In this document: positions 1-64,000 of the stretch, piece by piece | Numbering within the stretch: the stretch's first letter is position 1 | How the letters are laid out: every line of letters starts with the position of its first letter | DNA from: Halopenitus persicus | GTDB lineage: Archaea; Halobacteriota; Halobacteria; Halobacteriales; Haloferacaceae | Reading direction: 5' to 3' | DNA: 64,000 nucleotides | NCBI RefSeq assembly: GCF_002355635.1 | Contig: NZ_AP017558.1 | Location: 2,852,001 to 2,916,000 of the forward strand | The notes under the pieces: model-generated | What the model was told of the DNA's origin: nothing | What the model saw: only the letters and a program-made list of their open reading frames with translations | The model's database searches: none | Translations under genes and position numbers: made by a program

Positions 1-150
1 TCACCGGAGTTGAACCCAGTCGAGGAATGCTGGAGACAGCTCCAAGCAGCCCTCAGCAACCGGTTCTTTGACTCACTCGACGAACTGACAACAGCGATCG
101 ACACCGCTCTTGATCAGATCTCGATCCCAAATGTGAGTAACTATTTCTAG
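1..150 (+). CDS. IS630-family transposase, C-terminal end (cut by window edge)
   Basis: The first 49 codons read open from base 1 to a TAG at 148-150 and begin with SPELNPVEECW, the block around the third catalytic acidic residue (Glu) of IS630-type DDE transposases. The rest of the protein lies outside the window, so intactness cannot be judged. The stop overlaps the GTG start of the following amidase gene by one base, so the insertion sits directly against that gene and may supply or remove its promoter. The family assignment rests on this short motif only. Confidence 0.7.
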   Translation, partial: SPELNPVEECWRQLQAALSNRFFDSLDELTTAIDTALDQISIPNVSNYF

Positions 151-1664
151 TGACTACTATACGTCCACCGACGACCGACGAGATCGAACGCTACGCCGCA
201 GCCCACCACATGGACCTCTCCGAGGAGGAGGTCGAGGAGTTGGCGGCCGTCATTCCGGACCTGCTCGGCGCCTACGAGCGGCTCGACGAGCTGTCCGCCT
301 CGAAGCCGCCGGTCCGATATCCCGACCGGGAGCAAGGGTCGGAGCCGACCGCCGACGAGGATCCACTGAACGCGGTCATTCGGACGTGTACCGTCGAGGG
401 ATCGGACTCGGGGGTCCTGGAGGGGTACGACGTCGGGCTGAAGGACAACGTCTCGCTGGCCGGCGTCGAGATGACCTTCGGCTCGGACGTGATTCCGGGC
501 TACGTGCCGGAGATCGACGCGACGATCGTCACCCGGATGCTCGACGAGGGCGCCCGGATCACGAGCAAGTTGAACATGGAGAACCTCGCGTTCTCCGGCA
601 GCGGCGAGATGTCCGCGTACGGCCACGCGTTGAACCCCCACGACCGGGACCACCTCGCCGGCGGCTCCTCGAGCGGCTCCACGGCCGCGGTCGCGGACGG
701 CACCGTCGACGTCTCGATCGGCGGCGACCAGGCCGGATCGATCCGCATCCCGGCCGCCTGGTGCGGCGTCGTCGGCCACAAGCCGACCCACGGGCTCGTC
801 CCGTACACCGGGATCCTCGGGCTCGGCTGCTCGTTCGACCACACCGGGCCGCTCGCCCGGACCGTCCGCGATTGCGCGCGCGTCCTCGAGGCCATCGCCG
901 GAAAGGACCCGCTCGATCCCCGACAGGGAGCCGTGCCGACGCAGTCGTACGCCGACGCCGTCGCGTCCGACCCGGACCCGGCGGACCTCACCGTCGGCGT
1001 GCTCGAGGAAGGGTTCGGCCACGAGCAAAGCGAGTCGGGCGTCGACGGGACGGTCGAGGCAGCGCTCGACGACCTCGCGGACGCTGGCGCGACCGTCACC
1101 GAGGTCTCGGTGCCGATGCATCTGGACGGGCTTCCGATCTGGAACGGGATCGCCAACGAGGGCACGACTGCGACGATCAACGGCGAGGGAATCGGCCACT
1201 TCGGGAACGGCTACTACGACGCCGACCTGATGGCGGCCTTCGCCGAGGCCCGTCGGGAGAACGCGGACCGGTATCCGCCGACGATCAAGCTGGTCGCCAC
1301 GCTCGGGGAGTACCTCGCCGAGGAGTACCACAGCCACTACTACGCGAAGGCGCAAAACCTCTCGTTGGACCTGGCGGACGCCTACGACGAGACGCTGGCG
1401 GACGTGGACGTCCTCGCGATGCCGACGACGCCCCAGACGGCCCACGAGCGCATTCCCGAGCCCAGCCGGCTCCAGATCCTCGAACGCGCGGTGAACATGC
1501 TCCCGAACACCGCGCCGTTCGACGTGACCGGCCATCCGGCGATCTCGGTTCCCGCGGGCACCAGCGAGGGTCTGCCGGTCGGGTTGATGTTCGTCGGCGA
1601 GCGCTTCGACGACGCGACCGTCCTGCAGGCCGGGCGGCTCCTGGAGCACCGCGTGGAGGTCTGA
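150..1664 (+). CDS. Amidase-signature family hydrolase
   Basis: 504 aa cytoplasmic amidase of the amidase-signature family, which hydrolyses carboxylic amides with a Ser-cisSer-Lys triad. The triad is visible as K98 (GLKDN), S173 (in GGSSSGS) and S197 (in QAGSIRIP); the 24-residue spacing between the two serines is the normal one. GatA-like subunits belong to the same superfamily, but no GatB/GatC partner is adjacent, so a stand-alone catabolic amidase is more likely; the substrate is unknown. I took GTG at 150, which abuts the transposase stop, because the residues that follow read like a normal N-terminus; ATG at 210 is the alternative. Confidence 0.85.
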   Translation: MTTIRPPTTDEIERYAAAHHMDLSEEEVEELAAVIPDLLGAYERLDELSASKPPVRYPDREQGSEPTADEDPLNAVIRTCTVEGSDSGVLEGYDVGLKDNVSLAGVEMTFGSDVIPGYVPEIDATIVTRMLDEGARITSKLNMENLAFSGSGEMSAYGHALNPHDRDHLAGGSSSGSTAAVADGTVDVSIGGDQAGSIRIPAAWCGVVGHKPTHGLVPYTGILGLGCSFDHTGPLARTVRDCARVLEAIAGKDPLDPRQGAVPTQSYADAVASDPDPADLTVGVLEEGFGHEQSESGVDGTVEAALDDLADAGATVTEVSVPMHLDGLPIWNGIANEGTTATINGEGIGHFGNGYYDADLMAAFAEARRENADRYPPTIKLVATLGEYLAEEYHSHYYAKAQNLSLDLADAYDETLADVDVLAMPTTPQTAHERIPEPSRLQILERAVNMLPNTAPFDVTGHPAISVPAGTSEGLPVGLMFVGERFDDATVLQAGRLLEHRVEV

Positions 1665-1807
1665 TACCTCCCGGGTGACCCCGTCGGACGTCAAGCACCG
1701 TCACGACGTCAATCAGGCGTCACGTCCGCCCTTGCTGACGATCGGCACGGGAGCGGACGGAGACCACCCCGTCAACATTTATTACTCGATGGGCGCCTCT
1801 TTCGGTC

Positions 1808-4468
1808 GTGTCATTTCCCCGGGCCAAACCGATCGACGCCCTTTATGAAGACGTCGCGAGCTACGACCTCGTCGTGGTACCGGATGCGCCGTTGGCCGGT
1901 GCGTTGAACCGCCGCATTGACCGGCCACGATTGGGATCGTTCGCGACCACGCCCCGTCGCCTCGCGGCGGGACGTCGCGAAGAAGCCGAGGACCGGATTG
2001 CCTTCCTCGAACTCGCCGAACGGACCGATATGGACTGGAAGCGTGGCGCCTACGCCATCGGCAACGTTCTCCAGTGCTGGGAACATCAGGGTCGCCTCGA
2101 CGCGATCCGTGACTACGATGCATACGTGGACGACGTCACGCGCCAAGCCATCGAGCACGTCGACGCCCTCGACACGACCTCGAGCCGCCTCACCGAGTAC
2201 CGCATCGGCGACGAGCGGGACGTCGCAGTCGTCGGCTACGACCAGCTCACTCGGCTGGAACGCTCGATCCTGCCCGACGAGTACGATACGTACGACACGT
2301 TCGACGACCGGGAGTTCGATCACCCGCCGTTCCACGTCTTCGACTCTTCGACGGCGATCGTCGACGCCGTCGTCGACGCCGTGACCGAGGAGACCGCCGC
2401 CGACGTCGCCGTGGTGCTCGACCAGGGAAGCGAGTTCTCGACGCTCGTCGAATCGGCACTCGAAGCGGCCGACATCCCGTTCTACGGCGGCCCCGGGTTC
2501 ATCGACGACCCCGACCACCGCGCGTTCGTCCAGTTGCTTCGGGCCGCACACGGCGGCACAGACACGCGCGTCGGCGAGATACGACCGCTCCTCGAACGGG
2601 TGGGTATCTCGGTGGACGTCGAACACGACGAGAAGCGACTGTACGCACTCGACGACCGGGAACTCGACTGGATCGTCGACTTCCGTGAGCGCATCGAGGA
2701 CCGCACCTTCGGCGAGGCGCTCGATCGCTTCGAGGACAGGACTGACCGCCGGCTGGGCGCGTTCCGTGACGAGCTCGAGACGCTCGGCATCGCCGACGCG
2801 CGTGCGACCGAGTCCGCCGTCGACCAGCTCGTGTTCTATCTCCAGAGCTACGAGGTCCCGATCGACCGCGAGAACGAGGGCGTGCTGTTGGCCGACGCGA
2901 AGTCGGCTGCCTACGTCGACCGACCCGTGGTGTTCTACCTGGGCCTGGACGAGGACTGGACGCATTCGGCCCCGCGACGGCCGTGGGTCGACCGCGACGC
3001 CCAGTACACACGCAACGTCCAGCAGTTCCAGCTCCTCCTCCAGAGCGGCGCGACCCAATACTACCTCGTCCAAGACGCAAAGGGCGGCTCGCCGGTGACG
3101 CCGTGTCTCTACTTCGAGGAACTCCTCGACGAGGAGTTCGAGCGCTTCAGCGATCTCACATCGCAGACCCACACCCGACGGTTCGACCGCACCGGCGAAG
3201 GTTTCGAGAACGAGCCGGTCGACGCCACCACAAACGAGGTGTCGACCATCAGCCAGTCGAGCCTCGGCACCTACGTCAACTCGCCACGCGACCACTTCTT
3301 CGGCCGCCTCGTCGACAGCCCGGACGAGGACTACTTCAAGGAGGGGAACCTCTTCCACGACTTCGCCGAGTTCTACGTCACCCATCCGGACTTCGTCGAC
3401 GAGGACGTCATCGACGACGTCGTCGAGCACGTGCTCGACGAGACGCGGCCGTTCGTCCGGTCGGTCGACGAGGCGACGCGTCGAACGAAGTATCGCGCGG
3501 GCCTGGAGACCATCGTCGCGTTCTTCGAGGAGAACGGGCCGGTCGACGGTGAGTTCCTCACTGCCACAAGCGGCTGGGGCAGCAACGTCTTCGCCGAGCG
3601 TTTCGACCGACCCGTCGATTCGCCCATCACCGAACGGTGGTTCGAGAACGACGAACTCGGTCTCAAAGGAAAGATCGATCTGGTTCACTCGCCGTCGCGG
3701 CTCGTCGACCACAAGAGCGGGCGTCGCAAGAGCGCGTCTCGGATCGTCACGAACTCCGCGCTCGATCCCCCCAGCGACGCGCCGAACTTCCAAGCATTGC
3801 TGTATCTCACGCACTGGCGCTCCCAGCACCCGGGCCAGGAGCTCGAGTTCACGTTCTTCCACTTCCTCGAGACGCTCGACGACGTCGTCGCGGGCGAGGC
3901 CGACCTCGACGACACGCTGACGACGATCACCTACCACCCGATGCCGTTCGAGGAGTACGCCAGTTCGGAGGCGTTCTTCGACGAACTGGTCGAGGACGGC
4001 TCGAACAAGTGCCGGAAGACGCTCTCCCAGGTCGAGTACGAGGACTATGCCACCGCGTTCGTCGAGACCGACCTCCCGGAGACGACCGACAGCGACGAAC
4101 TCATCGACTCGGAATTCGGACGGACGCTGACCGCACGGATGAAGGACTGCGTGGGCGACTACAAGTACGTCGAGCAGGGCTGTAAGCAGGCGATGCGACA
4201 ACTGGCCCGCGTTCGCGGGCAGGCCTTCTTCGAGGACGACCTCGACGCCTTCGAGACGTTCGTCGACGAACGGCTCGAGGAACTGAACCGTCGTCGCGCC
4301 GGCGAGGAGCGCTTTCCGATCGAGGGTCTCGGCGGCGAGCCGAACTACCGCTACGTGGACAACCGCGACCTGCTGCTGGAAGGCGGGAGCGGCCACAAGG
4401 AGGAGGAAGGCGGGAGCGGCCACAAGGAGGAGGAAGGCGGGAGCGGCCACAGGGAGGGGGACCGATGA
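1808..4468 (+). CDS. AddB/RecB-like PD-(D/E)XK nuclease subunit
   Basis: 886 aa. Around residues 616-640 it carries GLKGKID followed by RLVDHKSG, the D...DxK signature of RecB-family PD-(D/E)XK nucleases, here near the C-terminus as in AddB-type proteins. No intact Walker A is visible, also like AddB, whose helicase fold is degenerate. It is followed with a 4 bp overlap (ATGA) by a UvrD-like helicase with its own nuclease domain, so the pair probably forms a two-nuclease AddAB-like complex that processes double-strand DNA ends. GTG start at 1808. The last 28 residues are a three-fold GGSGHKEEE repeat, an unusual tail. Confidence 0.75.
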   Translation: MSFPRAKPIDALYEDVASYDLVVVPDAPLAGALNRRIDRPRLGSFATTPRRLAAGRREEAEDRIAFLELAERTDMDWKRGAYAIGNVLQCWEHQGRLDAIRDYDAYVDDVTRQAIEHVDALDTTSSRLTEYRIGDERDVAVVGYDQLTRLERSILPDEYDTYDTFDDREFDHPPFHVFDSSTAIVDAVVDAVTEETAADVAVVLDQGSEFSTLVESALEAADIPFYGGPGFIDDPDHRAFVQLLRAAHGGTDTRVGEIRPLLERVGISVDVEHDEKRLYALDDRELDWIVDFRERIEDRTFGEALDRFEDRTDRRLGAFRDELETLGIADARATESAVDQLVFYLQSYEVPIDRENEGVLLADAKSAAYVDRPVVFYLGLDEDWTHSAPRRPWVDRDAQYTRNVQQFQLLLQSGATQYYLVQDAKGGSPVTPCLYFEELLDEEFERFSDLTSQTHTRRFDRTGEGFENEPVDATTNEVSTISQSSLGTYVNSPRDHFFGRLVDSPDEDYFKEGNLFHDFAEFYVTHPDFVDEDVIDDVVEHVLDETRPFVRSVDEATRRTKYRAGLETIVAFFEENGPVDGEFLTATSGWGSNVFAERFDRPVDSPITERWFENDELGLKGKIDLVHSPSRLVDHKSGRRKSASRIVTNSALDPPSDAPNFQALLYLTHWRSQHPGQELEFTFFHFLETLDDVVAGEADLDDTLTTITYHPMPFEEYASSEAFFDELVEDGSNKCRKTLSQVEYEDYATAFVETDLPETTDSDELIDSEFGRTLTARMKDCVGDYKYVEQGCKQAMRQLARVRGQAFFEDDLDAFETFVDERLEELNRRRAGEERFPIEGLGGEPNYRYVDNRDLLLEGGSGHKEEEGGSGHKEEEGGSGHREGDR
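4379..4459 (+). repeat. 27 bp in-frame tandem repeat, three units
   Basis: Three units with a 27 bp period (cores start at 4381, 4408 and 4435) encode GGSGHKEEE twice and a variant GGSGHREGD at the very C-terminus of the nuclease subunit. The last unit carries the purine-rich ribosome-binding stretch just before the helicase start at 4465. Identical units suggest recent replication slippage. Confidence 0.9.
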
Positions 4469-7353
4469 CGGACCTCGAACCGAACGACCAACAGCGGACG
4501 CTCATCGACGGCACCGACGGCCTCTACCTGGTCGACGCGGGAGCGGGAACGGGAAAGACGTTCACCGTGACGCGCCGCTACGCGAACATCGTCTCCCAAC
4601 CCGCGGTCAGCCCGGACGACGTCCTGCTGGTGACGTTCACGAACAACGCGGCCGCCGAGATGAAGGAGCGAATCGTCGGGAACTGCGGCTACGGGATGCG
4701 TGAACTCGCGGACGCCCCCATCCAGACGTTCCACTCACTGTGCCACGACGTCTTGGAAGAGCACGGGCACGCCGCGCCGACGCATCTCGGCATCGACGAC
4801 CGCATTACGGGCTCGACGCGCCTCGTCGAGGACGAACTCGTCGAGCAAGCGTTGTTCGACGACTTCATCGACCGGTTCAGCGACGACCATCCCGAGTACG
4901 ACGACGTTTTCCGCGCGCTCTCCGACCCGACAGGGTTGCTCGGCCTCGTCAACCAGCTGGCAGCGAAGGGGGTGTTCCCCGACGCCGAGGGGTGGTACCG
5001 CGACGGCGAGCGACACCTCGACGGCGAGTTCGCGGCGTTCAAACGCCAGTTCGACGAGCTGAACGAACCCAGGAACGGCGGGCGCAAGCAGTCGGTTCTG
5101 CGGTCGAAACTCGGCCGGTACGGCCGGAACAAGACTTACCTCCCCGACGCCCCCGAGAAGTCGGAGATTCGGGGCAGCGGCAAGCAGGTTCCGGACGGTC
5201 TCGCCCGGCGCGTCTTCGAGGAGGACCGGGAGGAGCTGAAGGCGTTCGTTCACGACGTCTATCACGAGTATCTGGCGTTCGCGCTGCGGCGAAACTACCT
5301 GAACTTCGGGATGCTCCAGCTGTTCGCGTTCGTCCTGCTCTGTGAGAACCACGAGCTGCGCGAGCGCGTCGCCTTCGAGTACGTGATGATCGACGAGTTC
5401 CAGGACTCCAGCGAGATCCAGTTCAAACTCGCCCTCCTGCTCGCGGGCACGAACAACGTCTGCGTGGTGGGAGACTGGAAGCAGAGCATCTACGGCTTCC
5501 AGTACGCCGACGTCGACAACATCGTCGAGTTCGAGGACCGCCTCGATCGCTTCGCCGGCCAGTTGAACAGCGACCACGAGCGCGTCTCGTTCCCGACCGC
5601 GCCCGTCAAGACCGTCGAACTCGTTCAGAACTACCGGTCCACTCAGGCGATCCTCGACTTCTCGGAACACAGCCTGCGCGTTCCCGCGGCCAAGCGCGAC
5701 GCGGTCGACGTGGAGGCCGTCGACGACCGCATCGGCGACTCACTGGAGGCGAACGCGGATCACGAGAACTCCACCATCGAGGCAATCCAGAGCGACGAGG
5801 AGCACCTGGCGGTGCTGGCGAAGATCCAGGAGATCGTCGGGAACGACGGCTACCGCGTCGAGGGCGAGGACGGCGACCTGCGGCCGCCGACGTACGGCGA
5901 CATCGCGGTGATGACGCGGACCCGTGACTTCGGCCGCGAACTCCTCGGGACCGCCGAAGAGCACGGCCTCCCGATGGCGTACGAGGGCGGCATCGAACTC
6001 TTCCGAACCGACCAGGCCAAGCTCCTGCTCGCCTGGCTGCGCATCCTCGAGGACGACGTCGATCGTGGCTGGGCAACCGTTCTCGAGCGTGCGGGTTACA
6101 CGCTCGACGAGGTGGACGCGATCCTCGACGACGAGGCGTATCCCGAGAACATGGTGGCGTTCCGCGAGGAACTTCGCGAGTTGGACACGCTGGGCGGCGT
6201 CGCGCGTCGCGTGTTCGCTCGGTACGGCTCCGACGGCCCGACCGCGGACGTGGTCCTCCACACCCTCCAGTCGGTCCACAACGCGACGATGCAGACCCGT
6301 GGCGACCTCATCCGATTCATCGAGCGCGGCATCGAGGCCGGAAGCACCCACGAGGTGCACGCCGGCGCGGGAACCGATTCCGTGACCGTCCAGACGATTC
6401 ACGCCACGAAGGGCCTCGAGTATCCCATCGTCATTCTCGCGAACATGAACGGCGGGCGGTTCCCGCCAGGCGGCGGTGGCGGTGGCGTGATCACCTACGA
6501 GGACCCGGTCGGCTTGCGGCAGCGCAACGTGTACTCTGACGAGGCACATGGCCTGCCCCACGTCTATGACGACTGGCGGACGGACGTCCGTCGGAACTGT
6601 CTCCCCCGTAATTACGACGAGGAACGTCGACTCCTCTACGTCGCCATCACGCGAGCCGAGAGCCACGTCGTCTTCGCCGCCGGCGAGGACCCGAACACGT
6701 TCCTCGAGGAGCTCCCGGTCGACGTGGAGTCGGTCACGCCCGAGCTGGCCGCGATCGATCGCGAAGACGCTGAGCGGACCACGCTCCGGGTCGAGATGCC
6801 CGTCCAAGAGGGACCGACAGGACACACGCCGCACACGCTTATGCGCGATGAGGTATTCGAGGATGTCGAGGGGGGCCGCGGGACCGCGTTCGGGACCCAC
6901 GTTCACGACTTCGCCGAGGCGTACGCGCTCGGTGATGACGTGAAGGCACGGAATAGCGACGAAGCACACGTCGCGCAGTTCATCGACGGACTCGACGGCG
7001 ACGGCGACCCGTTGGTCGAAGAGGACGTCTCCCTCCCGCTGACGGTCGGCGGGGATCGCGTCACGATTTCGGGGACCGTCGACCTCGTGTACGTGACGCC
7101 GGACCGTGTCGAGATCGTGGACTACAAGACCGACCGCGGTCGGCACGGCGAGGACGAGTATCGCAAGCAGTTGAGCGTGTACTACCACGTCGCTCGCGAG
7201 GTGTATCCGGACCGTGCGATCACCGCCAGCATCCTCTACACCGAAACCGGGGCGCGACAGGAGATCGACCCGCTCGGCATCGACGACATACGCCGTCTCG
7301 TCGAAGCGGTCGAGACCCAAACGGGTGACGGTGGCCGGACCATGGACGAGTGA
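4465..7353 (+). CDS. UvrD/Rep-type DNA helicase with C-terminal nuclease (AddA/RecB-like)
   Basis: 962 aa superfamily 1A helicase. Walker A is DAGAGTGKT at about residues 24-32, Walker B is DEFQD at about 310-314, followed by VVGDWKQSIYGFQ, and motif VI-like RRLLYVAITRAES lies near residue 725. The C-terminal 150 residues contain GTVDLVY...EIVDYKTDRG, a RecB-type PD-(D/E)XK nuclease site. The start ATG overlaps the stop of the upstream nuclease gene, so the two are translationally coupled and probably act as a heterodimer at DNA ends. Archaea normally use Mre11-Rad50/HerA-NurA; an AddAB-like pair is an additional system in some haloarchaea. Confidence 0.85.
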   Translation: MTDLEPNDQQRTLIDGTDGLYLVDAGAGTGKTFTVTRRYANIVSQPAVSPDDVLLVTFTNNAAAEMKERIVGNCGYGMRELADAPIQTFHSLCHDVLEEHGHAAPTHLGIDDRITGSTRLVEDELVEQALFDDFIDRFSDDHPEYDDVFRALSDPTGLLGLVNQLAAKGVFPDAEGWYRDGERHLDGEFAAFKRQFDELNEPRNGGRKQSVLRSKLGRYGRNKTYLPDAPEKSEIRGSGKQVPDGLARRVFEEDREELKAFVHDVYHEYLAFALRRNYLNFGMLQLFAFVLLCENHELRERVAFEYVMIDEFQDSSEIQFKLALLLAGTNNVCVVGDWKQSIYGFQYADVDNIVEFEDRLDRFAGQLNSDHERVSFPTAPVKTVELVQNYRSTQAILDFSEHSLRVPAAKRDAVDVEAVDDRIGDSLEANADHENSTIEAIQSDEEHLAVLAKIQEIVGNDGYRVEGEDGDLRPPTYGDIAVMTRTRDFGRELLGTAEEHGLPMAYEGGIELFRTDQAKLLLAWLRILEDDVDRGWATVLERAGYTLDEVDAILDDEAYPENMVAFREELRELDTLGGVARRVFARYGSDGPTADVVLHTLQSVHNATMQTRGDLIRFIERGIEAGSTHEVHAGAGTDSVTVQTIHATKGLEYPIVILANMNGGRFPPGGGGGGVITYEDPVGLRQRNVYSDEAHGLPHVYDDWRTDVRRNCLPRNYDEERRLLYVAITRAESHVVFAAGEDPNTFLEELPVDVESVTPELAAIDREDAERTTLRVEMPVQEGPTGHTPHTLMRDEVFEDVEGGRGTAFGTHVHDFAEAYALGDDVKARNSDEAHVAQFIDGLDGDGDPLVEEDVSLPLTVGGDRVTISGTVDLVYVTPDRVEIVDYKTDRGRHGEDEYRKQLSVYYHVAREVYPDRAITASILYTETGARQEIDPLGIDDIRRLVEAVETQTGDGGRTMDE

Positions 7354-7400
7354 CGCGGTCCGGCGAGTGACGCGGTCCGGCGGGTGACGCGGTCCGGACG
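7350..7400 (+). repeat. 17 bp tandem repeat, three units
   Basis: Three consecutive 17 bp units of the type GTGACGCGGTCCGGCGR begin at 7350, 7367 and 7384, immediately at the end of the helicase gene; the first contains its stop codon. They lie between two convergent genes and could act in termination or simply be a slippage product. Confidence 0.85.
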
Positions 7401-7507
7401 GCCGATACGGATCGTACGTCGAAGGAGACGATCCGCTCGGTCCACGAAGCCCGAGTGATCCGCAGCCAGTCCGGTCCGTGGGCCGAGTCGATCGGGAGCC
7501 GGACGGT

Positions 7508-9055
7508 CTACGTCCAGACGATCGGGACCCACCAGATGGCGAACGCTGAAATGACGAGGATCGCTGGAAGGGTGATGATGACACCGATCTTCGCCATCTG
7601 CGGGATCGTCAGGTAGCCGCTGCCGAAGACGATGGCGTTCGGCGCGGTGGCGACGGGAAGCATGAACGCAAACGAGGCTGCAAATGCGGCGGTTGCCATC
7701 AGCGTGAGTGGCGGAACGCCGATCGCGACGCCGATACTCACCGCGATCGGCATGAACAACGACGCAGTGGCCGCGTTCGATGTGACGTTCGTAAGCAACA
7801 CCACGACCGTCGCGATCAGCAGAATCATCCCGGCAAGTTCCGTGATTCCCAACTCAGCGATCGCGTCTGCGACGACGCCGTCGAGTCCGCTCTGCCGAAA
7901 GCCACGGGCGATCGAAAACCCGGCACCAAGCAACAACAGCACACCCCACGGGACCCGTGACGTGTATTCCCAGTCGAGCAGTCGCTCGCCATCGACCGGG
8001 ATCAGGAAGACGAGGATGGCACCAGCAACGGCGATCATCGCATCGGTGAGCATCGGGACGACGGGCCGGAGAACGAACGGACGAACGATCCAGCCGGCGG
8101 CGACGAGTCCGAACACGGCGAGGACGCGTCGCTCACCGGTCGTCATCGGCCCTAATTCGCGCAGGTGGTCGTCGATCACGTCCGGACGACCGGGCTGGCG
8201 ATCTATCGTCGGGCGCAAGACCACGACGAGCAACACCCACGCGATGAGCAGGAAGACCACGGCGATCGGGACGCCGACCAGCATCCAGTCGAGGAACCCG
8301 ATCTCGATGCCGAGGCTCGACTCAGCCACACCTGCAAGAACCGCGTTCGGCGGACTGCCGATGAGGGTTGCGGCCCCGCCGATCGACGCGCCGTAGGCAA
8401 TGCCGAGCATGAGCGCCACCCCGAACGGTGTGTTCGGGAGTTCGACCGCATCCGCCTCGAAGCCGTGGAGCAGTTCCCCCTCGACGGCGATCGGATCGTT
8501 GGGTTCTTCGAGCTCGTCACGATCGAGCGGCGGGGTTGTTCGACCGCCGATCGCCGTGAGCTCGACGATGACGGCGGCACCGATCGGTACCATCATCATC
8601 GCCGTCGCCGTGTTCGAGATCCACATCGAGAGGAATGCGGTCGCTGCCATGAACCCGAACACGAGTCCCTTTCCGCTTGTGCCGACGGTGGAGATGACGA
8701 GCAGTGATAATCGGTGATGGAGGTTCCAGCGCTCGATGGCGAGCGCGATGAGGAACCCGCCGAGAAGCAAAAAGACGATTGGATCCGCGTATGGCGTCGT
8801 TGCGTCTCCGACGGTCATCACGCCGGTTGTCGGGAAGAGAACGATCGGAAGAAGCGACGTGACTGGGATCGGAATCGCTTCGGTGATCCACCAGACGACG
8901 ATCCAGGTCGTGCTTGCGAGGACAGCCGTTGCCTCCGGGGAGAGTGCGACCGGATCAGCGAGCTGCAGCCCGAGAAACATCACCGGACCAAGCAACAAGC
9001 CAATGGACCCCCGCGACACGGTGGTTTTTGAGATCATAGCTGACGACTCGGTCAT
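7508..9055 (-). CDS. DASS/SLC13-family anion:sodium symporter
   Basis: 515 aa integral membrane protein with about 12 hydrophobic segments. The N-terminal third contains WWITEAIPIPVTSLLP, matching the divalent anion:sodium symporter (DASS, SLC13) family, and the middle has SIGGAATLIGSPPN, the Ser-Asn-Thr-like substrate/sodium site. Likely imports dicarboxylates, sulfate or similar anions. Start ATG at 9055; ATG at 9037 is an alternative that shortens the polar leader. It is transcribed alone, convergent with the helicase-nuclease operon. The 226 bp from here to the insertion sequence hold nothing I can identify. Confidence 0.85.
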   Translation of the reverse strand: MTESSAMISKTTVSRGSIGLLLGPVMFLGLQLADPVALSPEATAVLASTTWIVVWWITEAIPIPVTSLLPIVLFPTTGVMTVGDATTPYADPIVFLLLGGFLIALAIERWNLHHRLSLLVISTVGTSGKGLVFGFMAATAFLSMWISNTATAMMMVPIGAAVIVELTAIGGRTTPPLDRDELEEPNDPIAVEGELLHGFEADAVELPNTPFGVALMLGIAYGASIGGAATLIGSPPNAVLAGVAESSLGIEIGFLDWMLVGVPIAVVFLLIAWVLLVVVLRPTIDRQPGRPDVIDDHLRELGPMTTGERRVLAVFGLVAAGWIVRPFVLRPVVPMLTDAMIAVAGAILVFLIPVDGERLLDWEYTSRVPWGVLLLLGAGFSIARGFRQSGLDGVVADAIAELGITELAGMILLIATVVVLLTNVTSNAATASLFMPIAVSIGVAIGVPPLTLMATAAFAASFAFMLPVATAPNAIVFGSGYLTIPQMAKIGVIITLPAILVISAFAIWWVPIVWT

Positions 9056-9271
9056 ATGTCGGTACGAATGAAGGGTGAGACGGAGTGATTTCTTGGTTCC
9101 GATCCCAGAGATCGCGCGTCTCAGTGCGGTCGCGGCTGGATCGACTTAAGCTATGTGGAGGGCGAACGGACGCCCCGATCGGCGATGACGCTCGGTATTC
9201 AACGCCACGTTGCTGGTCTCTCACGTTCGAATATCTGAACGATCCGAATACCTATGCTACTGAAGTCGTAT

Positions 9272-9281
9272 AGTACTACTG
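9272..9281. repeat. Target site duplication, left copy
   Basis: AGTACTACTG directly flanks the left end of the IS4-family element and is repeated exactly at 10685-10694, a perfect 10 bp duplication. Confidence 0.95.
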
Positions 9282-10684
9282 CATCCGTCTTTAGTTAAGC
9301 CTCACACCTCGGTTGTGTAGCGGTAGCGAGTGTCTCTTGTAAGATCGGTCGCTGCTTGTGGATTTTTTGAGCGTCTTCGATCAGCCGTTCGAGCAGCGGC
9401 GGTGGTGAGTAGCCGAGGTACTCACCGAGTTCGTGGAGGATGAGCTGGGCGTGCGACCGAAAGGTCGCCGCCCAGCGCTCTGTCGGAAAGACGAGCTCAT
9501 CATCTGCCTGCTCAGTGACGAGATCCAACAGATCACGGCTTACCAGCAGCGAGAGCAACGCTGCGTACAGCAAGATCTCCACCACGTGTTCGTCACTCGT
9601 GTCGAACTCATCCAGTTCGTACTGCGTCTTCAGCTCGCGGAACAGCAACTCAACTTCCCACCGACAGCGGTAGATCTCTGCTAAATCTGCCGGAAAGAAC
9701 TCTTTTCTCGCCAAATTCGTCATATACAGATGGTAGTCGTCGGCGTCCTCGTCGCGGACGCCGACGACGCGAAATTGCTTCGTATCCAGCGATCGTGTCC
9801 CGTTGTACGGCCCTCGTTTGAACTCTACTTCGACCTCTACATCGATGTACTTCCGGTCGAGGTCGTCGAGAACAGCGCGGAGCTGCTTGCCCTCTAAGGG
9901 AATGGCGCGGCCGCGCCATTCCCGTAATTCTTCCGTAATCACCGGATTCGCGTTCTGCTTCAGCCGACTCACGAAGTAGCCGTCGTTCTCGTCGATCAGC
10001 GCAAACCGGCGGTACTTGAAATAGGCGAGATCGAACAACACGAGGCGGTTCTCAAGCCACGGCCCTGTTTTGAACAGGGTGCTGTCGTGCGTTTTTTCGT
10101 TAGCAGTGTCGAGCCGTTCAATCGTCTGCACCGTGGCATTGTGGAGCAGGTGGAGCTTCGCTCCAGCCTGCTCCTCGTGGCGGGCTTCGAACTGATCTGA
10201 GAGAAATTCGTGTAACCGCAACACCGTTCCATCAGCGATCATCACATCTCTAAATCGGTCGATATCAGCGTCAACAGCGTTAGGAACAGCGACCTCGTCG
10301 AGACCGCGCTCGACGAGGTCGCGGAGGTACTCCGCAAGCGTCGGAGTCAACCGCTGATAGAACCCGCCCGGAGAAATCGTTTCATCGGCAGTAGCGTTGT
10401 AACAGCGTCTAAACCCGGCGAGTGTTCGGCTTTCGCCTGCGGCGAAGCCGAACACGAATGCCCAGACAAAGGCAGGAATCTGGAGTTTGCGGTCACGTTC
10501 GACCACGCCGAGTTCCTCGGCGTGCTCTTCAAGGAACTCAGAGGGAAACAGTGTAGTGAGCCGACGCATAATTTGAGACGAGGAGGCTTCGTTGTGCACA
10601 CTCGATTCCTCCTCATTCCTTCCGAAAAGTAGTCCCGATAAGCCGCCGCTGCCACGCGGTTTCTCGCTTAACTAAAGACGGATG
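9282..10684 (-). mobile_element. IS4-family insertion sequence, ISH8 group, complete
   Basis: A 1403 bp element bounded by perfect 19 bp inverted repeats: CATCCGTCTTTAGTTAAGC at 9282-9300 and its reverse complement at 10666-10684. A perfect 10 bp direct duplication flanks it. Length, repeat and target duplication size fit ISH8-group IS4 elements of haloarchaea. The single transposase gene is intact, so the copy looks recent and potentially active. Confidence 0.95.
9295..10599 (-). CDS. IS4-family DDE transposase (ISH8 group)
   Basis: 434 aa transposase. The first Asp is in MIADGTVLRLHEF, the second in LVLFDLAYFKYRRF, and the Glu in YRCRWEVELLFRELK, which is the Y-(2)-R-(3)-E-(6)-K signature of the IS4 superfamily. 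It fills the insertion almost entirely and its stop lies inside the left terminal repeat. Full length with no frameshift, so probably functional. Confidence 0.95.
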   Translation of the reverse strand: MHNEASSSQIMRRLTTLFPSEFLEEHAEELGVVERDRKLQIPAFVWAFVFGFAAGESRTLAGFRRCYNATADETISPGGFYQRLTPTLAEYLRDLVERGLDEVAVPNAVDADIDRFRDVMIADGTVLRLHEFLSDQFEARHEEQAGAKLHLLHNATVQTIERLDTANEKTHDSTLFKTGPWLENRLVLFDLAYFKYRRFALIDENDGYFVSRLKQNANPVITEELREWRGRAIPLEGKQLRAVLDDLDRKYIDVEVEVEFKRGPYNGTRSLDTKQFRVVGVRDEDADDYHLYMTNLARKEFFPADLAEIYRCRWEVELLFRELKTQYELDEFDTSDEHVVEILLYAALLSLLVSRDLLDLVTEQADDELVFPTERWAATFRSHAQLILHELGEYLGYSPPPLLERLIEDAQKIHKQRPILQETLATATQPRCEA

Positions 10685-10694
10685 AGTACTACTG
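10685..10694. repeat. Target site duplication, right copy
   Basis: AGTACTACTG, identical to 9272-9281. It ends two bases before the ATG of the HTH regulator, which places the insertion in that gene's promoter/leader. Confidence 0.95.
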
Positions 10695-10696
10695 TT

Positions 10697-11518
10697 ATGA
10701 ATAATGGCATTCGTCAACACGCCACAAGACCCCCGATTGACGATATCGCCTACCTCACCCGGTCTGAGCACCGGAATCAGACACTCGTCGCACTGACGGA
10801 GGGTCCACGGAGTCGCTCTGAACTCCGTGAGCTGACCGGTGTTTCCTCATCCACGGTGCGACGAACGTTGGACGAATTTGAAAATCGAACCTGGATCCGT
10901 AAGGAGGGATACCAATATGTCGCCACGTGTCTGGGGGAGGCCATCGCATCAGGGATGGAGGACCTGCTTAATCAGGTCGAAACTGTGCGAAAGTTGAGTG
11001 ATGTTTGTCATTTACTCCCGGACGAAGTTATCGAGCTCACGCTCGAGATGAGTTCAGAGACGACGGTGACTGCCGCCGATCACGATGCGCCGTACCGCCC
11101 GGTGAGCCGATTCAGGTCGTTACTCTTAGAGACCGATCAGTTTCAGTTTCTCGGGGTTGATCTCGCCTTGCTCGAACCCTGTCGGGAGGAGTTTCGACGA
11201 CGAATCCTCGACGGCATGCAGGCCGAAATCATTAATCCACCAGACGCTGCCAGATACATTATCTCGACGTATCCGGAACTTTGCACCGATATTCTCGAAA
11301 GCGGTAATCTGAACCCACTCGTCCACGACGACGTGCCGACGTATGGGATCAGTTTCTTTGACGAGCGGATCGCCGTTAATGACTACGACCCCGGCGGGGC
11401 CAAAGCAGATGTGTTGATCGACACCAATACACGGACGGCACACGACTGGGCAGAGTCGGTATACACGACATACAAATCCGAGGCCCGACCGCTCGAATAC
11501 CAACACCTCATAGGGTAA
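10697..11518 (+). CDS. HTH transcriptional regulator (FilR1/DUF1724-like haloarchaeal family)
   Basis: 273 aa. The N-terminus has a winged helix-turn-helix (RSRSELRELTGVSSSTVRRTLDEFENRTWI), followed by a roughly 200-residue ligand-binding-like domain of the type found in haloarchaeal regulators related to FilR1. The start is ATG 10697; an in-frame ATG at 10682 lies inside the insertion sequence end and is an artefact of the insertion. The IS now separates the gene from its original upstream DNA, so expression is probably altered. It resembles the regulator at 14974 in domain order and length. Confidence 0.8.
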   Translation: MNNGIRQHATRPPIDDIAYLTRSEHRNQTLVALTEGPRSRSELRELTGVSSSTVRRTLDEFENRTWIRKEGYQYVATCLGEAIASGMEDLLNQVETVRKLSDVCHLLPDEVIELTLEMSSETTVTAADHDAPYRPVSRFRSLLLETDQFQFLGVDLALLEPCREEFRRRILDGMQAEIINPPDAARYIISTYPELCTDILESGNLNPLVHDDVPTYGISFFDERIAVNDYDPGGAKADVLIDTNTRTAHDWAESVYTTYKSEARPLEYQHLIG

Positions 11519-11748
11519 CAACTCACTGACCGAAGCGGGGCCACGTGTTCGATCGCCCCGGTACCCACTTTCGTGGAATCCCCATCAAGAGTGGTGGACA
11601 AGTGAGGATGACGACACAGCCGTGTCCGACTTGCAGCGGATGACGATCCTTCAACGGGTGCAAAACATACAGGACCTGCAGAAATTGCGGGAAATAGCTA
11701 CAATAGCGTCCGATTCGTAGTGTCGATTGCAGGAGTGTAATAAAACCA

Positions 11749-12306
11749 ATGGTAGCGGTAAACGGAGTGGATGTCGAACGACTACATGAAACGATAGAGG
11801 TCATTTCGGACGATCCGTTGCCCGGCCAGTTCCGATTCTACGCGGAGACCGAGTGGACGGACGCGCTGCAGTGTACCACGGCTATCGACGAATTCGATCA
11901 GGCGGGAGAACAGATCCGGACGCGGGAATTCCACGTCGAGGGCGACGAGCCGGAGCAGATCCTCGGCGACCGGTCGGCACCGAACGCGGTCGAACTGTTG
12001 CTCGCGGCGCTCGGGTCGTGTCTGAGCGTCGGATACGCGGCCAACGCCGCTGTGATGGACATCGAGATTCACGAACTTCGATTTGAGATGGAGGGCGATC
12101 TGGACCTGCGCGGATTCCTCGGTATTTCCGAGGACGTCCGGCCGGGCTACGAGTCCGTGACCTGCCGGACGCATATCGACGCCGACGCTTCCGAGTCAGA
12201 GCTTGAAGAGCTCCGAGAGCGCGTTGAGGCAACCTCGCCGCTAGTGGACAACCTCTCTAACGAGGTTCCGCTCGAAACCGAACTCGTCGTGGGGCAGTCG
12301 GCTTGA
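11749..12306 (+). CDS. OsmC-like peroxiredoxin family protein
   Basis: 185 aa protein of the OsmC/Ohr fold. The diagnostic stretch is APNAVELLLAALGSCLSVGYAANA, with the Cys of the resolving/peroxidatic pair in GSCLS; the other conserved Cys (SVTCRTHI) is about 50 residues downstream. Such proteins reduce organic hydroperoxides or act in related thiol chemistry. Start ATG 11749. The 230 bp upstream carry fragments resembling a broken zinc-ribbon reading frame but no intact gene. Confidence 0.8.
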   Translation: MVAVNGVDVERLHETIEVISDDPLPGQFRFYAETEWTDALQCTTAIDEFDQAGEQIRTREFHVEGDEPEQILGDRSAPNAVELLLAALGSCLSVGYAANAAVMDIEIHELRFEMEGDLDLRGFLGISEDVRPGYESVTCRTHIDADASESELEELRERVEATSPLVDNLSNEVPLETELVVGQSA

Positions 12307-12516
12307 CATCCTCCTCCGGCTCAAGCCGGAGGTATCCCGAGCGTTGGGATGGTAGGGTTTGCAGTCTCCCTGCTCTCTCGTGTTGAACGACCCGCTCTCG
12401 CGGTCGAACAGGAAGACTCCGGGCTGTGTCAACCAGCCGTTACTCATATCCCCCAACGGGGGACTCTGAGTTATCTTACGGCGGATGTTCACCGCACCGT
12501 TCACGTCCGCGTTCAT
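12303..12516 (-). pseudogene. TnpB (IS200/IS605-type) 3' remnant with right-end hairpin
   Basis: On the minus strand NADVNGAVNIRRKI is the conserved end of TnpB RuvC-like nucleases. Only this tail and the transposon end remain: CCTCCGGCT and AGCCGGAGG near 12313-12332 form the right-end hairpin typical of these elements, next to the OsmC stop. The 5' part of tnpB is missing, so nuclease activity is impossible; any overlapping guide-RNA (omega RNA) end would be a relic. The stretch from 12517 to 12735 holds only a short open tail ending at 12723 that I cannot assign. Confidence 0.75.
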
Positions 12517-12735
12517 CGTCGTCTCACCCGCCTAAAGGCGAGGGTGTTAGCCTCGTAGTTCTCTATAAGCGAATCACTCGACACACACAAACTCGAACGC
12601 GAGGTCAAGTCGATGGACGCTGATGTCGCGGAGTCAGCCGACGCGGAGTTCCGCTCGACGGAAATGGAACGATGTGTCGAAACCCGGTGGCCGTTCCGGT
12701 CGGACGACGAGCCGGACGGGTGAGAGAGACGTGGG

Positions 12736-13167
12736 CTATTCGACCGGCTCGTCGATTGCGCCGAGTTGCTGAAGACCGGCGAGGAAGTTCCAAGTGGCCC
12801 ACGTTTCCACGATCTGCCCGTCTCTGACGCGATGCATGGCGTTCCCGGGTATCTCAATCCGTTCGTGTGTCGGTTCGATCCCTTTGAACGGACCCTCGTG
12901 TGTGCCGGTCATCGTTCCCTCGAATGCCACGATGTCGTTCTCTGCGATGAGTTCGCCGATGTGGACCTCGCTGTCGGGGAACGCCTCGTGGAGTCGCTGG
13001 AGCGCCTCGATGAACGGCTCTGGGCCCTGTGCATCGACGCCAGCATCCGGGTCGTGCCGCGTATAATCGGCGGTGAACAGCTCCGTCACTTGGTCGTAGT
13101 TCTGGTCGTTCGCCTCGCTGATGAACCGTCGAACGAGTTCTTTGTTCTCTCGAATGGTCGTTGCCAT
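12736..13167 (-). CDS. SnoaL-like ester cyclase / NTF2-fold protein (copy 1)
   Basis: 143 aa. The order NKELVRRFISEANDQNYD, then FTADYTRHD, then HEAFPDSEVHIGELIAENDIVA, then GTHEGPFKGIEPTHERIEIPG matches SnoaL-like polyketide cyclases and aldol condensation or hydrolase relatives with an NTF2 cone fold. The substrate is unknown. Last gene of a three-gene unit with 13189 and 13645, intergenic spaces 21 bp each, sharing about a third of residues with its neighbours by eye. Confidence 0.8.
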   Translation of the reverse strand: MATTIRENKELVRRFISEANDQNYDQVTELFTADYTRHDPDAGVDAQGPEPFIEALQRLHEAFPDSEVHIGELIAENDIVAFEGTMTGTHEGPFKGIEPTHERIEIPGNAMHRVRDGQIVETWATWNFLAGLQQLGAIDEPVE

Positions 13168-13188
13168 TGTGTCTTCTCCCTGGGTAAG

Positions 13189-13623
13189 TCATTCTCTAGG
13201 TGGCTCGATGACCCCACGTTGGGTAAACAGGCCCAGCATATCCCGGAGGTCGTATCCTTCGACCCACTTGCCGTCCACGAACCGCGTGAGATCCATCCCG
13301 GTCAACGCCACGGGGTTTCCGGTCGGATCGATTCCCATGAATTCGCCTTCGTGGGTGGCAGTGACCGAGACGCGCTGAGCAATCCGGTCGCCATCGGCGA
13401 CGATCTGTTTCAGTCGAACCCCGCAGTCGGGACACGCCGCGTAGAGCAGGTCGGCGAGCTCACGGACGCCGTCAGACCCGCGGACTGGCTCCGGACGCGC
13501 AGCATTGTCGCCGACGACGTCGTCGGCGACGAGTTGGTCAATCGCGTCACCGTTGCGTTGTCCCCGGACCTCCTCGTTGAACCGGCGAGCGTATTTCTCG
13601 TTGGTTTGTTCGGGCTTCGTCAT
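13189..13623 (-). CDS. SnoaL-like NTF2-fold protein (copy 2, divergent)
   Basis: 144 aa. Retains THEGEFMGIDPTGNPVALTGMD and the C-terminal pattern DLRDMLGLFTQRGVIEPPRE seen in its neighbours, but its central region (YAACPDCGVRLKQIV, a CxxC) is unlike theirs, so it may have changed function or bind metal. Middle gene of the unit 14067 to 12736. Confidence 0.75.
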   Translation of the reverse strand: MTKPEQTNEKYARRFNEEVRGQRNGDAIDQLVADDVVGDNAARPEPVRGSDGVRELADLLYAACPDCGVRLKQIVADGDRIAQRVSVTATHEGEFMGIDPTGNPVALTGMDLTRFVDGKWVEGYDLRDMLGLFTQRGVIEPPRE

Positions 13624-13644
13624 GGCACTCCCCGTCTGGTTATG

Positions 13645-14067
13645 TTATTCGCCGGGTGATTCGACGACGCCGAGTTGCTGGAGCATCCCGAGTTGATCGT
13701 AGGTAAGCCAGACTTCCGTGATTTTCCCATCCTCGACTCGCAGGACGCCGCTGGCCGGGAATTCGACTTCCGTACCTGTCGGGGGAATCCCCTCCAGTTC
13801 CCCTTCGTGGGTTCCGGTGGCCGTCCACCGAGCTGCAACTCGGTCGTCCTCGGCGAGAATGACCTTTGGCGTGTATTTCATATCCGGGAATGCCTCGTAG
13901 AGGGCCTGTTCGTGCTCGGTGACCGCTTCGACACCGTGGAACTCCTCGTCGTGGTCGTGGAGAACGACGTCGTCAGCATGGGTGTCAGCGAACGCATCGA
14001 AATCTCGGTCGTTGAGCGCGTCGAAGACACGCCGGAACAGTTCCTTGTTGGTCCGTGTTGTTGCCAT
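13645..14067 (-). CDS. SnoaL-like NTF2-fold protein (copy 3)
   Basis: 140 aa; same architecture as the other copies: NKELFRRVFDALNDRDFDAF, YEAFPDMKYTPKVILAEDDRVAARW, GTHEGELEGIPPTGTEVEFP, ending LGMLQQLGVVESPGE. First gene of the three-gene unit; 59-93 bases upstream of its start is a palindromic element also found before copy 4. Confidence 0.8.
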   Translation of the reverse strand: MATTRTNKELFRRVFDALNDRDFDAFADTHADDVVLHDHDEEFHGVEAVTEHEQALYEAFPDMKYTPKVILAEDDRVAARWTATGTHEGELEGIPPTGTEVEFPASGVLRVEDGKITEVWLTYDQLGMLQQLGVVESPGE

Positions 14068-14125
14068 CAGTGGGTCCTCCGTGGAGTCATAGACTCCTCG
14101 TCTCTCTCTTCCCGGAGACGGCTAT

Positions 14126-14160
14126 TCGCAATATTCCCTGAACGATGCTCACAGTGTGAA
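14126..14160 (-). promoter_or_regulatory. Palindromic operator upstream of SnoaL copies 3-2-1
   Basis: Near-identical to 14782-14816. Contains CTGAAC, GCTCAC and GTGTGAA half-sites spaced as overlapping inverted repeats (CTCAC-AGT-GTGAA). One half-site deviates from perfect symmetry, unlike the second copy. Likely bound by one of the neighbouring HTH regulators (inference). Confidence 0.6.
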
Positions 14161-14295
14161 CGAGGCGCTCAGGGTGGAACGGGTGGCTAACCGGGGAACT
14201 GTTCCGGGACAGTTTCGATCTAGTAGAGCAGCTCGTGCGTATCGTACACGTCCTCGGGGTCGGCTATCTGGTTAATCGACAACCGGTAACGGCTG

Positions 14296-14730
14296 TCAGT
14301 CGTGTCTCCGTTCCGGCGGTTCGAAGACGCCGAGTTGCTGCACGAGCCCCACCGTGTCGGCTTGACCCCAGGACTCGACGAACTGGCCGTCTTCGACCCG
14401 GAGGATACCGATACCCTCCATTTCGATCTTCTTCCCCGTCGGTTCGATCCCCATAAACTCGCCTTCGTGCGTACCGCTGATCCGGTCACGTCGCACCACC
14501 TTGTCGCCTTCGCTGATAACGTCCTCGACCGTCCACTCGGCGTCCGGAAATGCCGTTAGAAACCGTGATACGAATTCCTTGACCCCCTCGGGACCGTGAT
14601 AGGCCTCAGTGAGTGCAGAATAGCGTCCGACGTAGTCGTCCGCAAACAGTTCGTCGATGACGCCCATATCGTCCGCATTTATCGCTTCCACCACTCGACG
14701 GGCTTTCTCCTTGTTTTCCGTTGTTGACAT
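14296..14730 (-). CDS. SnoaL-like NTF2-fold protein (copy 4)
   Basis: 144 aa. ENKEKARRVVEAINADDM, YVGRYSAL, FLTAFPDAEWTVEDVISEGDKVV, GTHEGEFMGIEPTGKKIEMEG and the tail DTVGLVQQLGVFEPPE repeat the pattern of the other three. It is transcribed separately, with its own copy of the shared operator 52-86 bases upstream. The 228 bases between it and copy 3 hold only that unit's promoter region. Confidence 0.8.
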   Translation of the reverse strand: MSTTENKEKARRVVEAINADDMGVIDELFADDYVGRYSALTEAYHGPEGVKEFVSRFLTAFPDAEWTVEDVISEGDKVVRRDRISGTHEGEFMGIEPTGKKIEMEGIGILRVEDGQFVESWGQADTVGLVQQLGVFEPPERRHD

Positions 14731-14781
14731 GTGATGTCTGCCTCCATAGCGGTCCAGCGTTGTCTTCGCTGAGATGCCTTA

Positions 14782-14816
14782 TCGCAATGTCCCGTGAACA
14801 GCGTTCACAGTGTGAA
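14782..14816 (-). promoter_or_regulatory. Palindromic operator upstream of SnoaL copy 4
   Basis: Two perfect overlapping inverted repeats: GTGAAC-AGC-GTTCAC at 14794-14808 and TTCAC-AGT-GTGAA at 14804-14816, preceded by TCGCAAT. The same arrangement stands before copy 3, indicating co-regulation. Confidence 0.65.
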
Positions 14817-14973
14817 TGGCGGACTGGCTAGTGGTACACCCGTGGGACATCGATATCGGCGCGTCTGAAAATGGACTGTCAGCGTCTGTAGGCCGTCTAT
14901 GATGAGACTCCCAACACACGGGGGGCGAGGTACCACCCTATGCTATTTAGTGGAGTGCGTGGTACCAATACAC

Positions 14974-15831
14974 ATGAATTCGGCACTCGACGACGTCGCG
15001 TTTCTCGCGTTGTCCGAGAACCGAATCGCCCTGCTCGCGGGACTGAGCGACGATCAAGCGCACACGCGCGACGAGTTGATGGACGCCACCGACGTCTCGC
15101 GCCCAACCCTCGGGCGGATCCTCGACGACCTCGAAGAACGTGCCTGGATCACCCAGTACGGGCAGGAGGCACAGATCACGTCACTCGGTGCGTGGGTCCA
15201 CGACGAATTCACCGACTTGCTGGAGATGATGGACACCGCACGACGGTTACGTGCCGTCGAACAGTGGCTCTCGACGGACACCCTGGCGTTCGAACTGAAG
15301 CGTCTCACCGATGCGACGGTCACGCTGCCGAGCCAGAACAATCCGCTTGCACCGATGCACCGGGCGAGTGAGCTTGAGCGCACTGCCCGGCAGTCTCGGG
15401 TTCTCACACACGCGCTCCCGGCCCCTTGTCTGAACGCACACTGGGAGGCGATCACGACCGGTACTCAACAGTTCGAAGCAGTGGTGACGCCGAACGTCGT
15501 CGCAACGATGACTGACACAGCACACCGCTCACAGTTCACCGATATTCTTACGGCCGACCAAGCAACCGTGTACGTCTGCGACGATCCCATTCCAGATGTC
15601 GTCGGGATCAACGATGGGGTCGTGTACTTCGGGGTCGATGACGACAAGGGTGCGCCCCTCGCCCTGATCGAGACTGGCGATGAGACGGTTCACACCTGGG
15701 CTGCGGAGACGTTCGAATCCTATCAGGAAGGCGCCTTACTCCTGACGCCGGACAGTTTTTCAGAGATACAGGAGACGACGTCTGACTCGGAGCAGCTAAT
15801 GGAACTCGAGTCAATTGAAAACCCTCAGTAG
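14974..15831 (+). CDS. HTH transcriptional regulator (FilR1/DUF1724-like)
   Basis: 285 aa. N-terminal winged helix (HTRDELMDATDVSRPTLGRILDDLEERAWI) and a C-terminal sensor-like domain of about 200 residues. Start ATG 14974 rather than the upstream in-frame ATG at 14899 because homologues begin at the ALDDVAFLALSENR block and an AT-rich TATA-like stretch lies about 30 bases before it. Divergent from the SnoaL genes, so the natural candidate to bind the shared operator (inference). Confidence 0.8.
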   Translation: MNSALDDVAFLALSENRIALLAGLSDDQAHTRDELMDATDVSRPTLGRILDDLEERAWITQYGQEAQITSLGAWVHDEFTDLLEMMDTARRLRAVEQWLSTDTLAFELKRLTDATVTLPSQNNPLAPMHRASELERTARQSRVLTHALPAPCLNAHWEAITTGTQQFEAVVTPNVVATMTDTAHRSQFTDILTADQATVYVCDDPIPDVVGINDGVVYFGVDDDKGAPLALIETGDETVHTWAAETFESYQEGALLLTPDSFSEIQETTSDSEQLMELESIENPQ

Positions 15832-15899
15832 GTGACCCGAATCGAAAGAGGTCAGCGTCCGGCGGTAGTCGTATATCGTATGCCATCGAATACCACACA

Positions 15900-16409
15900 A
15901 TGTATTCGAACAAAACGACACTCGCCGACGTCGAGTTCCTCGTCAGTTCACCGAACCGTCTGGATGTGTTCGACGCGGTTCGAACAGCTCCCCGACCTCG
16001 CCACGAGTTACGCGAGCGGATCGATGCCTCGCGCGTCACTCTCAGTCGTATTTTACGCGACCTCGAAGATCGGAAGTGGATCGAACGAAACGATGGAGAA
16101 TACTCCCCCACGCCTCGTGGCGAGATCGTCACCAGAGAGGTTGCCCAGCTCTTCGCTAATCTGGAGGCACTCGACGGACTGGAAGCGGCATTGCTATGGC
16201 TCCCGGTCGAACTGTTCGACTTCGACCTCGCTCGTGAGAGAGATAACCGGTCACTGACCGTTTTGCACGCAATGCAGAAGCCACTCTTGCAAAACGGGGT
16301 TGAGGACGTAGCGATCGCCACAGGCACGGCAGTAGTAGCGCCGAGAGGCGAGAGAGGGGCGATCAGTCACGGAAACCTCCTCGTTTGCGGATCTAACCGC
16401 GCGACGTGA
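15900..16409 (+). pseudogene. HTH regulator paralogue, truncated near 16260
   Basis: The first ~119 codons (TLADVEFLVSSPNRLDVFDAV, then RHELRERIDASRVTLSRILRDLEDRKWI) closely parallel the intact regulator just upstream, through the FDFDLARERD block. Homology stops there: the remaining ~50 residues do not resemble the sensor domain and overlap a minus-strand zinc-ribbon-like stretch (YYCRACGDRY). The gene therefore looks cut by an old rearrangement close to the left end of the integrated element, retaining only its DNA-binding part. Confidence 0.65.
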
Positions 16410-16540
16410 CGGGGCCGCGTTCGCACATCGAATGAGAACTAATCGACGGAGATCACCGAAACGCGTGAAACCTCCGAAAAAAGGGTTTTGAACGGCTCTA
16501 CCGCTGGTGGATGTTTGCTTCGATCCGGGTGAAATTCGGA

Positions 16541-16563
16541 TGGGCGCTACAGGATTTGAACCC
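16541..16563 (-). other. attL: tRNA-Arg 3'-end repeat
   Basis: On the minus strand this is the T-loop, T-stem 3' half, acceptor strand and discriminator of a tRNA. It matches 63355-63377 in the intact tRNA-Arg with two adjacent mismatches (16549-16550). No 5' tRNA half exists here, so it is a partial copy, as expected for the integrase-proximal att of a tRNA-integrated element. Confidence 0.8.
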
Positions 16564-16574
16564 GCTTCGCTCAC

Positions 16575-16633
16575 CCGTGAAAATAACCTCCGGGCGTGCG
16601 CCCTGACGGGCGTTCCCGGAGTCGTTTTCACGG
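16575..16633. other. Nested inverted repeat between attL and integrase
   Basis: Three nested perfect stems: CCGTGAAAA (16575-16583) with TTTTCACGG (16625-16633); CTCCGGG (16588-16594) with CCCGGAG (16615-16621); CGCCC (16599-16603) with GGGCG (16608-16612). It could be an attachment-site structure, a small RNA or a terminator preventing read-through from the chromosome into int. Confidence 0.7.
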
Positions 16634-16745
16634 CCTCGCAGACAGCACCCGGTGCTCGCGCAGGGGCGCTGCGCTTCCGGCCCATCACACCCAACACCGC
16701 GGCGGGCGGTCGGGCATCCATCTCTCCCGGCGGGGAGATCGGAGT

Positions 16746-17828
16746 ATGTCCACACCAAGACCAGAAATCACGGACGACGCACCGCTCAGAGACATCACAC
16801 CCTCGGACGCGCTCGAACTCTACATCAAGGACAAACGCGCCGACGGCGCCTCACCCGCAACCATCCGCAGTCACCGGTCGCGCCTCAGCAAGTTCATCGA
16901 CTGGTTCCAAGACGAGACCGACTACACCCACCTCAACGAACTCGACGGCTTCGACATCAAGCTCTGGAAGTTCCACCGATTCGGCGAGGAGAACGACGCC
17001 GCCGGCGACAAGGACTGGAACACCGAATACAGCGTGTTCACCGTCAAAACCCAACTCGACACCCTGCGCGTGTTCCTCAAGTTCTGCGCCGAACTCCAAG
17101 CCGTCCCACTCGCCCTCCCCTACCGCGTCAAATCCCCCTCCAAAGGCGACGACAAGCAACGCAACAACGAAATCGACGACGAACGGTGCCGCCACATCCT
17201 CGAACGTCTCGACAGGTACCACTACGCCTCCTTCGAACACGCGCTCATCGTCACGCTCTGGTATCCCATCCTCCGCGTCGGCGCCGCACACTCCCTCGAT
17301 CTCGACGACTTCCACCCCGACGAGCAGTACCTCCGCCTCCGCCATCGCCCACCGAAAACCACTCTCAAGAAGAAGTCCAAGAGCGAACGCAAGGTCGCGA
17401 TCCGAGAGAAGACGGCCAACATCATCGCCGACTACATCAACGAACACCGGCACGACGTGACTGACGACGCCGGCCGCGAGCCGCTGTTCACGACAGAGAA
17501 CGGTCGCGCGTCGATCACCACCCTTCGCAACACGATCTACTCCATCACCCAACCGTGCTTCTACACGGGCGAGTGTCCGCACGACAGGAAGATCGCCGAC
17601 TGCCAAGCCGAAGCCAACAAGAACGACGCCTCCAAGTGCCCCACGAGCGAGAGCACGCACGCCATCCGCCGCGGGTCGATCACGTGGCACCTCCGCGAGG
17701 ACGTGTCCAAGGAAGTCATCTCCGACAGGGCCGACGTCAGCGTCCGCGTCATCGACTCGAACTACAACCAACTCTCTGAGACCGAGCGGATGGAACTCCG
17801 CCGCGATCACCTCCCCGGAGACCTCTGA
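16746..17828 (+). CDS. int: Tyrosine integrase (XerC/D-like, archaeal)
   Basis: 360 aa. An N-terminal SAM-like core-binding domain (ALELYIKDKRADGASPATI) is followed by the catalytic domain with R177 (LRVG), H305-x-x-R308 (HAIRRG) and the nucleophile Y340 (IDSNYNQ). Before the HxxR box is a Cys cluster (CFYTGECPHDRKIADC...KCP) typical of haloarchaeal integrases. Start ATG 16746; the open frame upstream runs through the att hairpin and is not coding. Its place beside attL marks it as the enzyme that integrates and, with a partner, excises the element. Confidence 0.95.
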   Translation: MSTPRPEITDDAPLRDITPSDALELYIKDKRADGASPATIRSHRSRLSKFIDWFQDETDYTHLNELDGFDIKLWKFHRFGEENDAAGDKDWNTEYSVFTVKTQLDTLRVFLKFCAELQAVPLALPYRVKSPSKGDDKQRNNEIDDERCRHILERLDRYHYASFEHALIVTLWYPILRVGAAHSLDLDDFHPDEQYLRLRHRPPKTTLKKKSKSERKVAIREKTANIIADYINEHRHDVTDDAGREPLFTTENGRASITTLRNTIYSITQPCFYTGECPHDRKIADCQAEANKNDASKCPTSESTHAIRRGSITWHLREDVSKEVISDRADVSVRVIDSNYNQLSETERMELRRDHLPGDL

Positions 17829-18026
17829 CTACACCCCCAAGTCGAGGTCTTCGATCACCGCGTTCGCCGCGAGCAGGGTTTTGATGTTGGCCGCGTCGGA
17901 CGAGAGATCGGAGTAGCGTTCCAATGCGGCGCCCACGTCGGCGTAGACCTCGGCCGTTTCGAGCGCGCCGTTGCGCGCCTGCACGACGACGTGGACGTCC
18001 TCGATCTGCTCGGCGACGTCACTCAT
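17829..18026 (-). CDS. Small acidic protein, unknown
   Basis: 65 aa, mostly helical and acidic, no cysteines or membrane segment. Ends exactly where the integrase gene ends (convergent, stops adjacent). Its ATG at 18026 overlaps the end of the upstream gene by 8 bp, so it is the last gene of the leftward operon starting at 18625 or 19720. Confidence 0.65.
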   Translation of the reverse strand: MSDVAEQIEDVHVVVQARNGALETAEVYADVGAALERYSDLSSDAANIKTLLAANAVIEDLDLGV

Positions 18027-18390
18027 CGCTGACCACCTCGGCTGTCACGACTTCGCCGGTGTACTCGTCGATCACCTGACCGGTCTCGTCAACCTCGGTC
18101 ACCCAGCTGACCGTGACCGCCCGCCACCCGCCACCATCGGCCTCAATGGTGTAGACCATACCACCCACCTCCCAGTCCTCGATCTCCCGCAGCCCACCGG
18201 GAAGCAGGATGGCGGCGAACTCTCCGTGCGGCGGGTCGTGGCGCGTCTCCTCGGCGAGCGACGAGTCGACGTCGACGGCGGCGATGACCGTATCCACGAC
18301 ACGGCCATCATCCGTCTCAATCCGGACTTGCGAGCCCGTCTCTCTGGCCCGGCGCACCACGTCGATGATCTCCGCCGGCGTGTCAGTCAT
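18019..18390 (-). CDS. Hypothetical protein, beta-rich
   Basis: 123 aa from ATG 18390 (TDTPAEIIDVVRRARETGSQVRIETDDG). Alternating beta-type segments, no Cys motif or TM segment. Starts within the end of the upstream zinc-ribbon gene (8 bp overlap). Function not recognised. Confidence 0.7.
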   Translation of the reverse strand: MTDTPAEIIDVVRRARETGSQVRIETDDGRVVDTVIAAVDVDSSLAEETRHDPPHGEFAAILLPGGLREIEDWEVGGMVYTIEADGGGWRAVTVSWVTEVDETGQVIDEYTGEVVTAEVVSDE

Positions 18391-18625
18391 CGTCTTCACC
18401 CCGCATCCGCGGCGTCTCGACGCGCTCCCACTCGCTGTAGAACTCGTCCTCGGCGTCGAACGGGACGGCGGGGCCGAACGCGCACTCGCAGACGAGGCGG
18501 TACTCTCCACGCTTCGCGTCCCACCGCATCACGATGGAACTGCCGCAGTCCCCACACTCGACGGGGTGGCCTGCGTAGTCGTCTTCCGCGCTGTGCTTGC
18601 TGTCGTCGGAATCAGGTGCCTTCAT
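18383..18625 (-). CDS. Small zinc-ribbon protein
   Basis: 80 aa from ATG 18625. ECGDCGSS and VCEC give a probable four-Cys metal site; the rest is acidic. A TTTATCC-type TATA element lies about 30 bases before the start, so a promoter is likely here although genes upstream run the same way. Confidence 0.7.
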   Translation of the reverse strand: MKAPDSDDSKHSAEDDYAGHPVECGDCGSSIVMRWDAKRGEYRLVCECAFGPAVPFDAEDEFYSEWERVETPRMRGEDDD

Positions 18626-18739
18626 CGGCGCGCCAAAGGTATCCGAGCACCCGGGATAAAGGCACGAACGGGCCAGCATTCTGCCACACGAACCCTTATC
18701 CGACGCGAACCACCGTGACCCGCTCGCCGACACAGACAC

Positions 18740-19435
18740 CTACTCGCGACGGAAGTGCTGGAGCGCGAACACCGCGTCCCAGCCCGTCCTCCCACTCGCG
18801 TCCAGCACGCCCTCACGTTCGGGGAACATCTCGACGGCCTCGGCGAGCAACCGTTCCACCTCGTCCTCACCCAACCAGTCAAGGAACCCCGTGAGCGACG
18901 ACTCTGTGACTTCTTCGACGTACTCGCCCCACACGCCGGACACACCTGTCTCCCGCGCGTAACGCACGTAGGCGTCCACCAGAACGACGCGTTCCACCGC
19001 CTTCGAGCGCACCTTCTCGGTCGCCTCGAGTGCCCCTTCGCGCATCCGCCACCCCTCGGACGTCAACACGTGCATCTCCCCGATGTCACGCCGGTCACCA
19101 CGCCACGCCTCCGACGGCATTTCCGCGTCCTGCTCGGAGTCAACACCCGATTTCCACCGCTCTGGCAGGGTCACGAACGGCTCCTGCCACTCACCCTCCT
19201 CTGTTTTCGCACGAACGCGCCCATACGGGTACACGAGGCCGTGTTCGTCCCTGATCTCCTCAGCGATGCGGATCAGCACTCGCAGCTCACCCTCGTCCCA
19301 CCCCCTCCGATGCTTCTCGGGGGTGCGGATCTCCGGCTCGTTCTCGACTGCGAACCAGCCCTGCACACCCTCTGCCTCGAGCCAGACCGAGCTGACGCTC
19401 ACCCGGGCGAGACGATCAACCAGCTCCTCGCTCAT
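18740..19435 (-). CDS. Hypothetical protein
   Basis: 231 aa, charged, with no TM segment or Cys cluster; residues 25-60 contain GVQGWFAVENEPEIRTP and the C-terminal half is helical. It has no domain I recognise. Lies downstream of the small zinc protein at 19559; the 123 bases between (19436-19558) might hold a further tiny frame ending at 19432 but no start codon supports it. Confidence 0.7.
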   Translation of the reverse strand: MSEELVDRLARVSVSSVWLEAEGVQGWFAVENEPEIRTPEKHRRGWDEGELRVLIRIAEEIRDEHGLVYPYGRVRAKTEEGEWQEPFVTLPERWKSGVDSEQDAEMPSEAWRGDRRDIGEMHVLTSEGWRMREGALEATEKVRSKAVERVVLVDAYVRYARETGVSGVWGEYVEEVTESSLTGFLDWLGEDEVERLLAEAVEMFPEREGVLDASGRTGWDAVFALQHFRRE

Positions 19436-19558
19436 CTCGTCACAGACTGTCGAAACGGCCCCAGAAAGAAGACTCGGAATCCGTCCGCCTTACACCACGT
19501 CGCGCAGAAGACAGACCCATCCCACGAGTGGCGGCCAGTCGCGCGACTGCCAGCCGGA

Positions 19559-19720
19559 CTATCGGGCCTTGATGGTCTCGTAGGCGAGGTGCCAGCACGC
19601 GGGCATCGGTTCGTCCTCGAAGGACACACGACAGATGCACTTCTCGGCGCGCCGCCCGTCCACGACGGTGAGGCGAACATCATCCCCACACCGCCCACAG
19701 ACCTTCTCGTGGGATTCCAT
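19559..19720 (-). CDS. Tiny zinc-ribbon protein
   Basis: 53 aa from ATG 19720: CGRCGDDV...CIC and a further Cys (PACWH) suggest metal binding. An AT-rich TATA-like element (TTTTAAATTG) stands about 25-35 bases upstream, making this the first gene of the leftward operon toward the integrase. Confidence 0.65.
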   Translation of the reverse strand: MESHEKVCGRCGDDVRLTVVDGRRAEKCICRVSFEDEPMPACWHLAYETIKAR

Positions 19721-19776
19721 CCTAACTAAAAGTAAGCTCTCAAACAATTTAAAAGACTCGCGCTACCGGCACGCAG

Positions 19777-21147
19777 TCACGCGGTCAGCACCCGTTTCGC
19801 TTCCAGAACCTCGTGGAACTCGTCCGGGTCAATCTCCTCGTCACTCCCACCAGCGTCAGGATGGTTGTCCAAGACGTACTCCTCGTACGTCTCACGGATC
19901 TCGTCATTGGACGCGTCCTCGTTGACGCCGAGTACCTCCCGAGCCTCGGCCTCGTCGAGGTTCTCCTCGGTATCCACGTCGTAGAGTGTCTCACGAACAC
20001 CCTCCCGGAACTCGGCCCACTCGAGCATCCACTCACGGTACTCGTCGCGTCCATCAGTTGCACTGCCTTCAGACACCAGTTCCTTGAGACGGTTTCCGTC
20101 GATAGCAGTGAGTTCGCCGAGACGCCCCGCCAACTTCGTCACTACACGACTCGCACCCGACATCTTCTCGGAATCAGACATCCCGTCCCACGAACGAGTA
20201 CCCGTGTGCATCCCAGCCATCGTTTCGGACGCCTCCGCGACGATCCTCCAGAGTTCTTCCACGTACGCTTCCTCGTCCACACAGTACTCGCCGGACAGTG
20301 ACCCATCACGATTCCAACCGCTGACGTACTCGGTTATGTATTCCTCCACGTCATCGGCGAACCGGTCGGGATTGTCGATGTCCTCGTACGAGTTCACCCA
20401 CCCTTTCGACTCCTTTGCAGCGTGCGTCTTCACCGTCTTCACCATCCCGTCACCCACGAACCCGTCGTCGACGGATGGGTGAGGGAGCAGCACGCCCTGC
20501 CGGATCATCTGGCTGCGATAGTTGCGCGCCGTCGAGGCGGACATACCGAGTGCCCCAACGATGAGTTCCTCGATGTCGCTCCAATCAACCCACTTGGGGT
20601 ACTCGTGGTTGAGCATCCCGACTACGGCAGGAATGAGATGGTCAGGCTTCTCCTTGACCACGGTGGAGGAGCTGACGTCGATAGTGGCCACCTCGTCGGG
20701 ATCGATGGCCTCGTCGTGCTGGTACTCACCCGACACCCCCACAATCTGCTCCTCTACGTCGGTGACCTGCGGCGTGTCAGGGACACCGGAGACGGGTTCG
20801 TCGCCCTCGTCGGCCGAGACTTCCTCGCTGGCCTCGCGGTCGTCAGAAAATATATCTGCGCCGTTCTTCTCGGAAGGTGCGTTGATGCTGCTCAGCATCT
20901 CCTCCTGATTGTCGAGGATTTGCTGAAGGAGTTCTTCCTGTTTTGCGTCGTTCTGACCGGTATTACGGCTGTTCGCGTCGTCGCTCACGATGGTGCCGTC
21001 TTCGGTGATCGTGTGGCGGTCGAAGAAGTCCTCGAGCGCCTTGTCGATGATGTCTGCTTGGCTGCTCGTGCTGTTGTCAGCCCAGTTGGAGACTCTCTCG
21101 CGGAGATCGTCGCTGAAGTAGACGGAATGACCGGATCGTTCTACCAT
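19777..21147 (-). CDS. RHH-like DNA-binding protein with C-terminal J-domain
   Basis: 456 aa. Residues 5-45 (SVYFSDDLRERVSNWADNS followed by SQADIIDKALEDFF) look like a ribbon-helix-helix DNA-binding segment. The middle (about 190-230) has a helix-turn-helix-like stretch (LGMSASTARNYRSQMIRQG). Residues ~404-456 form a compact J-domain: LGVNEDASNDEIRETYEEYVLDN then the invariant HPD at 429-431. J-domains stimulate Hsp70 (DnaK), which haloarchaea possess. Start ATG 21147 follows an operator-bearing promoter, implying autoregulation. No replication protein is otherwise present, so replication initiation or partition is a candidate role. Confidence 0.75.
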   Translation of the reverse strand: MVERSGHSVYFSDDLRERVSNWADNSTSSQADIIDKALEDFFDRHTITEDGTIVSDDANSRNTGQNDAKQEELLQQILDNQEEMLSSINAPSEKNGADIFSDDREASEEVSADEGDEPVSGVPDTPQVTDVEEQIVGVSGEYQHDEAIDPDEVATIDVSSSTVVKEKPDHLIPAVVGMLNHEYPKWVDWSDIEELIVGALGMSASTARNYRSQMIRQGVLLPHPSVDDGFVGDGMVKTVKTHAAKESKGWVNSYEDIDNPDRFADDVEEYITEYVSGWNRDGSLSGEYCVDEEAYVEELWRIVAEASETMAGMHTGTRSWDGMSDSEKMSGASRVVTKLAGRLGELTAIDGNRLKELVSEGSATDGRDEYREWMLEWAEFREGVRETLYDVDTEENLDEAEAREVLGVNEDASNDEIRETYEEYVLDNHPDAGGSDEEIDPDEFHEVLEAKRVLTA

Positions 21148-21157
21148 CCAATTGACA

Positions 21158-21229
21158 CTATAGGTTCTCTATAGGATAAACGTATCGGGCCGGTGACCAT
21201 TCCACCACCCTCTATAAATTTTCTATAGC
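21158..21229. promoter_or_regulatory. Operator-like CTATAG half-sites and promoter of the J-domain gene
   Basis: CTATAGG at 21158 and again at 21169, CTATAAA at 21212 and CTATAGC at 21223: two pairs, each with an 11 bp repeat, i.e. about one helical turn. The first pair overlaps a TATA-like TTTATCC on the minus strand just before the gene start. Direct half-sites with this spacing are typical for ribbon-helix-helix repressors. Confidence 0.6.
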
Positions 21230-21692
21230 TTGTACAGTAGTAGTAGTAGTAGGTTGAGGTTGGAGAGAGGAGAAGACGAGAGACCGTCGAACCAAACCCG
21301 ACGTTCAGAGGCTCTCGCGTCCGAACCGACTCCGCGCCCACGACGCCAACAGACCTTCCGACGCGAGCGCCGCAGATATATTTTCTCAGCGGGGGAGAAA
21401 GTCTACAGGTGCCCCCACGTCGTCGAACGGCGACCGACGAGAGCGCCGTTGACGACAGCCGAGGGTGCGCCGCTGCCGCCGCGACTGCAAGAGAGGGAAT
21501 CGTCCGACCGGGCCGTGGCCCAGCGCGGGAGGGGAGTCTTCCGACGCTCCCGCGACGTGGCGCCGTCTCTCCCCTCCGCGTGGCGGCGTCCTACGGCGCG
21601 CCGACGTGTGGGGCCGCCGTCGATGTTCCCGTCGTCCGCGTCGGCTGGCGGCACCTTCTCGGCGCCGTCTCGCCTTCGCCGGGGGAACGTGG

Positions 21693-22017
21693 GGGAACCT
21701 GCTTGCGCGTCGGCGTCGCTGTCTCTCCACCCTCGCCGAGGAACACGGCGGGAACCCCTTTGGTTCGACTCGAACTTCGAGACCTCCTTCGGACGTGATC
21801 GGGTCGGAGTCCACTTTGCGCGTGGATGTGCCCGGGAACCTGCTTGCTCGAGGACACTGCGGGGAGCCTCCTTGGCGTCGACGCCGGAGCCCCTGTTCCG
21901 CCGGCGAGACCGGCGGGGAACCACCCTTCGCGTAGACCCGGTGGGAACCCTTCTTGCGCGTAGACGCCCGGGAACCAGTTCTTGCAGTGATACCGGGGAA
22001 CCGCCTTGCTTGTGGGG
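21693..22017. repeat. Degenerate 24-30 bp tandem repeat array, about 12 units
   Basis: Units start at 21693, 21721, 21750, 21779, 21806, 21834, 21862, 21886, 21916, 21943, 21970 and 21996, with a core GGGAACC-nn-CTTGCGCG followed by TAGACGCC. Best copies are the last four; a lone extra copy is near 22232. Unit lengths are not multiples of three and spacers are absent, so it is neither a protein repeat nor CRISPR. It lies in the 1.2 kb region between the divergent genes at 21147 and 22375, which is otherwise GC-rich with no supported gene. Origin iterons or a partition centromere are the leading ideas. Confidence 0.7.
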
Positions 22018-22313
22018 GCACTTGCTCCGCTGCCCGGGCGTCGAGGCACGTGGACTCCTACTCGTCGTCGATGACTCGGGCCTTCCTTCGTGGTGACGCG
22101 GGCCTTCCTCTCTTGCTCGACAGATGTTGACGAGACCTGTCTCCACGAGACTCCTCGAGGTGGCCCGGGGATGATATGGGGCTCGGCCCTTGACTTTGAG
22201 AGCCCCCTGTTGTTCTGCTGGCGAGACCCGGTGGGGAACCCGCTCGCGGAGCCCTGCGGAGCCAGCGGTACCGCCGGGGATCGGGGTCTATTTACTGACG
22301 GCGGCGCTCTTTG

Positions 22314-22328
22314 CATACCTTTGGTATG
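22314..22328. promoter_or_regulatory. Perfect palindrome upstream of winged-helix gene
   Basis: CATACC-TTT-GGTATG, a perfect 6 bp inverted repeat, lies 46 bases before the start at 22375 and next to AT-rich promoter sequence. Probable operator, perhaps for the winged-helix protein it precedes. Confidence 0.6.
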
Positions 22329-22374
22329 ATATTCTCGGTATTAAGACACATACGTTACCAGACATTACTAGTAC

Positions 22375-22911
22375 ATGATGGCAACGATCAACAACGTGGA
22401 ACTGGATTGGAAGGCGCAGGACGTCCTCGAAGCCCTCGTCGAGAATGGCGGGGAGGCGACGACGAGCGAGGTGAAGTCGTACACGGGGCTGGAGCGTAAC
22501 GAGGTCATCAAGTACCGCTTCGGGAAGCTCGCCGAGGCGGGGCTCGTGGAGACGCACCAGCCGGAGGCGCGGAACGGGCGACCGGCGGCGAAGGTGGCAC
22601 GGCTCACTGACGCCGCCGAGGAGTTGCTGGACGGTGATGGTGAGGTGGATCTCGAGGTTGAGGTGGGTGACGATGATCTCACCATCGACGAGCGGATGGA
22701 ACGGTTGGAGAAGCAGATGGCGCCGATCAGGGAGACTTACGGTGAGGTGAAGAAGCGGGTTGCGGAACTCGAGGAGGCCGTCGAGGAGCACGACGAGGAG
22801 TTGGACGGTATCGCGGAGGAGATCCGGAACGTGAAGCGGGCGATGGACGTGGACGGCCCCGACACGCGTGACGGGGACTTGGCGAGCGAGCTGGAGTTCG
22901 GCGACGACTGA
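22375..22911 (+). CDS. Winged-helix DNA-binding protein with coiled coil
   Basis: 178 aa. Residues 10-75 form a MarR/ArsR-like winged helix (QDVLEALVENGGEATTSEV, then NEVIKYRFGKLAEAGLVE), followed by an acidic linker and a coiled coil (MERLEKQMAPIRETYGEV and onwards to ~160) that would dimerise it. ATGs at 22375 and 22378 are both possible. Divergent from the J-domain gene across the repeat array; a regulator or partition partner is plausible. Confidence 0.75.
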   Translation: MMATINNVELDWKAQDVLEALVENGGEATTSEVKSYTGLERNEVIKYRFGKLAEAGLVETHQPEARNGRPAAKVARLTDAAEELLDGDGEVDLEVEVGDDDLTIDERMERLEKQMAPIRETYGEVKKRVAELEEAVEEHDEELDGIAEEIRNVKRAMDVDGPDTRDGDLASELEFGDD

Positions 22912-22913
22912 CC

Positions 22914-23588
22914 CTATTCTTCGCCGGCGTTGACGTGGACGTCGTCCAGCGCGCGCTGGACGCCCGTGCGGTCGATGATGTTGTCGAGGGTGCGGCAGTA
23001 GCCTTCCCACGCGTTCTCGGCCCAGTCGTCCGACGTGGAGGACAGTCCGCGCCCGTCGGGTGCGAGGATGGTGGCCACGGGAGTCTCGGCGAGGTGTTCG
23101 GCGAGCGCGTGACGACGCGCCTCCGCCAACGCCATCATCGTGGGGTGGGCTTCGGGTGCGATCACGACGACGTGCAGGCCGGTGGGCATCGCGTCGTCTT
23201 CGCCCGCGTACGCGAGCAGGCGGATGTTGACCCCGTACCGGAGGCCGCCGTCGACGCCGCGCACCACGTCCCCGGGCACGTACGCGATGTAGTCGTGGTG
23301 AGTGTCCACGGCGTCGGCGGGCATCGAGTTGGTCACCTCTTCGACGTCGACCGTCCACGACTCCATCTCGGGCGCGTCGTGATCCTGCCAGACGATGTAT
23401 TCGACGATGCTGGAGGCGGTGAGCGCGGGGTAGCGGTTGTCGGTGGGTGCGAGGCAGTCGAGACTGCCGACGGCGGCGACGTCGAGTTCGTGCTGGCGGC
23501 AGTCGTCGCTCTTCGCGGCGAGGTGATCGGTGAGGGTGAGCGCGTCGGCCGCGTCGTCAGGGAGGTAGTCGGTGGGCTGCATCGTCAC
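22914..23588 (-). CDS. Hypothetical protein
   Basis: 224 aa from GTG 23588, which overlaps the upstream stop as GTGA; ATG 23582 is the alternative. Mixed alpha/beta with no motif I recognise. Convergent with the winged-helix gene, stops 2 bases apart. Confidence 0.65.
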   Translation of the reverse strand: MTMQPTDYLPDDAADALTLTDHLAAKSDDCRQHELDVAAVGSLDCLAPTDNRYPALTASSIVEYIVWQDHDAPEMESWTVDVEEVTNSMPADAVDTHHDYIAYVPGDVVRGVDGGLRYGVNIRLLAYAGEDDAMPTGLHVVVIAPEAHPTMMALAEARRHALAEHLAETPVATILAPDGRGLSSTSDDWAENAWEGYCRTLDNIIDRTGVQRALDDVHVNAGEE

Positions 23589-23821
23589 TCGTCCTCCTCG
23601 ACGCGGGCGGTCATGCGGTCGTCTTCGTCGGCGATGATGGCGGCTTCGACGCCGTCGCCGTCCCGCGAGACGAGGATGGTGGTGTCACCGTCGGGCCGGT
23701 GGGTGATGTTGAGCGTGAGGTCAGAGTCGGCCAAGTCGAACTGCTGGGCCTCGTACTCACCATCGCTGTCGAATTCGCGGTCACGCGGGCGGATGAGTCG
23801 TGGATAGTCAGGGGTGTTCAT
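23585..23821 (-). CDS. Small acidic hypothetical protein
   Basis: 78 aa from ATG 23821 (NTPDYPRLIRPRDREFDSDG); beta-rich with an acidic C-terminus. Coupled by a 4 bp overlap to the following gene. A TTTATCC-type element lies about 25 bases upstream. Confidence 0.65.
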   Translation of the reverse strand: MNTPDYPRLIRPRDREFDSDGEYEAQQFDLADSDLTLNITHRPDGDTTILVSRDGDGVEAAIIADEDDRMTARVEEDE

Positions 23822-24000
23822 CGCGGTCTTCAGTTGCGGATGGTGGGATAAAGGGATCTGCCGGCGAGGCTGCTGGCGAGTGGTGGAAAGGAGGAAAGTG
23901 TGGATGTGTGAGCAACCCGATGACACCGCGAGTGGGAGCGCGGACATCCATCACGCGCTCCACGTAGATGTAGGGTGTTTGACTGTTTAAGGCTGCGGCG

Positions 24001-24264
24001 TCAGGGGGTCTCGCCTTCGTGGGGTACCAAGTCGGCGTGTCGGAAGTCGACGGGTAGGGTCTTGCCGCTCGTGGCGTCTTGGACGCGGTAGAGGTGGCCG
24101 TCGAGCTGGCGACCGGTCTCCTCGGCGAGGGAGTCGGCGAGTCTCTCGACTACTTCGCACACACGCCCGTGGTGTTCCGCGTCGGGATCGTCCTCGGCGA
24201 GGTAGACGCGCACCCGGTCGCCGGGCTGGTAGGGCGCGTCGGCTGGTTGCGGGATGTCCTCCAT
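24001..24264 (-). CDS. Small beta-rich hypothetical protein
   Basis: 87 aa. YQPGDRVRVYLAEDDPDAEHHG and the tail LPVDFRHADLVP have the pattern of small SH3-like barrel proteins common in haloarchaea. Single gene, divergent from the restriction-modification gene; their starts are 44 bases apart. Confidence 0.65.
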   Translation of the reverse strand: MEDIPQPADAPYQPGDRVRVYLAEDDPDAEHHGRVCEVVERLADSLAEETGRQLDGHLYRVQDATSGKTLPVDFRHADLVPHEGETP

Positions 24265-24308
24265 CTCTTAGTCGCATTTAAGACCCGGCGACATGAAAGG
24301 GGTTGATA

Positions 24309-27300
24309 ATGTCTGACGAGTTCGTTTCCGAACTCCATTCTGCCCTCTGCGAGATTCATAGCGAGGTTCGCGAGGAGGGAAGCGAGTTCGACTTCCGGTA
24401 CAGTCTGGTAGACCACCTGTTCACCGACGCGCTCGGCTGGTCACGCACCGAGGGCGAGGGCCACGTCAATTTCGAGGACGACCGCAAGGACGTCCTGTGT
24501 TTCGACGATGATGACCCGCCGTTCCCGGTTGTGGTCTGTGAGACGAAGCGACCGTCCCATGACCTCGAACTCCCCGACGTCGATCAGTTGGAGACATACA
24601 TGGTGGGCGTCGGGAGCGCGGAGTACGGCATCCTCACCAACGGCCACGAGTTCCGCCTGTACGAGTACGAGCCGGACGAGCGCACAATCCGCGCCATCGA
24701 CGGCTTCGCGCTTGACGAGGTGGTGGACGTGGAGCCGAGTGGGCTGTCGCCGGAGCAACGCGAGGTGTTGGAGGAGTTCGAGTACCTGCGACAGGATCGG
24801 TTCACGAACGTCGGTGACGCGGAGTACTTCCGACGGCGGGCGCGCGAGGTTCCCGTCCAGCACCAACCCGGTACGGACGACGAGGGGTACGAGCTGTTCC
24901 TCGACGCGGTGAAGAAGTCGCTGGACGAGCTGTCGAGCGTGATGAGCCGGTTCTTCGACGATTACAAGGAACGACCGGAGGACTCGTATCCCCGCGAGTT
25001 CTTGGAGACGACGTTCCCGGACTGGCAGGATTGGCGCGAGTACACGGGCAAGAGCGAGGACGCGAAGAAGACGTTCTGCCGGGAGACGGCGTACATCCTG
25101 ATGAACCGGGCGATGTTCGCTCGGATCGCCGAGGACAAGGAGATCGTCGGTCAGACGCGTTTGTCGGGACGTGGGATGGCAGAGGCCGTCGAACGCGGCG
25201 ATGACCGCCCGTACCTCGATGCGTTGATGGACACGTACGACCGGATCGACGATCACTACGCTGACCTGTACGAACTGGGTATCTTCGACTGGTGGTGGGT
25301 GAGCCGGGACAAGCGCCAACGGTTCGGTTCTGACGAGGAGAGTCGGCAGGAAGACCTCGAGGATGACTTGGACTACCGACTCGGGGAGGTCTTCAAACGT
25401 CTCAACCGGTTCGACTTCGAGTACGTCAACCGCGACATCCTCGGCCACGTCTACGAGGACTACCTTCCACAGGACGAACGGAAGGAGCTCGGTGAGTACT
25501 ACACCCCCATCGAAGTCATCCGGTATATGCTGGACGAAGCCGGGTACCGGACGGGTGAGGGCATCGGTCAGGAGAAGATCCTTGACCCGGCGTGTGGGAG
25601 TGGTGGCTTCCTAACTGAGGCGTGTGAGCGGCTGATTCAACACTTTATCAACAAGTTCGGTGAGACGAGTGTTCACTACCTCGACGCGGAGCAGGCTCGG
25701 ACGATACTGGAGCGCGTCGAACAGAACATCTACGGCATCGACATCAACCCGTTCGCCGTCCACATCACGCAGATCAACCTGCTGTTCCGCACCATCGACT
25801 TGTACGACAAGGTGACGGAGCAAGACCCGTCGTACACGATGGACGGGTTCCAGATTCACGTCGCGGACACGTTGACTCCGACCCTCCTCGAGAAGCAGGA
25901 GGGGAGTACGGATAGTGAGAGTCAGCAGTCCCAGATTCAGCAGTTCGCCAACTACAACGGGCGCGCGCAGTCGTTCCTCGACGACCGGAACGAGGTTGAC
26001 CGAATCAAGGACGAGGTGGAGTTTGACGTCGTGGTGGCGAATCCGCCGTACGTGCGCACGCAGAACATCAACGGGCCGAAGGAGGAGTACGCGGAGCGGT
26101 ACGCGTCCGTCGACAGCAAGTCGTTCGACATCTACGTGCCGTTCATCGAGCGAGGCATCGAGTGGTTGGCGGACGACGGGCGGTTGTCGTACATTTGCCC
26201 GAACCGGCTGCTTACTCACGAGTACGCACGCGACATCCGCGACACGCTCGCCGACGAGCCTCTGACGCACCTCATCGACTTCACCGACGTAGAGGTTTTC
26301 GACGCCGCGACGCCGTACCCTTGTATCGTGTCCGTCGACCGTGACGAGTCACCCGATCAGGACGTCCGTTGCGCTCGGTTTGCACATGAAAGAGAGGGGG
26401 TGTTGGACGAGATTTTCCAGAGCGACGAGTGGGAGACGCCGGACGGCATCGACGAGTACGATTTGTTCACGTACCCGAAGGGGCAGATGTGGGAGGATAA
26501 CGAGGACGACTACTTGGCGAGCTGGAAGCCGATGCCGGACGCGGAACGTCGCGTGTTCGACGCCATCGAGGAGACCTCGTCGCGGCGTCTCCGGCAGGTG
26601 TCGGATGAGGTGTTCGTCGGTATCCAGACGAGCGCGAACCCGGTGTACCTTGGCTTCATTGAGGACGGGGGTGTTGAGGGTGGTGACGACGTCGTCCAGT
26701 TCCGTGCGAAGGGTGACGACGAGGCACAGCCCATCGAACGCGACATCCTTCGTCGACTGCTCCGTGGCCCGGAGATCGACCGTTGGGGTGTTGACTGGGA
26801 GGGTCTCTGGCTGGTGTTCCCGTACGAGGTGGAGAATGGTGATGCGGAGTTGATGTCGGAGGAGAAGCTCCGTGACGAGTACGAACACACATGGACGTTC
26901 CTCGAGGATCACAAGGACTACCTGCAGGATAGAGACGTGCAGGACGACCGATGGTGGGCGTTCGGCCGGCGGCAGAACGTCGACAAGATGGAGCCGGACA
27001 AGATCATGACGAACATTATGAGCAGCTACAGCCGGTTCGTCGCCGATCTGGACGGAGAGTACTACTTCCTCGGTGGTGGGAATGCTGGTGGGTACGGCGT
27101 CCAACTGATGGACGAGTACGCACCTTCGGACGAGGAACACCTGTACTATGTCGCGCTTCTGAACTCGTCGGTGTTGGAGTTCTACCACAAGCACATCGCG
27201 CCCATCTTCGGTGGGAAATACTACTCGTACAACAAGCGGTACTTGGAACCGCACCCAGTCGTACTCCCGGATGACGTGCCTTCGGACGAGGTTGTTGACC

Positions 27301-27815
27301 TCGCCGACCGGATTCAGACGGCGCGAGCGGAGATCACCGACTTGGAGTACAAGACCTCGGACATCCGTAACTACCTCTCGGAGTACGACCGCTCGTCCAC
27401 CGTACTTGACCTTGCTCAGTCCATCGAACTCGACGACGATGACTATCGTCAGGGGCCGATCAGGAGAGATGCACAGATGGATGTCGAGACGGCAGAGGAG
27501 GTCTACAAAGTGGTGATGAAGCGGGGGCACGAGATCGGTTTCGATGACGAACGCGTGCGCGACTTCGTGTTCGGGATGTTGACCGCACAGGATAGGAGGT
27601 TGACGCGCTCGGAGGTGATGAACATGGACGTGCCGCCGCGTGAGGACGTTATAGAGCTGATGGAGCATCTGGCGGACGATGAAGCCCGCATCAAGTCACT
27701 GTCCGAGGAGTTCGAGGAGCGGCAGGACGAACTGGACGAGTTGATTCTCCGGGGTGTGTACGACTTTGGCGACCGGCAAGAGTCGGTTGTTGAGGAGTTC
27801 TTGGAGGTCTGGTAG
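24309..27815 (+). CDS. Type IIG-like restriction-modification enzyme (Eco57I-type N6-adenine methylase fused to nuclease)
   Basis: 1168 aa. The N-terminus carries a PD-(D/E)XK-like site (KDVLCFD, then VVVCETKRP with E78 and K80) as in Type IIG and HsdR-N nucleases. Methylase motif I is DPACGSGGFL at about 426 and motif IV NPPY at 578-581, marking N6-adenine methylation. The C-terminal ~450 residues are a TaqI/Eco57I-like target recognition region and helical tail. One chain thus cuts and methylates; no separate S, R or BREX/DISARM genes are adjacent. Start ATG 24309. Likely protects the element or excludes rivals. Confidence 0.85.
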   Translation: MSDEFVSELHSALCEIHSEVREEGSEFDFRYSLVDHLFTDALGWSRTEGEGHVNFEDDRKDVLCFDDDDPPFPVVVCETKRPSHDLELPDVDQLETYMVGVGSAEYGILTNGHEFRLYEYEPDERTIRAIDGFALDEVVDVEPSGLSPEQREVLEEFEYLRQDRFTNVGDAEYFRRRAREVPVQHQPGTDDEGYELFLDAVKKSLDELSSVMSRFFDDYKERPEDSYPREFLETTFPDWQDWREYTGKSEDAKKTFCRETAYILMNRAMFARIAEDKEIVGQTRLSGRGMAEAVERGDDRPYLDALMDTYDRIDDHYADLYELGIFDWWWVSRDKRQRFGSDEESRQEDLEDDLDYRLGEVFKRLNRFDFEYVNRDILGHVYEDYLPQDERKELGEYYTPIEVIRYMLDEAGYRTGEGIGQEKILDPACGSGGFLTEACERLIQHFINKFGETSVHYLDAEQARTILERVEQNIYGIDINPFAVHITQINLLFRTIDLYDKVTEQDPSYTMDGFQIHVADTLTPTLLEKQEGSTDSESQQSQIQQFANYNGRAQSFLDDRNEVDRIKDEVEFDVVVANPPYVRTQNINGPKEEYAERYASVDSKSFDIYVPFIERGIEWLADDGRLSYICPNRLLTHEYARDIRDTLADEPLTHLIDFTDVEVFDAATPYPCIVSVDRDESPDQDVRCARFAHEREGVLDEIFQSDEWETPDGIDEYDLFTYPKGQMWEDNEDDYLASWKPMPDAERRVFDAIEETSSRRLRQVSDEVFVGIQTSANPVYLGFIEDGGVEGGDDVVQFRAKGDDEAQPIERDILRRLLRGPEIDRWGVDWEGLWLVFPYEVENGDAELMSEEKLRDEYEHTWTFLEDHKDYLQDRDVQDDRWWAFGRRQNVDKMEPDKIMTNIMSSYSRFVADLDGEYYFLGGGNAGGYGVQLMDEYAPSDEEHLYYVALLNSSVLEFYHKHIAPIFGGKYYSYNKRYLEPHPVVLPDDVPSDEVVDLADRIQTARAEITDLEYKTSDIRNYLSEYDRSSTVLDLAQSIELDDDDYRQGPIRRDAQMDVETAEEVYKVVMKRGHEIGFDDERVRDFVFGMLTAQDRRLTRSEVMNMDVPPREDVIELMEHLADDEARIKSLSEEFEERQDELDELILRGVYDFGDRQESVVEEFLEVW

Positions 27816-27857
27816 GCGGTCTGCTGCACTGCGCTAGCGGTGTGCAGCGACCGGCGC

Positions 27858-27870
27858 GGCTGCCCCTTTT
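27858..27870 (+). promoter_or_regulatory. Promoter element GGCTGCCCCTTTT, copy 1
   Basis: GGCTGCCCCTTTT ends 26 bases before the GTG start at 27896, the position of an archaeal BRE/TATA for a nearly leaderless mRNA. The same 13-mer is at 28764 and a one-base variant at 30989. Confidence 0.6.
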
Positions 27871-27895
27871 CTTACCGGATAGCTTACTATTAGAT

Positions 27896-28141
27896 GTGGT
27901 AGCGGAACAGATCGACTACTACGCGTACGTGCTCGTGACTGACCTGAGAGACCTCGACGCCGTCGAGACCGACGGGTGGCGGCTGGAGCGTTGGCGCGCC
28001 GAGGGCGTGGTGATGGCCTACGAGATGGATGATGATGGGGAGTGGCGTGCCCGGCACTACTACCGACCGGACGAGCTGCGGGAGCAGGCGGAGGACGCGC
28101 CCCGACGCGCCGCTAAGGTGGGTGATGATGGTGCGGTGTGA
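27896..28141 (+). CDS. Small hypothetical protein
   Basis: 81 aa from GTG 27896 (VAEQIDYYAYVLVTDLRDLD); beta-alpha pattern ending in a charged helix. The start is chosen from its distance to the promoter element; an ATG two bases earlier is out of frame and stops at once. First gene of a three-gene operon; overlaps the next gene by 17 bp. Confidence 0.65.
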   Translation: MVAEQIDYYAYVLVTDLRDLDAVETDGWRLERWRAEGVVMAYEMDDDGEWRARHYYRPDELREQAEDAPRRAAKVGDDGAV

Positions 28142-28304
28142 GATGCTCCGCGCGCTGGGCGCGTGCGGTGACATGGGGCCGTCTGCGGTCAAGGAGGCGA
28201 TGACTGGCGTCGCGTCGGAGGCGGCCCTGCTCGCCGCAGGGGCTGGGGTTCTCGCCGCCGCTGTCGTGGTCTCGCGCACCAACGCGGGTGATGGCCGTGA
28301 GTGA
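28125..28304 (+). CDS. Single-TM small protein with RTNAGD junction tail
   Basis: 59 aa from ATG 28125, preceded by AAGGTGGGTG as ribosome-binding site. One C-terminal membrane segment (AALLAAGAGVLAAAVVV) followed by SRTNAGDGRE, a variant of the repeated junction peptide. Longer frames starting upstream are out of phase with the preceding gene and unlikely. Confidence 0.6.
   Translation: MMVRCEMLRALGACGDMGPSAVKEAMTGVASEAALLAAGAGVLAAAVVVSRTNAGDGRE
28273..28291 (+). repeat. Junction repeat copy 1
   Basis: CGCGCACCAACGCGGGTGA at the junction 28125/28291; encodes RTNAGD in the upstream gene and carries the downstream ATG at 28291. One base differs from the common form. Confidence 0.85.
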
Positions 28305-28761
28305 GGCCAAGACCATCGGAACCGTCCTCCTCGGGGTTGTCGTTCTTGCGTTCGCTGGTGGATACATTACAGGAGTCGAACGGGCAACACCAAGCGTCGT
28401 TGATGTCAATTTGGCGGATAGAGAGACACCGACCGGTGAGGTGGAGTACGATTGCTCTGACGGGGTGTGCGATGTGACGGTAACTGTCGAGGAATGGAGA
28501 AACTACGAAACACTAGCCGTAGAGGATCTGAACACGGCAGAGACGTACTACTTGCATCCCGGAAACGAGTCGGTGACTATCGAGGATGTGGCGAAGCACA
28601 AATACGATGAAGTGGCCGTCTACGTGCCGGTGAGGGAGCTTACGGCGAGCGATGTCGTCTGGTACGAGTACTTCGACGATGCAGATGGGGATCGGCAGTC
28701 GTTCGGTGGCGAGGTGGAGAGGGACTACACCGTGGGTGTTGATTCGTCCGACGTTCGGTGA
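28291..28761 (+). CDS. Membrane-anchored hypothetical protein (GYxxGVE family, copy 1)
   Basis: 156 aa from ATG 28291. An N-terminal TM segment ending AFAGGYITGVERA is followed by an extracytoplasmic-looking beta-rich domain with a Cys pair (YDCSDGVCDV). The segment is almost the same as in the protein at 29213, so the two are paralogues. Last gene of its operon; it does not carry the RTSAG tail. Confidence 0.7.
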   Translation: MAVSEAKTIGTVLLGVVVLAFAGGYITGVERATPSVVDVNLADRETPTGEVEYDCSDGVCDVTVTVEEWRNYETLAVEDLNTAETYYLHPGNESVTIEDVAKHKYDEVAVYVPVRELTASDVVWYEYFDDADGDRQSFGGEVERDYTVGVDSSDVR

Positions 28762-28763
28762 CC

Positions 28764-28776
28764 GGCTGCCCCTTTT
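28764..28776 (+). promoter_or_regulatory. Promoter element GGCTGCCCCTTTT, copy 2
   Basis: Identical 13-mer to copy 1, ending 25 bases before the GTG at 28801. Confidence 0.6.
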
Positions 28777-28800
28777 GTCGGTTAGCGACGTAGTATCATA

Positions 28801-29220
28801 GTGGTGACAGACGTACCGTACACCACGAAATGGACTACTGAAGCGTCCACCGACGACGTACTCTATGTGACGTTCGCCAGCGGTTGGCGACTGGAGATGC
28901 ACGACTGCGGAGACGGCGTGCAGGTGATGGTCAGCGTGCCGCTGGACGAGCTGGATGAGTGGGAACAGCCGGAACAGATGCGGGGGTTCTACCCGGAGAG
29001 CTTCGACGTGGTTGTCGCGGAGTTGAAGGAGCGTCTCGGCGAGATTGACGGTCTCGACGAACTCGGCGAGGGTAGGATTCGGACGCGAACCTTCCACGAG
29101 ATCTCCAAGACCGTCGCCGAGCACGCGACCGGTGACGAGCCGCGATGCGTTGACCGCGCACCCGAGCAGCAGTCCCTCGAAGCGTTCTCGCGCACTAGCG
29201 CGGGTGAGAACAATGGTTGA
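28801..29220 (+). CDS. Hypothetical acidic protein with RTSAGE tail
   Basis: 139 aa from GTG 28801. Beta-rich N-terminal half, helical middle, three dispersed Cys residues, ending FSRTSAGENNG. Overlaps the next gene by 8 bp through the junction repeat. First gene of a four-gene operon. Confidence 0.7.
   Translation: MVTDVPYTTKWTTEASTDDVLYVTFASGWRLEMHDCGDGVQVMVSVPLDELDEWEQPEQMRGFYPESFDVVVAELKERLGEIDGLDELGEGRIRTRTFHEISKTVAEHATGDEPRCVDRAPEQQSLEAFSRTSAGENNG
29189..29207 (+). repeat. Junction repeat copy 2
   Basis: CGCGCACTAGCGCGGGTGA; the single change (C to T) is silent in RTSAGE and lies in the predicted hairpin loop. Confidence 0.9.
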
Positions 29221-29731
29221 TGTTGATCGTGTCATCGCCCCGATTCTCGTTGGACTCGTCGCGCTGGCGTTTGCAGGCGGCGGATACCTCGCGGGCGTCG
29301 AACACGCGCAGATGCAGGACGACGACTCGCCGAGGAACATCACCGTCCACGTGCCGGGACACACTCACGAGCAAGAGCCCCGGACGCCCACCGTCCGCGT
29401 CAACGTGACTGACGTGGAGTGTGGGGAGATCGACTGGAAGGACGGGCGATGGTGTGACGCCCGTACCACCGTCCACACGTCCGCCGAGGAGGCCATCGTC
29501 GCCAACAACCGAGGGGCGGCGGTATCCCTCGAAGCCGGGTACGTGACCGCGCTCGGAGCCGACGAGGGAGAGAAGTTGACCGTGTACGTGGTGGAGAACG
29601 GCGACGTAACGCCGGTCAAGCAGATCCACCTATCCGGCGGTGAAGCCACGGTTACGGCGGCGGAGGCTGGAGACGGCCCGCTCGCCGAGGAGAACGATTC
29701 GCGCACCAGCGCGGGTGAGACGGATGGTTGA
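29213..29731 (+). CDS. Membrane-anchored hypothetical protein (GYxxGVE family, copy 2) with RTSAGE tail
   Basis: 172 aa from ATG 29213. TM segment APILVGLVALAFAGGGYLAGVEHA, nearly the same as in the protein at 28291, then an exported-looking domain with one Cys pair (ECGEIDWKDGRWCDA). Ends DSRTSAGETDG. Translated in overlap with both neighbours. Confidence 0.7.
   Translation: MVDVDRVIAPILVGLVALAFAGGGYLAGVEHAQMQDDDSPRNITVHVPGHTHEQEPRTPTVRVNVTDVECGEIDWKDGRWCDARTTVHTSAEEAIVANNRGAAVSLEAGYVTALGADEGEKLTVYVVENGDVTPVKQIHLSGGEATVTAAEAGDGPLAEENDSRTSAGETDG
29700..29718 (+). repeat. Junction repeat copy 3
   Basis: CGCGCACCAGCGCGGGTGA, the consensus form, at the junction 29213/29724. Confidence 0.9.
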
Positions 29732-30299
29732 GCCGTTCGGCGAGGACTGTATGGAGTGCGAACGTCACGTGCAGGACTGGCGCGGACTCGCCTACGAAGT
29801 CGAGGGGAACCGATGGGAGTACCTCTGCCCCGAGTGCGCGGAGAAGCGTGACTACCTCGACGAGCGCGCGATCGACGACGTGGAGTGCCCGGAGTGTGGG
29901 CAGAAGCGGGACGTAGAGCGTGTCGGTCTGCACGACGTCGACGACCGACGGCGGAAGGTGCTGGCCTGCAACGAGTGCGGACACGTCTACACGCGTCCCG
30001 CGAGTCGGGCGCACACCGGCGCAGAGAAGGACTTGTACCAGTACCTCACCACCGATGCTCGCACTCCGATTCTCGATGAATGGGTGATGGTTCCCTCCTC
30101 GTCGTTGCGAGACGATGAACTCGTGGTGTACGTGTTCCACGCCGCCGACGTGGTGATGGACGAGTTCGACGGGCGGCTCCACGTCGAGTACGAGGCGGAA
30201 GAGATCGGTGACCGGGTATGGGCGTTCCGCGTCGAAGTCGACGATGTCCGGGAGGCGTTCGACGAACAAGTCACCGAGGAGGTGGGTGATGTTGAGTGA
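29724..30299 (+). CDS. Double zinc-ribbon protein
   Basis: 191 aa from ATG 29724. Two zinc ribbons: CMEC...CPEC (residues ~9-43) and CPECGQ...CNECG (~55-93), followed by a mixed alpha/beta domain without TM segments. Lacks the RTSAG tail; its junction to the next gene is instead GGAGGTGGGTGATG. Confidence 0.7.
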   Translation: MVEPFGEDCMECERHVQDWRGLAYEVEGNRWEYLCPECAEKRDYLDERAIDDVECPECGQKRDVERVGLHDVDDRRRKVLACNECGHVYTRPASRAHTGAEKDLYQYLTTDARTPILDEWVMVPSSSLRDDELVVYVFHAADVVMDEFDGRLHVEYEAEEIGDRVWAFRVEVDDVREAFDEQVTEEVGDVE

Positions 30300-30433
30300 G
30301 CCTCGGCGACTATCGACCGGTCAGGTGCGTGGAGTGCAGACGGTGGACTGTTCGTGGGCGGGCGAGGATGACGCACGGGTACGCGACGGCGGGGCCGTAC
30401 TGGTGGTGCAGCGATTGTGACCCGGATTTGTAG
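30296..30433 (+). CDS. 45-aa zinc-finger protein
   Basis: A very short gene: GTG 30296 overlaps the upstream TGA (GTGA), stop TAG 30431-30433. The product contains CVEC at residues 11-14 and CSDC at 38-41 with basic residues between. The alternative frame from ATG 30289 has no such motif and is less convincing. Small size makes it easy to miss. Confidence 0.6.
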   Translation: MSLGDYRPVRCVECRRWTVRGRARMTHGYATAGPYWWCSDCDPDL

Positions 30434-30437
30434 GCGG

Positions 30438-30632
30438 TTAGTCGGTGAGTCTGATTCTGCCGTCGTCGCGTTCGACGAGTTCATCTCGACATAATGTGTT
30501 GAGTACAGCGAGGATGGTGAGCAGAGGTTCGTCAAGTTCGTCGGCGAGCTGGCGTGGGGTGCAGGGGCCGTGTTCCGTGAGGTAGAGGAGGACGAGTTTC
30601 GCCCCGGGCGAGTCAACGCTGTCGAGTTGCAC
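30438..30632 (-). CDS. Small winged-helix DNA-binding protein
   Basis: 64 aa from GTG 30632. AKLVLLYLTEHGPCTPRQLADEL followed by LLTILAVLNTLCRDELVE is a compact winged helix. It lies opposite to the flanking operons and ends 5 bases from the convergent 45-aa gene; likely a local regulator. Confidence 0.65.
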   Translation of the reverse strand: MQLDSVDSPGAKLVLLYLTEHGPCTPRQLADELDEPLLTILAVLNTLCRDELVERDDGRIRLTD

Positions 30633-30715
30633 GCGACCGTGGATCCGCCTCGTGGCGGGTTAGGTGTTCTTCGCGTGTGCCGGCATTTACGGTGGCCGCG
30701 CGTGATGGCAGAGGT

Positions 30716-30868
30716 ATGGGGCTGGACGATAGGACTCCAGTGGACGAGTGCCCGCGGTGTGGTGAGGAGGCGTACGATCACGTTGAGCCGGGCGGCGAGT
30801 ATTCGGGCTCGCCGATTGGCCACATTCGTGTTTGCGTGACGGAGGAGGGTGCGTTCTTCCACGGGTAG
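30716..30868 (+). CDS. Tiny zinc-ribbon protein
   Basis: 50 aa from ATG 30716: CPRCGEEAYDHV near the N-terminus and a lone downstream Cys (RVCVTEEG), probably half of a zinc site plus His. A possible TATA (CATTTAC) stands about 30 bases upstream. Confidence 0.5.
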   Translation: MGLDDRTPVDECPRCGEEAYDHVEPGGEYSGSPIGHIRVCVTEEGAFFHG

Positions 30869-30988
30869 GGTGTCCGCGATCCCGGCGACCGAGGACAGAG
30901 TCGACCCGGCGCGGCGTGCAGGGAGGGGGTGGTTTCCAGCAAGCGCGGCGCGAGGTGTCCCCGTACCGCGGAGCGCGGACGCGCACCC

Positions 30989-31001
30989 GGCTGCCCCTTA
31001 T
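30989..31001 (+). promoter_or_regulatory. Promoter element GGCTGCCCCTTAT, copy 3
   Basis: One-base variant of the elements at 27858 and 28764; here the gene start is 33 bases downstream and preceded by a GGAGGA ribosome-binding site. Confidence 0.55.
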
Positions 31002-31033
31002 TCCGACGAGAGGCGTAGTTCTACTTGGAGGAA

Positions 31034-31531
31034 ATGACCGATGATGACCGTTCGATCCGTCGATTCCTACTCGCCACCTACGCGATTCCGCACGAGTTGA
31101 CGCACTACGTAGTCGCTCGACTTCTCGGGATGAATCCGACGTACCACTTCTGGGAGATGGAGGTTGAATGCGAGGGTGACCTGACGGAGCATCCGCGGAG
31201 GTGGCAGGCGATGAACTTGGCACCGTTCCTTCTTCTGCCGCTCGTGTACCCGATTCAGTCGGCCCTCTTGATGATCGGTGTTCCGGCTGGATTCCCCGCG
31301 CAGATCGTGGCTCTGGCGGTCACGTTCTCGTTGGCTCTTCCGAGCGGTGACGATTCGGGGGCGGCTCGGGATTTGAGCGTGATTGCGTCGGCTGACCACT
31401 CGGAGACGTGTGAGTGCGAGCGGTGTGGTGGCGAAGCCGAGTCGTTCGTGCAGCGGACGGAGGTGGTGTACTGCGACGAGTGTACCCTGACGTACGATCC
31501 GGACGTGATCGGCGACGATCCGGATTGGTGA
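31034..31531 (+). CDS. Membrane HExxH metalloprotease-like protein with zinc ribbon
   Basis: 165 aa from ATG 31034 (GGAGGA upstream). H20-E21-x-x-H24 (PHELTHYVVARLLG) lies next to membrane segments around 62-102, the arrangement of M50/DUF3267-type intramembrane zincins. A C-terminal zinc ribbon follows (C128xxC131, C147xxC150), an unusual fusion. Could act on signal or membrane proteins of the element. No exact substrate can be inferred. Confidence 0.6.
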   Translation: MTDDDRSIRRFLLATYAIPHELTHYVVARLLGMNPTYHFWEMEVECEGDLTEHPRRWQAMNLAPFLLLPLVYPIQSALLMIGVPAGFPAQIVALAVTFSLALPSGDDSGAARDLSVIASADHSETCECERCGGEAESFVQRTEVVYCDECTLTYDPDVIGDDPDW

Positions 31532-31821
31532 GGTTGTTCCAGTAGTCGGTACTTCTCGACAACATCTGTCGAGGTGGTTCTAGTTCTGACCCGAGCGCAG
31601 GGGGTTGCACTGCTCGTCGAGTTGGTAGCGGAACCGGAACAGCTTCGGCGACCGGGCCGGCGCGATCTGCGGTGATGGGTGTAGCACACGAGCTGGTGCA
31701 TCGAACGTGACACTCGTTGTCGAGAAGAACCCTTCAGGGGTGGTCAGATACCGGGGCTTCTGGCCACATCAGCAGCCCAGAACTGGGCTTATAAAGATTA
31801 GACACGTAATTACACACGTTG
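31532..31821. other. Non-coding stretch with promoter
   Basis: 290 bases without a supported gene. A clear TATA (GCTTATAAAG, about 31789-31798) precedes the AbrB-like gene. The rest shows no repeat or RNA structure that I can identify. Confidence 0.5.
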
Positions 31822-32202
31822 ATGGAAGACCGCGAAAACGAGTTCGAGACCGACATTTGGCCGCTCGGCGGCTCCCGCGGAACCACCATCCCCCCGCGAA
31901 TCCTGATGTGGACTCAAGCCCCCGACGCCGAGGACGCCGAAGTGCGCTGGCTCTACGATGACGACCGCCGCATCTACGTCGAGTTCGGACGCGCGTCCGA
32001 TGAGCGCGTGGACGACATCTACAGCCGCACCACTTCGATCCAGCGACGTTCGGAGGGGAGCCGCGCGACCGCGATTCCCGTCGACGTCCTCCGTGGCGAG
32101 AATGCCGACGACGCCGACAAGGTGGTGTGGCGGTTCGATCTGAGCGAGAAGCATCCCGTCCGTCCCAAGTTCGTCTCCGAGGAGGAGGGTGATGGTTCGT
32201 GA
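31822..32202 (+). CDS. AbrB/SpoVT-like DNA-binding protein
   Basis: 126 aa from ATG 31822. Two copies of a swapped-hairpin pattern: GSRGTTIPPRIL near residue 17 and GSRATAIPVDVL near residue 78, each followed by beta strands. Such proteins are repressors, often autoregulatory. Overlaps the serine recombinase by 4 bp, suggesting it controls that gene. Confidence 0.65.
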   Translation: MEDRENEFETDIWPLGGSRGTTIPPRILMWTQAPDAEDAEVRWLYDDDRRIYVEFGRASDERVDDIYSRTTSIQRRSEGSRATAIPVDVLRGENADDADKVVWRFDLSEKHPVRPKFVSEEEGDGS

Positions 32203-32942
32203 AGCGAGCAGAGGGCTACACCCGACTGTCGCAGTCGGGTGCCGAGGACAACATCCCGACGCAGGGCCGTCTCATTACCGACTACTGTCGGGAACACGAC
32301 GAGCTGGAACTTCAGGCTATCCACAACGACGGAGAACACGAGAGTGGATACGATCCCGACAGGGACGCCTATCAGTCGCTGATTGACCGGATTCGGGCTG
32401 GCAACGTGGATGCGGTTGTCGTCAAGTCCCTCTCCCGTCTTGGGCGCGACTTCGACGAGCGAATGGACTTGATGATCACGATGCGTCGGCGTGGCGTCGA
32501 GCTGCACAGCCACCAACGCGACCGGATCGACATCTCCGATCCGTGGGCCGCCGCGAAGGAGGCGATGCTGGCCGCCGCCGACGACGCGAAGAAGCAGGCG
32601 GAGATCGAAGACGCCATCGAGGAGATTGAGCGTCGGATTGACCGTGGCGAGTATCAGGGCCGTCCGTGGACGGGTACGGAGTTCGACGAGGAGAGTCGGT
32701 ACCTCGTGCCCGCGAACGACGACGAGTGGGAGGCCGTGATGGCTGTCGTCGAGGAGTGGGAGAAGACGGGTGGTGAGGCGTCGAAGCGCGGACTCGCCCG
32801 GGAGACGGGACTGTCCCGCGGCACGGTTCGGCGAGTCATCGACCGCATCGACGAGTACTGCGCGCTGGCCGACGGGGCGAGAATCGGTTGGGAGGGCCGC
32901 GTCATCTGGCCGGACGAGGCTCCCGCGACCGCCGACGACTGA
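32199..32942 (+). CDS. Small serine recombinase (resolvase/invertase family)
   Basis: 247 aa from GTG 32199 (GTGA overlap). The catalytic domain has YTRLSQSG with S11, a DAVVVKSLSRLGRD block with conserved Arg residues, and a long helix. The C-terminal half ends in an HTH (GLARETGLSRGTVRRVIDRI). It could resolve multimers, invert a segment, or act at repeats within the element. No obvious crossover site was identified. Confidence 0.85.
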   Translation: MKRAEGYTRLSQSGAEDNIPTQGRLITDYCREHDELELQAIHNDGEHESGYDPDRDAYQSLIDRIRAGNVDAVVVKSLSRLGRDFDERMDLMITMRRRGVELHSHQRDRIDISDPWAAAKEAMLAAADDAKKQAEIEDAIEEIERRIDRGEYQGRPWTGTEFDEESRYLVPANDDEWEAVMAVVEEWEKTGGEASKRGLARETGLSRGTVRRVIDRIDEYCALADGARIGWEGRVIWPDEAPATADD

Positions 32943-32955
32943 TTCGGCGAAGAAC

Positions 32956-33327
32956 TCAGATTCCTTTCCCGGCGAGGTGCTGGGCCATCCACGCCAAGTC
33001 TTCTATCCGTCCCAGATCTGCCTCGTCGAACTCGCCGTAGAGGGTTGAGCGGCTGTTCCTGATCTTCTCGCGGGCAGAGTCGAGTTCCTCGACGAGCCCC
33101 GCTTCATCGACGGGGAGTGCGTGTCGTCGGATGCGAAGTGCGACCGCCTTCGATTCGTCCTCGTTGAGTGTCGTCCTCGAGTGGATCAACTCGGCCAGCT
33201 CGTCAGGGAAATGTGGGAGCATCTCGAGCATCTCCTCGCGCGAATCGGCTTCCGTCGCGACTTGGGCGAATCTGTTGTGCTTTGTCACTACATCTATACC
33301 TACGTCATCTGGTATGAAAAGGGACAT
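32956..33327 (-). CDS. Helical hypothetical protein
   Basis: 123 aa, predominantly alpha-helical and acidic, no Cys motif. Divergent from the RHH-like gene at 33420; the AT-rich 92 bases between hold both promoters. Confidence 0.65.
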   Translation of the reverse strand: MSLFIPDDVGIDVVTKHNRFAQVATEADSREEMLEMLPHFPDELAELIHSRTTLNEDESKAVALRIRRHALPVDEAGLVEELDSAREKIRNSRSTLYGEFDEADLGRIEDLAWMAQHLAGKGI

Positions 33328-33419
33328 CCCACTCTCTCGCCGACCGCCTTCTTCTCGTCAGCATCTGCCGAACCCGCGCTGGGGAGTCGTTTAAACTGTC
33401 AGAACACATACATACATAT

Positions 33420-33620
33420 GTGGAAGAACAGGATCGACACCTGACCCACACGACGATCACGATCGGTACGGAGCAGAAGGAGTGGCTCAACGAAGAGGAC
33501 GTCAACCTATCCGCCCTCGTCCGCGACGTCATCGACGAGGCCCGCCGCCGCGACGACGCGGGGGTGGACATCGACGCCAGCGAGTTCGACTTCGGCGACC
33601 GCGCCGGTGGTTCTGAATGA
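33420..33620 (+). CDS. Small RHH/CopG-like protein
   Basis: 66 aa from GTG 33420. TTITIGTEQKEWLNEEDVN then LSALVRDVIDEARRR has the strand-helix-helix pattern of CopG-type repressors. An ATG two bases earlier is out of frame and stops after eight codons. First gene of a six-gene overlapping operon. Confidence 0.6.
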   Translation: MEEQDRHLTHTTITIGTEQKEWLNEEDVNLSALVRDVIDEARRRDDAGVDIDASEFDFGDRAGGSE

Positions 33621-33928
33621 CGGATCGTGCGGTTGCCGTGATGATCGAGCGGGGTAGCGATCGGCCAGTGTATGACGTGTTGGTGATTGGTGAAAAGGCT
33701 CAGTCGAACCGACAGATCGACAGGTGGCACGACGTGTACGTCGTCCCGGAAAATGAGGTGATGTCGCTCCTCGACGACGAACTTGACGTGGATGTTGACG
33801 GTTGGTGGGACTCGCACGAGTGCGGGGAGTGCGGTCGGTATCTCCCTACAGAGGACGAGCTAGAGGAGCACCTGATCGAGTCTCACAAAATCTACTATCC
33901 GCGCACCAGCGCGGGGGATTCGGCGTGA
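33617..33928 (+). CDS. C2H2-like zinc-finger protein with RTSAGD tail
   Basis: 103 aa; ATG 33617 overlaps the upstream stop (ATGA). A finger CGECGRYLPTEDELEEHLIESH sits near the C-terminus, followed by YYPRTSAGDSA. Function unknown. Confidence 0.65.
   Translation: MTDRAVAVMIERGSDRPVYDVLVIGEKAQSNRQIDRWHDVYVVPENEVMSLLDDELDVDVDGWWDSHECGECGRYLPTEDELEEHLIESHKIYYPRTSAGDSA
33900..33918 (+). repeat. Junction repeat copy 4
   Basis: CGCGCACCAGCGCGGGGGA between 33617 and 33925; GGGGGA replaces GGGTGA and the next gene starts with GTG. Confidence 0.9.
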
Positions 33929-34209
33929 CGCCGTTGGAAGTCGTCGGCGTAGCCGCGATCGCGGTCACCGTGATCATCATCTACACCGTCGGCAGCAACT
34001 ACTACCTGTACTCTGGGCCGGAGTCGCGCGTGCTGTACTGGCTCTCCCAGCCCGGAGTCATATTGCTCTTCGGTGCGGGGATCGTCCTCGCCGTGGTCAC
34101 TGGCCGGGCATCCGTCGGCGAGGCACGCGACTTCGCCGGGGAACTCGTGGACGAATTCACCGCCGACAAGGAGGACTCGCGCACCAGCGCGGGGGATTCC
34201 GATGAGTAG
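33925..34209 (+). CDS. Two-TM small protein with RTSAGD tail
   Basis: 94 aa from GTG 33925 (4 bp overlap). Two membrane segments (VVGVAAIAVTVIIIYTV and GVILLFGAGIVLAVV), a short acidic tail, then DSRTSAGDSDE. Confidence 0.65.
   Translation: MTPLEVVGVAAIAVTVIIIYTVGSNYYLYSGPESRVLYWLSQPGVILLFGAGIVLAVVTGRASVGEARDFAGELVDEFTADKEDSRTSAGDSDE
34178..34196 (+). repeat. Junction repeat copy 5
   Basis: CGCGCACCAGCGCGGGGGA at the junction 33925/34202. Confidence 0.9.
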
Positions 34210-34810
34210 AGAGCAGGCGTGCGAGGAGGCCGTCCGCGATGGCGTCTTCAATTCCGTGGAGGCGTGCCGCGAGGTGGCCGGACAGGCGACCGTAGAGGCT
34301 CTCGGCGGATCGTTCGTGGAAATCCTCACCACACCGGCAACTCCCGTGGTTTTGACTCTACTGTTCCTACCGTTCTTCGGCCTCGTGAAGGTCTACATCG
34401 ACGAGCTGGAGAAAGTTGAGAACGAGGAACAGTCGTCGTCTACTGATTCCGTCCGCCGCGAGTACGTGAGCGGAGAGATCGGCGACGTCGAGTTGGAGCA
34501 GCGTCTGGAGGACGTCGTCGACGTGCCGATGGACGAGGGCCTCGGCGCGACCGTGCAGGACGAGTTGGATGCGCTCGATGACGGTGACGAGGGGGCCGCC
34601 GAGTGCGACTGGTGCGGCCGGACGCTTCGACGCGACGAGCTGGTTGACCACCCGATGATCTCGGGGCTGGTCTGTGACGAGTGCCCGTCGTTCTCCGGCG
34701 AAGAAGAACGCGTGGCGGTCTTCGGCGACCGGATGTACGTCGAGGGTGAGGGCGGGGGTGTCGAGACCTACGAGTTCGACTCGCGCACCAGCGCGGGGGA
34801 TGACTCGTGA
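34202..34810 (+). CDS. TM protein with SHOCT-like motif and zinc ribbon, RTSAGD tail
   Basis: 202 aa from ATG 34202. A TM segment near residues 45-65, a SHOCT-like helix (REYVSGEIGDVELEQRLE), then a zinc ribbon (CDWCGRTL...CDEC) and the tail DSRTSAGDDS. The modular build suggests an adaptor at the membrane. Confidence 0.65.
   Translation: MSREQACEEAVRDGVFNSVEACREVAGQATVEALGGSFVEILTTPATPVVLTLLFLPFFGLVKVYIDELEKVENEEQSSSTDSVRREYVSGEIGDVELEQRLEDVVDVPMDEGLGATVQDELDALDDGDEGAAECDWCGRTLRRDELVDHPMISGLVCDECPSFSGEEERVAVFGDRMYVEGEGGGVETYEFDSRTSAGDDS
34782..34800 (+). repeat. Junction repeat copy 6
   Basis: CGCGCACCAGCGCGGGGGA at the junction 34202/34807. Confidence 0.9.
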
Positions 34811-35100
34811 TCCGACGTATGCTCCGCCGCCTCGACGTTGCTATCGCTGACCGGGTGTTGCCGTGGCGAGGTTCGGATGTCGATCTGTACCCGGTTGGCG
34901 CCCGCGTCGTCAGCAGTAGTGGAGAGGAGTACGAGATCAGGTCACGAGCGTACGACTTCGACGAGGGCAAGGTCTGGTACCTGATGGAAGGCGGGGACGG
35001 AGACTATGAGCGGGCCATCCACGCCTCCGTCGAGACCAAGACCGTGATCATTCCCGGAGAAACCGACTCGCGCACCAGCGCGGGTGATGGCCGTGAGTGA
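34807..35100 (+). CDS. Small hypothetical protein with basic N-terminal helix, RTSAGD tail
   Basis: 97 aa from GTG 34807 (GTGA overlap). Begins with an amphipathic basic helix (IRRMLRRLDVAIADRVLPW) and continues as a beta-rich domain; ends DSRTSAGDGRE. Confidence 0.6.
   Translation: MIRRMLRRLDVAIADRVLPWRGSDVDLYPVGARVVSSSGEEYEIRSRAYDFDEGKVWYLMEGGDGDYERAIHASVETKTVIIPGETDSRTSAGDGRE
35069..35087 (+). repeat. Junction repeat copy 7
   Basis: CGCGCACCAGCGCGGGTGA, followed by TGGCCGTGAGTGA exactly as after copy 1 (28292), so the identical stretch spans the next start codon. Confidence 0.9.
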
Positions 35101-35659
35101 CGAGATGATTGCGGCAGGCGTCGCCGCCGGTGAGGTCTGCAGTCGGTGCGAGGACTGGAACGAACCCGTCCACGAGTACGAGACGTACCAAGACGGCGTT
35201 CGGCTACAACTCTGCGATGACTGCGCCTTCGAGGCGTTCACGGAGGGCTCCATCAAAGCGGGCTTCGCCGATCAATCGGAGTCGAGTCCCAGCCTCTCGC
35301 CTGACGGGCGGAAGCGGCTCACGTGGGAGGACGGGGAGGAGTGGGTAGTCGTGCATCACCACGACGAGTACGAGTACCGCGATGGGGTGCAGTATCACAG
35401 CGTCACCGTCCGTTATTGCGGCACGATGTTGGAGCTGACTGCTGATGGGGCCGCGACGCCGCGCCCGAGTGGGATGAGTGGGACGGGGGCGTTCCCCGTG
35501 CCCCGTAACCGCATCGCGGACACCGTTGACTACATCGTACCCTCGCATGCGGAGTTGGTGGTCATCTATCGCTGCGAGGCCGAGATCCCGGAACTGGATG
35601 AGCTTGCAACCGAGGTAAACCGCGACTCGCGTACCAGCGCGGGTGATGACCGTGAGTGA
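35087..35659 (+). CDS. Zinc-binding hypothetical protein with RTSAGD tail
   Basis: 190 aa from ATG 35087 (GTG 35093 also possible). An N-terminal CSRCEDW...CDDC pair suggests a zinc ribbon; the following domain is beta-rich. Ends RDSRTSAGDDRE. Confidence 0.65.
   Translation: MAVSDEMIAAGVAAGEVCSRCEDWNEPVHEYETYQDGVRLQLCDDCAFEAFTEGSIKAGFADQSESSPSLSPDGRKRLTWEDGEEWVVVHHHDEYEYRDGVQYHSVTVRYCGTMLELTADGAATPRPSGMSGTGAFPVPRNRIADTVDYIVPSHAELVVIYRCEAEIPELDELATEVNRDSRTSAGDDRE
35628..35646 (+). repeat. Junction repeat copy 8
   Basis: CGCGTACCAGCGCGGGTGA; the change is silent (Arg) and gives a G-U closing pair in the predicted hairpin. Confidence 0.9.
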
Positions 35660-35996
35660 GCAGACGCAACTGACCGAGTTCGCCGAAGAGGCGCGCGAGC
35701 AGGATGCTGCCTCGGTGGAGGAGATTCGCGAACGGTACGCCGAGGGCGAGATCGGCGACCGCGAACTCGAGGAGCAACTGGAGCGGGCAGTCGGGGAACC
35801 TGATGTTGACGGCGGAGAGGACGATGAAGGCGACGTTCCGGTGGTGATGTTCGCTCTGGCGTTCGTTATGCTGTTGATGGTGGGTGTTGTGGTGACCTTC
35901 GGAGTTCCTCTCGCACTGGCGACGTTCACCAGCCTGTCATTCCCTGTGAGTTGGGGGTTGTGGATAGGGGCTGTGGTTGCCTTCCTTCTGGATTGA
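35646..35996 (+). CDS. SHOCT-like two-TM protein
   Basis: 116 aa from ATG 35646. A SHOCT-like helix (RERYAEGEIGDRELEEQLE) close to that of the protein at 34202, an acidic linker, then two TM segments. Last gene of the operon and without the RTSAG tail. Confidence 0.65.
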   Translation: MTVSEQTQLTEFAEEAREQDAASVEEIRERYAEGEIGDRELEEQLERAVGEPDVDGGEDDEGDVPVVMFALAFVMLLMVGVVVTFGVPLALATFTSLSFPVSWGLWIGAVVAFLLD

Positions 35997-36019
35997 TTGC
36001 CGGTAGATGGCGTAGGGGG

Positions 36020-36193
36020 CTACTCCTCGCCGTCGATGAGTTCGAGGGCGTGGCGTGCGGATTCTTGAGCGGATTCGATCTCGTCGAGGGCTTCGTCGTC
36101 CACCTCGTCGAGACTTTCTGCTTTCTCGTGGGTCTTGCCCAATCCCGAGCTGGCCATCGCGAGTTTGGACTTGACTTCATCGAGTTCGTCCAT
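36020..36193 (-). CDS. Small helical acidic protein
   Basis: 57 aa from ATG 36193, one or two helices (DELDEVKSKLAMASSG). A TATA-like GGATAAAC lies about 25 bases upstream. Function unknown. Confidence 0.55.
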   Translation of the reverse strand: MDELDEVKSKLAMASSGLGKTHEKAESLDEVDDEALDEIESAQESARHALELIDGEE

Positions 36194-36275
36194 ACTGATA
36201 CTGGCGTGCGTGCTTGGGGATAAACGCCGGCGTGCGTGGCAGCGTTTTTGAGCCAGCGCGTGCGAGACGCGTGTG

Positions 36276-36384
36276 CCGCCGTCAGGTACGGCGGTGGGCT
36301 TAGGTGGAGTTCCCGCCCGCAGCGCGCGGGCGGGCGTCATCCACGTGGTTCTGGAGGAACCCCGTCCGCCGTCGCGTTCGGCGG
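36276..36384. ncRNA. Candidate structured RNA: four consecutive hairpins
   Basis: Four perfect stems follow one another in an uncoded gap: CCGCCGT/ACGGCGG (36276-36294), CCCGCCCGC/GCGGGCGGG (36312-36334), GGTTC/GAACC (36347-36361) and CCGCCG/CGGCGG (36366-36384). Strand unknown. Could be a small RNA, stacked terminators or DNA sites. No family recognised. Confidence 0.4.
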
Positions 36385-36430
36385 GCGGGCTACGCTCCCG
36401 TCTTACTGCCCCTGACTATCCATAACCACG

Positions 36431-36790
36431 GTGACAGAAACGAAGTGCCGCGAGCGCGTACCCACGTGTATGATGGAGGACATCGAGGACGTCGACGTCG
36501 AGACGGAGCCGCTGTCCTTACCCGACCGCGACGAGGAGGCGCTACGCCGCGAGAAACGCGAGGAACTGGCCGACCTCCCTGAAGAGGATCTGCGGGCGGA
36601 ACTCGCCCGTCAAGAAGAGGAGGAGCAGGAGTGGCGTGACAGGTTCGACGTCGACGGCCCGGACGAGTTGGAGGAAACCATCAGCGGGGAGATGGACGCG
36701 GACGAGCGGCGGCGGAGAAGGCGTATCGCGTACTACTGGAAGCAGAACAGGCACGTGCGTGGGATGATCGAGGAGGTACTCGATGGGTGA
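36431..36790 (+). CDS. Helical, highly charged protein
   Basis: 119 aa from GTG 36431, about 25 bases after a GACTATCC TATA-like element. Long charged helices (EEALRREKREELADLPEED and an RRRRRR stretch) suggest a coiled coil or nucleic-acid contact. Overlaps the DUF433-like gene by 8 bp. Confidence 0.6.
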   Translation: MTETKCRERVPTCMMEDIEDVDVETEPLSLPDRDEEALRREKREELADLPEEDLRAELARQEEEEQEWRDRFDVDGPDELEETISGEMDADERRRRRRIAYYWKQNRHVRGMIEEVLDG

Positions 36791-37178
36791 CGCGCACGTG
36801 GAGGTACCCGAGGATGGGGAGCCGCGTATCGCGGGCAGGCGTCTATCCGTACTGAGCGTCGTACTGACGGTTGGCGGTACCGACGTGACCATCGAGGAGT
36901 ACGCCGAGGAGCACGAACTGGACGTGAGCGAGGTGACGGCGGCGTTGGCGTGGGCGGCCACGCGCGAGGAGTGGATGGCCAGTCTGATCGAGGAGCGTGC
37001 GATGGCGATGGAGCAGGCGATGGACGACCGTGACTACCCCGTCACCGTGGACGCGCCGCCGGGGCTTGACGCTGGGGACGTGGCTGACTATCGCAGGCGG
37101 GCGATGGAGGCGCTCTCCACCGTGGTGAGCGACTGGCGGCAATACGGAGACACGCGGTGGGGCGACCGCGAGAAGTAG
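36783..37178 (+). CDS. DUF433-like (antitoxin-type) HTH protein
   Basis: 131 aa from ATG 36783. PRIAGRRLSVLSVVLTVGG then VTIEEYAEEHELDVSEVTAALAWAA follows the DUF433 pattern seen in VapB-like antitoxins. No PIN-domain toxin is adjacent, so antitoxin activity is doubtful. The C-terminal half is helical. Confidence 0.6.
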   Translation: MGDAHVEVPEDGEPRIAGRRLSVLSVVLTVGGTDVTIEEYAEEHELDVSEVTAALAWAATREEWMASLIEERAMAMEQAMDDRDYPVTVDAPPGLDAGDVADYRRRAMEALSTVVSDWRQYGDTRWGDREK

Positions 37179-37292
37179 GAGTCCCGGGCAGCATCGTCCC
37201 GTGCCGCCCCGCGCCCCGAGGTGGCCTCCCTTCCACCCACGTGATTCTCGGGGAGACACGGACTTGAATGCCGGCGAGGTAGGCTGCGAGAA

Positions 37293-37538
37293 TCAGTCGT
37301 CGAACTCGTCGGCGGGTAGGTAGTCGCGCGCGGCCTCGGGTCTGTCATACAGGTGCGGCGCGACGGTCATCAGCACGCCGTGTTCCACGAGACGCTTCAC
37401 ACGGTCACGGACGTGCTGTTCGTTCTTGTCGATCACGCGGGCGATCAGGGTGGTGGTGGCGCGACCGTGCGCGTCGATCTCGTCGAGGATGGCTTCGTCG
37501 GTGGGGCTGAGATGGATGTCGGTTTGGGTTGCCGTCAT
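37293..37538 (-). CDS. Winged-helix DNA-binding protein
   Basis: 81 aa from ATG 37538. DEAILDEIDAHGRATTTLIARVI then QHVRDRVKRLVEHGVL is a winged helix similar to that at 61193. Single gene opposite to its neighbours. Confidence 0.65.
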   Translation of the reverse strand: MTATQTDIHLSPTDEAILDEIDAHGRATTTLIARVIDKNEQHVRDRVKRLVEHGVLMTVAPHLYDRPEAARDYLPADEFDD

Positions 37539-37597
37539 CGTAGGTGATTGTACGGCCTCCCTTGACTTAAACACCTTGTCTGGCAAGCCCTGCTGAA

Positions 37598-37618
37598 CTA
37601 CCCTTGTTGAGCAAGGGG
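37598..37618. promoter_or_regulatory. Inverted repeat CCCTTG/CAAGGG with TATA element
   Basis: CCCTTG-TTGAG-CAAGGG precedes GGGTTTATCAC, a TATA-like element, in the region between the divergent genes at 37538 and 37705. Possible operator. Confidence 0.5.
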
Positions 37619-37704
37619 TTTATCACTCCCCCTTGCCTACTGGGCAGTGAGAAGAACACGACGCGCCCCACGGAGGTGACGAAGCCAACCACAAGTGATC
37701 CAAA

Positions 37705-38133
37705 ATGAGCGAAACCCAACACACCTCGACTGAACCAACTGAGAAGAAAATCGAACGCGACGTCCGACACGCTCGGAGTCGGATGATTGCAACCGTTCAG
37801 ACCCTGCTCGCCGACGAGTACGAGTTCGACATCGTCACCCCCGACGACACTCACCTACACGCGACGATGGAGCGGGCGGTTGCGCCGGGTACGTCCGACA
37901 TCACCGTGCTACGGGCGCAAGAGGTACACGACCGCCGCATCGCCGCGATACTGTGGGCGTGGAAATACTCCGACGACACCGCGCTCCTCAAGGCTGACTT
38001 TGGGGGGAACAGCGAGGTGATGTACGTCACCGCCGACGCTGATCTCATCACCACTGCTCTCGGCCATCTCGTCGTGACGAACGATGAGTGGGGGGTGGAG
38101 TACGATGCAGACGGTGACCTTCCCAACCAGTAA
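37705..38133 (+). CDS. Hypothetical protein
   Basis: 142 aa from ATG 37705. Helical first third, then beta-rich; no Cys motif or TM segment. Separated from the following gene by 91 bases. Not recognised. Confidence 0.65.
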   Translation: MSETQHTSTEPTEKKIERDVRHARSRMIATVQTLLADEYEFDIVTPDDTHLHATMERAVAPGTSDITVLRAQEVHDRRIAAILWAWKYSDDTALLKADFGGNSEVMYVTADADLITTALGHLVVTNDEWGVEYDADGDLPNQ

Positions 38134-38224
38134 CCCGTTTGGAGCGACCGGGGTTCGACTCCTCGGACGGGCTTCGTTGCACGGTGGAGATGACGCCGCC
38201 ACGAAAACCAACACACGATCCACA

Positions 38225-38722
38225 ATGAACGCCGAAATCTCCGCCATCGACTACGATCTGACCGCCCTGACAACTGACCGCGACCGCGCCAACGGCGTGA
38301 AGTACCTCAGCCTCATCGAGGACGAGGCCCGCGTCACCCACATCGCCGACGACTACGACGTGCGCGTCGATGACCTACAGCGCATCGTCTTCGCGCTCGG
38401 TGCGACGCTTGACCACGACATTCTCGACGATGACGACGTGATCTACACTGACGGCGGCTACTCGGTCATCGTGGCCGTCGAGCACCGTCACCTCGTCGAG
38501 GAGACCATCAGCCGCGAGATCAGCGACGAGGACGCGCTGGACGCGGAGCGCGAGATGGCCGAGCAGTACGACGTTGACCCCGATTCCGTGGAGGACGAGA
38601 AGGCCATCGCGCACTACCGTGACCAGCTCGCGCTGGCCGTACTCAAGGCGATGCGGGCCGCCGACGGGAGCGGTCACACGTACCCCGCCGGCTACCCGCT
38701 CGTCGTCCTCGCCGAGGAGTAG
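38225..38722 (+). CDS. Helical hypothetical protein with HTH-like segment
   Basis: 165 aa from ATG 38225; the frame is open upstream to 38084 but the residues there are unlike coding sequence. IADDYDVRVDDLQRIVFALG resembles an HTH. The C-terminus is helical. Role unknown. Confidence 0.6.
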   Translation: MNAEISAIDYDLTALTTDRDRANGVKYLSLIEDEARVTHIADDYDVRVDDLQRIVFALGATLDHDILDDDDVIYTDGGYSVIVAVEHRHLVEETISREISDEDALDAEREMAEQYDVDPDSVEDEKAIAHYRDQLALAVLKAMRAADGSGHTYPAGYPLVVLAEE

Positions 38723-38863
38723 AGCGAGCGCCCTCGAACCAGCCGTCCGCGTGAACGTCCTGACTCGCATCGTAGCGGGACGCGGGCCTCGACGACGCAG
38801 GATGCACGGAGGTGATTCAGACGCGACAGACTGCAAGACAGCCACCACGAGAACACGAGAACG

Positions 38864-39790
38864 ATGAACGACAACGAGAACGACTTCGAGAACGAGCACA
38901 GTATCCGAGCAATCTGGACGGACGGCGAGGGCCGCGTCGAAGACCACCGCATCCGTCCGCAAGAGGTGAGCGAGGACAAGTTGGAGATGAGCCTGCTGAT
39001 GCGACTTGGCGGGCCGCGAGGACGGTTCTACCTGCACGCCGAGGTGACGTTCGCCGACGATGAAGACGAGGGAGGCCACCACATCGAGATCCGGCGTCGT
39101 GCCGGTGACGTGGTTGACGAGTTCACTATTGGGTGGACGACCGCTGACCCCGACGACGCGACGGGCGCGACGCAGGCCATCTACGAGACCTACCTTCACG
39201 CCGCCGACGACTGGTACGCCTTCGCTGTCGGCGCCGAACAGGCCGAAGACGAGACCGAGGGTGAACCGATCTGTACGACGTTCACTCCCGCGACGGACGC
39301 AGGCGACTTCGGCTACATCTGCCCGTCCTGCGAGAAGACGAATCCGCTCAAGGGAGACCCGCTAGAGTTCGCGGACGTTCCCTTCGACTGTACCGGATGT
39401 GGGCACGTCGCGTTCCTCGACGGTGAGGCCCTCACCGCGTTCGCCGCAGAGCTGGCCGAGATGGAGGACGGCACTCCGGCGGAGATGCAGGCCGCGTGCC
39501 GCATCCACGAGGCGCTCCACGACGACGTGGAAGCGGACACCGCCGTCGAACAGTCCGTGCAGGACGTTGAGGACGAAGTGGACGTACCGGCGGATATGCT
39601 GGTGACGACGCGCGCCCACGAGGACATCTGGATGCTCTCGTGGGGAGAGATGGATGTCGAGGTGACCGTCGCCGAGGACGGGGCCTTGTGGCAGATTGAG
39701 GTCACGGAGCGCGGCGAAGTCGTGGCGAAGGCGACGCACAACGACGAGGAGTTCCCGACCGCCGAGGAGGCGGGTGGTCAGAATGAGTGA
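38864..39790 (+). CDS. Hypothetical protein with central zinc ribbon
   Basis: 308 aa from ATG 38864. A zinc ribbon (CPSCEKTNPL...CTGCGHV) lies at about residues 152-184 between a beta-rich N-domain and a helical then beta-rich C-domain. Overlaps the HhH gene by 8 bp with GGTGGTCAGAATGA at the junction, a stretch repeated at 44950. Confidence 0.65.
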   Translation: MNDNENDFENEHSIRAIWTDGEGRVEDHRIRPQEVSEDKLEMSLLMRLGGPRGRFYLHAEVTFADDEDEGGHHIEIRRRAGDVVDEFTIGWTTADPDDATGATQAIYETYLHAADDWYAFAVGAEQAEDETEGEPICTTFTPATDAGDFGYICPSCEKTNPLKGDPLEFADVPFDCTGCGHVAFLDGEALTAFAAELAEMEDGTPAEMQAACRIHEALHDDVEADTAVEQSVQDVEDEVDVPADMLVTTRAHEDIWMLSWGEMDVEVTVAEDGALWQIEVTERGEVVAKATHNDEEFPTAEEAGGQNE

Positions 39791-40463
39791 GCAGGCGTCC
39801 CTCGACTCCTTCGTGGGAGACGGTGAGACCGAGGAGGAGACCTCCGACGAGGACACCGACAATACCTCCGGGGCGACGCTGATGACGCCGGAGGAGGCCG
39901 TGGAACAGGGCCATCTGGACGTTGAGCGTGCCTTGGAACGTGGAAGCGTTAGCGAGGAGTGGGCCATCGAGAACGGACACATCGAGCCCGCCGAAGAGCG
40001 TGATCCCGAGGAACTCGACTGGGAGGACTACCGCGAACACGTCAAGGATGACCCGAAGGCCTACTGCCTCGAGCACCTTGACGGATGGACGTACGGGGAA
40101 GTCGTGCAAGCCGTCAGCGACCGGGCCAGCAACCTCACCGAGTTGAACGGTATCCTCATAATTCCGAAGCAGGATCTGATCGACAGGGTGGACTCCCTCA
40201 CCTGCTCCAAGGCAACCGAGATCCACCAGCGTTTCCTGTGGGACATCGACGAGGACACCGGGATGGTGTCCGTGTTGGGGCGCGAGAAGTGTCATACGAA
40301 GGAACGTTGGAGGCTGAAGGAACACCAAGCGAAACGCCTCCTGTACCACTTCGGTTCGATGGAGCGGATCGCCGAGGCCTCCAAGGAGGAACTCGAAGAG
40401 GTTCCCGGTGTCGGCCCCGCGACCGCCGAACGGATCGTCGAGGACGACGTGGAGTACAACTAA
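39783..40463 (+). CDS. Helix-hairpin-helix protein with N-terminal PIP-like motif
   Basis: 226 aa from ATG 39783. Residues 4-11 are QASLDSFV, close to the PCNA-interacting consensus QxxLxxF(F/W). The C-terminus (residues ~195-222, SMERIAEASKEELEEVPGVG then ATAERI) is an HhH motif like those in XPF/UvrC/ligase families; no nuclease residues are visible. Likely a sliding-clamp-associated DNA-binding protein. Confidence 0.65.
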   Translation: MSEQASLDSFVGDGETEEETSDEDTDNTSGATLMTPEEAVEQGHLDVERALERGSVSEEWAIENGHIEPAEERDPEELDWEDYREHVKDDPKAYCLEHLDGWTYGEVVQAVSDRASNLTELNGILIIPKQDLIDRVDSLTCSKATEIHQRFLWDIDEDTGMVSVLGREKCHTKERWRLKEHQAKRLLYHFGSMERIAEASKEELEEVPGVGPATAERIVEDDVEYN

Positions 40464-40577
40464 CCTACGGGGTGGCGTCCACTTCTGCGGTGGATTGACC
40501 CCGCCGCGTCCGCTGTTTCTCTAACCCCTTCGGACAGTGCGCTTATCCGATCGCTTCCGCTGAATAGCGGGTGCAAC

Positions 40578-40982
40578 GTGACGCAGAACGACGAGAAGGT
40601 ACTGAACGGATTCGTCGACGATCGAACGCTCCAGACGACGCTCGCCGACATCGAGGAGCGCGTGGATGACGCCTTCGGGGATACGTCGAAGCATGGCCCT
40701 GATGACGGGGACTTCCACGTCGCTGACTTTGTTTGGAGTGGTGAACTCTACCCCGACGGCACGATCACCGTCAACCCCGAGCAGGACGACGGAGTCGTCG
40801 ATCTGGACGTGTACCTACGCGAGGACAGCGCGATAGTGTCCGCCCTGTACTCCCGTGGGTACCGCGGGTCTTGCGTGTACGTCGGTAGACGGGGTGCTGT
40901 CCTCGATGCTGTGCGCGAAGTCGCAACGTGGGAGGAGACAGCCGAGGTAGGAGGCGACATACTGAATCGTCATCTGGACTGA
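40578..40982 (+). CDS. Hypothetical protein
   Basis: 134 aa from GTG 40578; a CTTATCC TATA element lies about 25 bases before. Beta-rich, no motif recognised. Confidence 0.6.
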   Translation: MTQNDEKVLNGFVDDRTLQTTLADIEERVDDAFGDTSKHGPDDGDFHVADFVWSGELYPDGTITVNPEQDDGVVDLDVYLREDSAIVSALYSRGYRGSCVYVGRRGAVLDAVREVATWEETAEVGGDILNRHLD

Positions 40983-41058
40983 GCCCGTTCACTATCCTGC
41001 TGAGGCCGTTTGCGTCTGTACCTTTATCCGCGGCTGGTTCAATCCCGATAAGAGTGCA

Positions 41059-41634
41059 GTGACCGAGAACCTGCACGACAACGACGACGCGAACGACAAC
41101 CAGCAGTACTGCAACATCGACGCCATCGAGTCCGAAGCCCTCCGCGACGTTGCCCGCCGGTGGCGCGACGCGGGACTCGAACTCGAGTCGGGCAACACGC
41201 TCGGCGGTGACTACGTCAGCCACCTCCACAGCCGTGCGAAGGTCTACGTCACGCACGGCCAGTACGCCGTCACCGCCCCGGATGGTGAGCATCGGTTCGA
41301 TTCGGCGAGGGACGCGGCGCAGTACGCATTCGGGATCACGGAGGAGGTCAAGCGCGTGACCCGCTACGCTTACTTCCCTGTCGAGATACAGCACCTCCTT
41401 GACGAGCTCGCCGAGGAGGGCTTCGAGATCATCTACGGCGACGTTGAGAGTGAGGGAGGCGGCATCGCATTCGCCGCCGAACGCGGTGAGACCAGCATCT
41501 ACGTGGCGGACTGGACGCATTCGTGGGCGATGACTTGCCGTGGCCCCGACCGCCCCTCCTACGACAACACGTGGGAGCACCCGAGTCGCGTCCGTGGCGA
41601 GGTCTGGGGTTGGCTTGAGGAATTCGGGGATTAG
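41059..41634 (+). CDS. Hypothetical protein
   Basis: 191 aa from GTG 41059, preceded at about 35 bases by TTTATCC. Acidic, mixed alpha/beta, two isolated Cys. Not recognised. Confidence 0.6.
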   Translation: MTENLHDNDDANDNQQYCNIDAIESEALRDVARRWRDAGLELESGNTLGGDYVSHLHSRAKVYVTHGQYAVTAPDGEHRFDSARDAAQYAFGITEEVKRVTRYAYFPVEIQHLLDELAEEGFEIIYGDVESEGGGIAFAAERGETSIYVADWTHSWAMTCRGPDRPSYDNTWEHPSRVRGEVWGWLEEFGD

Positions 41635-41719
41635 CCCACGCGCGGGCTGGCCGCGCGGCCCGCGGGGAAGTTCCGTTTTTCCGGCCCTATATCCGGGTCA
41701 CACACCGAGGATCTAGTAG

Positions 41720-42052
41720 ATGATCGAACAGCCAAGCATCGACGACGAGACCATGACCAGCCTGCACGCGCGGGACGCGGTGACGGACGCCGTACTGTGG
41801 TTCGACGGCTACCGCGACTCGACGCGTGCCGCCGAGGAGTTGGAGAACATCGCCGACCGCATCCGGGGTGGGGGAGCACCCGCCGCCTCGGAGGCCTCTA
41901 CTGCTCTCGCCGCGAACGTCCTTTCGACCGTTCGACTGGCGGAGCAAGAGGGTGCGGACGCCGAGGAGATCGCCGACGTACTCGAGCGTCTGGCGGAGAC
42001 GCTTGACGAGGCCGGTTGGGGTGGCGTTCGGGCCGTCGCGGCCCTGCAGTAA
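41720..42052 (+). CDS. Small helical protein
   Basis: 110 aa from ATG 41720, largely alpha-helical. A CTATATCC TATA lies about 35 bases upstream. Function unknown. Confidence 0.6.
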   Translation: MIEQPSIDDETMTSLHARDAVTDAVLWFDGYRDSTRAAEELENIADRIRGGGAPAASEASTALAANVLSTVRLAEQEGADAEEIADVLERLAETLDEAGWGGVRAVAALQ

Positions 42053-42117
42053 CGCGGTTCTTCTTGTCACTTCGAGAAGGGGTTTATCCGGGGCAGAGGC
42101 GTAGATATGACTGTAGA

Positions 42118-42318
42118 GTGACAGTTAATCGACCGCTGATCCTCTGGACGAACAGAGGGTACGAAATCGTTTGCAGCGACTGCCATTCCGGCGAAGACGT
42201 GTCTCTGACGCCTTCTGTCGCCGCTAAACAGCTCGAAGACGCGCAGCGTGACCGCGATGCGGCCAGCGCGTGTGCGTACTGCGGCCAGCCCTTCCCATCC
42301 GGGAGTGATGCGCCGTGA
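42118..42318 (+). CDS. Small zinc-binding protein
   Basis: 66 aa from GTG 42118: CSDC at ~20-23 and CAYC at ~53-56. The promoter is TTTATCC at ~42083. A four-codon ATG frame (42107-42121) overlaps the start and could be a leader peptide or chance. First gene of the + strand membrane operon. Confidence 0.6.
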   Translation: MTVNRPLILWTNRGYEIVCSDCHSGEDVSLTPSVAAKQLEDAQRDRDAASACAYCGQPFPSGSDAP

Positions 42319-42476
42319 GTCTCGACGAGATCGCCGACATGTGGTTTGGCGAGAAACAGTTGCTCTGCCCCGAATGCGCCCGAATCGTCGAGGAATCGCA
42401 TCTGCAGACTCTGGACGGCGAACTCGTCGCCGTCTGCCGGGACTGCTGCCCCGACTGCGGGGGTGATGCTCCATGA
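42315..42476 (+). CDS. 53-aa zinc-ribbon protein
   Basis: GTG 42315 overlaps the upstream TGA, and its own TGA overlaps the next ATG (42473). Contains CPEC, then CRDC followed by CPDCGG, i.e. several CxxC knuckles. Both overlaps are 4 bp, strong support for translation despite its size. Confidence 0.65.
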   Translation: MSLDEIADMWFGEKQLLCPECARIVEESHLQTLDGELVAVCRDCCPDCGGDAP

Positions 42477-43402
42477 GTGCCAGTGACCGCATCAAGGACA
42501 GGATGGGCGCCGGCACCCGTGAGGATGGGATGTACCACCCCGACGACGGCGAGGCCGTCGATCCCGAACTCGTCGAAGACCCGGACACGCTGAACGACAG
42601 CTCCAAGTCCGGCCTCGTCGGCACCGTGATGTCGTACAAGTGGGTGGCACTCGGCTGGGGAATCCTCCTCGCCGCCGTCCTCGGCTACCTGACGTGGGTT
42701 GGCAGCACGTTCTTCATCTCGTTCGTCACCAACCCGCTCGTCATCGCGGCGGCGGTCATCGCCGCCTACACGGCCTTCGTGGGTGTGATGGTTTGGAACC
42801 GCGCCCGTCGGAAGCTCCGACACACGGACACCTACGTGCAGCACTCACCGCTGCCGAACAAGCCGATGCGGCGGTTCCACGGCGAGTACGTCACCTCGAA
42901 GCAGGGCAACTCCGTGTTCATCCCCTACAAGGGGACGAGGTGGTTCGGTCTCAAGTGGGAGGCGTACCGCCGCGCTGACTTCGGCTTCGAGGAGCGACCG
43001 GACGAGCCGGTGAAGATTCTCGTCCGGCGGCAGGCGTCCGTGCGGCGCACCGAGACGGGCACGTACATCTCCCACATCTCCCCCGAATTCGAGCTGTCTC
43101 GCGGTGGGATTGCGGAACTGAAGCCCGACCGGCCGGAACTCGCCGACAAGGAAACCGTTCGGAACCAGAAGGAGGAGATCGAGAACCTCAAGGAGCAGAT
43201 CGAGGAGCAGGAGTCGAAGATTCAGACGCTCCGCGAGCGGGCGCAGAACGCCGAGGAGATGGCGAAGGAGCAGTTCGACAAGCATCTCAGCCAGTTCAAG
43301 CGTCACTACACGGATATGCGGGAAGCCGAGCCCTCCCGCGTCACGACTGGACTGGAATCCGGGCTCGGAGACATCGAGAACGCTCTTGAGGACGATGAAT
43401 AG
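42473..43402 (+). CDS. Two-TM protein with C-terminal coiled coil
   Basis: 309 aa from ATG 42473. TM segments at about 57-80 and 86-108, a beta-rich domain (~110-220), then a coiled coil at ~225-285 (KEEIENLKEQIEEQESK and onwards). Lies in the + strand membrane operon before the secreted TM protein; a scaffold role in a membrane complex is plausible. Confidence 0.7.
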   Translation: MSASDRIKDRMGAGTREDGMYHPDDGEAVDPELVEDPDTLNDSSKSGLVGTVMSYKWVALGWGILLAAVLGYLTWVGSTFFISFVTNPLVIAAAVIAAYTAFVGVMVWNRARRKLRHTDTYVQHSPLPNKPMRRFHGEYVTSKQGNSVFIPYKGTRWFGLKWEAYRRADFGFEERPDEPVKILVRRQASVRRTETGTYISHISPEFELSRGGIAELKPDRPELADKETVRNQKEEIENLKEQIEEQESKIQTLRERAQNAEEMAKEQFDKHLSQFKRHYTDMREAEPSRVTTGLESGLGDIENALEDDE

Positions 43403-44969
43403 CATTAGAAGCATCGCCGCCGTCCTGCTCGTGCTCGTCGTCACCACCGGCTTCGCGCCGATGGTGGCGGTGGCGCAGGAGGACACCAGCGGCGATTCCG
43501 ACACGAACACGACAGACACGAACGCCACCATCAACGGCGCGGAACTGGCCATCAGCCAACCCCCACACGTCGACGAGGCGGTCGGCGATCCCACAACGAC
43601 GGAAGACGGGACGCCGCTCTACGAGGCGCAGGGCGCCGAGTTGGATCTGAAGCCGCAGAACTTCGCCGCCGAGGACGTGAAGAGCTACGGCGTCGCCGAG
43701 GACGGCGGCTCGATGGCGTACGACGAGCAGATGGAAGTGTACACGCTCGGAGCGGACGCTGACGGCACGTACACCGTCTACTGGGTAGTCGAGGAAGAGG
43801 TAGAGGTTGAGTCCGAGAACGGGAACGGCACGACGACGGAGACGCGGGAAGTCCGGTACGAAGCCGCCGTCCGCACGGAGGACACGGGCGGCGTCTACGT
43901 GTCCCAAGAGCGACTCAACGAGCTGGAGAACCAGAGCGCGCTCGCTGAGCAGACTCTCGGAGAGTTGGAGCGGCTCGGCTACTACGACTCCCAGTCCGAT
44001 GACCCCGAACAGTTCCTCGGGCAAGTCGTCCAGCGGTACCACCTGTACACGAGTCCGTTTGCCGCGCTGTCCGGGAGCTACACCGCGCTCGCCATCGGAC
44101 TCATCAGCAGCATCGGTGGTCTGATCATCATCATCCAGTTCGGCGGATACCACACCGTCGTCACGGAGCGGATGCGCCGCAAGCTCGGCATCTACGAGTC
44201 CGTCGAGGCCGAGGAGGGCGCGCTGGCCGACCGGGCCGTCGAGATGGACGCCCGTGACCGCCTGCACAAGGCCGCCAAGGTGCGCCCCAGCGACATCGTG
44301 ACCGACGAGGCCATCGCCGAGGCCGCCGAGGAGGACTTCGGCCGGACGCTCCTCGACGAGGAGACCGCGTTCTACCAGACGGTCTCCCCGCTGAACCTCG
44401 CCCACGACAGACTGCAGGCGATGGGGCAAGTCGGGTACCGCGCCCTCGTGGAACGCGGGGGTGATGGCGACATCGAGTCCGCCGAGATTGTCGAGGAAGC
44501 CCCCGAGGAACTCGCCGAGGACGTGGAGGTGAACGAACTTGATGACCCCGACGAGGCACTCGTCCGTGAAGTCGGTGACAGTCGCCCGGTCGTGGACTTC
44601 GACTACGGCGAACACGACATCGACTACTCCGAACTCAAGACGCCGGTCTCGCTGGACTTGGAGCAGACGCTGGACGAGTTGGACGTTGAGACGGACGTGA
44701 TCAGCGAGGAAGAGTGGGGCAAGTACCTCGCGGAGATGCTTCAGACCGTCCGGCAGATGCCGGACACGCGCCCGGACGGCACGCCGGACACGCTCCGCTA
44801 CTTCCTCGGCCACCATCTGAAGAAGGCGCAGGTTGCGGACGAGCGGTTCGACATCCCGGTCTCGACGTATGCTGTCGAGGCGCTGGACGCGGCAATCGAC
44901 AACCACGATCCCGTCGAGGAGGCGCGGGAGCAGATCGACAGTCTCCGCAGTGGTGGTCAGAATGATTGA
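43395..44969 (+). CDS. Secreted/membrane protein with signal peptide and internal TM
   Basis: 524 aa from ATG 43395 (8 bp overlap). A Sec signal peptide (~1-28, ending AVAQED), an Asn/Thr-rich extracellular domain (~30-225) with possible N-glycosylation sites, a TM segment at ~227-250, then a large acidic cytoplasmic region. Structure suggests a membrane-spanning component of the transfer or virion apparatus. Confidence 0.7.
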   Translation: MNSIRSIAAVLLVLVVTTGFAPMVAVAQEDTSGDSDTNTTDTNATINGAELAISQPPHVDEAVGDPTTTEDGTPLYEAQGAELDLKPQNFAAEDVKSYGVAEDGGSMAYDEQMEVYTLGADADGTYTVYWVVEEEVEVESENGNGTTTETREVRYEAAVRTEDTGGVYVSQERLNELENQSALAEQTLGELERLGYYDSQSDDPEQFLGQVVQRYHLYTSPFAALSGSYTALAIGLISSIGGLIIIIQFGGYHTVVTERMRRKLGIYESVEAEEGALADRAVEMDARDRLHKAAKVRPSDIVTDEAIAEAAEEDFGRTLLDEETAFYQTVSPLNLAHDRLQAMGQVGYRALVERGGDGDIESAEIVEEAPEELAEDVEVNELDDPDEALVREVGDSRPVVDFDYGEHDIDYSELKTPVSLDLEQTLDELDVETDVISEEEWGKYLAEMLQTVRQMPDTRPDGTPDTLRYFLGHHLKKAQVADERFDIPVSTYAVEALDAAIDNHDPVEEAREQIDSLRSGGQND

Positions 44970-46833
44970 CGCGCTCGCCCAGATCAACGCGACGGAGGTT
45001 CAGACCGTCCACCGCGTCATCGCGGCGTTCGTCGTCGCGCTGGCCGTCGCCGCGCTCGCCATCATCCGGTGGCGCATCGCGTACCGCGGCCTCGACGAGC
45101 GGCAGGCACGGGTCAAGAAGCACGTCCTCCGCTCGAAGTACCGGCAGACGCCCGAGACCGTCACGCTCCGTGAGCCCGACGAGGACGCCATCTGTGCCCT
45201 GTGGGAGGACGACGCCGGCACGCCCGCCGATGGGGAGCACGGGGCGATCGCCGAGACCATCGGCGCCGTTCAGGACGGGATCTCCCGCCTGCTCGCGCCG
45301 CTCCCCACGTTCGGCGTCCGTCTCGTCGAACTGGCCGTCCTCGTCGCCGTCGGCGGCGCGGTGGCGGTCAGCACGGAGTCCGTCGTCCAGCACATCACGA
45401 AGAGCCCGTCCTACCCCGGAGGTAGTGGCGTGCTTGAGTCGCTTACCGCGGCGACGTCGACGGTCGTGGACGCGGGCGCTACCGCGCTCACCGCCTTCCC
45501 GCACGGCGAGCTGGTGGCCAACCTCGTGTTCGCGTACGGCACGCTGGTGATGACGACGATCTACCAGCACTGGTACGTGACCGCGGGGCTCCTACTCGTC
45601 GGCGCGGCCATCGTGTCCGTCCTTGACCGCCGCATCGAGGCCGTGGACACGTCGATGATCCGTCGCAAGTCCCGCGTCGCGCTCCGATTCTGTCTCGGAC
45701 TCGGCGTCGTCTGGCTGGCCGGCGTTCTTCCGCACGTTGCGCTGGCTCCGGTCGTCGGCGAGTTCGCGGGAGTCGTCGGATTCGTCTCCGCCGCTCTGGT
45801 TGGACTCGTCCTCGGCGTCCGTGCGGGCGCGAAGTGGGTGCGCGAGCTGGCTCGGACGGCGACTGACCCGGAGACGCTCGCCCTCGAGCCGTCGACGCTG
45901 GTGTATCTCGTCGCGAGGAAGGCGTGGGGCGTGCTTGCCGTGCTTGTCGCGCCGCTCGTCCCGGTCTACTTCCTCGTCGCGATCGTCGACGGTTCGATGT
46001 GGACGGTCGCGACCGCGATCGGCGACGTCAGTGTCGAGGTGCAGGTCTTGCTGGCCGCCGTGGCCGCCGTGATCGTCCTCGGCGTCGTGCATCAGGCGCG
46101 CGAGGCGTGGGGCGACATCCGTTCCGCCGCCGAGGCGACGGTGAGCAACGCCGTCGTCCGCGCGTTCGTCCTCAAGTCCGTGCTGACGGTCTTTGCCGCC
46201 GTAGTCGCCGGGATGACGGCCTACGGAGTGACCGAATCGCTCCCGATGACGTTCGCGACTGGCGCGGGCGCGGGGATCCTTGCCCGCGTCGTCCACCTGC
46301 TCGGCCGGCGCGCGCTGTTCCACGGTTCCATCCTCTTCGAGGGCGGCGAGTCGGACGGAAAGCGCGCCGTCTCCGTCCACGGCTACCGCGTCGAGACCGG
46401 CGAGGGCGGTGAAGAGAAGCCGTACGCCGTCATCGGAGGCCGCGTGGAGGTGATGCGCGACGACGTGGGCGCGGCCGTCGCCGACGTGGAGGCGGTCGTG
46501 GACGACATGCTGTCGGCTGGCGAGGTTGACGCGAACGTGGGTGTGAAGCACGCCGAATATGCAACCGAATTCGGCGTAAGCGGGGACGAGACGGCGAAGA
46601 AGAAAACCAGAGAGAAGATCAGGAAGCAGGTCTGGCACGAGCTTCGACGTTCGGACGGCCCCGTGCCGCGCGAGCGCGTCGAGGAGCGGTGCGATGACCT
46701 GCCGCCAGAGATGGTTGAAGAGTGCCTGCGAGTGTGGCGTCAGAAGGGGTATATCCGCGAGAAGCGCGGGTACCTCCGCGTGAAGCGAGACCCATGGAGC
46801 CGCGATGAGACCCCGGTGGCCACCCGGCTATAG
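44962..46833 (+). CDS. Polytopic membrane protein with C-terminal winged helix
   Basis: 623 aa from ATG 44962. At least nine hydrophobic segments between residues 10 and 450. The last ~70 residues (KTREKIRKQVWHELRRSDGP to the end) form a winged-helix-like domain, an odd fusion to a membrane channel-like protein. Its overall shape recalls VirB6/TraG-type mating pore proteins but no sequence motif proves this. Confidence 0.65.
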   Translation: MIDALAQINATEVQTVHRVIAAFVVALAVAALAIIRWRIAYRGLDERQARVKKHVLRSKYRQTPETVTLREPDEDAICALWEDDAGTPADGEHGAIAETIGAVQDGISRLLAPLPTFGVRLVELAVLVAVGGAVAVSTESVVQHITKSPSYPGGSGVLESLTAATSTVVDAGATALTAFPHGELVANLVFAYGTLVMTTIYQHWYVTAGLLLVGAAIVSVLDRRIEAVDTSMIRRKSRVALRFCLGLGVVWLAGVLPHVALAPVVGEFAGVVGFVSAALVGLVLGVRAGAKWVRELARTATDPETLALEPSTLVYLVARKAWGVLAVLVAPLVPVYFLVAIVDGSMWTVATAIGDVSVEVQVLLAAVAAVIVLGVVHQAREAWGDIRSAAEATVSNAVVRAFVLKSVLTVFAAVVAGMTAYGVTESLPMTFATGAGAGILARVVHLLGRRALFHGSILFEGGESDGKRAVSVHGYRVETGEGGEEKPYAVIGGRVEVMRDDVGAAVADVEAVVDDMLSAGEVDANVGVKHAEYATEFGVSGDETAKKKTREKIRKQVWHELRRSDGPVPRERVEERCDDLPPEMVEECLRVWRQKGYIREKRGYLRVKRDPWSRDETPVATRL

Positions 46834-47072
46834 ACCGTCGCAACCCCCATCGCAACCTTCATCGCAACTATAATCGAGGGACGGCCCCCGATTGTCGCAA
46901 CCATCGCAACCACTGGAGAAGGTGCTACTTTGTAGCCTCTATGAACACGCGCGCTACCACGTACCCGCGATCAATTCCTATCGCGTGAAATTCTTTGAGC
47001 GCACACCCCCTCCTGCCCTGCTCCGAGCGGGTCGGAATCCGTCCGCAACCCCGAAATCACCGATAAGGTCTG
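46834..47072. repeat. Convergent intergenic region with five TCGCAAC repeats
   Basis: TCGCAAC occurs at 46838, 46850, 46862, 46895 and 46904; the first three are 12 bp apart. The region lies between the ends of the two convergent membrane operons, so terminator or protein-binding function is possible. Confidence 0.6.
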
Positions 47073-49277
47073 CTACCGATCCGTGTCGATTGGTTCCGAC
47101 GCGTCCTCTACTTCTGGCTCACGCGCCGTGTCGAGGTACTCCTTGCCCGCCGCGGTCAGCTGGATGCCCTCGTAGACGTATCCCTCCGACAACTCTCGCT
47201 TCTCGGGCTCGAAGCCGAGTACCTCGGCACAGGCGTCGGTGAAGTCGTTAGCGAACGTGACCTGTCCGCTCCGTGTGCCGAGTTCGAGTTTCTCGCGCCC
47301 AACTGCCTCGCGGTACTCGTTGTGGCTGGTCTTCACGTCGTCGACGGCGGTGTTGCCGCTGGCCTGCTCGACGCACTCCTCGACGTAGGCGAGCATGGGG
47401 TGCATCTTGGGATCGTACTCGCTGTCCTCGTCGGCGAGTTCGGCGGTCGGCGTCTCGGGCTCCTCGAGGCTCCAGTCCGCGTGTTCGACGTCCGCCGGGC
47501 TTCGGAGCTTCTCGTTCTGCACGTACTTTACGCGCGCCGCCGGGCCGCCCTGATCCTTCTTCTCGTCCCAGTGGTGGAACGGGGCCGGGGCGTAGTGGAT
47601 CGGCGAGAGGAACTCGATGCGGTCGCGCTCCACCGACTCTTCAACTTGACCGACGACACCCGCCTGCCCGGCCTTCTGATTGAGGGTCTCGTAGAACCGC
47701 TTCCACTTGTCGGCGGCGACGTAGCTGAAGGCGTTCTTCACGGAGTCCTTCTTCTCGTTGAAGATGACGTACCGGTTGAACATCTCGCGGACGCTGATGT
47801 GGATGTCGCCGATTTTCTGCGTGTCCGCCAGCACGTGGATGGACTGGTGCCGGTTCCGTCGGAACGTCTTGCCGAGGTTCGTACCGATCTCCTTCTGCAG
47901 GGCCTCGGCGTGATCGTCGCTGCTCGTACGTCGGGAGTGGGGAACAACCTCCCAAAGTTCCCGCATCACGAGGACGCACTCGTTCCCATAGTCCGTGTTC
48001 TTCCGAATCGAGGGGATGACGTTGACGAGGTGGCCGAACGCCATCAGCTTCGACGCCAAGTCGTCCATGTACGCCTGCGAGAACACGGTGATGGTCTCCT
48101 CGTCGTTCATCACCTCGTCGAAGTCGATGTTGTACTCGCACTCGCTGGTACGGATCCATCCCTGTCGCTGGAGGCGTTCGACGGCGTGGATAGCGCGCGC
48201 CTTCACGCCCGCGTCCGTGTCCTCCAGCGACTTGATCTGCTCAATCAAGTCGGCGAGACTCCAGTCGTCCTGCTCCTCGTCGATCTTGTCGTACGCGGTC
48301 TCAATCTCCGCCGCCTGCTGCTCGGTCAGCCGGCCGCCCATCAGCGAGATGAACAGGTCACTCGGGATGTCGGCTGCCGCCACCGTGTACGGCTTGACGA
48401 GGAACTCCTCGCTGTTCGTGTCGTACGGAATCTGTGCGTCCGGGAGGTCAGGCGTGTACGGGTGATACACCTCGAGTTCCGGTCGCGGGAGTTCAGGGTG
48501 CGTGACGTCCTCGGCGAGTCCGAACTCGTCGCGGATGCGCTTGAGCGACGCCTGCTGCTGAGGAATGTCCTTGAACCAGTTCTCGAAGGAGAACCCCATC
48601 ACGTCGATGATCTTCGTGTTGGGCTCTCCGGGCTCGAAGTTGCGGCAGTAGAACGCGTACTCCTCGCTCTCCTCGGATGCCGACTTCCCCTGTCCCGTCC
48701 CACCGCTGTACAGCACCTTCACGGGGCCGGACTGATCCGTGATAATCCCGACTTCCTCGCCGAGATCCATCTCACGACTCTGGATGTGTTCACCCACCTT
48801 CGTCCCGAAGGCGAGGGCGTCCGCCCGGTCGCGCATCTCCTCGGGGATCAGCCCCTCGTACTCGGCGATGCAGACGTAGCTCTTGAACGCCTTCTCGACG
48901 GTATTCTTTGCCCGCGTGTGGCCGTCAACCAGTCCCTTCGCCCGGAGCTGTACCTCCTCGGTCGAACTCGGCGGTTTCTTGCCGAGTTGAGCGATGTACT
49001 TCTTGGGTTCGTCGTGGAACTGCTTGATCGCCAGCCAGTGCCAGCCGTCCCAGTCCGCCAGCTGTTCACCGTACTGGTACACCTCACCGACGGCGTCGTC
49101 GATCAGGAACTCGTCCAACTCGGTCATCCGCACAGCGACGTACTGGTAGTGCTTGCGGTCATCGCGGGCGAGCGCCCGGGAACACCGCTTGATGAGTTCC
49201 CGCACAAGCCGCTGTCGAGACCACTCGTCCTCCTTGATCTGCTTGTCTTGGAAGTGTTCGTCAAAGGATTTCGTCAT
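47073..49277 (-). CDS. P-loop ATPase, HerA/FtsK/VirB4-type
   Basis: 734 aa. Walker A is GGTGQGKS at residues 192-199; a Walker B candidate is ECVLVMRELWEV around 430. The length and position near membrane genes fit DNA packaging or conjugative ATPases; the GTGQGKS loop is typical of HerA/VirD4-like pumps. Last gene of the long leftward operon. It could translocate the element's DNA or energise assembly. Confidence 0.7.
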   Translation of the reverse strand: MTKSFDEHFQDKQIKEDEWSRQRLVRELIKRCSRALARDDRKHYQYVAVRMTELDEFLIDDAVGEVYQYGEQLADWDGWHWLAIKQFHDEPKKYIAQLGKKPPSSTEEVQLRAKGLVDGHTRAKNTVEKAFKSYVCIAEYEGLIPEEMRDRADALAFGTKVGEHIQSREMDLGEEVGIITDQSGPVKVLYSGGTGQGKSASEESEEYAFYCRNFEPGEPNTKIIDVMGFSFENWFKDIPQQQASLKRIRDEFGLAEDVTHPELPRPELEVYHPYTPDLPDAQIPYDTNSEEFLVKPYTVAAADIPSDLFISLMGGRLTEQQAAEIETAYDKIDEEQDDWSLADLIEQIKSLEDTDAGVKARAIHAVERLQRQGWIRTSECEYNIDFDEVMNDEETITVFSQAYMDDLASKLMAFGHLVNVIPSIRKNTDYGNECVLVMRELWEVVPHSRRTSSDDHAEALQKEIGTNLGKTFRRNRHQSIHVLADTQKIGDIHISVREMFNRYVIFNEKKDSVKNAFSYVAADKWKRFYETLNQKAGQAGVVGQVEESVERDRIEFLSPIHYAPAPFHHWDEKKDQGGPAARVKYVQNEKLRSPADVEHADWSLEEPETPTAELADEDSEYDPKMHPMLAYVEECVEQASGNTAVDDVKTSHNEYREAVGREKLELGTRSGQVTFANDFTDACAEVLGFEPEKRELSEGYVYEGIQLTAAGKEYLDTAREPEVEDASEPIDTDR

Positions 49278-49295
49278 AGTATGTCGAAAATAGGG

Positions 49296-49772
49296 TCAGT
49301 AGAACGCGGCTGGTTCGGGAGCCGCTCCCTCGCGCTCGATGCGCTCGTGACTGGACAGGGCCGTGATGACGCGGCGGAGCGTGGTGACCACTTCGCGCAT
49401 CATCTCCCGGAACGACGACTCCGCCTCGCGGAGGACGACAGGTTCGCCACCGTGCCCGCGTCGGTGCGCAGCGATTCCCTTGCGGGCGTCGTCGTGCATC
49501 CGGATCACGGGCGGGATGTTGCCCCGCAGGAGCGAGCAGGACGAGTTCCGGCACTTGCACGCCGGTTCGTCCCGGTCGTCGCTTTCGGATTGTCTGCGGA
49601 CGTACTCGACGAGGTACTGCTCGAAGGCGTCTGGGCGAAGAATCCTGTCCATCAGCGGCTGTACCTCGTCAAGCTCGTCGTTCGCCCACGTCTTGACATC
49701 GCGTGGGATGTCGGGGCGGGCGAGCAACTCCGTCACCTGATCGTTGAGGTTGAGAATCTGTTGGCGGCTCAT
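49296..49772 (-). CDS. Hypothetical protein with Cys cluster
   Basis: 158 aa from ATG 49772; helical, with CKCRNSSC in the middle, a possible metal site. Immediately upstream of the ATPase (18 bp gap), so probably its accessory factor. Confidence 0.6.
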   Translation of the reverse strand: MSRQQILNLNDQVTELLARPDIPRDVKTWANDELDEVQPLMDRILRPDAFEQYLVEYVRRQSESDDRDEPACKCRNSSCSLLRGNIPPVIRMHDDARKGIAAHRRGHGGEPVVLREAESSFREMMREVVTTLRRVITALSSHERIEREGAAPEPAAFY

Positions 49773-49777
49773 AGTGG

Positions 49778-50041
49778 TTAGAAGGGGAGACGGTCGCGGA
49801 TGTCTGCATCAAGCAACTGCACGAAGCCGATGACGGCCAGTGCGAAGCCCAAGGCGATGAAGAACGGACTTCCAGTGCTGAGGAACAGGATGACGAACGA
49901 CACCGCCACGAGCGTCAGGATGGCTCGCTGGCCGCGACGAATCGTCGACACCGCCGTCCGCGTCGCCTCCGGCCAGAGTCGCATCAGACCAGCGGCGACG
50001 ACGCCGGCCACCGCCAGCAGGACGAGGACGGTCGGCGTCAT
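49778..50041 (-). CDS. Small multi-TM protein
   Basis: 87 aa, three hydrophobic segments (VLVLLAVAGVVAAGLM, ILTLVAVSFVILFL and FIALGFALAVIGFVQLL). Overlaps the upstream gene by 4 bp. Confidence 0.65.
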   Translation of the reverse strand: MTPTVLVLLAVAGVVAAGLMRLWPEATRTAVSTIRRGQRAILTLVAVSFVILFLSTGSPFFIALGFALAVIGFVQLLDADIRDRLPF

Positions 50042-50262
50042 CGGTTACCACCTCGGCCGTTGCCGAGGACGGGTTTGTCTTTGCTAACTTTCACGAACCT
50101 GTACAGGAGGACGTAGAGGGCGTACGCGATGGCGGCGATGATGACCGAACCAATCAACCACGCAAGCAGCGTCGTCGTCTGCAGAAACAGCCAACCGATC
50201 ACGACAAGCGCGGCGACGGTAAGCCATCCCGAAAGCCCTCGGGGGAGTTTGACTTCTACCAT
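50038..50262 (-). CDS. Small two-TM protein
   Basis: 74 aa, two membrane segments (WLTVAALVVIGWLFLQ and AWLIGSVIIAAIAYALYVLL) and a basic C-terminus. Member of the run of tiny membrane proteins in the leftward operon. Confidence 0.65.
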   Translation of the reverse strand: MVEVKLPRGLSGWLTVAALVVIGWLFLQTTTLLAWLIGSVIIAAIAYALYVLLYRFVKVSKDKPVLGNGRGGNR

Positions 50263-50283
50263 TGTTCTTTGAGTGTTGAAAGG

Positions 50284-51192
50284 CTACTCGAAGAGCGATC
50301 CAAACTGGTTGAGCGTGTCGTCGACGATGCTCTGCAACTCGTTCAACGCGCCACCGACGTGGCCACCCGGCGACACACCATCGGTGTAACGAACCTGCGG
50401 CGGCTCCTCCTGCGTCGACATCACGTACACGCCGGACTCGCCATCGGCCTCGTACGAGCAGACGGGCTGTTCCGACGGGTTCTCGCAGTCAGGTACCGCC
50501 AACCACGTCGAGTCCTCAGTCGTGTTCTCGATGTCACCACGGTCGTACTGCACCGTCGCCCCATCGGGCACGTCAAGGTGCTTCGTCGTGTCCTCGCCCG
50601 CGAGCGCGGACGGATCGACGTACTGCCACTCCCCGCTACTCAGCGGGTTGTCGGGTGCGCTGATACCCGTGACGTCCTCCACCGCACCCGACGCGCTGTG
50701 GCGGACGTCCCACAACATCCCCTCGGCAGCGTTGAACTCGAACACGGCGTCGCTCTTGCCGTCCAACTCGAGGGTGATGACGGTGTACTCGCCGTTCTCC
50801 CCCGGCTCCACGTTGGCGACGACGGCGTCGGAGTTCTCCGCCTGAAGGCCCTGCTTGACGCGGGGTTCGACGAGTTCCGCGTCCACCTTGACGCGCACCG
50901 TGCGCTCGATGCCCTCGTCGTACTGGACGCGGAGGTAGGTGTTCTGAGTCGAGCAGACAATCGGATCTAGCCCGGCCTCGCACGGATCATCGTGTACCGA
51001 GAGGGTCATCTGCACGCGGTCGATCTCCGCCGTGGTCTTGCCGTCCGACTGGAACTCCTCGACGGCCGCGTCGGTGGCGAGATGGTTGTCCTCGTCGATG
51101 GCGATCACGTCGCCCTGCGCGGCGGCGAGCGGCGCGAAGCCGCTGCTAACGACGAGGGCGAGCAGGGCGACGACGATTGCTTTGCGGATCAT
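50284..51192 (-). CDS. Secreted protein with Sec signal peptide
   Basis: 302 aa. Signal peptide ~1-25 (KAIVVALLALVVSSGFAPLAAA), cleaved before QGDV. The mature part is beta-rich with two Cys pairs (CEAGLDPIVC and CENPSEQPVC) likely to form disulfides. Its signal sequence resembles that of the protein at 43395 (LVVTTGFAP / LVVSSGFAP), linking the two operons. Confidence 0.7.
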   Translation of the reverse strand: MIRKAIVVALLALVVSSGFAPLAAAQGDVIAIDEDNHLATDAAVEEFQSDGKTTAEIDRVQMTLSVHDDPCEAGLDPIVCSTQNTYLRVQYDEGIERTVRVKVDAELVEPRVKQGLQAENSDAVVANVEPGENGEYTVITLELDGKSDAVFEFNAAEGMLWDVRHSASGAVEDVTGISAPDNPLSSGEWQYVDPSALAGEDTTKHLDVPDGATVQYDRGDIENTTEDSTWLAVPDCENPSEQPVCSYEADGESGVYVMSTQEEPPQVRYTDGVSPGGHVGGALNELQSIVDDTLNQFGSLFE

Positions 51193-51198
51193 GGTTGG

Positions 51199-51429
51199 TT
51201 AGTCGCGGATGATTTCGATGGCGAGGCGGGTGGCGCCGACGATGGCGAGGATGCCGGTGATGAACGCGATCACCAGCGTCGCGCCAAGCGTCACGCTCGA
51301 ACTGACGAGAGCGACGAGGAACACGACGAGGTTCGCCGCGAGCTGATCGCGCGGTTCGTCCGCCCACACCATTAGGCGGGTCTTGTCTTCGAGCCATTCG
51401 AGGAGGTCAGATGGGTCTGTGTCGATCAT
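51199..51429 (-). CDS. Small two-TM protein
   Basis: 76 aa; acidic N-terminus (IDTDPSDLLEWLED) then two TM segments. Starts within the end of the upstream gene (4 bp overlap). Confidence 0.65.
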   Translation of the reverse strand: MIDTDPSDLLEWLEDKTRLMVWADEPRDQLAANLVVFLVALVSSSVTLGATLVIAFITGILAIVGATRLAIEIIRD

Positions 51430-52088
51430 ACCAGATCACCCTCGGTGTGACCGAGGTAGTCCGTGGCGAGGTCTCGGAGGTAGCTGTCGTCCGCCGTCAC
51501 GTCCTCGCCGGTCGTGACGTAGCCGTCGTACACCTCGGAGACCAGTTCGTGCGCCTCCGCGGTGTCGTCGTAGCTGTGGACGAACGGGCCGCTCACACTC
51601 TGCTCAAGATCGGTCTCTCCGTCGTACTCGTCCACGATCTCGGCGGAGGTGTACTCGTCAGCCGAGGAGTCGTAGTTGAGGACAAGGTAGTCCGTCTCGC
51701 TGGAGTCCTCGCCCTCGTACGTGAGCGCGATCACCTGCCAGTCAGCGTCGGCGGGGTAGTCCTGCTGGTTGTACCACGACACCCACTCGCTGGAGTTGGC
51801 GTTGAACTCGTCGCGGACGAGTTGCGCCTGATCGCCGGCGGGAGTCGCTTCCTCACCGGCCAGCATACTGTCGACGTCGTACTTGATTGCCTGTGCGTGG
51901 CTCACTACCGCCGTACCGAGTGCCTTCGCCCGGTCAGAGACGGACTCGATAGTGGAGGTGTCCTCGTCGTCTTCAAGCATCGCGTCCACGGGACTCTGAC
52001 CGTCGGCGACGGCGAGTCCGGGAACGCCCACGAGGGCGACAAGGAGGGCGGCAAGAGCCGTGATTGCGGGGATTCTCTTCCGATTCAT
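51426..52088 (-). CDS. Secreted protein with Sec signal peptide
   Basis: 220 aa from ATG 52088. A signal peptide (RKRIPAITALAALLVALVG to AVADG) followed by an acidic soluble domain. The start overlaps the stop of the small zinc gene (ATGA). Likely surface or virion/vesicle component. Confidence 0.7.
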   Translation of the reverse strand: MNRKRIPAITALAALLVALVGVPGLAVADGQSPVDAMLEDDEDTSTIESVSDRAKALGTAVVSHAQAIKYDVDSMLAGEEATPAGDQAQLVRDEFNANSSEWVSWYNQQDYPADADWQVIALTYEGEDSSETDYLVLNYDSSADEYTSAEIVDEYDGETDLEQSVSGPFVHSYDDTAEAHELVSEVYDGYVTTGEDVTADDSYLRDLATDYLGHTEGDLV

Positions 52089-52237
52089 AGTTCGCTGTAG
52101 GGATCCATCCAGAGCACACGTCCGCACTCCGCGCAGACGATCTCGCGGGCCTCGTCGGCCCACTCGCCCCAGTCACCGAGGCAGTCTGGCGCCGAGCAAC
52201 GGATGTCCTCCGGGGAGGGACACGGTGTGATTGGCAC
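52085..52237 (-). CDS. 50-aa zinc-finger protein
   Basis: From GTG 52237; CSAPDC at 14-19 and CAECG at 35-39 suggest a zinc site. The TGA overlaps the downstream ATG by 4 bp, which supports translation. Too short for ordinary gene calling. Confidence 0.5.
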   Translation of the reverse strand: MPITPCPSPEDIRCSAPDCLGDWGEWADEAREIVCAECGRVLWMDPYSEL

Positions 52238-52316
52238 CGTTGAGGCCCGCTCCCGGGTATGACCCCGAGTGGAACGTCAGCGGGCAAGGGTTGGTTGAAG
52301 GTGCGTTACCCTGTCG

Positions 52317-52598
52317 TCAGTACGGCGCCCACGGGAAGTCGCGGTCGCCGAACAGCGTCCACGCCATCATGTCGATGGGCCACATCCACCACGACATCGC
52401 GCCGTCCTCGCTCAGCGGCACGTCACCGTCGAGGACGAGACCGTACAGGACGTCGAGGAGCATGTAGACCAGACCGAGCACGCCGCCGATGAAGCCGACG
52501 AGCGCGATGATGAGGCCGCCGGTCACGAGGTTGGCGAGGAAAAACACGAGCCGGTAGATGGCTCGCGCCCGCGTGTCGCCGAGAGTGTCTCCTAGCAT
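52317..52598 (-). CDS. Small membrane protein
   Basis: 93 aa, two TM segments (YRLVFFLANLVTGGLIIALV and VLGLVYMLLDVLYGLVL) and a Trp-rich C-terminus. Lies between the secreted Ig-like protein and the small zinc gene. Confidence 0.65.
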   Translation of the reverse strand: MLGDTLGDTRARAIYRLVFFLANLVTGGLIIALVGFIGGVLGLVYMLLDVLYGLVLDGDVPLSEDGAMSWWMWPIDMMAWTLFGDRDFPWAPY

Positions 52599-52632
52599 AG
52601 TTGGAAGTATGATGGAGGGAGGGCCGCGCTAT

Positions 52633-53871
52633 CTACAGTCCGGGGACGCCTCCGGGGACGAAGTCATCGAGCCCGAACACGTCGAACTGCTCGTCGAAGC
52701 CAAGCTCGTTGCTGGAGACGCCGACGTCAACCTCCTCGGAGCCGTTGTAGTCGTCGCCGAGGTGGACGGTGACGCTCTGCGCGTCACTGTCGTAGACACC
52801 GTACGTGGCGCCGTCCTCGGCGTTGTCGCCGTTAGCGGAGTAGACGGGAACCTTCTCGCCGTCAACCTCCACCGTGAACTCGTCGACGGGCTCGCCATCG
52901 CTGGCCTCCGTCGAGAAGTCGTCGGTGAGGTCACTGCCCTGCATGTCGACGACGAGGGTGCCGTCAGTCGCCTGCTCCGAGACCTCGAGGCTGGTGACCT
53001 CCTCGGTCAGGAAGCCGAGGTCAAAGGAGCCGATGTTGGTGGGCGCGAAGCCGAAGCGGGGCTGCTCGGCGGCGAGCTGGACGCCCTCAACCTGCGGCGA
53101 GGCAACCTCCGCGCCGCGCTCGTCGATGGTGATCTCCGCGCTGTCACCGCCTTCAGCGACGGTGATCTCGCGGGAGTCGTCATCGTACCCGTCAGCGGAG
53201 ACGACGACGGTGTGCTCCCACGCGGTCAGGTCAGCGGAGACCGTGCCGTTGGCGTCGGTCGTGTAGGTGCTGCCCTCGACGGCGATGGTGGCCGACTCGA
53301 CGGCGTTGCCGTCGCGGTCAACGACGGTGAACGTCGTGCTGGAGAGCGGCGGGGTGATGTCGAGCGTGTGGCTGCCAGCCTCGTAGCCGTTGACCTGCGT
53401 GCTGACGCTGTAGTCGCCCTCGTCAGCGGGGTTGCTGGCGTTGGCGACGTCGATGATCAGGTCATCCGAGTCGGCGAGCGTCGCGATCGACGTGGAGCCC
53501 GTGTTCATCGAGACAGTCAGCGTGGTGCCGCTGTCCGAGGTGGACACCGAAGACACGTCACTGGACTGCGTGGTGTCCACCGCGCCGTCACCGTTGGTGT
53601 CGATACCGACGGTGACGTCGGAGGCGGCGACGTTGCTGAAGTCAGTGCTGTCCGCGTTGATCTTGAACGATGCAAAGGTCTCGGAGTCCGCGTTGGACGG
53701 GACGTCCTCGGTCAGACTGACCGTGGAGGTCTCGCCCGCGTTATCGGGGGACGCCGAGATGCCGGTGTGATCGCTGGCGTTGGCGAATCCGGCGAAGACG
53801 CCGGGGGCGGCGAAGGCCGACAGAACCAGCGCAAGCGCCGCGATCACTGCTGTGAATCGCTTTCCGTTCAT
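52633..53871 (-). CDS. Secreted surface protein with CnaB/carboxypeptidase-regulatory-like domain
   Basis: 412 aa. Signal peptide ~1-30, then beta-rich Thr/Ser/Asp-rich domains; residues ~178-250 (FTVVDRDGNAVESATIAVEG, then TTDANGTVSADL) match the CnaB or carboxypeptidase-regulatory-like beta-sandwich pattern. No C-terminal anchor. Own promoter flanked by an inverted repeat. Probable structural protein of particle or cell surface. Confidence 0.7.
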   Translation of the reverse strand: MNGKRFTAVIAALALVLSAFAAPGVFAGFANASDHTGISASPDNAGETSTVSLTEDVPSNADSETFASFKINADSTDFSNVAASDVTVGIDTNGDGAVDTTQSSDVSSVSTSDSGTTLTVSMNTGSTSIATLADSDDLIIDVANASNPADEGDYSVSTQVNGYEAGSHTLDITPPLSSTTFTVVDRDGNAVESATIAVEGSTYTTDANGTVSADLTAWEHTVVVSADGYDDDSREITVAEGGDSAEITIDERGAEVASPQVEGVQLAAEQPRFGFAPTNIGSFDLGFLTEEVTSLEVSEQATDGTLVVDMQGSDLTDDFSTEASDGEPVDEFTVEVDGEKVPVYSANGDNAEDGATYGVYDSDAQSVTVHLGDDYNGSEEVDVGVSSNELGFDEQFDVFGLDDFVPGGVPGL

Positions 53872-53898
53872 GGAGGGAACGCTGCGTGCGTTAGTACG

Positions 53899-53936
53899 TC
53901 CTGTAGACTTTTATACATATCACGCGAACTACAGGA
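53899..53936 (-). promoter_or_regulatory. TATA box flanked by an 8 bp inverted repeat
   Basis: TCCTGTAG at 53899-53906 and CTACAGGA at 53929-53936 flank a minus-strand TATA (TATGTATAAAAG), 28-65 bases before the start at 53871. Operator for the surface-protein gene. Confidence 0.65.
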
Positions 53937-53975
53937 GAATCCGCGCGCGGCCCGCGAAGGGCCGTGACGCCCGCC

Positions 53976-53992
53976 GGCGGAATCGAACCGCC
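53976..53992 (-). other. tRNA T-arm-like hairpin 1
   Basis: GGCGG-TTCGATT-CCGCC on the minus strand: 5 bp stem and consensus T-loop. It follows the stop of the gene at 54011. No complete tRNA can be drawn around it. Confidence 0.65.
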
Positions 53993-54010
53993 GCGAAACG
54001 CCAGTGCGGG

Positions 54011-54751
54011 TCAAATGTCCGCCTCGTCCGCGCCTGCGAGGCCGGCGAGCCGGTACGCGTCGTAGATGGTCAGCGCGATCTTGTCCTCCCAGTCCTTCTC
54101 ACGCCACCACGACTCGCGCGAGCGCATCACCCACGGGTTCGTCGCCGCGCCGGGGTGCAGGCTCTCGCCCCATCCGTTCGACAACCAAATGTCGAACTCG
54201 TCGACGAGGGACTCCACCGGCACGTCCTCGCGGATCGCCGACTCCGAGCTGAGCACGAAATGGTGGTGGGGGTTGACGACGCGCGCGGTCACGTGCGTGT
54301 CCCCGTCCACGGGCGGGCTCGCATTGCTCGCTCTGAACCAGTGATAGCCCGAATATGCGACTTCCTGAACGCTTCCGTCGGATGGGTCAACGAACACGTA
54401 GAACGGCTCTCTATCGTGCATATGCGAGTCGAGGAGCGAAATACCGCGCTGAGTGGCGTACTTGGCGAAATACACGTACACGTCCGTCTCGTGCTCGGGT
54501 GAGGACGCGATCCACCCGTACAGCGCAGACGGCTCAACGTCGAGATGGTGAATCTCCAACCGGGGGCGGTACTCCTCCATCGCCACCTGATCGAAGGTCA
54601 GGGAGACGTGATCCGGCTTCTCGCGCCAGTGCGCGGTGTGCTCGGTCGCGGACGAGCGGCCCGCAATTCCACCGGTGGCGACGAGGGCGGCAGCCGCACC
54701 GCTACCACGCAAGAACTCGCGGCGCGTCAAGGTATCTCGGTCGTCACTCAT
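54011..54751 (-). CDS. Tat-exported hypothetical protein
   Basis: 246 aa. A Tat signal TRREFLRGSGAAAALVATGG is followed by a soluble domain with many His and Trp. Lies directly downstream (2 bp gap) of the Tat subtilase, so the two probably act together, e.g. as a protease and its partner or substrate. Confidence 0.7.
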   Translation of the reverse strand: MSDDRDTLTRREFLRGSGAAAALVATGGIAGRSSATEHTAHWREKPDHVSLTFDQVAMEEYRPRLEIHHLDVEPSALYGWIASSPEHETDVYVYFAKYATQRGISLLDSHMHDREPFYVFVDPSDGSVQEVAYSGYHWFRASNASPPVDGDTHVTARVVNPHHHFVLSSESAIREDVPVESLVDEFDIWLSNGWGESLHPGAATNPWVMRSRESWWREKDWEDKIALTIYDAYRLAGLAGADEADI

Positions 54752-54753
54752 CG

Positions 54754-56334
54754 TTACAGGTCAATCAGGAACCGGAGTGGGGCGAGGTTGCTCTGGTTGC
54801 CGGAGAGGCTTCGATTCGCCGCGTCCCGTGCCGCTGCCGCGTCCGAGCGGACATCCGCCTGCGACTTGTCCGGGTTCGTCCCGTTCAGGAAGTTGTCGGC
54901 GAGCGGGACGCCCCACCCAACCTCGGTCACGCCAGCCGCGGGAACGGGCTGCGCCGTGTCCGAGAGTCGCTGCTCCACCTCACTCGGAGTCCACGAGGCC
55001 GACTCGATACCGAGTGCGACGACGCCCGCCGCCAGCGGCGACGCCATCGACGTACCGGACTTGCTCGACGTCGTCGTGCCGCCGTCCGACGTGGGCACGA
55101 GGGCCTCAATCTGCGCCCCGGGCGCGGCCACCTCGACAGTCCCCTTGCGCGTCTTGCCCGCGCTCCGGTCGGTGTAGCCGTCGTGAGTGCCGACGCTGGA
55201 GAAGTAGACCGACTGTGCCTCCGCAGGCGGGTCGACAGTCGTCGCGCCCACCGCGAGGGCGCCCTCGATGTCCGTCGCCGAAGACGCGGGCGAATCCACC
55301 CACCGCGTCGTTTGGCGGGAGTTCCCGGCGGCGATCATCACCGCCGACACGTCACCATCCTCATCGAGGACTTCCTCGATGGCGTCCACCACCTCCGGCG
55401 AGTAGAGGTGGCTTCCGAGGCTCATGTTGATCACGTCCGCACCGTTGCGGTCGGCCCACCGCACGCCCTTCGCCACGTCGTGACTGGAGCCGCCGCCCTC
55501 GCCGAGTACCTTGCCGACGAGCAGGGACGCGGCGGGCGAGACGCCCTGATACGTGGAGTCGCTGGGGTTGCCCGCGATGGCCGACGCAACCCACGTCCCG
55601 TGCCCGCTCGCCGAACCCGCGTTGCTGATGCCGGTCTCACCGCTCACGAAGTTCTTCGCTGCCGAGATGCGGCTACCGAACACGCTGGAGTCCGACGCCA
55701 CGTCGACGCCGTCGTCCAGCACAGCGACGGTGACACCAGAACCGGTCGCGGAAACAGAGTCCGCGTTGAGCGCGGCTCGAGCGTCCGCCATCGTGGACTG
55801 CTGGACGTCCCCGCTGTACGCCACGTCGCTCTGGTCAAACGCTCCGTCCAGCGGGATGTTGAACGGCGCCTCCGGGGCAGAGAACGCGCCCTGTTCGGCG
55901 AGCTGGCCGACGGGATCCGGGCGCGTCATCTGCACGTCCATCGCCAACCCCTCCACGTAGTCCAGTCCGGGGAGCGCGTCGGACGGCGACGCCAACCCCG
56001 CCGCCGCGTAGTCAAGCGGTGCGGCCACCAGCGCACGGTTGCCCTGTCCGTCCACGTCCACGAGGTGACGGTCGTCCGCGTCCGCCCAGTCACGGATCGC
56101 GTCCGCCGCCGAACTGTCGTCCGCGTCGAGTTGGACGATGATGCCCGGCCAGCCGCCGCTACCGTAGCGGTTGATCGCGCTTGGGACGGTTGCCATCCAT
56201 CCCGTGTACTCGTCAATATGTGTCGATGCTGCGTCTGAGCCACCACCGAACGGGAACAGAGTGGCGGATGCCACCGCCCCCGAACCGAGCATAAACTCTC
56301 GCCGAGTCGAGGTAGTATCGTCTCTATCGTTCAT
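54754..56334 (-). CDS. Tat-exported subtilisin-like serine protease (S8)
   Basis: 526 aa. Tat signal TRREFMLGSGA, an inhibitor-like propeptide (~40-170), then the S8 domain with D207 (VLDDG), H245 (SGHGTWVA), oxyanion N338 (AAGNS) and S429 (SGTSMASP). All catalytic residues are present. Haloarchaeal subtilases (halolysins) also use Tat export. It could mature surface proteins of the element or aid entry. Confidence 0.9.
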   Translation of the reverse strand: MNDRDDTTSTRREFMLGSGAVASATLFPFGGGSDAASTHIDEYTGWMATVPSAINRYGSGGWPGIIVQLDADDSSAADAIRDWADADDRHLVDVDGQGNRALVAAPLDYAAAGLASPSDALPGLDYVEGLAMDVQMTRPDPVGQLAEQGAFSAPEAPFNIPLDGAFDQSDVAYSGDVQQSTMADARAALNADSVSATGSGVTVAVLDDGVDVASDSSVFGSRISAAKNFVSGETGISNAGSASGHGTWVASAIAGNPSDSTYQGVSPAASLLVGKVLGEGGGSSHDVAKGVRWADRNGADVINMSLGSHLYSPEVVDAIEEVLDEDGDVSAVMIAAGNSRQTTRWVDSPASSATDIEGALAVGATTVDPPAEAQSVYFSSVGTHDGYTDRSAGKTRKGTVEVAAPGAQIEALVPTSDGGTTTSSKSGTSMASPLAAGVVALGIESASWTPSEVEQRLSDTAQPVPAAGVTEVGWGVPLADNFLNGTNPDKSQADVRSDAAAARDAANRSLSGNQSNLAPLRFLIDL

Positions 56335-56365
56335 TATCTACAGGCAAGAAGCCCTAATTGGCGGC

Positions 56366-56382
56366 GGCGGAATCGAACCGCC
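56366..56382 (-). other. tRNA T-arm-like hairpin 2
   Basis: Identical 17 bases to hairpin 1 (GGCGG-TTCGATT-CCGCC on the minus strand), between the stop at 56425 and the start at 56334. Sequence upstream allows a partial, imperfect acceptor-like pairing only. Confidence 0.65.
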
Positions 56383-56424
56383 ACAACGCCCGCGCCAGCG
56401 GGCCGCCTGACTGTCTATCCTACT

Positions 56425-59400
56425 CTACGCCGCACGTCGCCGCGCGAACAGGCCCGCGAGGCCGATGCCGCCGATGGCGACACCACCGAGACCGTCGCCG
56501 TTGACGCTCACCGCGCCGAACGGCAGGCTCGGCAGGTCAGGGAGCTGCTGCGACGCCCAATACGTCGCGCGCTCCACGATGCCGGGGTCATTATCGACGC
56601 TCACCGTCACGCCACCAGTCTCGTCGGTGTACGTCGTGATCGTCGTCCCCGCGCCACTCTGCTTCTCATCCACGTCGCCAGCCGCGCCACCGCTACGCGG
56701 GATGGGCTCGCCATCCTCGCCAGCGACGCGCTCAACGACGGCTCCATCGCTCCACGGCGCCGGCGTACCACCGATCTCGCCGGTGTGAACCTGCACGGTG
56801 ATCTGCTCCGAGACAGCCGACTGCTCCGCGCCCTCAACGACTTGCACGTCGATCTCCTGCTGCGGCCCACTCACGACGCTACCCGCGTAGATGTCGATCT
56901 CCGACGGGATCTCGCCCCGGGCGAGCTGCACCGTCACGTCGATGCTGGAGCCCTCCGAGACCGTCTCAACCTCGGCGGCCTCGACACCGCTGGCGAGCGC
57001 GTACCGCGAGTTCGTACCGTCCACGATTCGGACGCTCGGCGGCGTCGTCTGCGCGTTCTCCTTCGCCTGCAGGGTCACGCTCTCGGCGAACGTCGTGCCG
57101 TCGCTGTTGGTGTACACGACGCGCACGTCGTGCTCGCCAGCCGCGCCGGGAGTGAACCGGACGGTCTGACCGTCCACGACGGTCGCGTTCACCTCACCAT
57201 TCGGCCCGTACACGGTCGCACTCTGCACGCTACCGTACGCGATCTCGTCCTCCGCGTTGAGGGTCATCGTCACCGTCTCCCCAACCTGCGGGATGTTGGT
57301 GCCGACAGAGATGCTCTCCAGCGCGGGCACGTTGCCGCTGAACGCGGGGTTCGTGCTTCGCGTCGCATCCTGCACGATTTCCTCGCCGGCATCGGCGACG
57401 AGGCGGAACTTCACACCTGACTGGTCAGACGGAACCTCGTACCCCTCGACGCTCACGGTATCGCCAGAGGCGGACACCTTCTCGTCAGGGACGGGTTCCG
57501 TGCTTCCGTCGGGCGCGATGGCGAGGACGCTGTAGGAGTCGACACCTTCCAGCAGACCCGCGTCCGTCTCGAAGGTGTAGTCAACCGTACCGTCGTCGTT
57601 CCACGTCACGTCAGAGTTTCCACCAACAGTACTCTCCATCTCCGTCACGGCCTGCTGCATCGCGTCAAGTTGCGAGCGAAGCTCCTCAGTCGAAGCGTCC
57701 TCCGGCGGCTTCAGCTCGCCACCGTTGATCTCCTCGGCGCGCTCCTGCAGTGCCGGGTTCGACTCGATGACCGGTTTGAGATCGTTGTAGAACGACTCGA
57801 GGCGGTCGCGGCCAACCTCATCCATGCGCTCCTCGTAGAGATCGGCGAGCTTCGTGTCGCCGTACTCGCTGTCGAGGAACTCCTGCCAGCTGTCGAACTG
57901 GTTCATCACCTCGGTCATATTGGTGTTCGGCGCCGTGTCGAAGCCGACGACGCCGACCGTCACACCACTCGCGGGTGCCTCAACGCGCGTCGGCTCGCCG
58001 ATGTACCACTTGCCCGTGTAATCGCTCGACTGCGCGAGACTACGGGCCTCGCTCAAGGAACGGTTGCTCGGATCCACGCCGTCAAGCACGCCACCAGCCG
58101 AGTAGGCCTGCACCTGCACGACTTGCACGCCCGACGGGACTTCCGCCGAGAACTGGCCGTTGGCGTCAGTCGTCACCGTCGTCCGGTACACGCGGTCGTT
58201 ACTGATCGCGTCGCGCACCTGCTGCGCCCGGTCGGACAGCTGATCCTGCGTGTCCTCAAGGTCATCACGGACGAGGTTGATGATCTCCTCGCCCGTGCCG
58301 ACTTGGATCAGGTAGCTGTGGTTCTGACCATCCTCGTTGATCGAGGTCACCTCGTAGTAGCCGGGCGAGAGGCTCACCTCCGCGTACTGGAGGCGAGTCG
58401 AGACGCCCCACGCGTCCGACGAGATGCGCTCGTCCGTCTCCACGGTCAACGTGTCCGTCGCGTCACCACCGGGGCCGACGCGCTCGATCTTCACCTTGCC
58501 AGACGAGGGCTCACCCTTCATCTGGCGCTCGTACGCGTCCGCCGTCCCGAGCAGACCGCTGTCCGCGCTCGGGTTCCACTTGACGACAGCGAACGGCTCG
58601 CCGGCGGGAACCTGCACGCGCGGCGTCTCCATCGACGGGCCATCCGAGTACGCGGTCGCGCCGATCTCCTCCGTCGAGTACACGAGCGGCACGTCACCGC
58701 TCACGTCACTGTTCTCAACGAGGTTCGAGCGGGCGTCGAAGTCCGCGTCGAAGCCCGGCGGCGTCGGATCAGCCAGACCATCCAGCGTGGCCTCCTGCTC
58801 CGAGATGCTGCCTACAGACGAATACGTGCCCCACACCTCAACGGTCGCGTTGCTGACCGGGGCGCCGCTCTGGTCTTCCACCGTGCCGTTCACCGGGTCG
58901 GACGTGCTGTAGCCGTAGTCGTATGCCCGAACGGTGTCGTCATACCCACCGGATACGATACGCCCATTCGACATCTCGCTCACATCTTTCACACCGTCAC
59001 TGTGTATAGAATAGTCCCACTGGGCATCACCTGTGGATGGATCAAACGCCCGAACCGAATTATCAGCAACACCAGCAACGATGAGGTCACTCGACGTCTC
59101 AATCAGTGAATTCACGTTTCCACCAAGCGTCTTGCTCCACGCTTCCGATCCGGTACCCGGATCGTACGCAATCAGATCATAGCTCCCACTATCACCGGAC
59201 ACAATCAACCCACCGTCAGTCTCCGCCAACGACTTCACAGTACTTCCGTGGAGGGAGTGACTCCACGCTTGCGAGTCGGTATCCGGGTCATACGCCTGAA
59301 CCGTGTTGTCGTTCCCACCCGAGACGATCAACCCGTCAGAGGTCTCCATCACGGTGTAGACGCTATAGCTGGAACCACCGTGGAGCGTGTGACTCCACAC

Positions 59401-60345
59401 TTCCGAATCGGTGTCAGGGTCATACGCCCGCACCGCACCATCTCCACCAGCACTCACGATCAACCCGTCAGAAGTCTGTGTGATGTCCCACACACGGTCT
59501 CCGTGTGAGTAGTTCCACACTTCCTCTCCGGTGCCCGGATCGTAGGCTCGCACCATATTGTCGTCCCCGGCAGAGACGATCAACCCACCATCAGTCTCGA
59601 TAACCGATGTCACGTAACTGCTGTGAAGCGAGTGATTCCAAGCCTCCTCGCCGGTGCCCGGATCGTACGCACGCACGTAGTTACCGTATCCCGCCGAGAC
59701 AACTAGCCCGTCAGAGGTCTCTGTCACCGAATTGACGGTATTGCTACCGTGTAGAGAGTGATTCCAGACTTCTTTTCCATCCTCGGGGGCAGCAGCCTCC
59801 ACACCTCCGACGCCGAACTGGACGATGCCTACAAACATCGACGAGACGACAAGGATGGAGAATGCCACCGAGCCAGCCTGCTGGAGGCGGTTGCGATCCA
59901 CCCCTTCGCAGAGCCGGCGCAGAGCCGGTCGGGGGGTGGGTTTCCTGTAGGCGACGACGGCCCCCGTAACGGCCACCGCGACGACGAGGGGAGTCACCGG
60001 CGGCATCCCGTCGGGGAGGCCGGTCGTGGACAGTACGTAGAGGTTGTTCGCTGCGTCGGCCACGCTGAGGACGGCGCCGAGGACTGCACCCCCGTACGCG
60101 CCACGCGTGACCCACGCGTTGTCTGTGCTTGCCGCCTTCCGGACGAGGTGGAAGACGACAGCGACGCTGCCCAGCGACACCAGAGTCGTCGCGATGAACC
60201 CGGTCTCCTCGATGAGTAGACGGATCAGGCCGTTCTGCTCGACGGCGTACGCGCTGCCGAAGAGCATGACGGTCAGAATCGCGGCGACGACTCTGCTGGC
60301 GAGGGTAGCGCCTTCAGATGCGTCGATAAGTTTCTCGTTCGTCAT
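56425..60345 (-). CDS. Giant membrane protein with seven-bladed beta-propeller and C-terminal anchor
   Basis: 1306 aa from ATG 60345. Five TM segments in the first ~185 residues, then seven propeller repeats (DDNMVRAYDPGTGEEVW type) at ~195-470, an extended region with Ig-like and coiled-coil stretches, and a C-terminal TM with Arg stop (GIGLAGLFARRRAA). PQQ/WD-like repeats mediate protein binding. As first gene of the operon it is likely the major surface or spike/adhesin component. Confidence 0.75.
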   Translation of the reverse strand: MTNEKLIDASEGATLASRVVAAILTVMLFGSAYAVEQNGLIRLLIEETGFIATTLVSLGSVAVVFHLVRKAASTDNAWVTRGAYGGAVLGAVLSVADAANNLYVLSTTGLPDGMPPVTPLVVAVAVTGAVVAYRKPTPRPALRRLCEGVDRNRLQQAGSVAFSILVVSSMFVGIVQFGVGGVEAAAPEDGKEVWNHSLHGSNTVNSVTETSDGLVVSAGYGNYVRAYDPGTGEEAWNHSLHSSYVTSVIETDGGLIVSAGDDNMVRAYDPGTGEEVWNYSHGDRVWDITQTSDGLIVSAGGDGAVRAYDPDTDSEVWSHTLHGGSSYSVYTVMETSDGLIVSGGNDNTVQAYDPDTDSQAWSHSLHGSTVKSLAETDGGLIVSGDSGSYDLIAYDPGTGSEAWSKTLGGNVNSLIETSSDLIVAGVADNSVRAFDPSTGDAQWDYSIHSDGVKDVSEMSNGRIVSGGYDDTVRAYDYGYSTSDPVNGTVEDQSGAPVSNATVEVWGTYSSVGSISEQEATLDGLADPTPPGFDADFDARSNLVENSDVSGDVPLVYSTEEIGATAYSDGPSMETPRVQVPAGEPFAVVKWNPSADSGLLGTADAYERQMKGEPSSGKVKIERVGPGGDATDTLTVETDERISSDAWGVSTRLQYAEVSLSPGYYEVTSINEDGQNHSYLIQVGTGEEIINLVRDDLEDTQDQLSDRAQQVRDAISNDRVYRTTVTTDANGQFSAEVPSGVQVVQVQAYSAGGVLDGVDPSNRSLSEARSLAQSSDYTGKWYIGEPTRVEAPASGVTVGVVGFDTAPNTNMTEVMNQFDSWQEFLDSEYGDTKLADLYEERMDEVGRDRLESFYNDLKPVIESNPALQERAEEINGGELKPPEDASTEELRSQLDAMQQAVTEMESTVGGNSDVTWNDDGTVDYTFETDAGLLEGVDSYSVLAIAPDGSTEPVPDEKVSASGDTVSVEGYEVPSDQSGVKFRLVADAGEEIVQDATRSTNPAFSGNVPALESISVGTNIPQVGETVTMTLNAEDEIAYGSVQSATVYGPNGEVNATVVDGQTVRFTPGAAGEHDVRVVYTNSDGTTFAESVTLQAKENAQTTPPSVRIVDGTNSRYALASGVEAAEVETVSEGSSIDVTVQLARGEIPSEIDIYAGSVVSGPQQEIDVQVVEGAEQSAVSEQITVQVHTGEIGGTPAPWSDGAVVERVAGEDGEPIPRSGGAAGDVDEKQSGAGTTITTYTDETGGVTVSVDNDPGIVERATYWASQQLPDLPSLPFGAVSVNGDGLGGVAIGGIGLAGLFARRRAA

Positions 60346-60429
60346 GATGTGTCGAAGAACGCGCTCGGATGCCGGGGAGCGCAACCCGGTCACAGGCCTG
60401 TGAAGGCCAAAGGCCGCGTCGGGGAGTCG

Positions 60430-60446
60430 AACCCCGAGGACGCCCC
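60430..60446 (-). other. tRNA T-arm-like hairpin 3
   Basis: CGGGG-TTCGACT-CCCCG on the minus strand. A GCCGCGC stretch near 60527 could pair with the following ACGCGGC, giving a larger tRNA-like fold of about 115 nt, but D and anticodon arms are not convincing. Confidence 0.6.
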
Positions 60447-60528
60447 TGCGAGGGTAGGCGTACAGCCACCACGAGAGAACAACCCAACAGAGAACAGGTG
60501 GGCGTCCCCAAGTCCGGGGCGCGGCACG

Positions 60529-61059
60529 TCAGGACAAGTCCACGTCAGCCGAATCCAACGCAGCCCTGAGACCCACGGCGAGATACACCGCATCCGGCGG
60601 CCACCGCCCCGCGTCCGGCGTCACCTCCGGGTCACACTTCGCGTCGAGCGCGGCGTCCAGTCCCGCGTCCCGGTCGGGCTCCACGTCCGCCAGCTCGGCG
60701 AGCCGGTCGAACAACCTCGACAGGCACGCTCGGAGCGACATCGCGTCGCCGCGTGCGGGGAGCGGGTCACGATCCCAGTGCTCGGAGACCGCGCCCGGCG
60801 TCCACGGCGGCGCGGTGCCGTCGCGAACACACCATTCCGTCCGCAACTCCGAGTTGGAGCCACCGCTCGTACGGTAGAAGTCCTGCTCAGTCGCTCCGCG
60901 GCGGTCGCGGAAGCAGTTACTGCACACACGAGGATGGTGCATCGCGTCGCTCAGAAGGCTCAGCCACGTCTCACTCACCACATCGGCTTCATCGTCGTCC
61001 TCGGGGGGTTGCTGTCGGCTGGAAGGCATCGTCGGGGACAGGGGTCTCAAGGAAGGCAT
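60529..61059 (-). CDS. Hypothetical protein with CxxC
   Basis: 176 aa from ATG 61059 (ATG 61029 possible); GAGGTGA lies about 20 bases before. CSNCFRDRRG and a later single Cys suggest metal binding. Upstream of the giant protein gene but separated by ~180 bases containing the T-arm-like hairpin. Confidence 0.55.
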   Translation of the reverse strand: MPSLRPLSPTMPSSRQQPPEDDDEADVVSETWLSLLSDAMHHPRVCSNCFRDRRGATEQDFYRTSGGSNSELRTEWCVRDGTAPPWTPGAVSEHWDRDPLPARGDAMSLRACLSRLFDRLAELADVEPDRDAGLDAALDAKCDPEVTPDAGRWPPDAVYLAVGLRAALDSADVDLS

Positions 61060-61192
61060 CTGGCCGCGTCAACGGGTCACCTCGGCAGGCCAAACTGGAC
61101 GGCTGACTCCGTGCAAGTCGAACTTGTCTCTGTACCTAGATGTACGTCTCCTACGGGTATAAACCTGAACGTAGGGTGACAAGTCGGTGCGG

Positions 61193-61420
61193 TCAGTCGT
61201 CGCGCGCCTCGTCGAGTGCGCCGATGGCGGCCTCCGTGATCTCGTACACGCCTCGGTAGTGACGGTGGACGAGGCCGCGGTCGTCGAGCGTGCGCATCCG
61301 GTCGCGGACGTACTGCGGGTGGTACTCGTCGAGTTCCTCGGCGATCATCTCCGGCTTCACGAGGCCCGCTTCCTCCATCTCGGCGAGGATGCGCTTGTCG
61401 CAGTCGGACAGGTCTTCCAT
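61193..61420 (-). CDS. Winged-helix DNA-binding protein
   Basis: 75 aa from ATG 61420. DKRILAEMEEAGLVKPEMIAEEL then QYVRDRMRTLDDRGLVHRH is a typical haloarchaeal winged helix. Divergent from 61543. Confidence 0.7.
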   Translation of the reverse strand: MEDLSDCDKRILAEMEEAGLVKPEMIAEELDEYHPQYVRDRMRTLDDRGLVHRHYRGVYEITEAAIGALDEARDD

Positions 61421-61542
61421 CCATCCTCGAGTACGGTTCCTACTCTGATATGTCTTGTTTCGGACAATACCTATAAGCGAGGAGTGGCTACAACCAGTCA
61501 GAAGTCCGACACAAACGGACTTCAGGCGTACAGCCACGAACC

Positions 61543-61914
61543 ATGAGCAAGACCCAATCGACGTTTGCCGACTTCGAAGCAGACGACGCCGCCGACGAGT
61601 CCGACTCGTCACACTCTGTCGACACCGACGCCGCCACGCCCACCAACCAGCCCGACGACACCGAGGACGACGAGGTAGAGATTCTACCCGAACTCCTTGC
61701 CGACGACTCCGGCACCCAGTGCAAGTCGTGCGGCCAGCCCGTATCCGACGAGTACGCCAGAGTCGCCGGCGACAACAGTGGAGAAGTCCACAGCTGTCCT
61801 CGGTGTAACACCGTCCACGAGAACCTCAAAGGAGCCACCGCCGGCGTCGAACGCGACGACGGCGAAACCCTCTTTGAAGCGATCTACCGCGACAACGCGG
61901 GTGATGCGCGATGA
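61543..61914 (+). CDS. Zinc-ribbon protein with N-terminal PIP-like motif
   Basis: 123 aa from ATG 61543. QSTFADF at residues 5-11 resembles a PCNA-interacting peptide; a zinc ribbon (CKSCGQPV...CPRCN) lies in the C-terminal half. Ends YRDNAGDAR, overlapping the nuclease-like gene, with a relative of the junction repeat (61888-61904). Confidence 0.6.
   Translation: MSKTQSTFADFEADDAADESDSSHSVDTDAATPTNQPDDTEDDEVEILPELLADDSGTQCKSCGQPVSDEYARVAGDNSGEVHSCPRCNTVHENLKGATAGVERDDGETLFEAIYRDNAGDAR
61888..61904 (+). repeat. Junction repeat-like sequence (distant copy)
   Basis: CGCG-ACAA-CGCGGGTGA keeps the inverted repeat and GGGTGA but encodes RDNAGD instead of RTSAGD. It lies at the gene junction 61543/61911. 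Confidence 0.6.
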
Positions 61915-62579
61915 GCGTCGTCGTGATCGCCGAGGCCGTCGAGAAGGGCCTCTACAACGAAGGGATGCACCCGGTCGTCGAACTCCGCGAGAGCGAGATG
62001 AACGAGGTGAAGATCATCGCGCTCGGACGGAGCGACACCGGGTACAACAACCCCGACGAGGACGACTACAACACCGACTTCTCCAGCGCGGCGAACGCGA
62101 AGACCAGTCGAGAACAGCACGAGAAGGGCGCGTTCGGCGAAGCCGTCGTCGCCAAGCATCACTCCGACGACTACACCATCCACGGCCTCGACGACGAACT
62201 GACGCGCTCTGGCGACGGCGGTGTAGACCTCGAGATCGACGGCACGGCGGTCGACGTCAAGACCACCGACTACGGGTACGCGTGCGGTCGCACCCCCTTG
62301 CTCAAGGTCAAGCAGGACTGTCACCGGGAGAATATGGAGCGCATCCAGAACGGCGACGAGGACGTGGACGAGCTGATGTACTACTGCGTCGAGCGCATCA
62401 ACGAGACCACCGGGCGCATCATCGGCTACATCACCGCCTCCGCGTTCGACGGCGTGGCCGAAGAAGTGAACGAGGGAGAGACCTACCGCGCTGGCGAGGA
62501 CGGCTACAACTGGACAAGTCGCGCCGACAACCTCGTCGCCGAGCCCTCCGACTTGTGGCTCTCCTACCGCGACGACTGA
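61911..62579 (+). CDS. PD-(D/E)XK nuclease-like protein
   Basis: 222 aa from ATG 61911 (ATGA overlap). E77 (FGEAVVA), D106 (GGVDLEIDG) and D115-V-K117 (AVDVKTT) have the order and spacing of a restriction-like nuclease fold. Could be a repair nuclease or resolvase, or a restriction enzyme without methylase. Translationally coupled to the zinc/PIP-like protein. Confidence 0.65.
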   Translation: MSVVVIAEAVEKGLYNEGMHPVVELRESEMNEVKIIALGRSDTGYNNPDEDDYNTDFSSAANAKTSREQHEKGAFGEAVVAKHHSDDYTIHGLDDELTRSGDGGVDLEIDGTAVDVKTTDYGYACGRTPLLKVKQDCHRENMERIQNGDEDVDELMYYCVERINETTGRIIGYITASAFDGVAEEVNEGETYRAGEDGYNWTSRADNLVAEPSDLWLSYRDD

Positions 62580-62588
62580 CGCCGCCGA

Positions 62589-62999
62589 CTACTCCTCCAT
62601 CTTGGACGGTTCCTGCACGTCCAGATCGTCGAACTCGACACCATCCGTAATCTCCGCGAGACGCTTCATATTCCGCTTGTACGCCGAGCGCGCGTAGAAC
62701 CCGCTACCAGCACCACTCCCACTCAGCGGCTCTCCACCCTCGGCCCTGATGGCCGCCTGCGCCACCTCGTACACGCCAACAGCCTCATCCTCCATATCGT
62801 TGTCACCGTACGGCATCGCGCCCTTCTGAAGGAACGTCTGGGCACGGTCGCGGACGCGTTCGACGGCCTCCTCGCCCCACGGCTCCGCCGCCTCCACAGC
62901 GTCCTCGAGGACGTAGAGGGAATCCGCATCCATCTCGCCCATGCGCTCAACCATCTCTGCCTTCGAGTCGATCTCGGTGACGGACTTCATTTCCGACAT
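62589..62999 (-). CDS. Helical hypothetical protein
   Basis: 136 aa from ATG 62999, helical and acidic. A TATA (TTTATAAG) lies 25-35 bases upstream. The last gene before the tRNAs; convergent with the nuclease-like gene. Confidence 0.65.
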   Translation of the reverse strand: MSEMKSVTEIDSKAEMVERMGEMDADSLYVLEDAVEAAEPWGEEAVERVRDRAQTFLQKGAMPYGDNDMEDEAVGVYEVAQAAIRAEGGEPLSGSGAGSGFYARSAYKRNMKRLAEITDGVEFDDLDVQEPSKMEE

Positions 63000-63076
63000 T
63001 GCATCTGATTCGGTGGACGCTGGTTGCTTATAAACGGTTGCGTTCAAACCTGCCGACGGCTCCGCGAGAAGTGGAA

Positions 63077-63151
63077 CGGGCGGTGAGGGATTCGAACCCC
63101 CGGTTTTCTGCTCCGAAGGCAGATGCCTTGTCCGGGCTAGGCTAACCGCCC
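63077..63151 (-). tRNA. tRNA-Arg (anticodon UCG), inside the element boundary
   Basis: All four arms pair: acceptor GGGCGGT/ACCGCCC, D-stem GCCT/AGGC, anticodon stem TCTGC/GCAGA with loop CTTCGGA (UCG), T-arm GGGGG-TTCGAAT-CCCTC, discriminator G. No encoded CCA. It lies between the last element gene and attR and has the same anticodon as the attR tRNA. Confidence 0.9.
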
Positions 63152-63354
63152 TGCATCAGGCGCCTCTTGCCGAGGAACCAATACCGTTCTGGTTCGCCGG
63201 CCGGCATTTATTATCCATCCGCGTGTTGGCTCCTCCAACCGCCGGACGGGATGGTGCCGCGTCAGCCCGGACGTTGGAATGCACACCCAGAGACCCGCCG
63301 AGATCACCGGCATCCCGACGCCCTCGGGTGGCTTCGGAGTAAATTTCGAGGGTA

Positions 63355-63377
63355 TGGGCGCTGGAGGATTTGAACCC
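63355..63377 (-). other. attR within tRNA-Arg
   Basis: Matches attL 16541-16563 in 21 of 23 positions; contains the acceptor strand, T-stem 3' half and T-loop. Confidence 0.8.
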
Positions 63378-63429
63378 CCGACAACTTGGTCCGAAGCCAA
63401 GCACTCTGTCCAAACTGAGCTAAGCGCCC
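63355..63429 (-). tRNA. tRNA-Arg (anticodon UCG), attachment site
   Basis: Acceptor GGGCGCT/AGCGCCC, D-stem GCTC/GAGT, anticodon stem CTTGG/CCAAG with loop CTTCGGA (UCG), T-arm GGGGG-TTCAAAT-CCTCC, discriminator A. Its 3' end faces the element. Confidence 0.9.
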
Positions 63430-63532
63430 TCGCTTATCGGTTGTCGAGTCCTCCCTTTAAGTCTCGCGATTCGGAGCGCCGCCTCGCCGATCGAACCGCC
63501 ACGTTTTTTGACCACTCGCGGAAGGTGCGGGT

Positions 63533-64000
63533 ATGTCGATGCGTCGGCGCGTCCGGGGGGCGATCGAACTCACGCGGCCGTTGAACGCCATCTCAGCGGG
63601 GGTGTTGACGGGTACCGGTGCCTACGTCGCCGGCGGGGCGGTTCGGGGTGCCGACGCGGGCGTGGTTCTGGCGGCGGTCGTGGCGACCGTGCTGGCGACG
63701 GGCGCCGGAAACGCGGTGAACGACTACTTCGACCGGGAGATCGACCGCGTGAATCGCCCGGACCGACCGATCCCGCGGGGCGCGATCTCCCCGCGGGGGG
63801 CGCTGGCGTTCAGCCTGCTGCTGTTCGCGGGGGCCGTCGTCGCGGCACTGGCGCTCCCGCTCGCAGCGATCGCGTTGGCCGTGTTCAACCTCATCCTGCT
63901 CGTGGCCTACACGGAGCTGTTCAAGGGACTACCGGGAGTCGGAAACGTCGTCGTCGGGTTTCTGACCGGATCGACGTTCCTCTTCGGCGGCGCGGCGGTC
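63533..64000 (+). CDS. UbiA-family prenyltransferase, digeranylgeranylglyceryl-phosphate synthase-like (partial)
   Basis: The first 156 codons from ATG 63533; it runs beyond the window. NDYFDREIDRVNRPDRPIP is the Asp-rich prenyl-diphosphate/Mg binding site of the UbiA superfamily, with TM segments before and after. The archaeal member (geranylgeranylglyceryl-phosphate geranylgeranyltransferase) makes the second ether bond of archaeal membrane lipids. Chromosomal housekeeping gene flanking the element. Confidence 0.8.
   Translation, partial: MSMRRRVRGAIELTRPLNAISAGVLTGTGAYVAGGAVRGADAGVVLAAVVATVLATGAGNAVNDYFDREIDRVNRPDRPIPRGAISPRGALAFSLLLFAGAVVAALALPLAAIALAVFNLILLVAYTELFKGLPGVGNVVVGFLTGSTFLFGGAAV

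Follow-up and report, generated by a model that had tools for sequence, protein, structure and literature searches.

A repeat at stop/start overlaps of small genes in a Halopenitus persicus island: a candidate portable junction module

The route by which orphan small genes ('dark matter islands') come into archaeal operons and gain expression there is a wide question, and it is raised in concrete form by a 64,000-nucleotide stretch of Halopenitus persicus DNA (contig NZ_AP017558.1; hereafter the window), in which small genes are joined to one another by nearly the same short sequence. A sequence-only reading of this DNA had proposed that the junction matters more than the peptide it encodes, and that the repeat is a translational-coupling or RNA-processing element or a recombination seam. 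We asked which of these readings the repeat, its neighbours and its relatives support.

Position and frame of the repeat

The genes concerned form three operons; those ending in the repeat are called tagged.

27905-28761, + strand: operon I, with T0 (27905-28141, untagged), T1 (28143-28304, 53-aa transmembrane (TM) protein, tagged) and P1 (28297-28761, untagged, last gene, paralogue of T3)
28804-30433, + strand: operon II, with T2 (28804-29220, tagged), T3 (29213-29731, TM, tagged), Z1 (29724-30299, zinc ribbons, untagged) and L1 (30296-30433, untagged)
33420-35996, + strand: operon III, first part, with A (33420-33620, untagged), T4 (33617-33928, C2H2-like finger, tagged) and T5 (33925-34209, TM, tagged)
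Same operon, second part: T6 (34202-34810, TM, SHOCT-like and Zn), T7 (34807-35100) and T8 (35093-35659), all tagged, and L8 (35652-35996, SHOCT-like and TM, untagged)

A search of the window for CGCGCACCAGCGCGGG with at most one mismatch gave eight matches, whereas shuffles that preserve dinucleotides gave 0.02 on average. These are the 19-base copies at 28273, 29189, 29700, 33900, 34178, 34782, 35069 and 35628 that the sequence-only reading had listed, all of them on the + strand and confined to 7.4 kb. When the 64 kb were scanned for repeats of any kind, the junction copies came out as the largest family, and of the seven exact direct repeats of at least 19 nt, five are pairs of tag junctions. 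Every copy lies within the last 8-11 codons of an ORF and is read, as had been claimed, in one common frame as (S/P)RT(S/N)AG(D/E), with two or three residues left before the stop. The downstream start falls inside the upstream stop or just ahead of it, about 7-11 nt past the GGG in the eight copies, and the overlaps measure 4 and 8 nt when P1, T8 and L8 are counted with a GTG start. The junctions are as follows.

28272-28304, + strand: T1/P1; SRTNAG codons 28272-28289; Shine-Dalgarno (SD) GGGTGAT; next start GTG 28297 (or ATG 28291); T1 stop 28302-28304
29188-29220, + strand: T2/T3; SRTSAGENNG-stop; SD GGGTGA; next start ATG 29213
29699-29731, + strand: T3/Z1; SRTSAGETDG-stop; SD GGGTGA; next start ATG 29724
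33899-33928, + strand: T4/T5; PRTSAGDSA-stop; SD-like GGGGGAT; next start GTG 33925
34177-34209, + strand: T5/T6; SRTSAGDSDE-stop; next start ATG 34202; the copy nearest to the haloarchaeal dppB-dppC junction
34781-34810, + strand: T6/T7; SRTSAGDDS-stop; next start GTG 34807; tag plus T7 recurs in genome G120 behind another gene
35068-35100, + strand: T7/T8; SRTSAGDGRE-stop; SD GGGTGAT; next start GTG 35093 (or ATG 35087)
35627-35659, + strand: T8/L8; SRTSAGDDRE-stop; SD GGGTGAT; next start GTG 35652 (or ATG 35646)

DNA identity averages 92% among the tags, and similarity is lost sharply upstream of them, where only 2-11 of 21 flanking positions match. The T1/P1 junction agrees with T7/T8 over 34 nt with one mismatch (G000:C1:2880271-2880304 at T1/P1), a stretch that crosses the stop/start into the next gene. 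The downstream bases divide the copies into local classes, namely GGGTGATG[GA]CCGTGAGTGA (T1, T7, T8), GGGTGAGA..ATGGTTGA (T2, T3) and GGGGGAT (T4-T6).

The proposal that the module sits at gene-gene junctions held in so far as all copies lie at overlaps; it did not extend to every junction, only 8 of the 11 internal operon junctions being tagged. The remaining three (T0/T1, 28141/28143; Z1/L1, 30299/30296; A/T4, 33620/33617) still have an SD, and the module is therefore not needed for coupling. The last gene of each operon is untagged, as had been noticed, with P = 0.055 for none of three. Untagged overlaps in the window also end in GD-type tails (EVGDVE, EEGDGS, CGGDAP, TEGDLV and NAGDAR, each before a stop) since that is the frame in which the SD motif GGTGAT is read; the special part of the repeat is SRTSA/CGCGCACCAGCGCG only, and not the terminal GD.

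That the tagged proteins are unrelated did not hold throughout. The exceptions are an N-terminal region common to P1 and T3, a SHOCT-like stretch common to T6 and L8 and a zinc-ribbon stretch common to T4 and T6, and these paralogous parts have only 53-56% DNA identity, compared with 92% for the tags. No relative of the T8 protein was found, the tagged proteins gave no match to plasmids and phages, and T3, T6 and T7 were not found in viral contigs. A 39-aa zinc-ribbon match to Z1 in one viral contig was rejected (37% GC, no tag).

Shine-Dalgarno half and inverted repeat

The 3' half of the repeat places GGGTGA or GGGGGA ahead of the next start, as first read, and this is an SD motif complementary to the 16S 3' end of the same genome. 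The anti-SD GGATCACCTCCT was found there, and all eight junctions pair with it at -8.4 to -13.6 kcal/mol. The conserved CGCGCACCAGCGC has no 16S pairing, and the repeat thus reaches beyond the 16S complementarity. SD-dependent termination-reinitiation at gene overlaps is established in Haloferax volcanii (PMC6728339), and the tag junctions have the arrangement by which such pairs are recognized, a stop/start overlap with the SD inside the upstream gene. Judged from sequence, these results support the proposed role in translational coupling. The alternative of an RNA-processing element was left unsupported, as no evidence for a processing signal was found.

The inverted repeat CGCGC-ACCA-GCGCG was, as described earlier, kept in seven of the eight copies, the innermost pair being lost in T1, and its central bases vary (ACCA, ACTA, ATCA). 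The hairpin forms, with 98.4% of cells paired across the copies; there were no two-sided compensatory changes, and pairing was not in excess over shuffles.

A relative in another genus and the evidence for exchange

Three further features of the window bear on whether the junction moves.

22375-22911, + strand: winged-helix (WH)/coiled-coil gene ending ...LASELEFGDD-stop, untagged; the G120 relative ends ...VDETDSRISAGEDS-stop and is fused to T7
32199-32942, + strand: serine recombinase, with Resolvase N-terminal domain and HTH; 88% aa identity to the copy in the related element of genome G082; a backbone gene beside the variable block
32951-36018, no strand assigned: 3.07-kb block holding operon III; a clean indel, absent from the G082 element, immediately after the serine recombinase gene

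The genome search that the sequence-only reading had called for showed that the sequence does not serve haloarchaea in general as a junction element: 391 genomes of the haloarchaeal class gave only background outside the island, plus one true relative. That relative, in G120, a genome of another genus, pairs the tag with T7 as in the window (T7 being decayed to a remnant), but the gene ahead of them is a different one. The G120 WH gene aligns to window 22687-22838, and the tag and T7 (window 34770-34874) take over no more than about 20 nt further on. Because the tag and T7 follow another gene there, one that is untagged in the window, we conclude that the junction moves as a unit and can swap its upstream partner. 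This was the only junction met with a different gene on one side.

The proposal of a recombination seam gains support from the G120 breakpoint, which is at the tag, but the two rearrangements visible in G082 (the 3.07-kb block and a T2-Z1 deletion) end away from tags. The seam is thus seen once and not repeatedly.

No tags beyond the known G120 copy were found in the G082, G227, G120 and G161 regions; a G161 match, RTNAGEP-stop, was dismissed as lying in a 13-codon open stretch. Operon III DNA gave many short low-complexity matches in the 391 genomes, only that in G120 being convincing. When 84,980 genome species were scanned for exact 20-mers, 39 stretches came up, all in bacterial records, whose titles led us to take them as chance. 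In viral contigs, exact scans returned 2 and 22 stretches; sequence was the ground for attributing the first two to chance, and reading frame together with stop distance for the others. An ORF ending in SRTSAGEGLHND-stop (L198) is non-haloarchaeal, has no overlapping next gene and was likewise assigned to chance. No direct repeat of at least 19 nt suitable as an att site at the element ends (tRNA or att-flanked) was found in the window, and a literature search for the peptide RTSAGD gave nothing relevant.

Interpretation and comparison with known systems

Given the repeat, its frame and position, its SD complementarity, the sharp loss of similarity upstream and the one natural case in G120, we favor, with a probability of roughly 0.6, a portable gene-junction module that couples translation and has spread by recombination, with the start-associated and boundary sequences of phages as its analogues. 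The 5' part of the repeat provides the final codons of the upstream ORF (SRTSAG), and the 3' part the SD followed, a few bases on, by the overlapping upstream stop and next start. A ribosome ending the upstream gene would meet the SD and the overlapping start and reinitiate, and an ORF joined through the module would be expressed as a coupled member of a leaderless haloarchaeal operon. Until it is opened by the upstream ribosome, the site may be held shut by the 7-bp hairpin over the first G's of the SD. Related elements would have recombined, presumably by homology, both internally and with one another, spreading the copies, keeping them alike and exchanging the genes on either side. A repeat giving both seam and reinitiation signal would explain the one-step gain of unrelated ORFs as functional operon members. 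A length of 19 bp is short for homologous recombination.

The claim that the junction is more than a peptide gains from the SD half and from the partner change of tag plus T7 in G120. We nevertheless keep, as an unlikely alternative, a C-terminal peptide tag, SRTSAG(D/E) being a signal for recognition or targeting that the island's proteins share, with turnover or the binding of a common partner as examples of its use. All nine copies, G120 included, are in one frame, although for five of these the TGA of the SD would also end a second frame, and this hints at selection on the peptide. G120, moreover, keeps SRISAGE after other changes and decay of the downstream gene. Counting synonymous against non-synonymous changes, as had been suggested, gave 4-5 of 7-8 changes within SRTSAG as synonymous, an excess that is not significant (P about 0.06-0.17). 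A peptide tag also fits poorly with its restriction to genes with an overlapping neighbor (T0, A, Z1 and all last genes lack it), with its exact coincidence with the SD, with DNA identity running beyond the stop into the next gene, and with carriers that include short TM proteins and zinc proteins and have nothing in common.

It is also improbable that the copies are relics of recent small duplications, one junction having been copied with the neighboring ends as the operons grew and having no function beyond its SD. The local classes of downstream bases would be expected from such copying, and ordinary overlaps in the window carry an SD without a tag. However, the unrelated upstream genes would require repeated joining to new genes, the paralogous parts have diverged far more than the tags, and a recognizable copy persists in another genus. 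That the imperfect palindrome is a crossover site of the serine recombinase at 32199, with the genes as cassettes, is very hard to credit: the tagged block lies directly downstream of that gene, is present or absent as a unit and has an inverted repeat as its repeat core, but the block ends (32951, 36018) have no tag and no visible target duplication, the central bases vary, and the copies all point one way, in coding frame at stop/start overlaps.

Among known systems, the junctions resemble haloarchaeal termination-reinitiation pairs (PMC6728339) in their 4- and 8-nt overlaps, their SD inside the upstream gene and their leaderless operons; ordinary overlapping pairs have only the SD in common, whereas the tag junctions also have the preceding 15 nt in common. 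The haloarchaeal dppB-dppC junction (DPRISAGDSDGY-stop) differs from the tag by three mismatches in a 15-nt core, has an identical SD and is spaced from the next ATG as T5/T6 is. It is, however, a single chromosomal gene pair, and since its DPRI part is conserved for the permease the likeness may be convergence; dppB-dppC junctions are a possible source of the module or a case of convergence. A bolder reading, which we put forward as doubtful, is that the operons of small accessory genes in archaeal mobile elements are put together with a 19-34 bp connector (coding end, SD, stop, start) that can be used again and again and was perhaps captured from host dppB-dppC. Any ORF that recombines into place between two such connectors would then be translationally coupled at once. 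This would be a gene-cassette principle resting on reinitiation and not on site-specific recombination.

Genes 67 and 68 of phage Island3 have a common C-terminal coding end that was read as a recombination seam (PMC3029335), and, as in that boundary sequence of mosaic phages, unrelated neighboring genes here have a coding 3' end in common in DNA; the Island3 case is one pair over 60 bp, whereas the haloarchaeal junctions are eight copies of 19-34 bp with SD and start. The start-associated sequences (SAS/ESAS) of cluster K mycobacteriophages and cluster EF Microbacterium phages are unusually conserved 13-bp repeats, all oriented one way, that number about 10-19 in each genome, stand at the RBS position just ahead of the starts of unrelated genes and are absent from the host; a further conserved upstream sequence accompanies 10 of 10 copies in cluster EF and about half of those in cluster K (PMC3203893, PMC7302621). 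The haloarchaeal repeat is likewise short, conserved, multicopy and in one orientation next to starts of unrelated genes, overlapping the RBS. The sequences are unrelated, the 13-bp SAS consensus GGGATAGGAGCCC or GGGAAAGGACCCC, compared by eye, not being matched, and the resemblance is one of kind and not of descent. SAS stand directly before starts and cluster EF ESAS in non-coding gaps of phage genomes, whereas the haloarchaeal repeat codes in frame for the upstream C-terminus and lies in an integrated element of an archaeal host, with only one copy known elsewhere. Start-associated repeats, described in actinobacteriophages (PMC3203893, PMC7302621), are thereby extended to archaea, in a form that is also coding.

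The repeated junction and its operons

The sequence-only reading had claimed eight copies of a 19-base repeat at gene-gene overlaps, each encoding an (S/P)RT(S/N)AG(D/E) C-terminus and placing GGGTGA or GGGGGA before the next start, and all eight were present where it had placed them (window 28273, 29189, 29700, 33900, 34178, 34782, 35069 and 35628). A search with CGCGCACCAGCGCGGG at up to one mismatch gave 8 matches in the 64 kb, all on the + strand at 28.3-35.6 kb, against a mean of 0.02 in dinucleotide-preserving shuffles, and an unbiased repeat scan of the window returned this tag as the largest family. The scan also assigned a ninth, less similar sequence at 61889 to the family. It too sits at a stop/start overlap (61880-61914; RDNAGDAR-stop, GACAACGCGGGTGATG), outside the tagged operons, and is probably a chance likeness on top of a Shine-Dalgarno (SD) motif. 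The copies are spread over three operons of small genes.

Small genes of the three operons
Operon I: T0, T1 (tagged), P1
Operon II: T2 (tagged), T3 (tagged), Z1, L1
Operon III: A, T4-T8 (all five tagged), L8

Operons I and II share a leader, CGGCTGCCCCTT(A/T)T, with gene 31025. Its copies, at window 27860, 28766 and 30991, precede the first gene of three operons, roughly 30-40 nt ahead of the first start, and a variant, GGCTGCCTCTTTTG, is kept in the comparison genome G082. The leader probably acts as a shared promoter giving leaderless transcripts, and its distance would fit that expected for such transcripts in haloarchaea.

Each tag begins with the SRTSAG codons, which have no trace in the upstream gene's own sequence. 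Next comes GGGTGA(T) or GGGGGAT, which complements the genome's own 16S tail (GGATCACCTCCT). Last are the upstream stop and the downstream start, whose overlap is 4 or 8 nt if P1, T8 and L8 are read from GTG. The flanks upstream of the tags agree at 2-11 of 21 positions. Beyond the core, T1, T7 and T8 have GTGATG(G/A)CCGTGAGTGA in common, and T2 and T3 ATGGTTGA; T4-T6 share GGGGGAT. The T1/P1 and T7/T8 junctions are identical at 33 of 34 nt spanning stop and start. The likeness in DNA runs past the protein boundary, so what was copied is the junction.

Partial paralogy was also seen within the operons (28297-28761 with 29213-29731; 34202-34810 with 35652-35996; 33617-33928 with 34202-34810), where a TM N-terminus, a SHOCT-like stretch and a zinc ribbon recur in different assortments, a pattern resembling the recombination of small domains.

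Reinitiation signal and hairpin

The SD of haloarchaea serves reinitiation at overlaps and not de novo starts; coupling was strict in 13 of the 14 gene pairs tested across H. volcanii and E. coli. When H. volcanii pairs lost the SD, reinitiation in most of them fell by 20-80% but did not cease (PMC6728339). In this window, overlaps without the tag also finish in -GD-x(1-3)-stop, because GGTGAT sits in that frame. Together, this use of the SD and its presence in untagged overlaps indicate that the 3' half of the tag is a normal reinitiation signal, and the part needing explanation is CTCGCGCACCAGCGC.

A hairpin forms in all nine copies (the eight and one in the genome G120), with core energies of -7.7 to -12.6 kcal/mol. 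All changes that preserve pairing replace C by U, or U by C, opposite a G; two-sided (compensatory) changes were absent among the nine. The first G's of the SD lie within the hairpin, as would suit a coupler.

A relative in G120 and the surrounding island

A pattern search of 391 class and 170 family genomes found a true relative of the tag only in G120, which belongs to a different genus in that family. In the remainder of the tag's own genome, the pattern was no commoner at up to two mismatches than its reverse (28 versus 31 on both strands, the 28 including the eight). In G120, a 164-aa winged-helix/coiled-coil protein ends ...EEIRNIKRVLVDETDSRISAGEDS-stop, and directly after it begins a decayed copy of T7 (IIREIVQRIDGAIADRVLPW...), whose start has changed from GTG to ATA and which stops after 29 codons. 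The closest gene in the window (22375-22911) keeps its homology as far as EEIRNVKR, after which it reads AMDVDGPDTRDGDLASELEFGDD-stop; a relative in the genome G227 likewise ends EFTFGDD-stop. T7 follows T6 in the window but the winged-helix relative in G120. The 22375 gene and T6/T7 share a strand, with T6/T7 further downstream, so the G120 order would result from a deletion or exchange whose right end fell at the tag's 5' edge. This arrangement is the only direct evidence for the tag as a seam.

G082, from another family, is 88% identical in DNA across the recombinase region; window 32951-36018 (3.07 kb) is missing from it (L099 5015/5016) as a clean indel directly after the serine recombinase gene (32199-32942). 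The ends of this block, compared with G082, bear no tags and no terminal repeats; the block is a variable spot of the element. A deletion in G082 (L099 2190-2343), its ends not at tags, leaves T2's promoter and opening codons fused to the 3' portion of Z1, and in G227 a restriction-modification gene has a Z1 remnant upstream. The indel, the deletion and the remnant show the region to be a fast-changing island. Relatives of T8 were absent from 148 family genomes, and those of the tested set of tagged proteins from plasmid and phage collections.

Other features of the window
24303-27815: 1170-aa adenine methyltransferase of the Eco57I / BREX PglX-like kind, below NCBIfam BREX cut-offs, 77% DNA identity to G227; beside the tagged operons, a candidate defence gene
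9295-10599, minus strand: gene flanked by 19-nt inverted repeats (9282-9300, 10666-10684); together probably an intact insertion sequence
4378-4451: self-overlapping 47-nt direct repeat with a unit of 27 nt; it closes gene 1808-4468 on the 3' side and encodes a Gly/Glu-rich tail immediately before an overlapping gene
3420, 9898, 13507, 22943: perfect palindromes of 20-26 nt

Origin of the tag and known systems

The 3' end of a haloarchaeal dipeptide permease before its partner gene (DPRISAGDSDGY-stop) matches 15 nt of the tag at three mismatches, with SD and spacing to the next ATG equal to those of T5/T6. Haloarchaeal dppB-type permease genes closely resemble the tag in ending DPRI[STK]xG[ED]...AY/GY-stop with the next permease gene's SD inside (L152, L154-L156, L163, L170, L171, L173, L199-L201, L204), and may be its donor or a case of convergence. 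Other members of the family end DPRISRGETDAY, DPRIKSGESSEAY or DPRITTGEKDAY, so the permease accounts for the constraint on DPRI, and reinitiation for that on the SD part. The tag's own genome has no member of this family at E 1e-40. Common descent of the tag and the permease junction is conceivable, though we lean against it.

That the repeat is a C-terminal peptide tag has a low but appreciable probability. Four or five of the seven or eight SRTSAG changes, G120 included, are synonymous (expected 30-33%), so that the synonymous/non-synonymous count proposed earlier did give an excess of synonymous changes, yet at P 0.06-0.17 it is not decisive.

Codon changes in SRTSAG
T4: TCG>CCG
T8: CGC>CGT
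T2: ACC>ACT
T1: AGC>AAC
G120: ACC>ATC; AGC>AGT
Also: GGT/GGG

The earlier interpretation, which favoured the junction over the peptide, is supported in part: the repeat is probably a portable gene-junction module that carries a reinitiation signal and was copied by recombination. So read, the tag works like the Start Associated Sequences (SAS) of cluster K mycobacteriophages and cluster EF Microbacterium phages (PMC3203893, PMC7302621) and like phage boundary sequences, as in the mosaic phage Island3, where adjacent genes share coding 3' ends (PMC3029335). It is a member of neither family; what is new is that it occurs in an archaeon, is coding, and unites a seam with a reinitiation signal.
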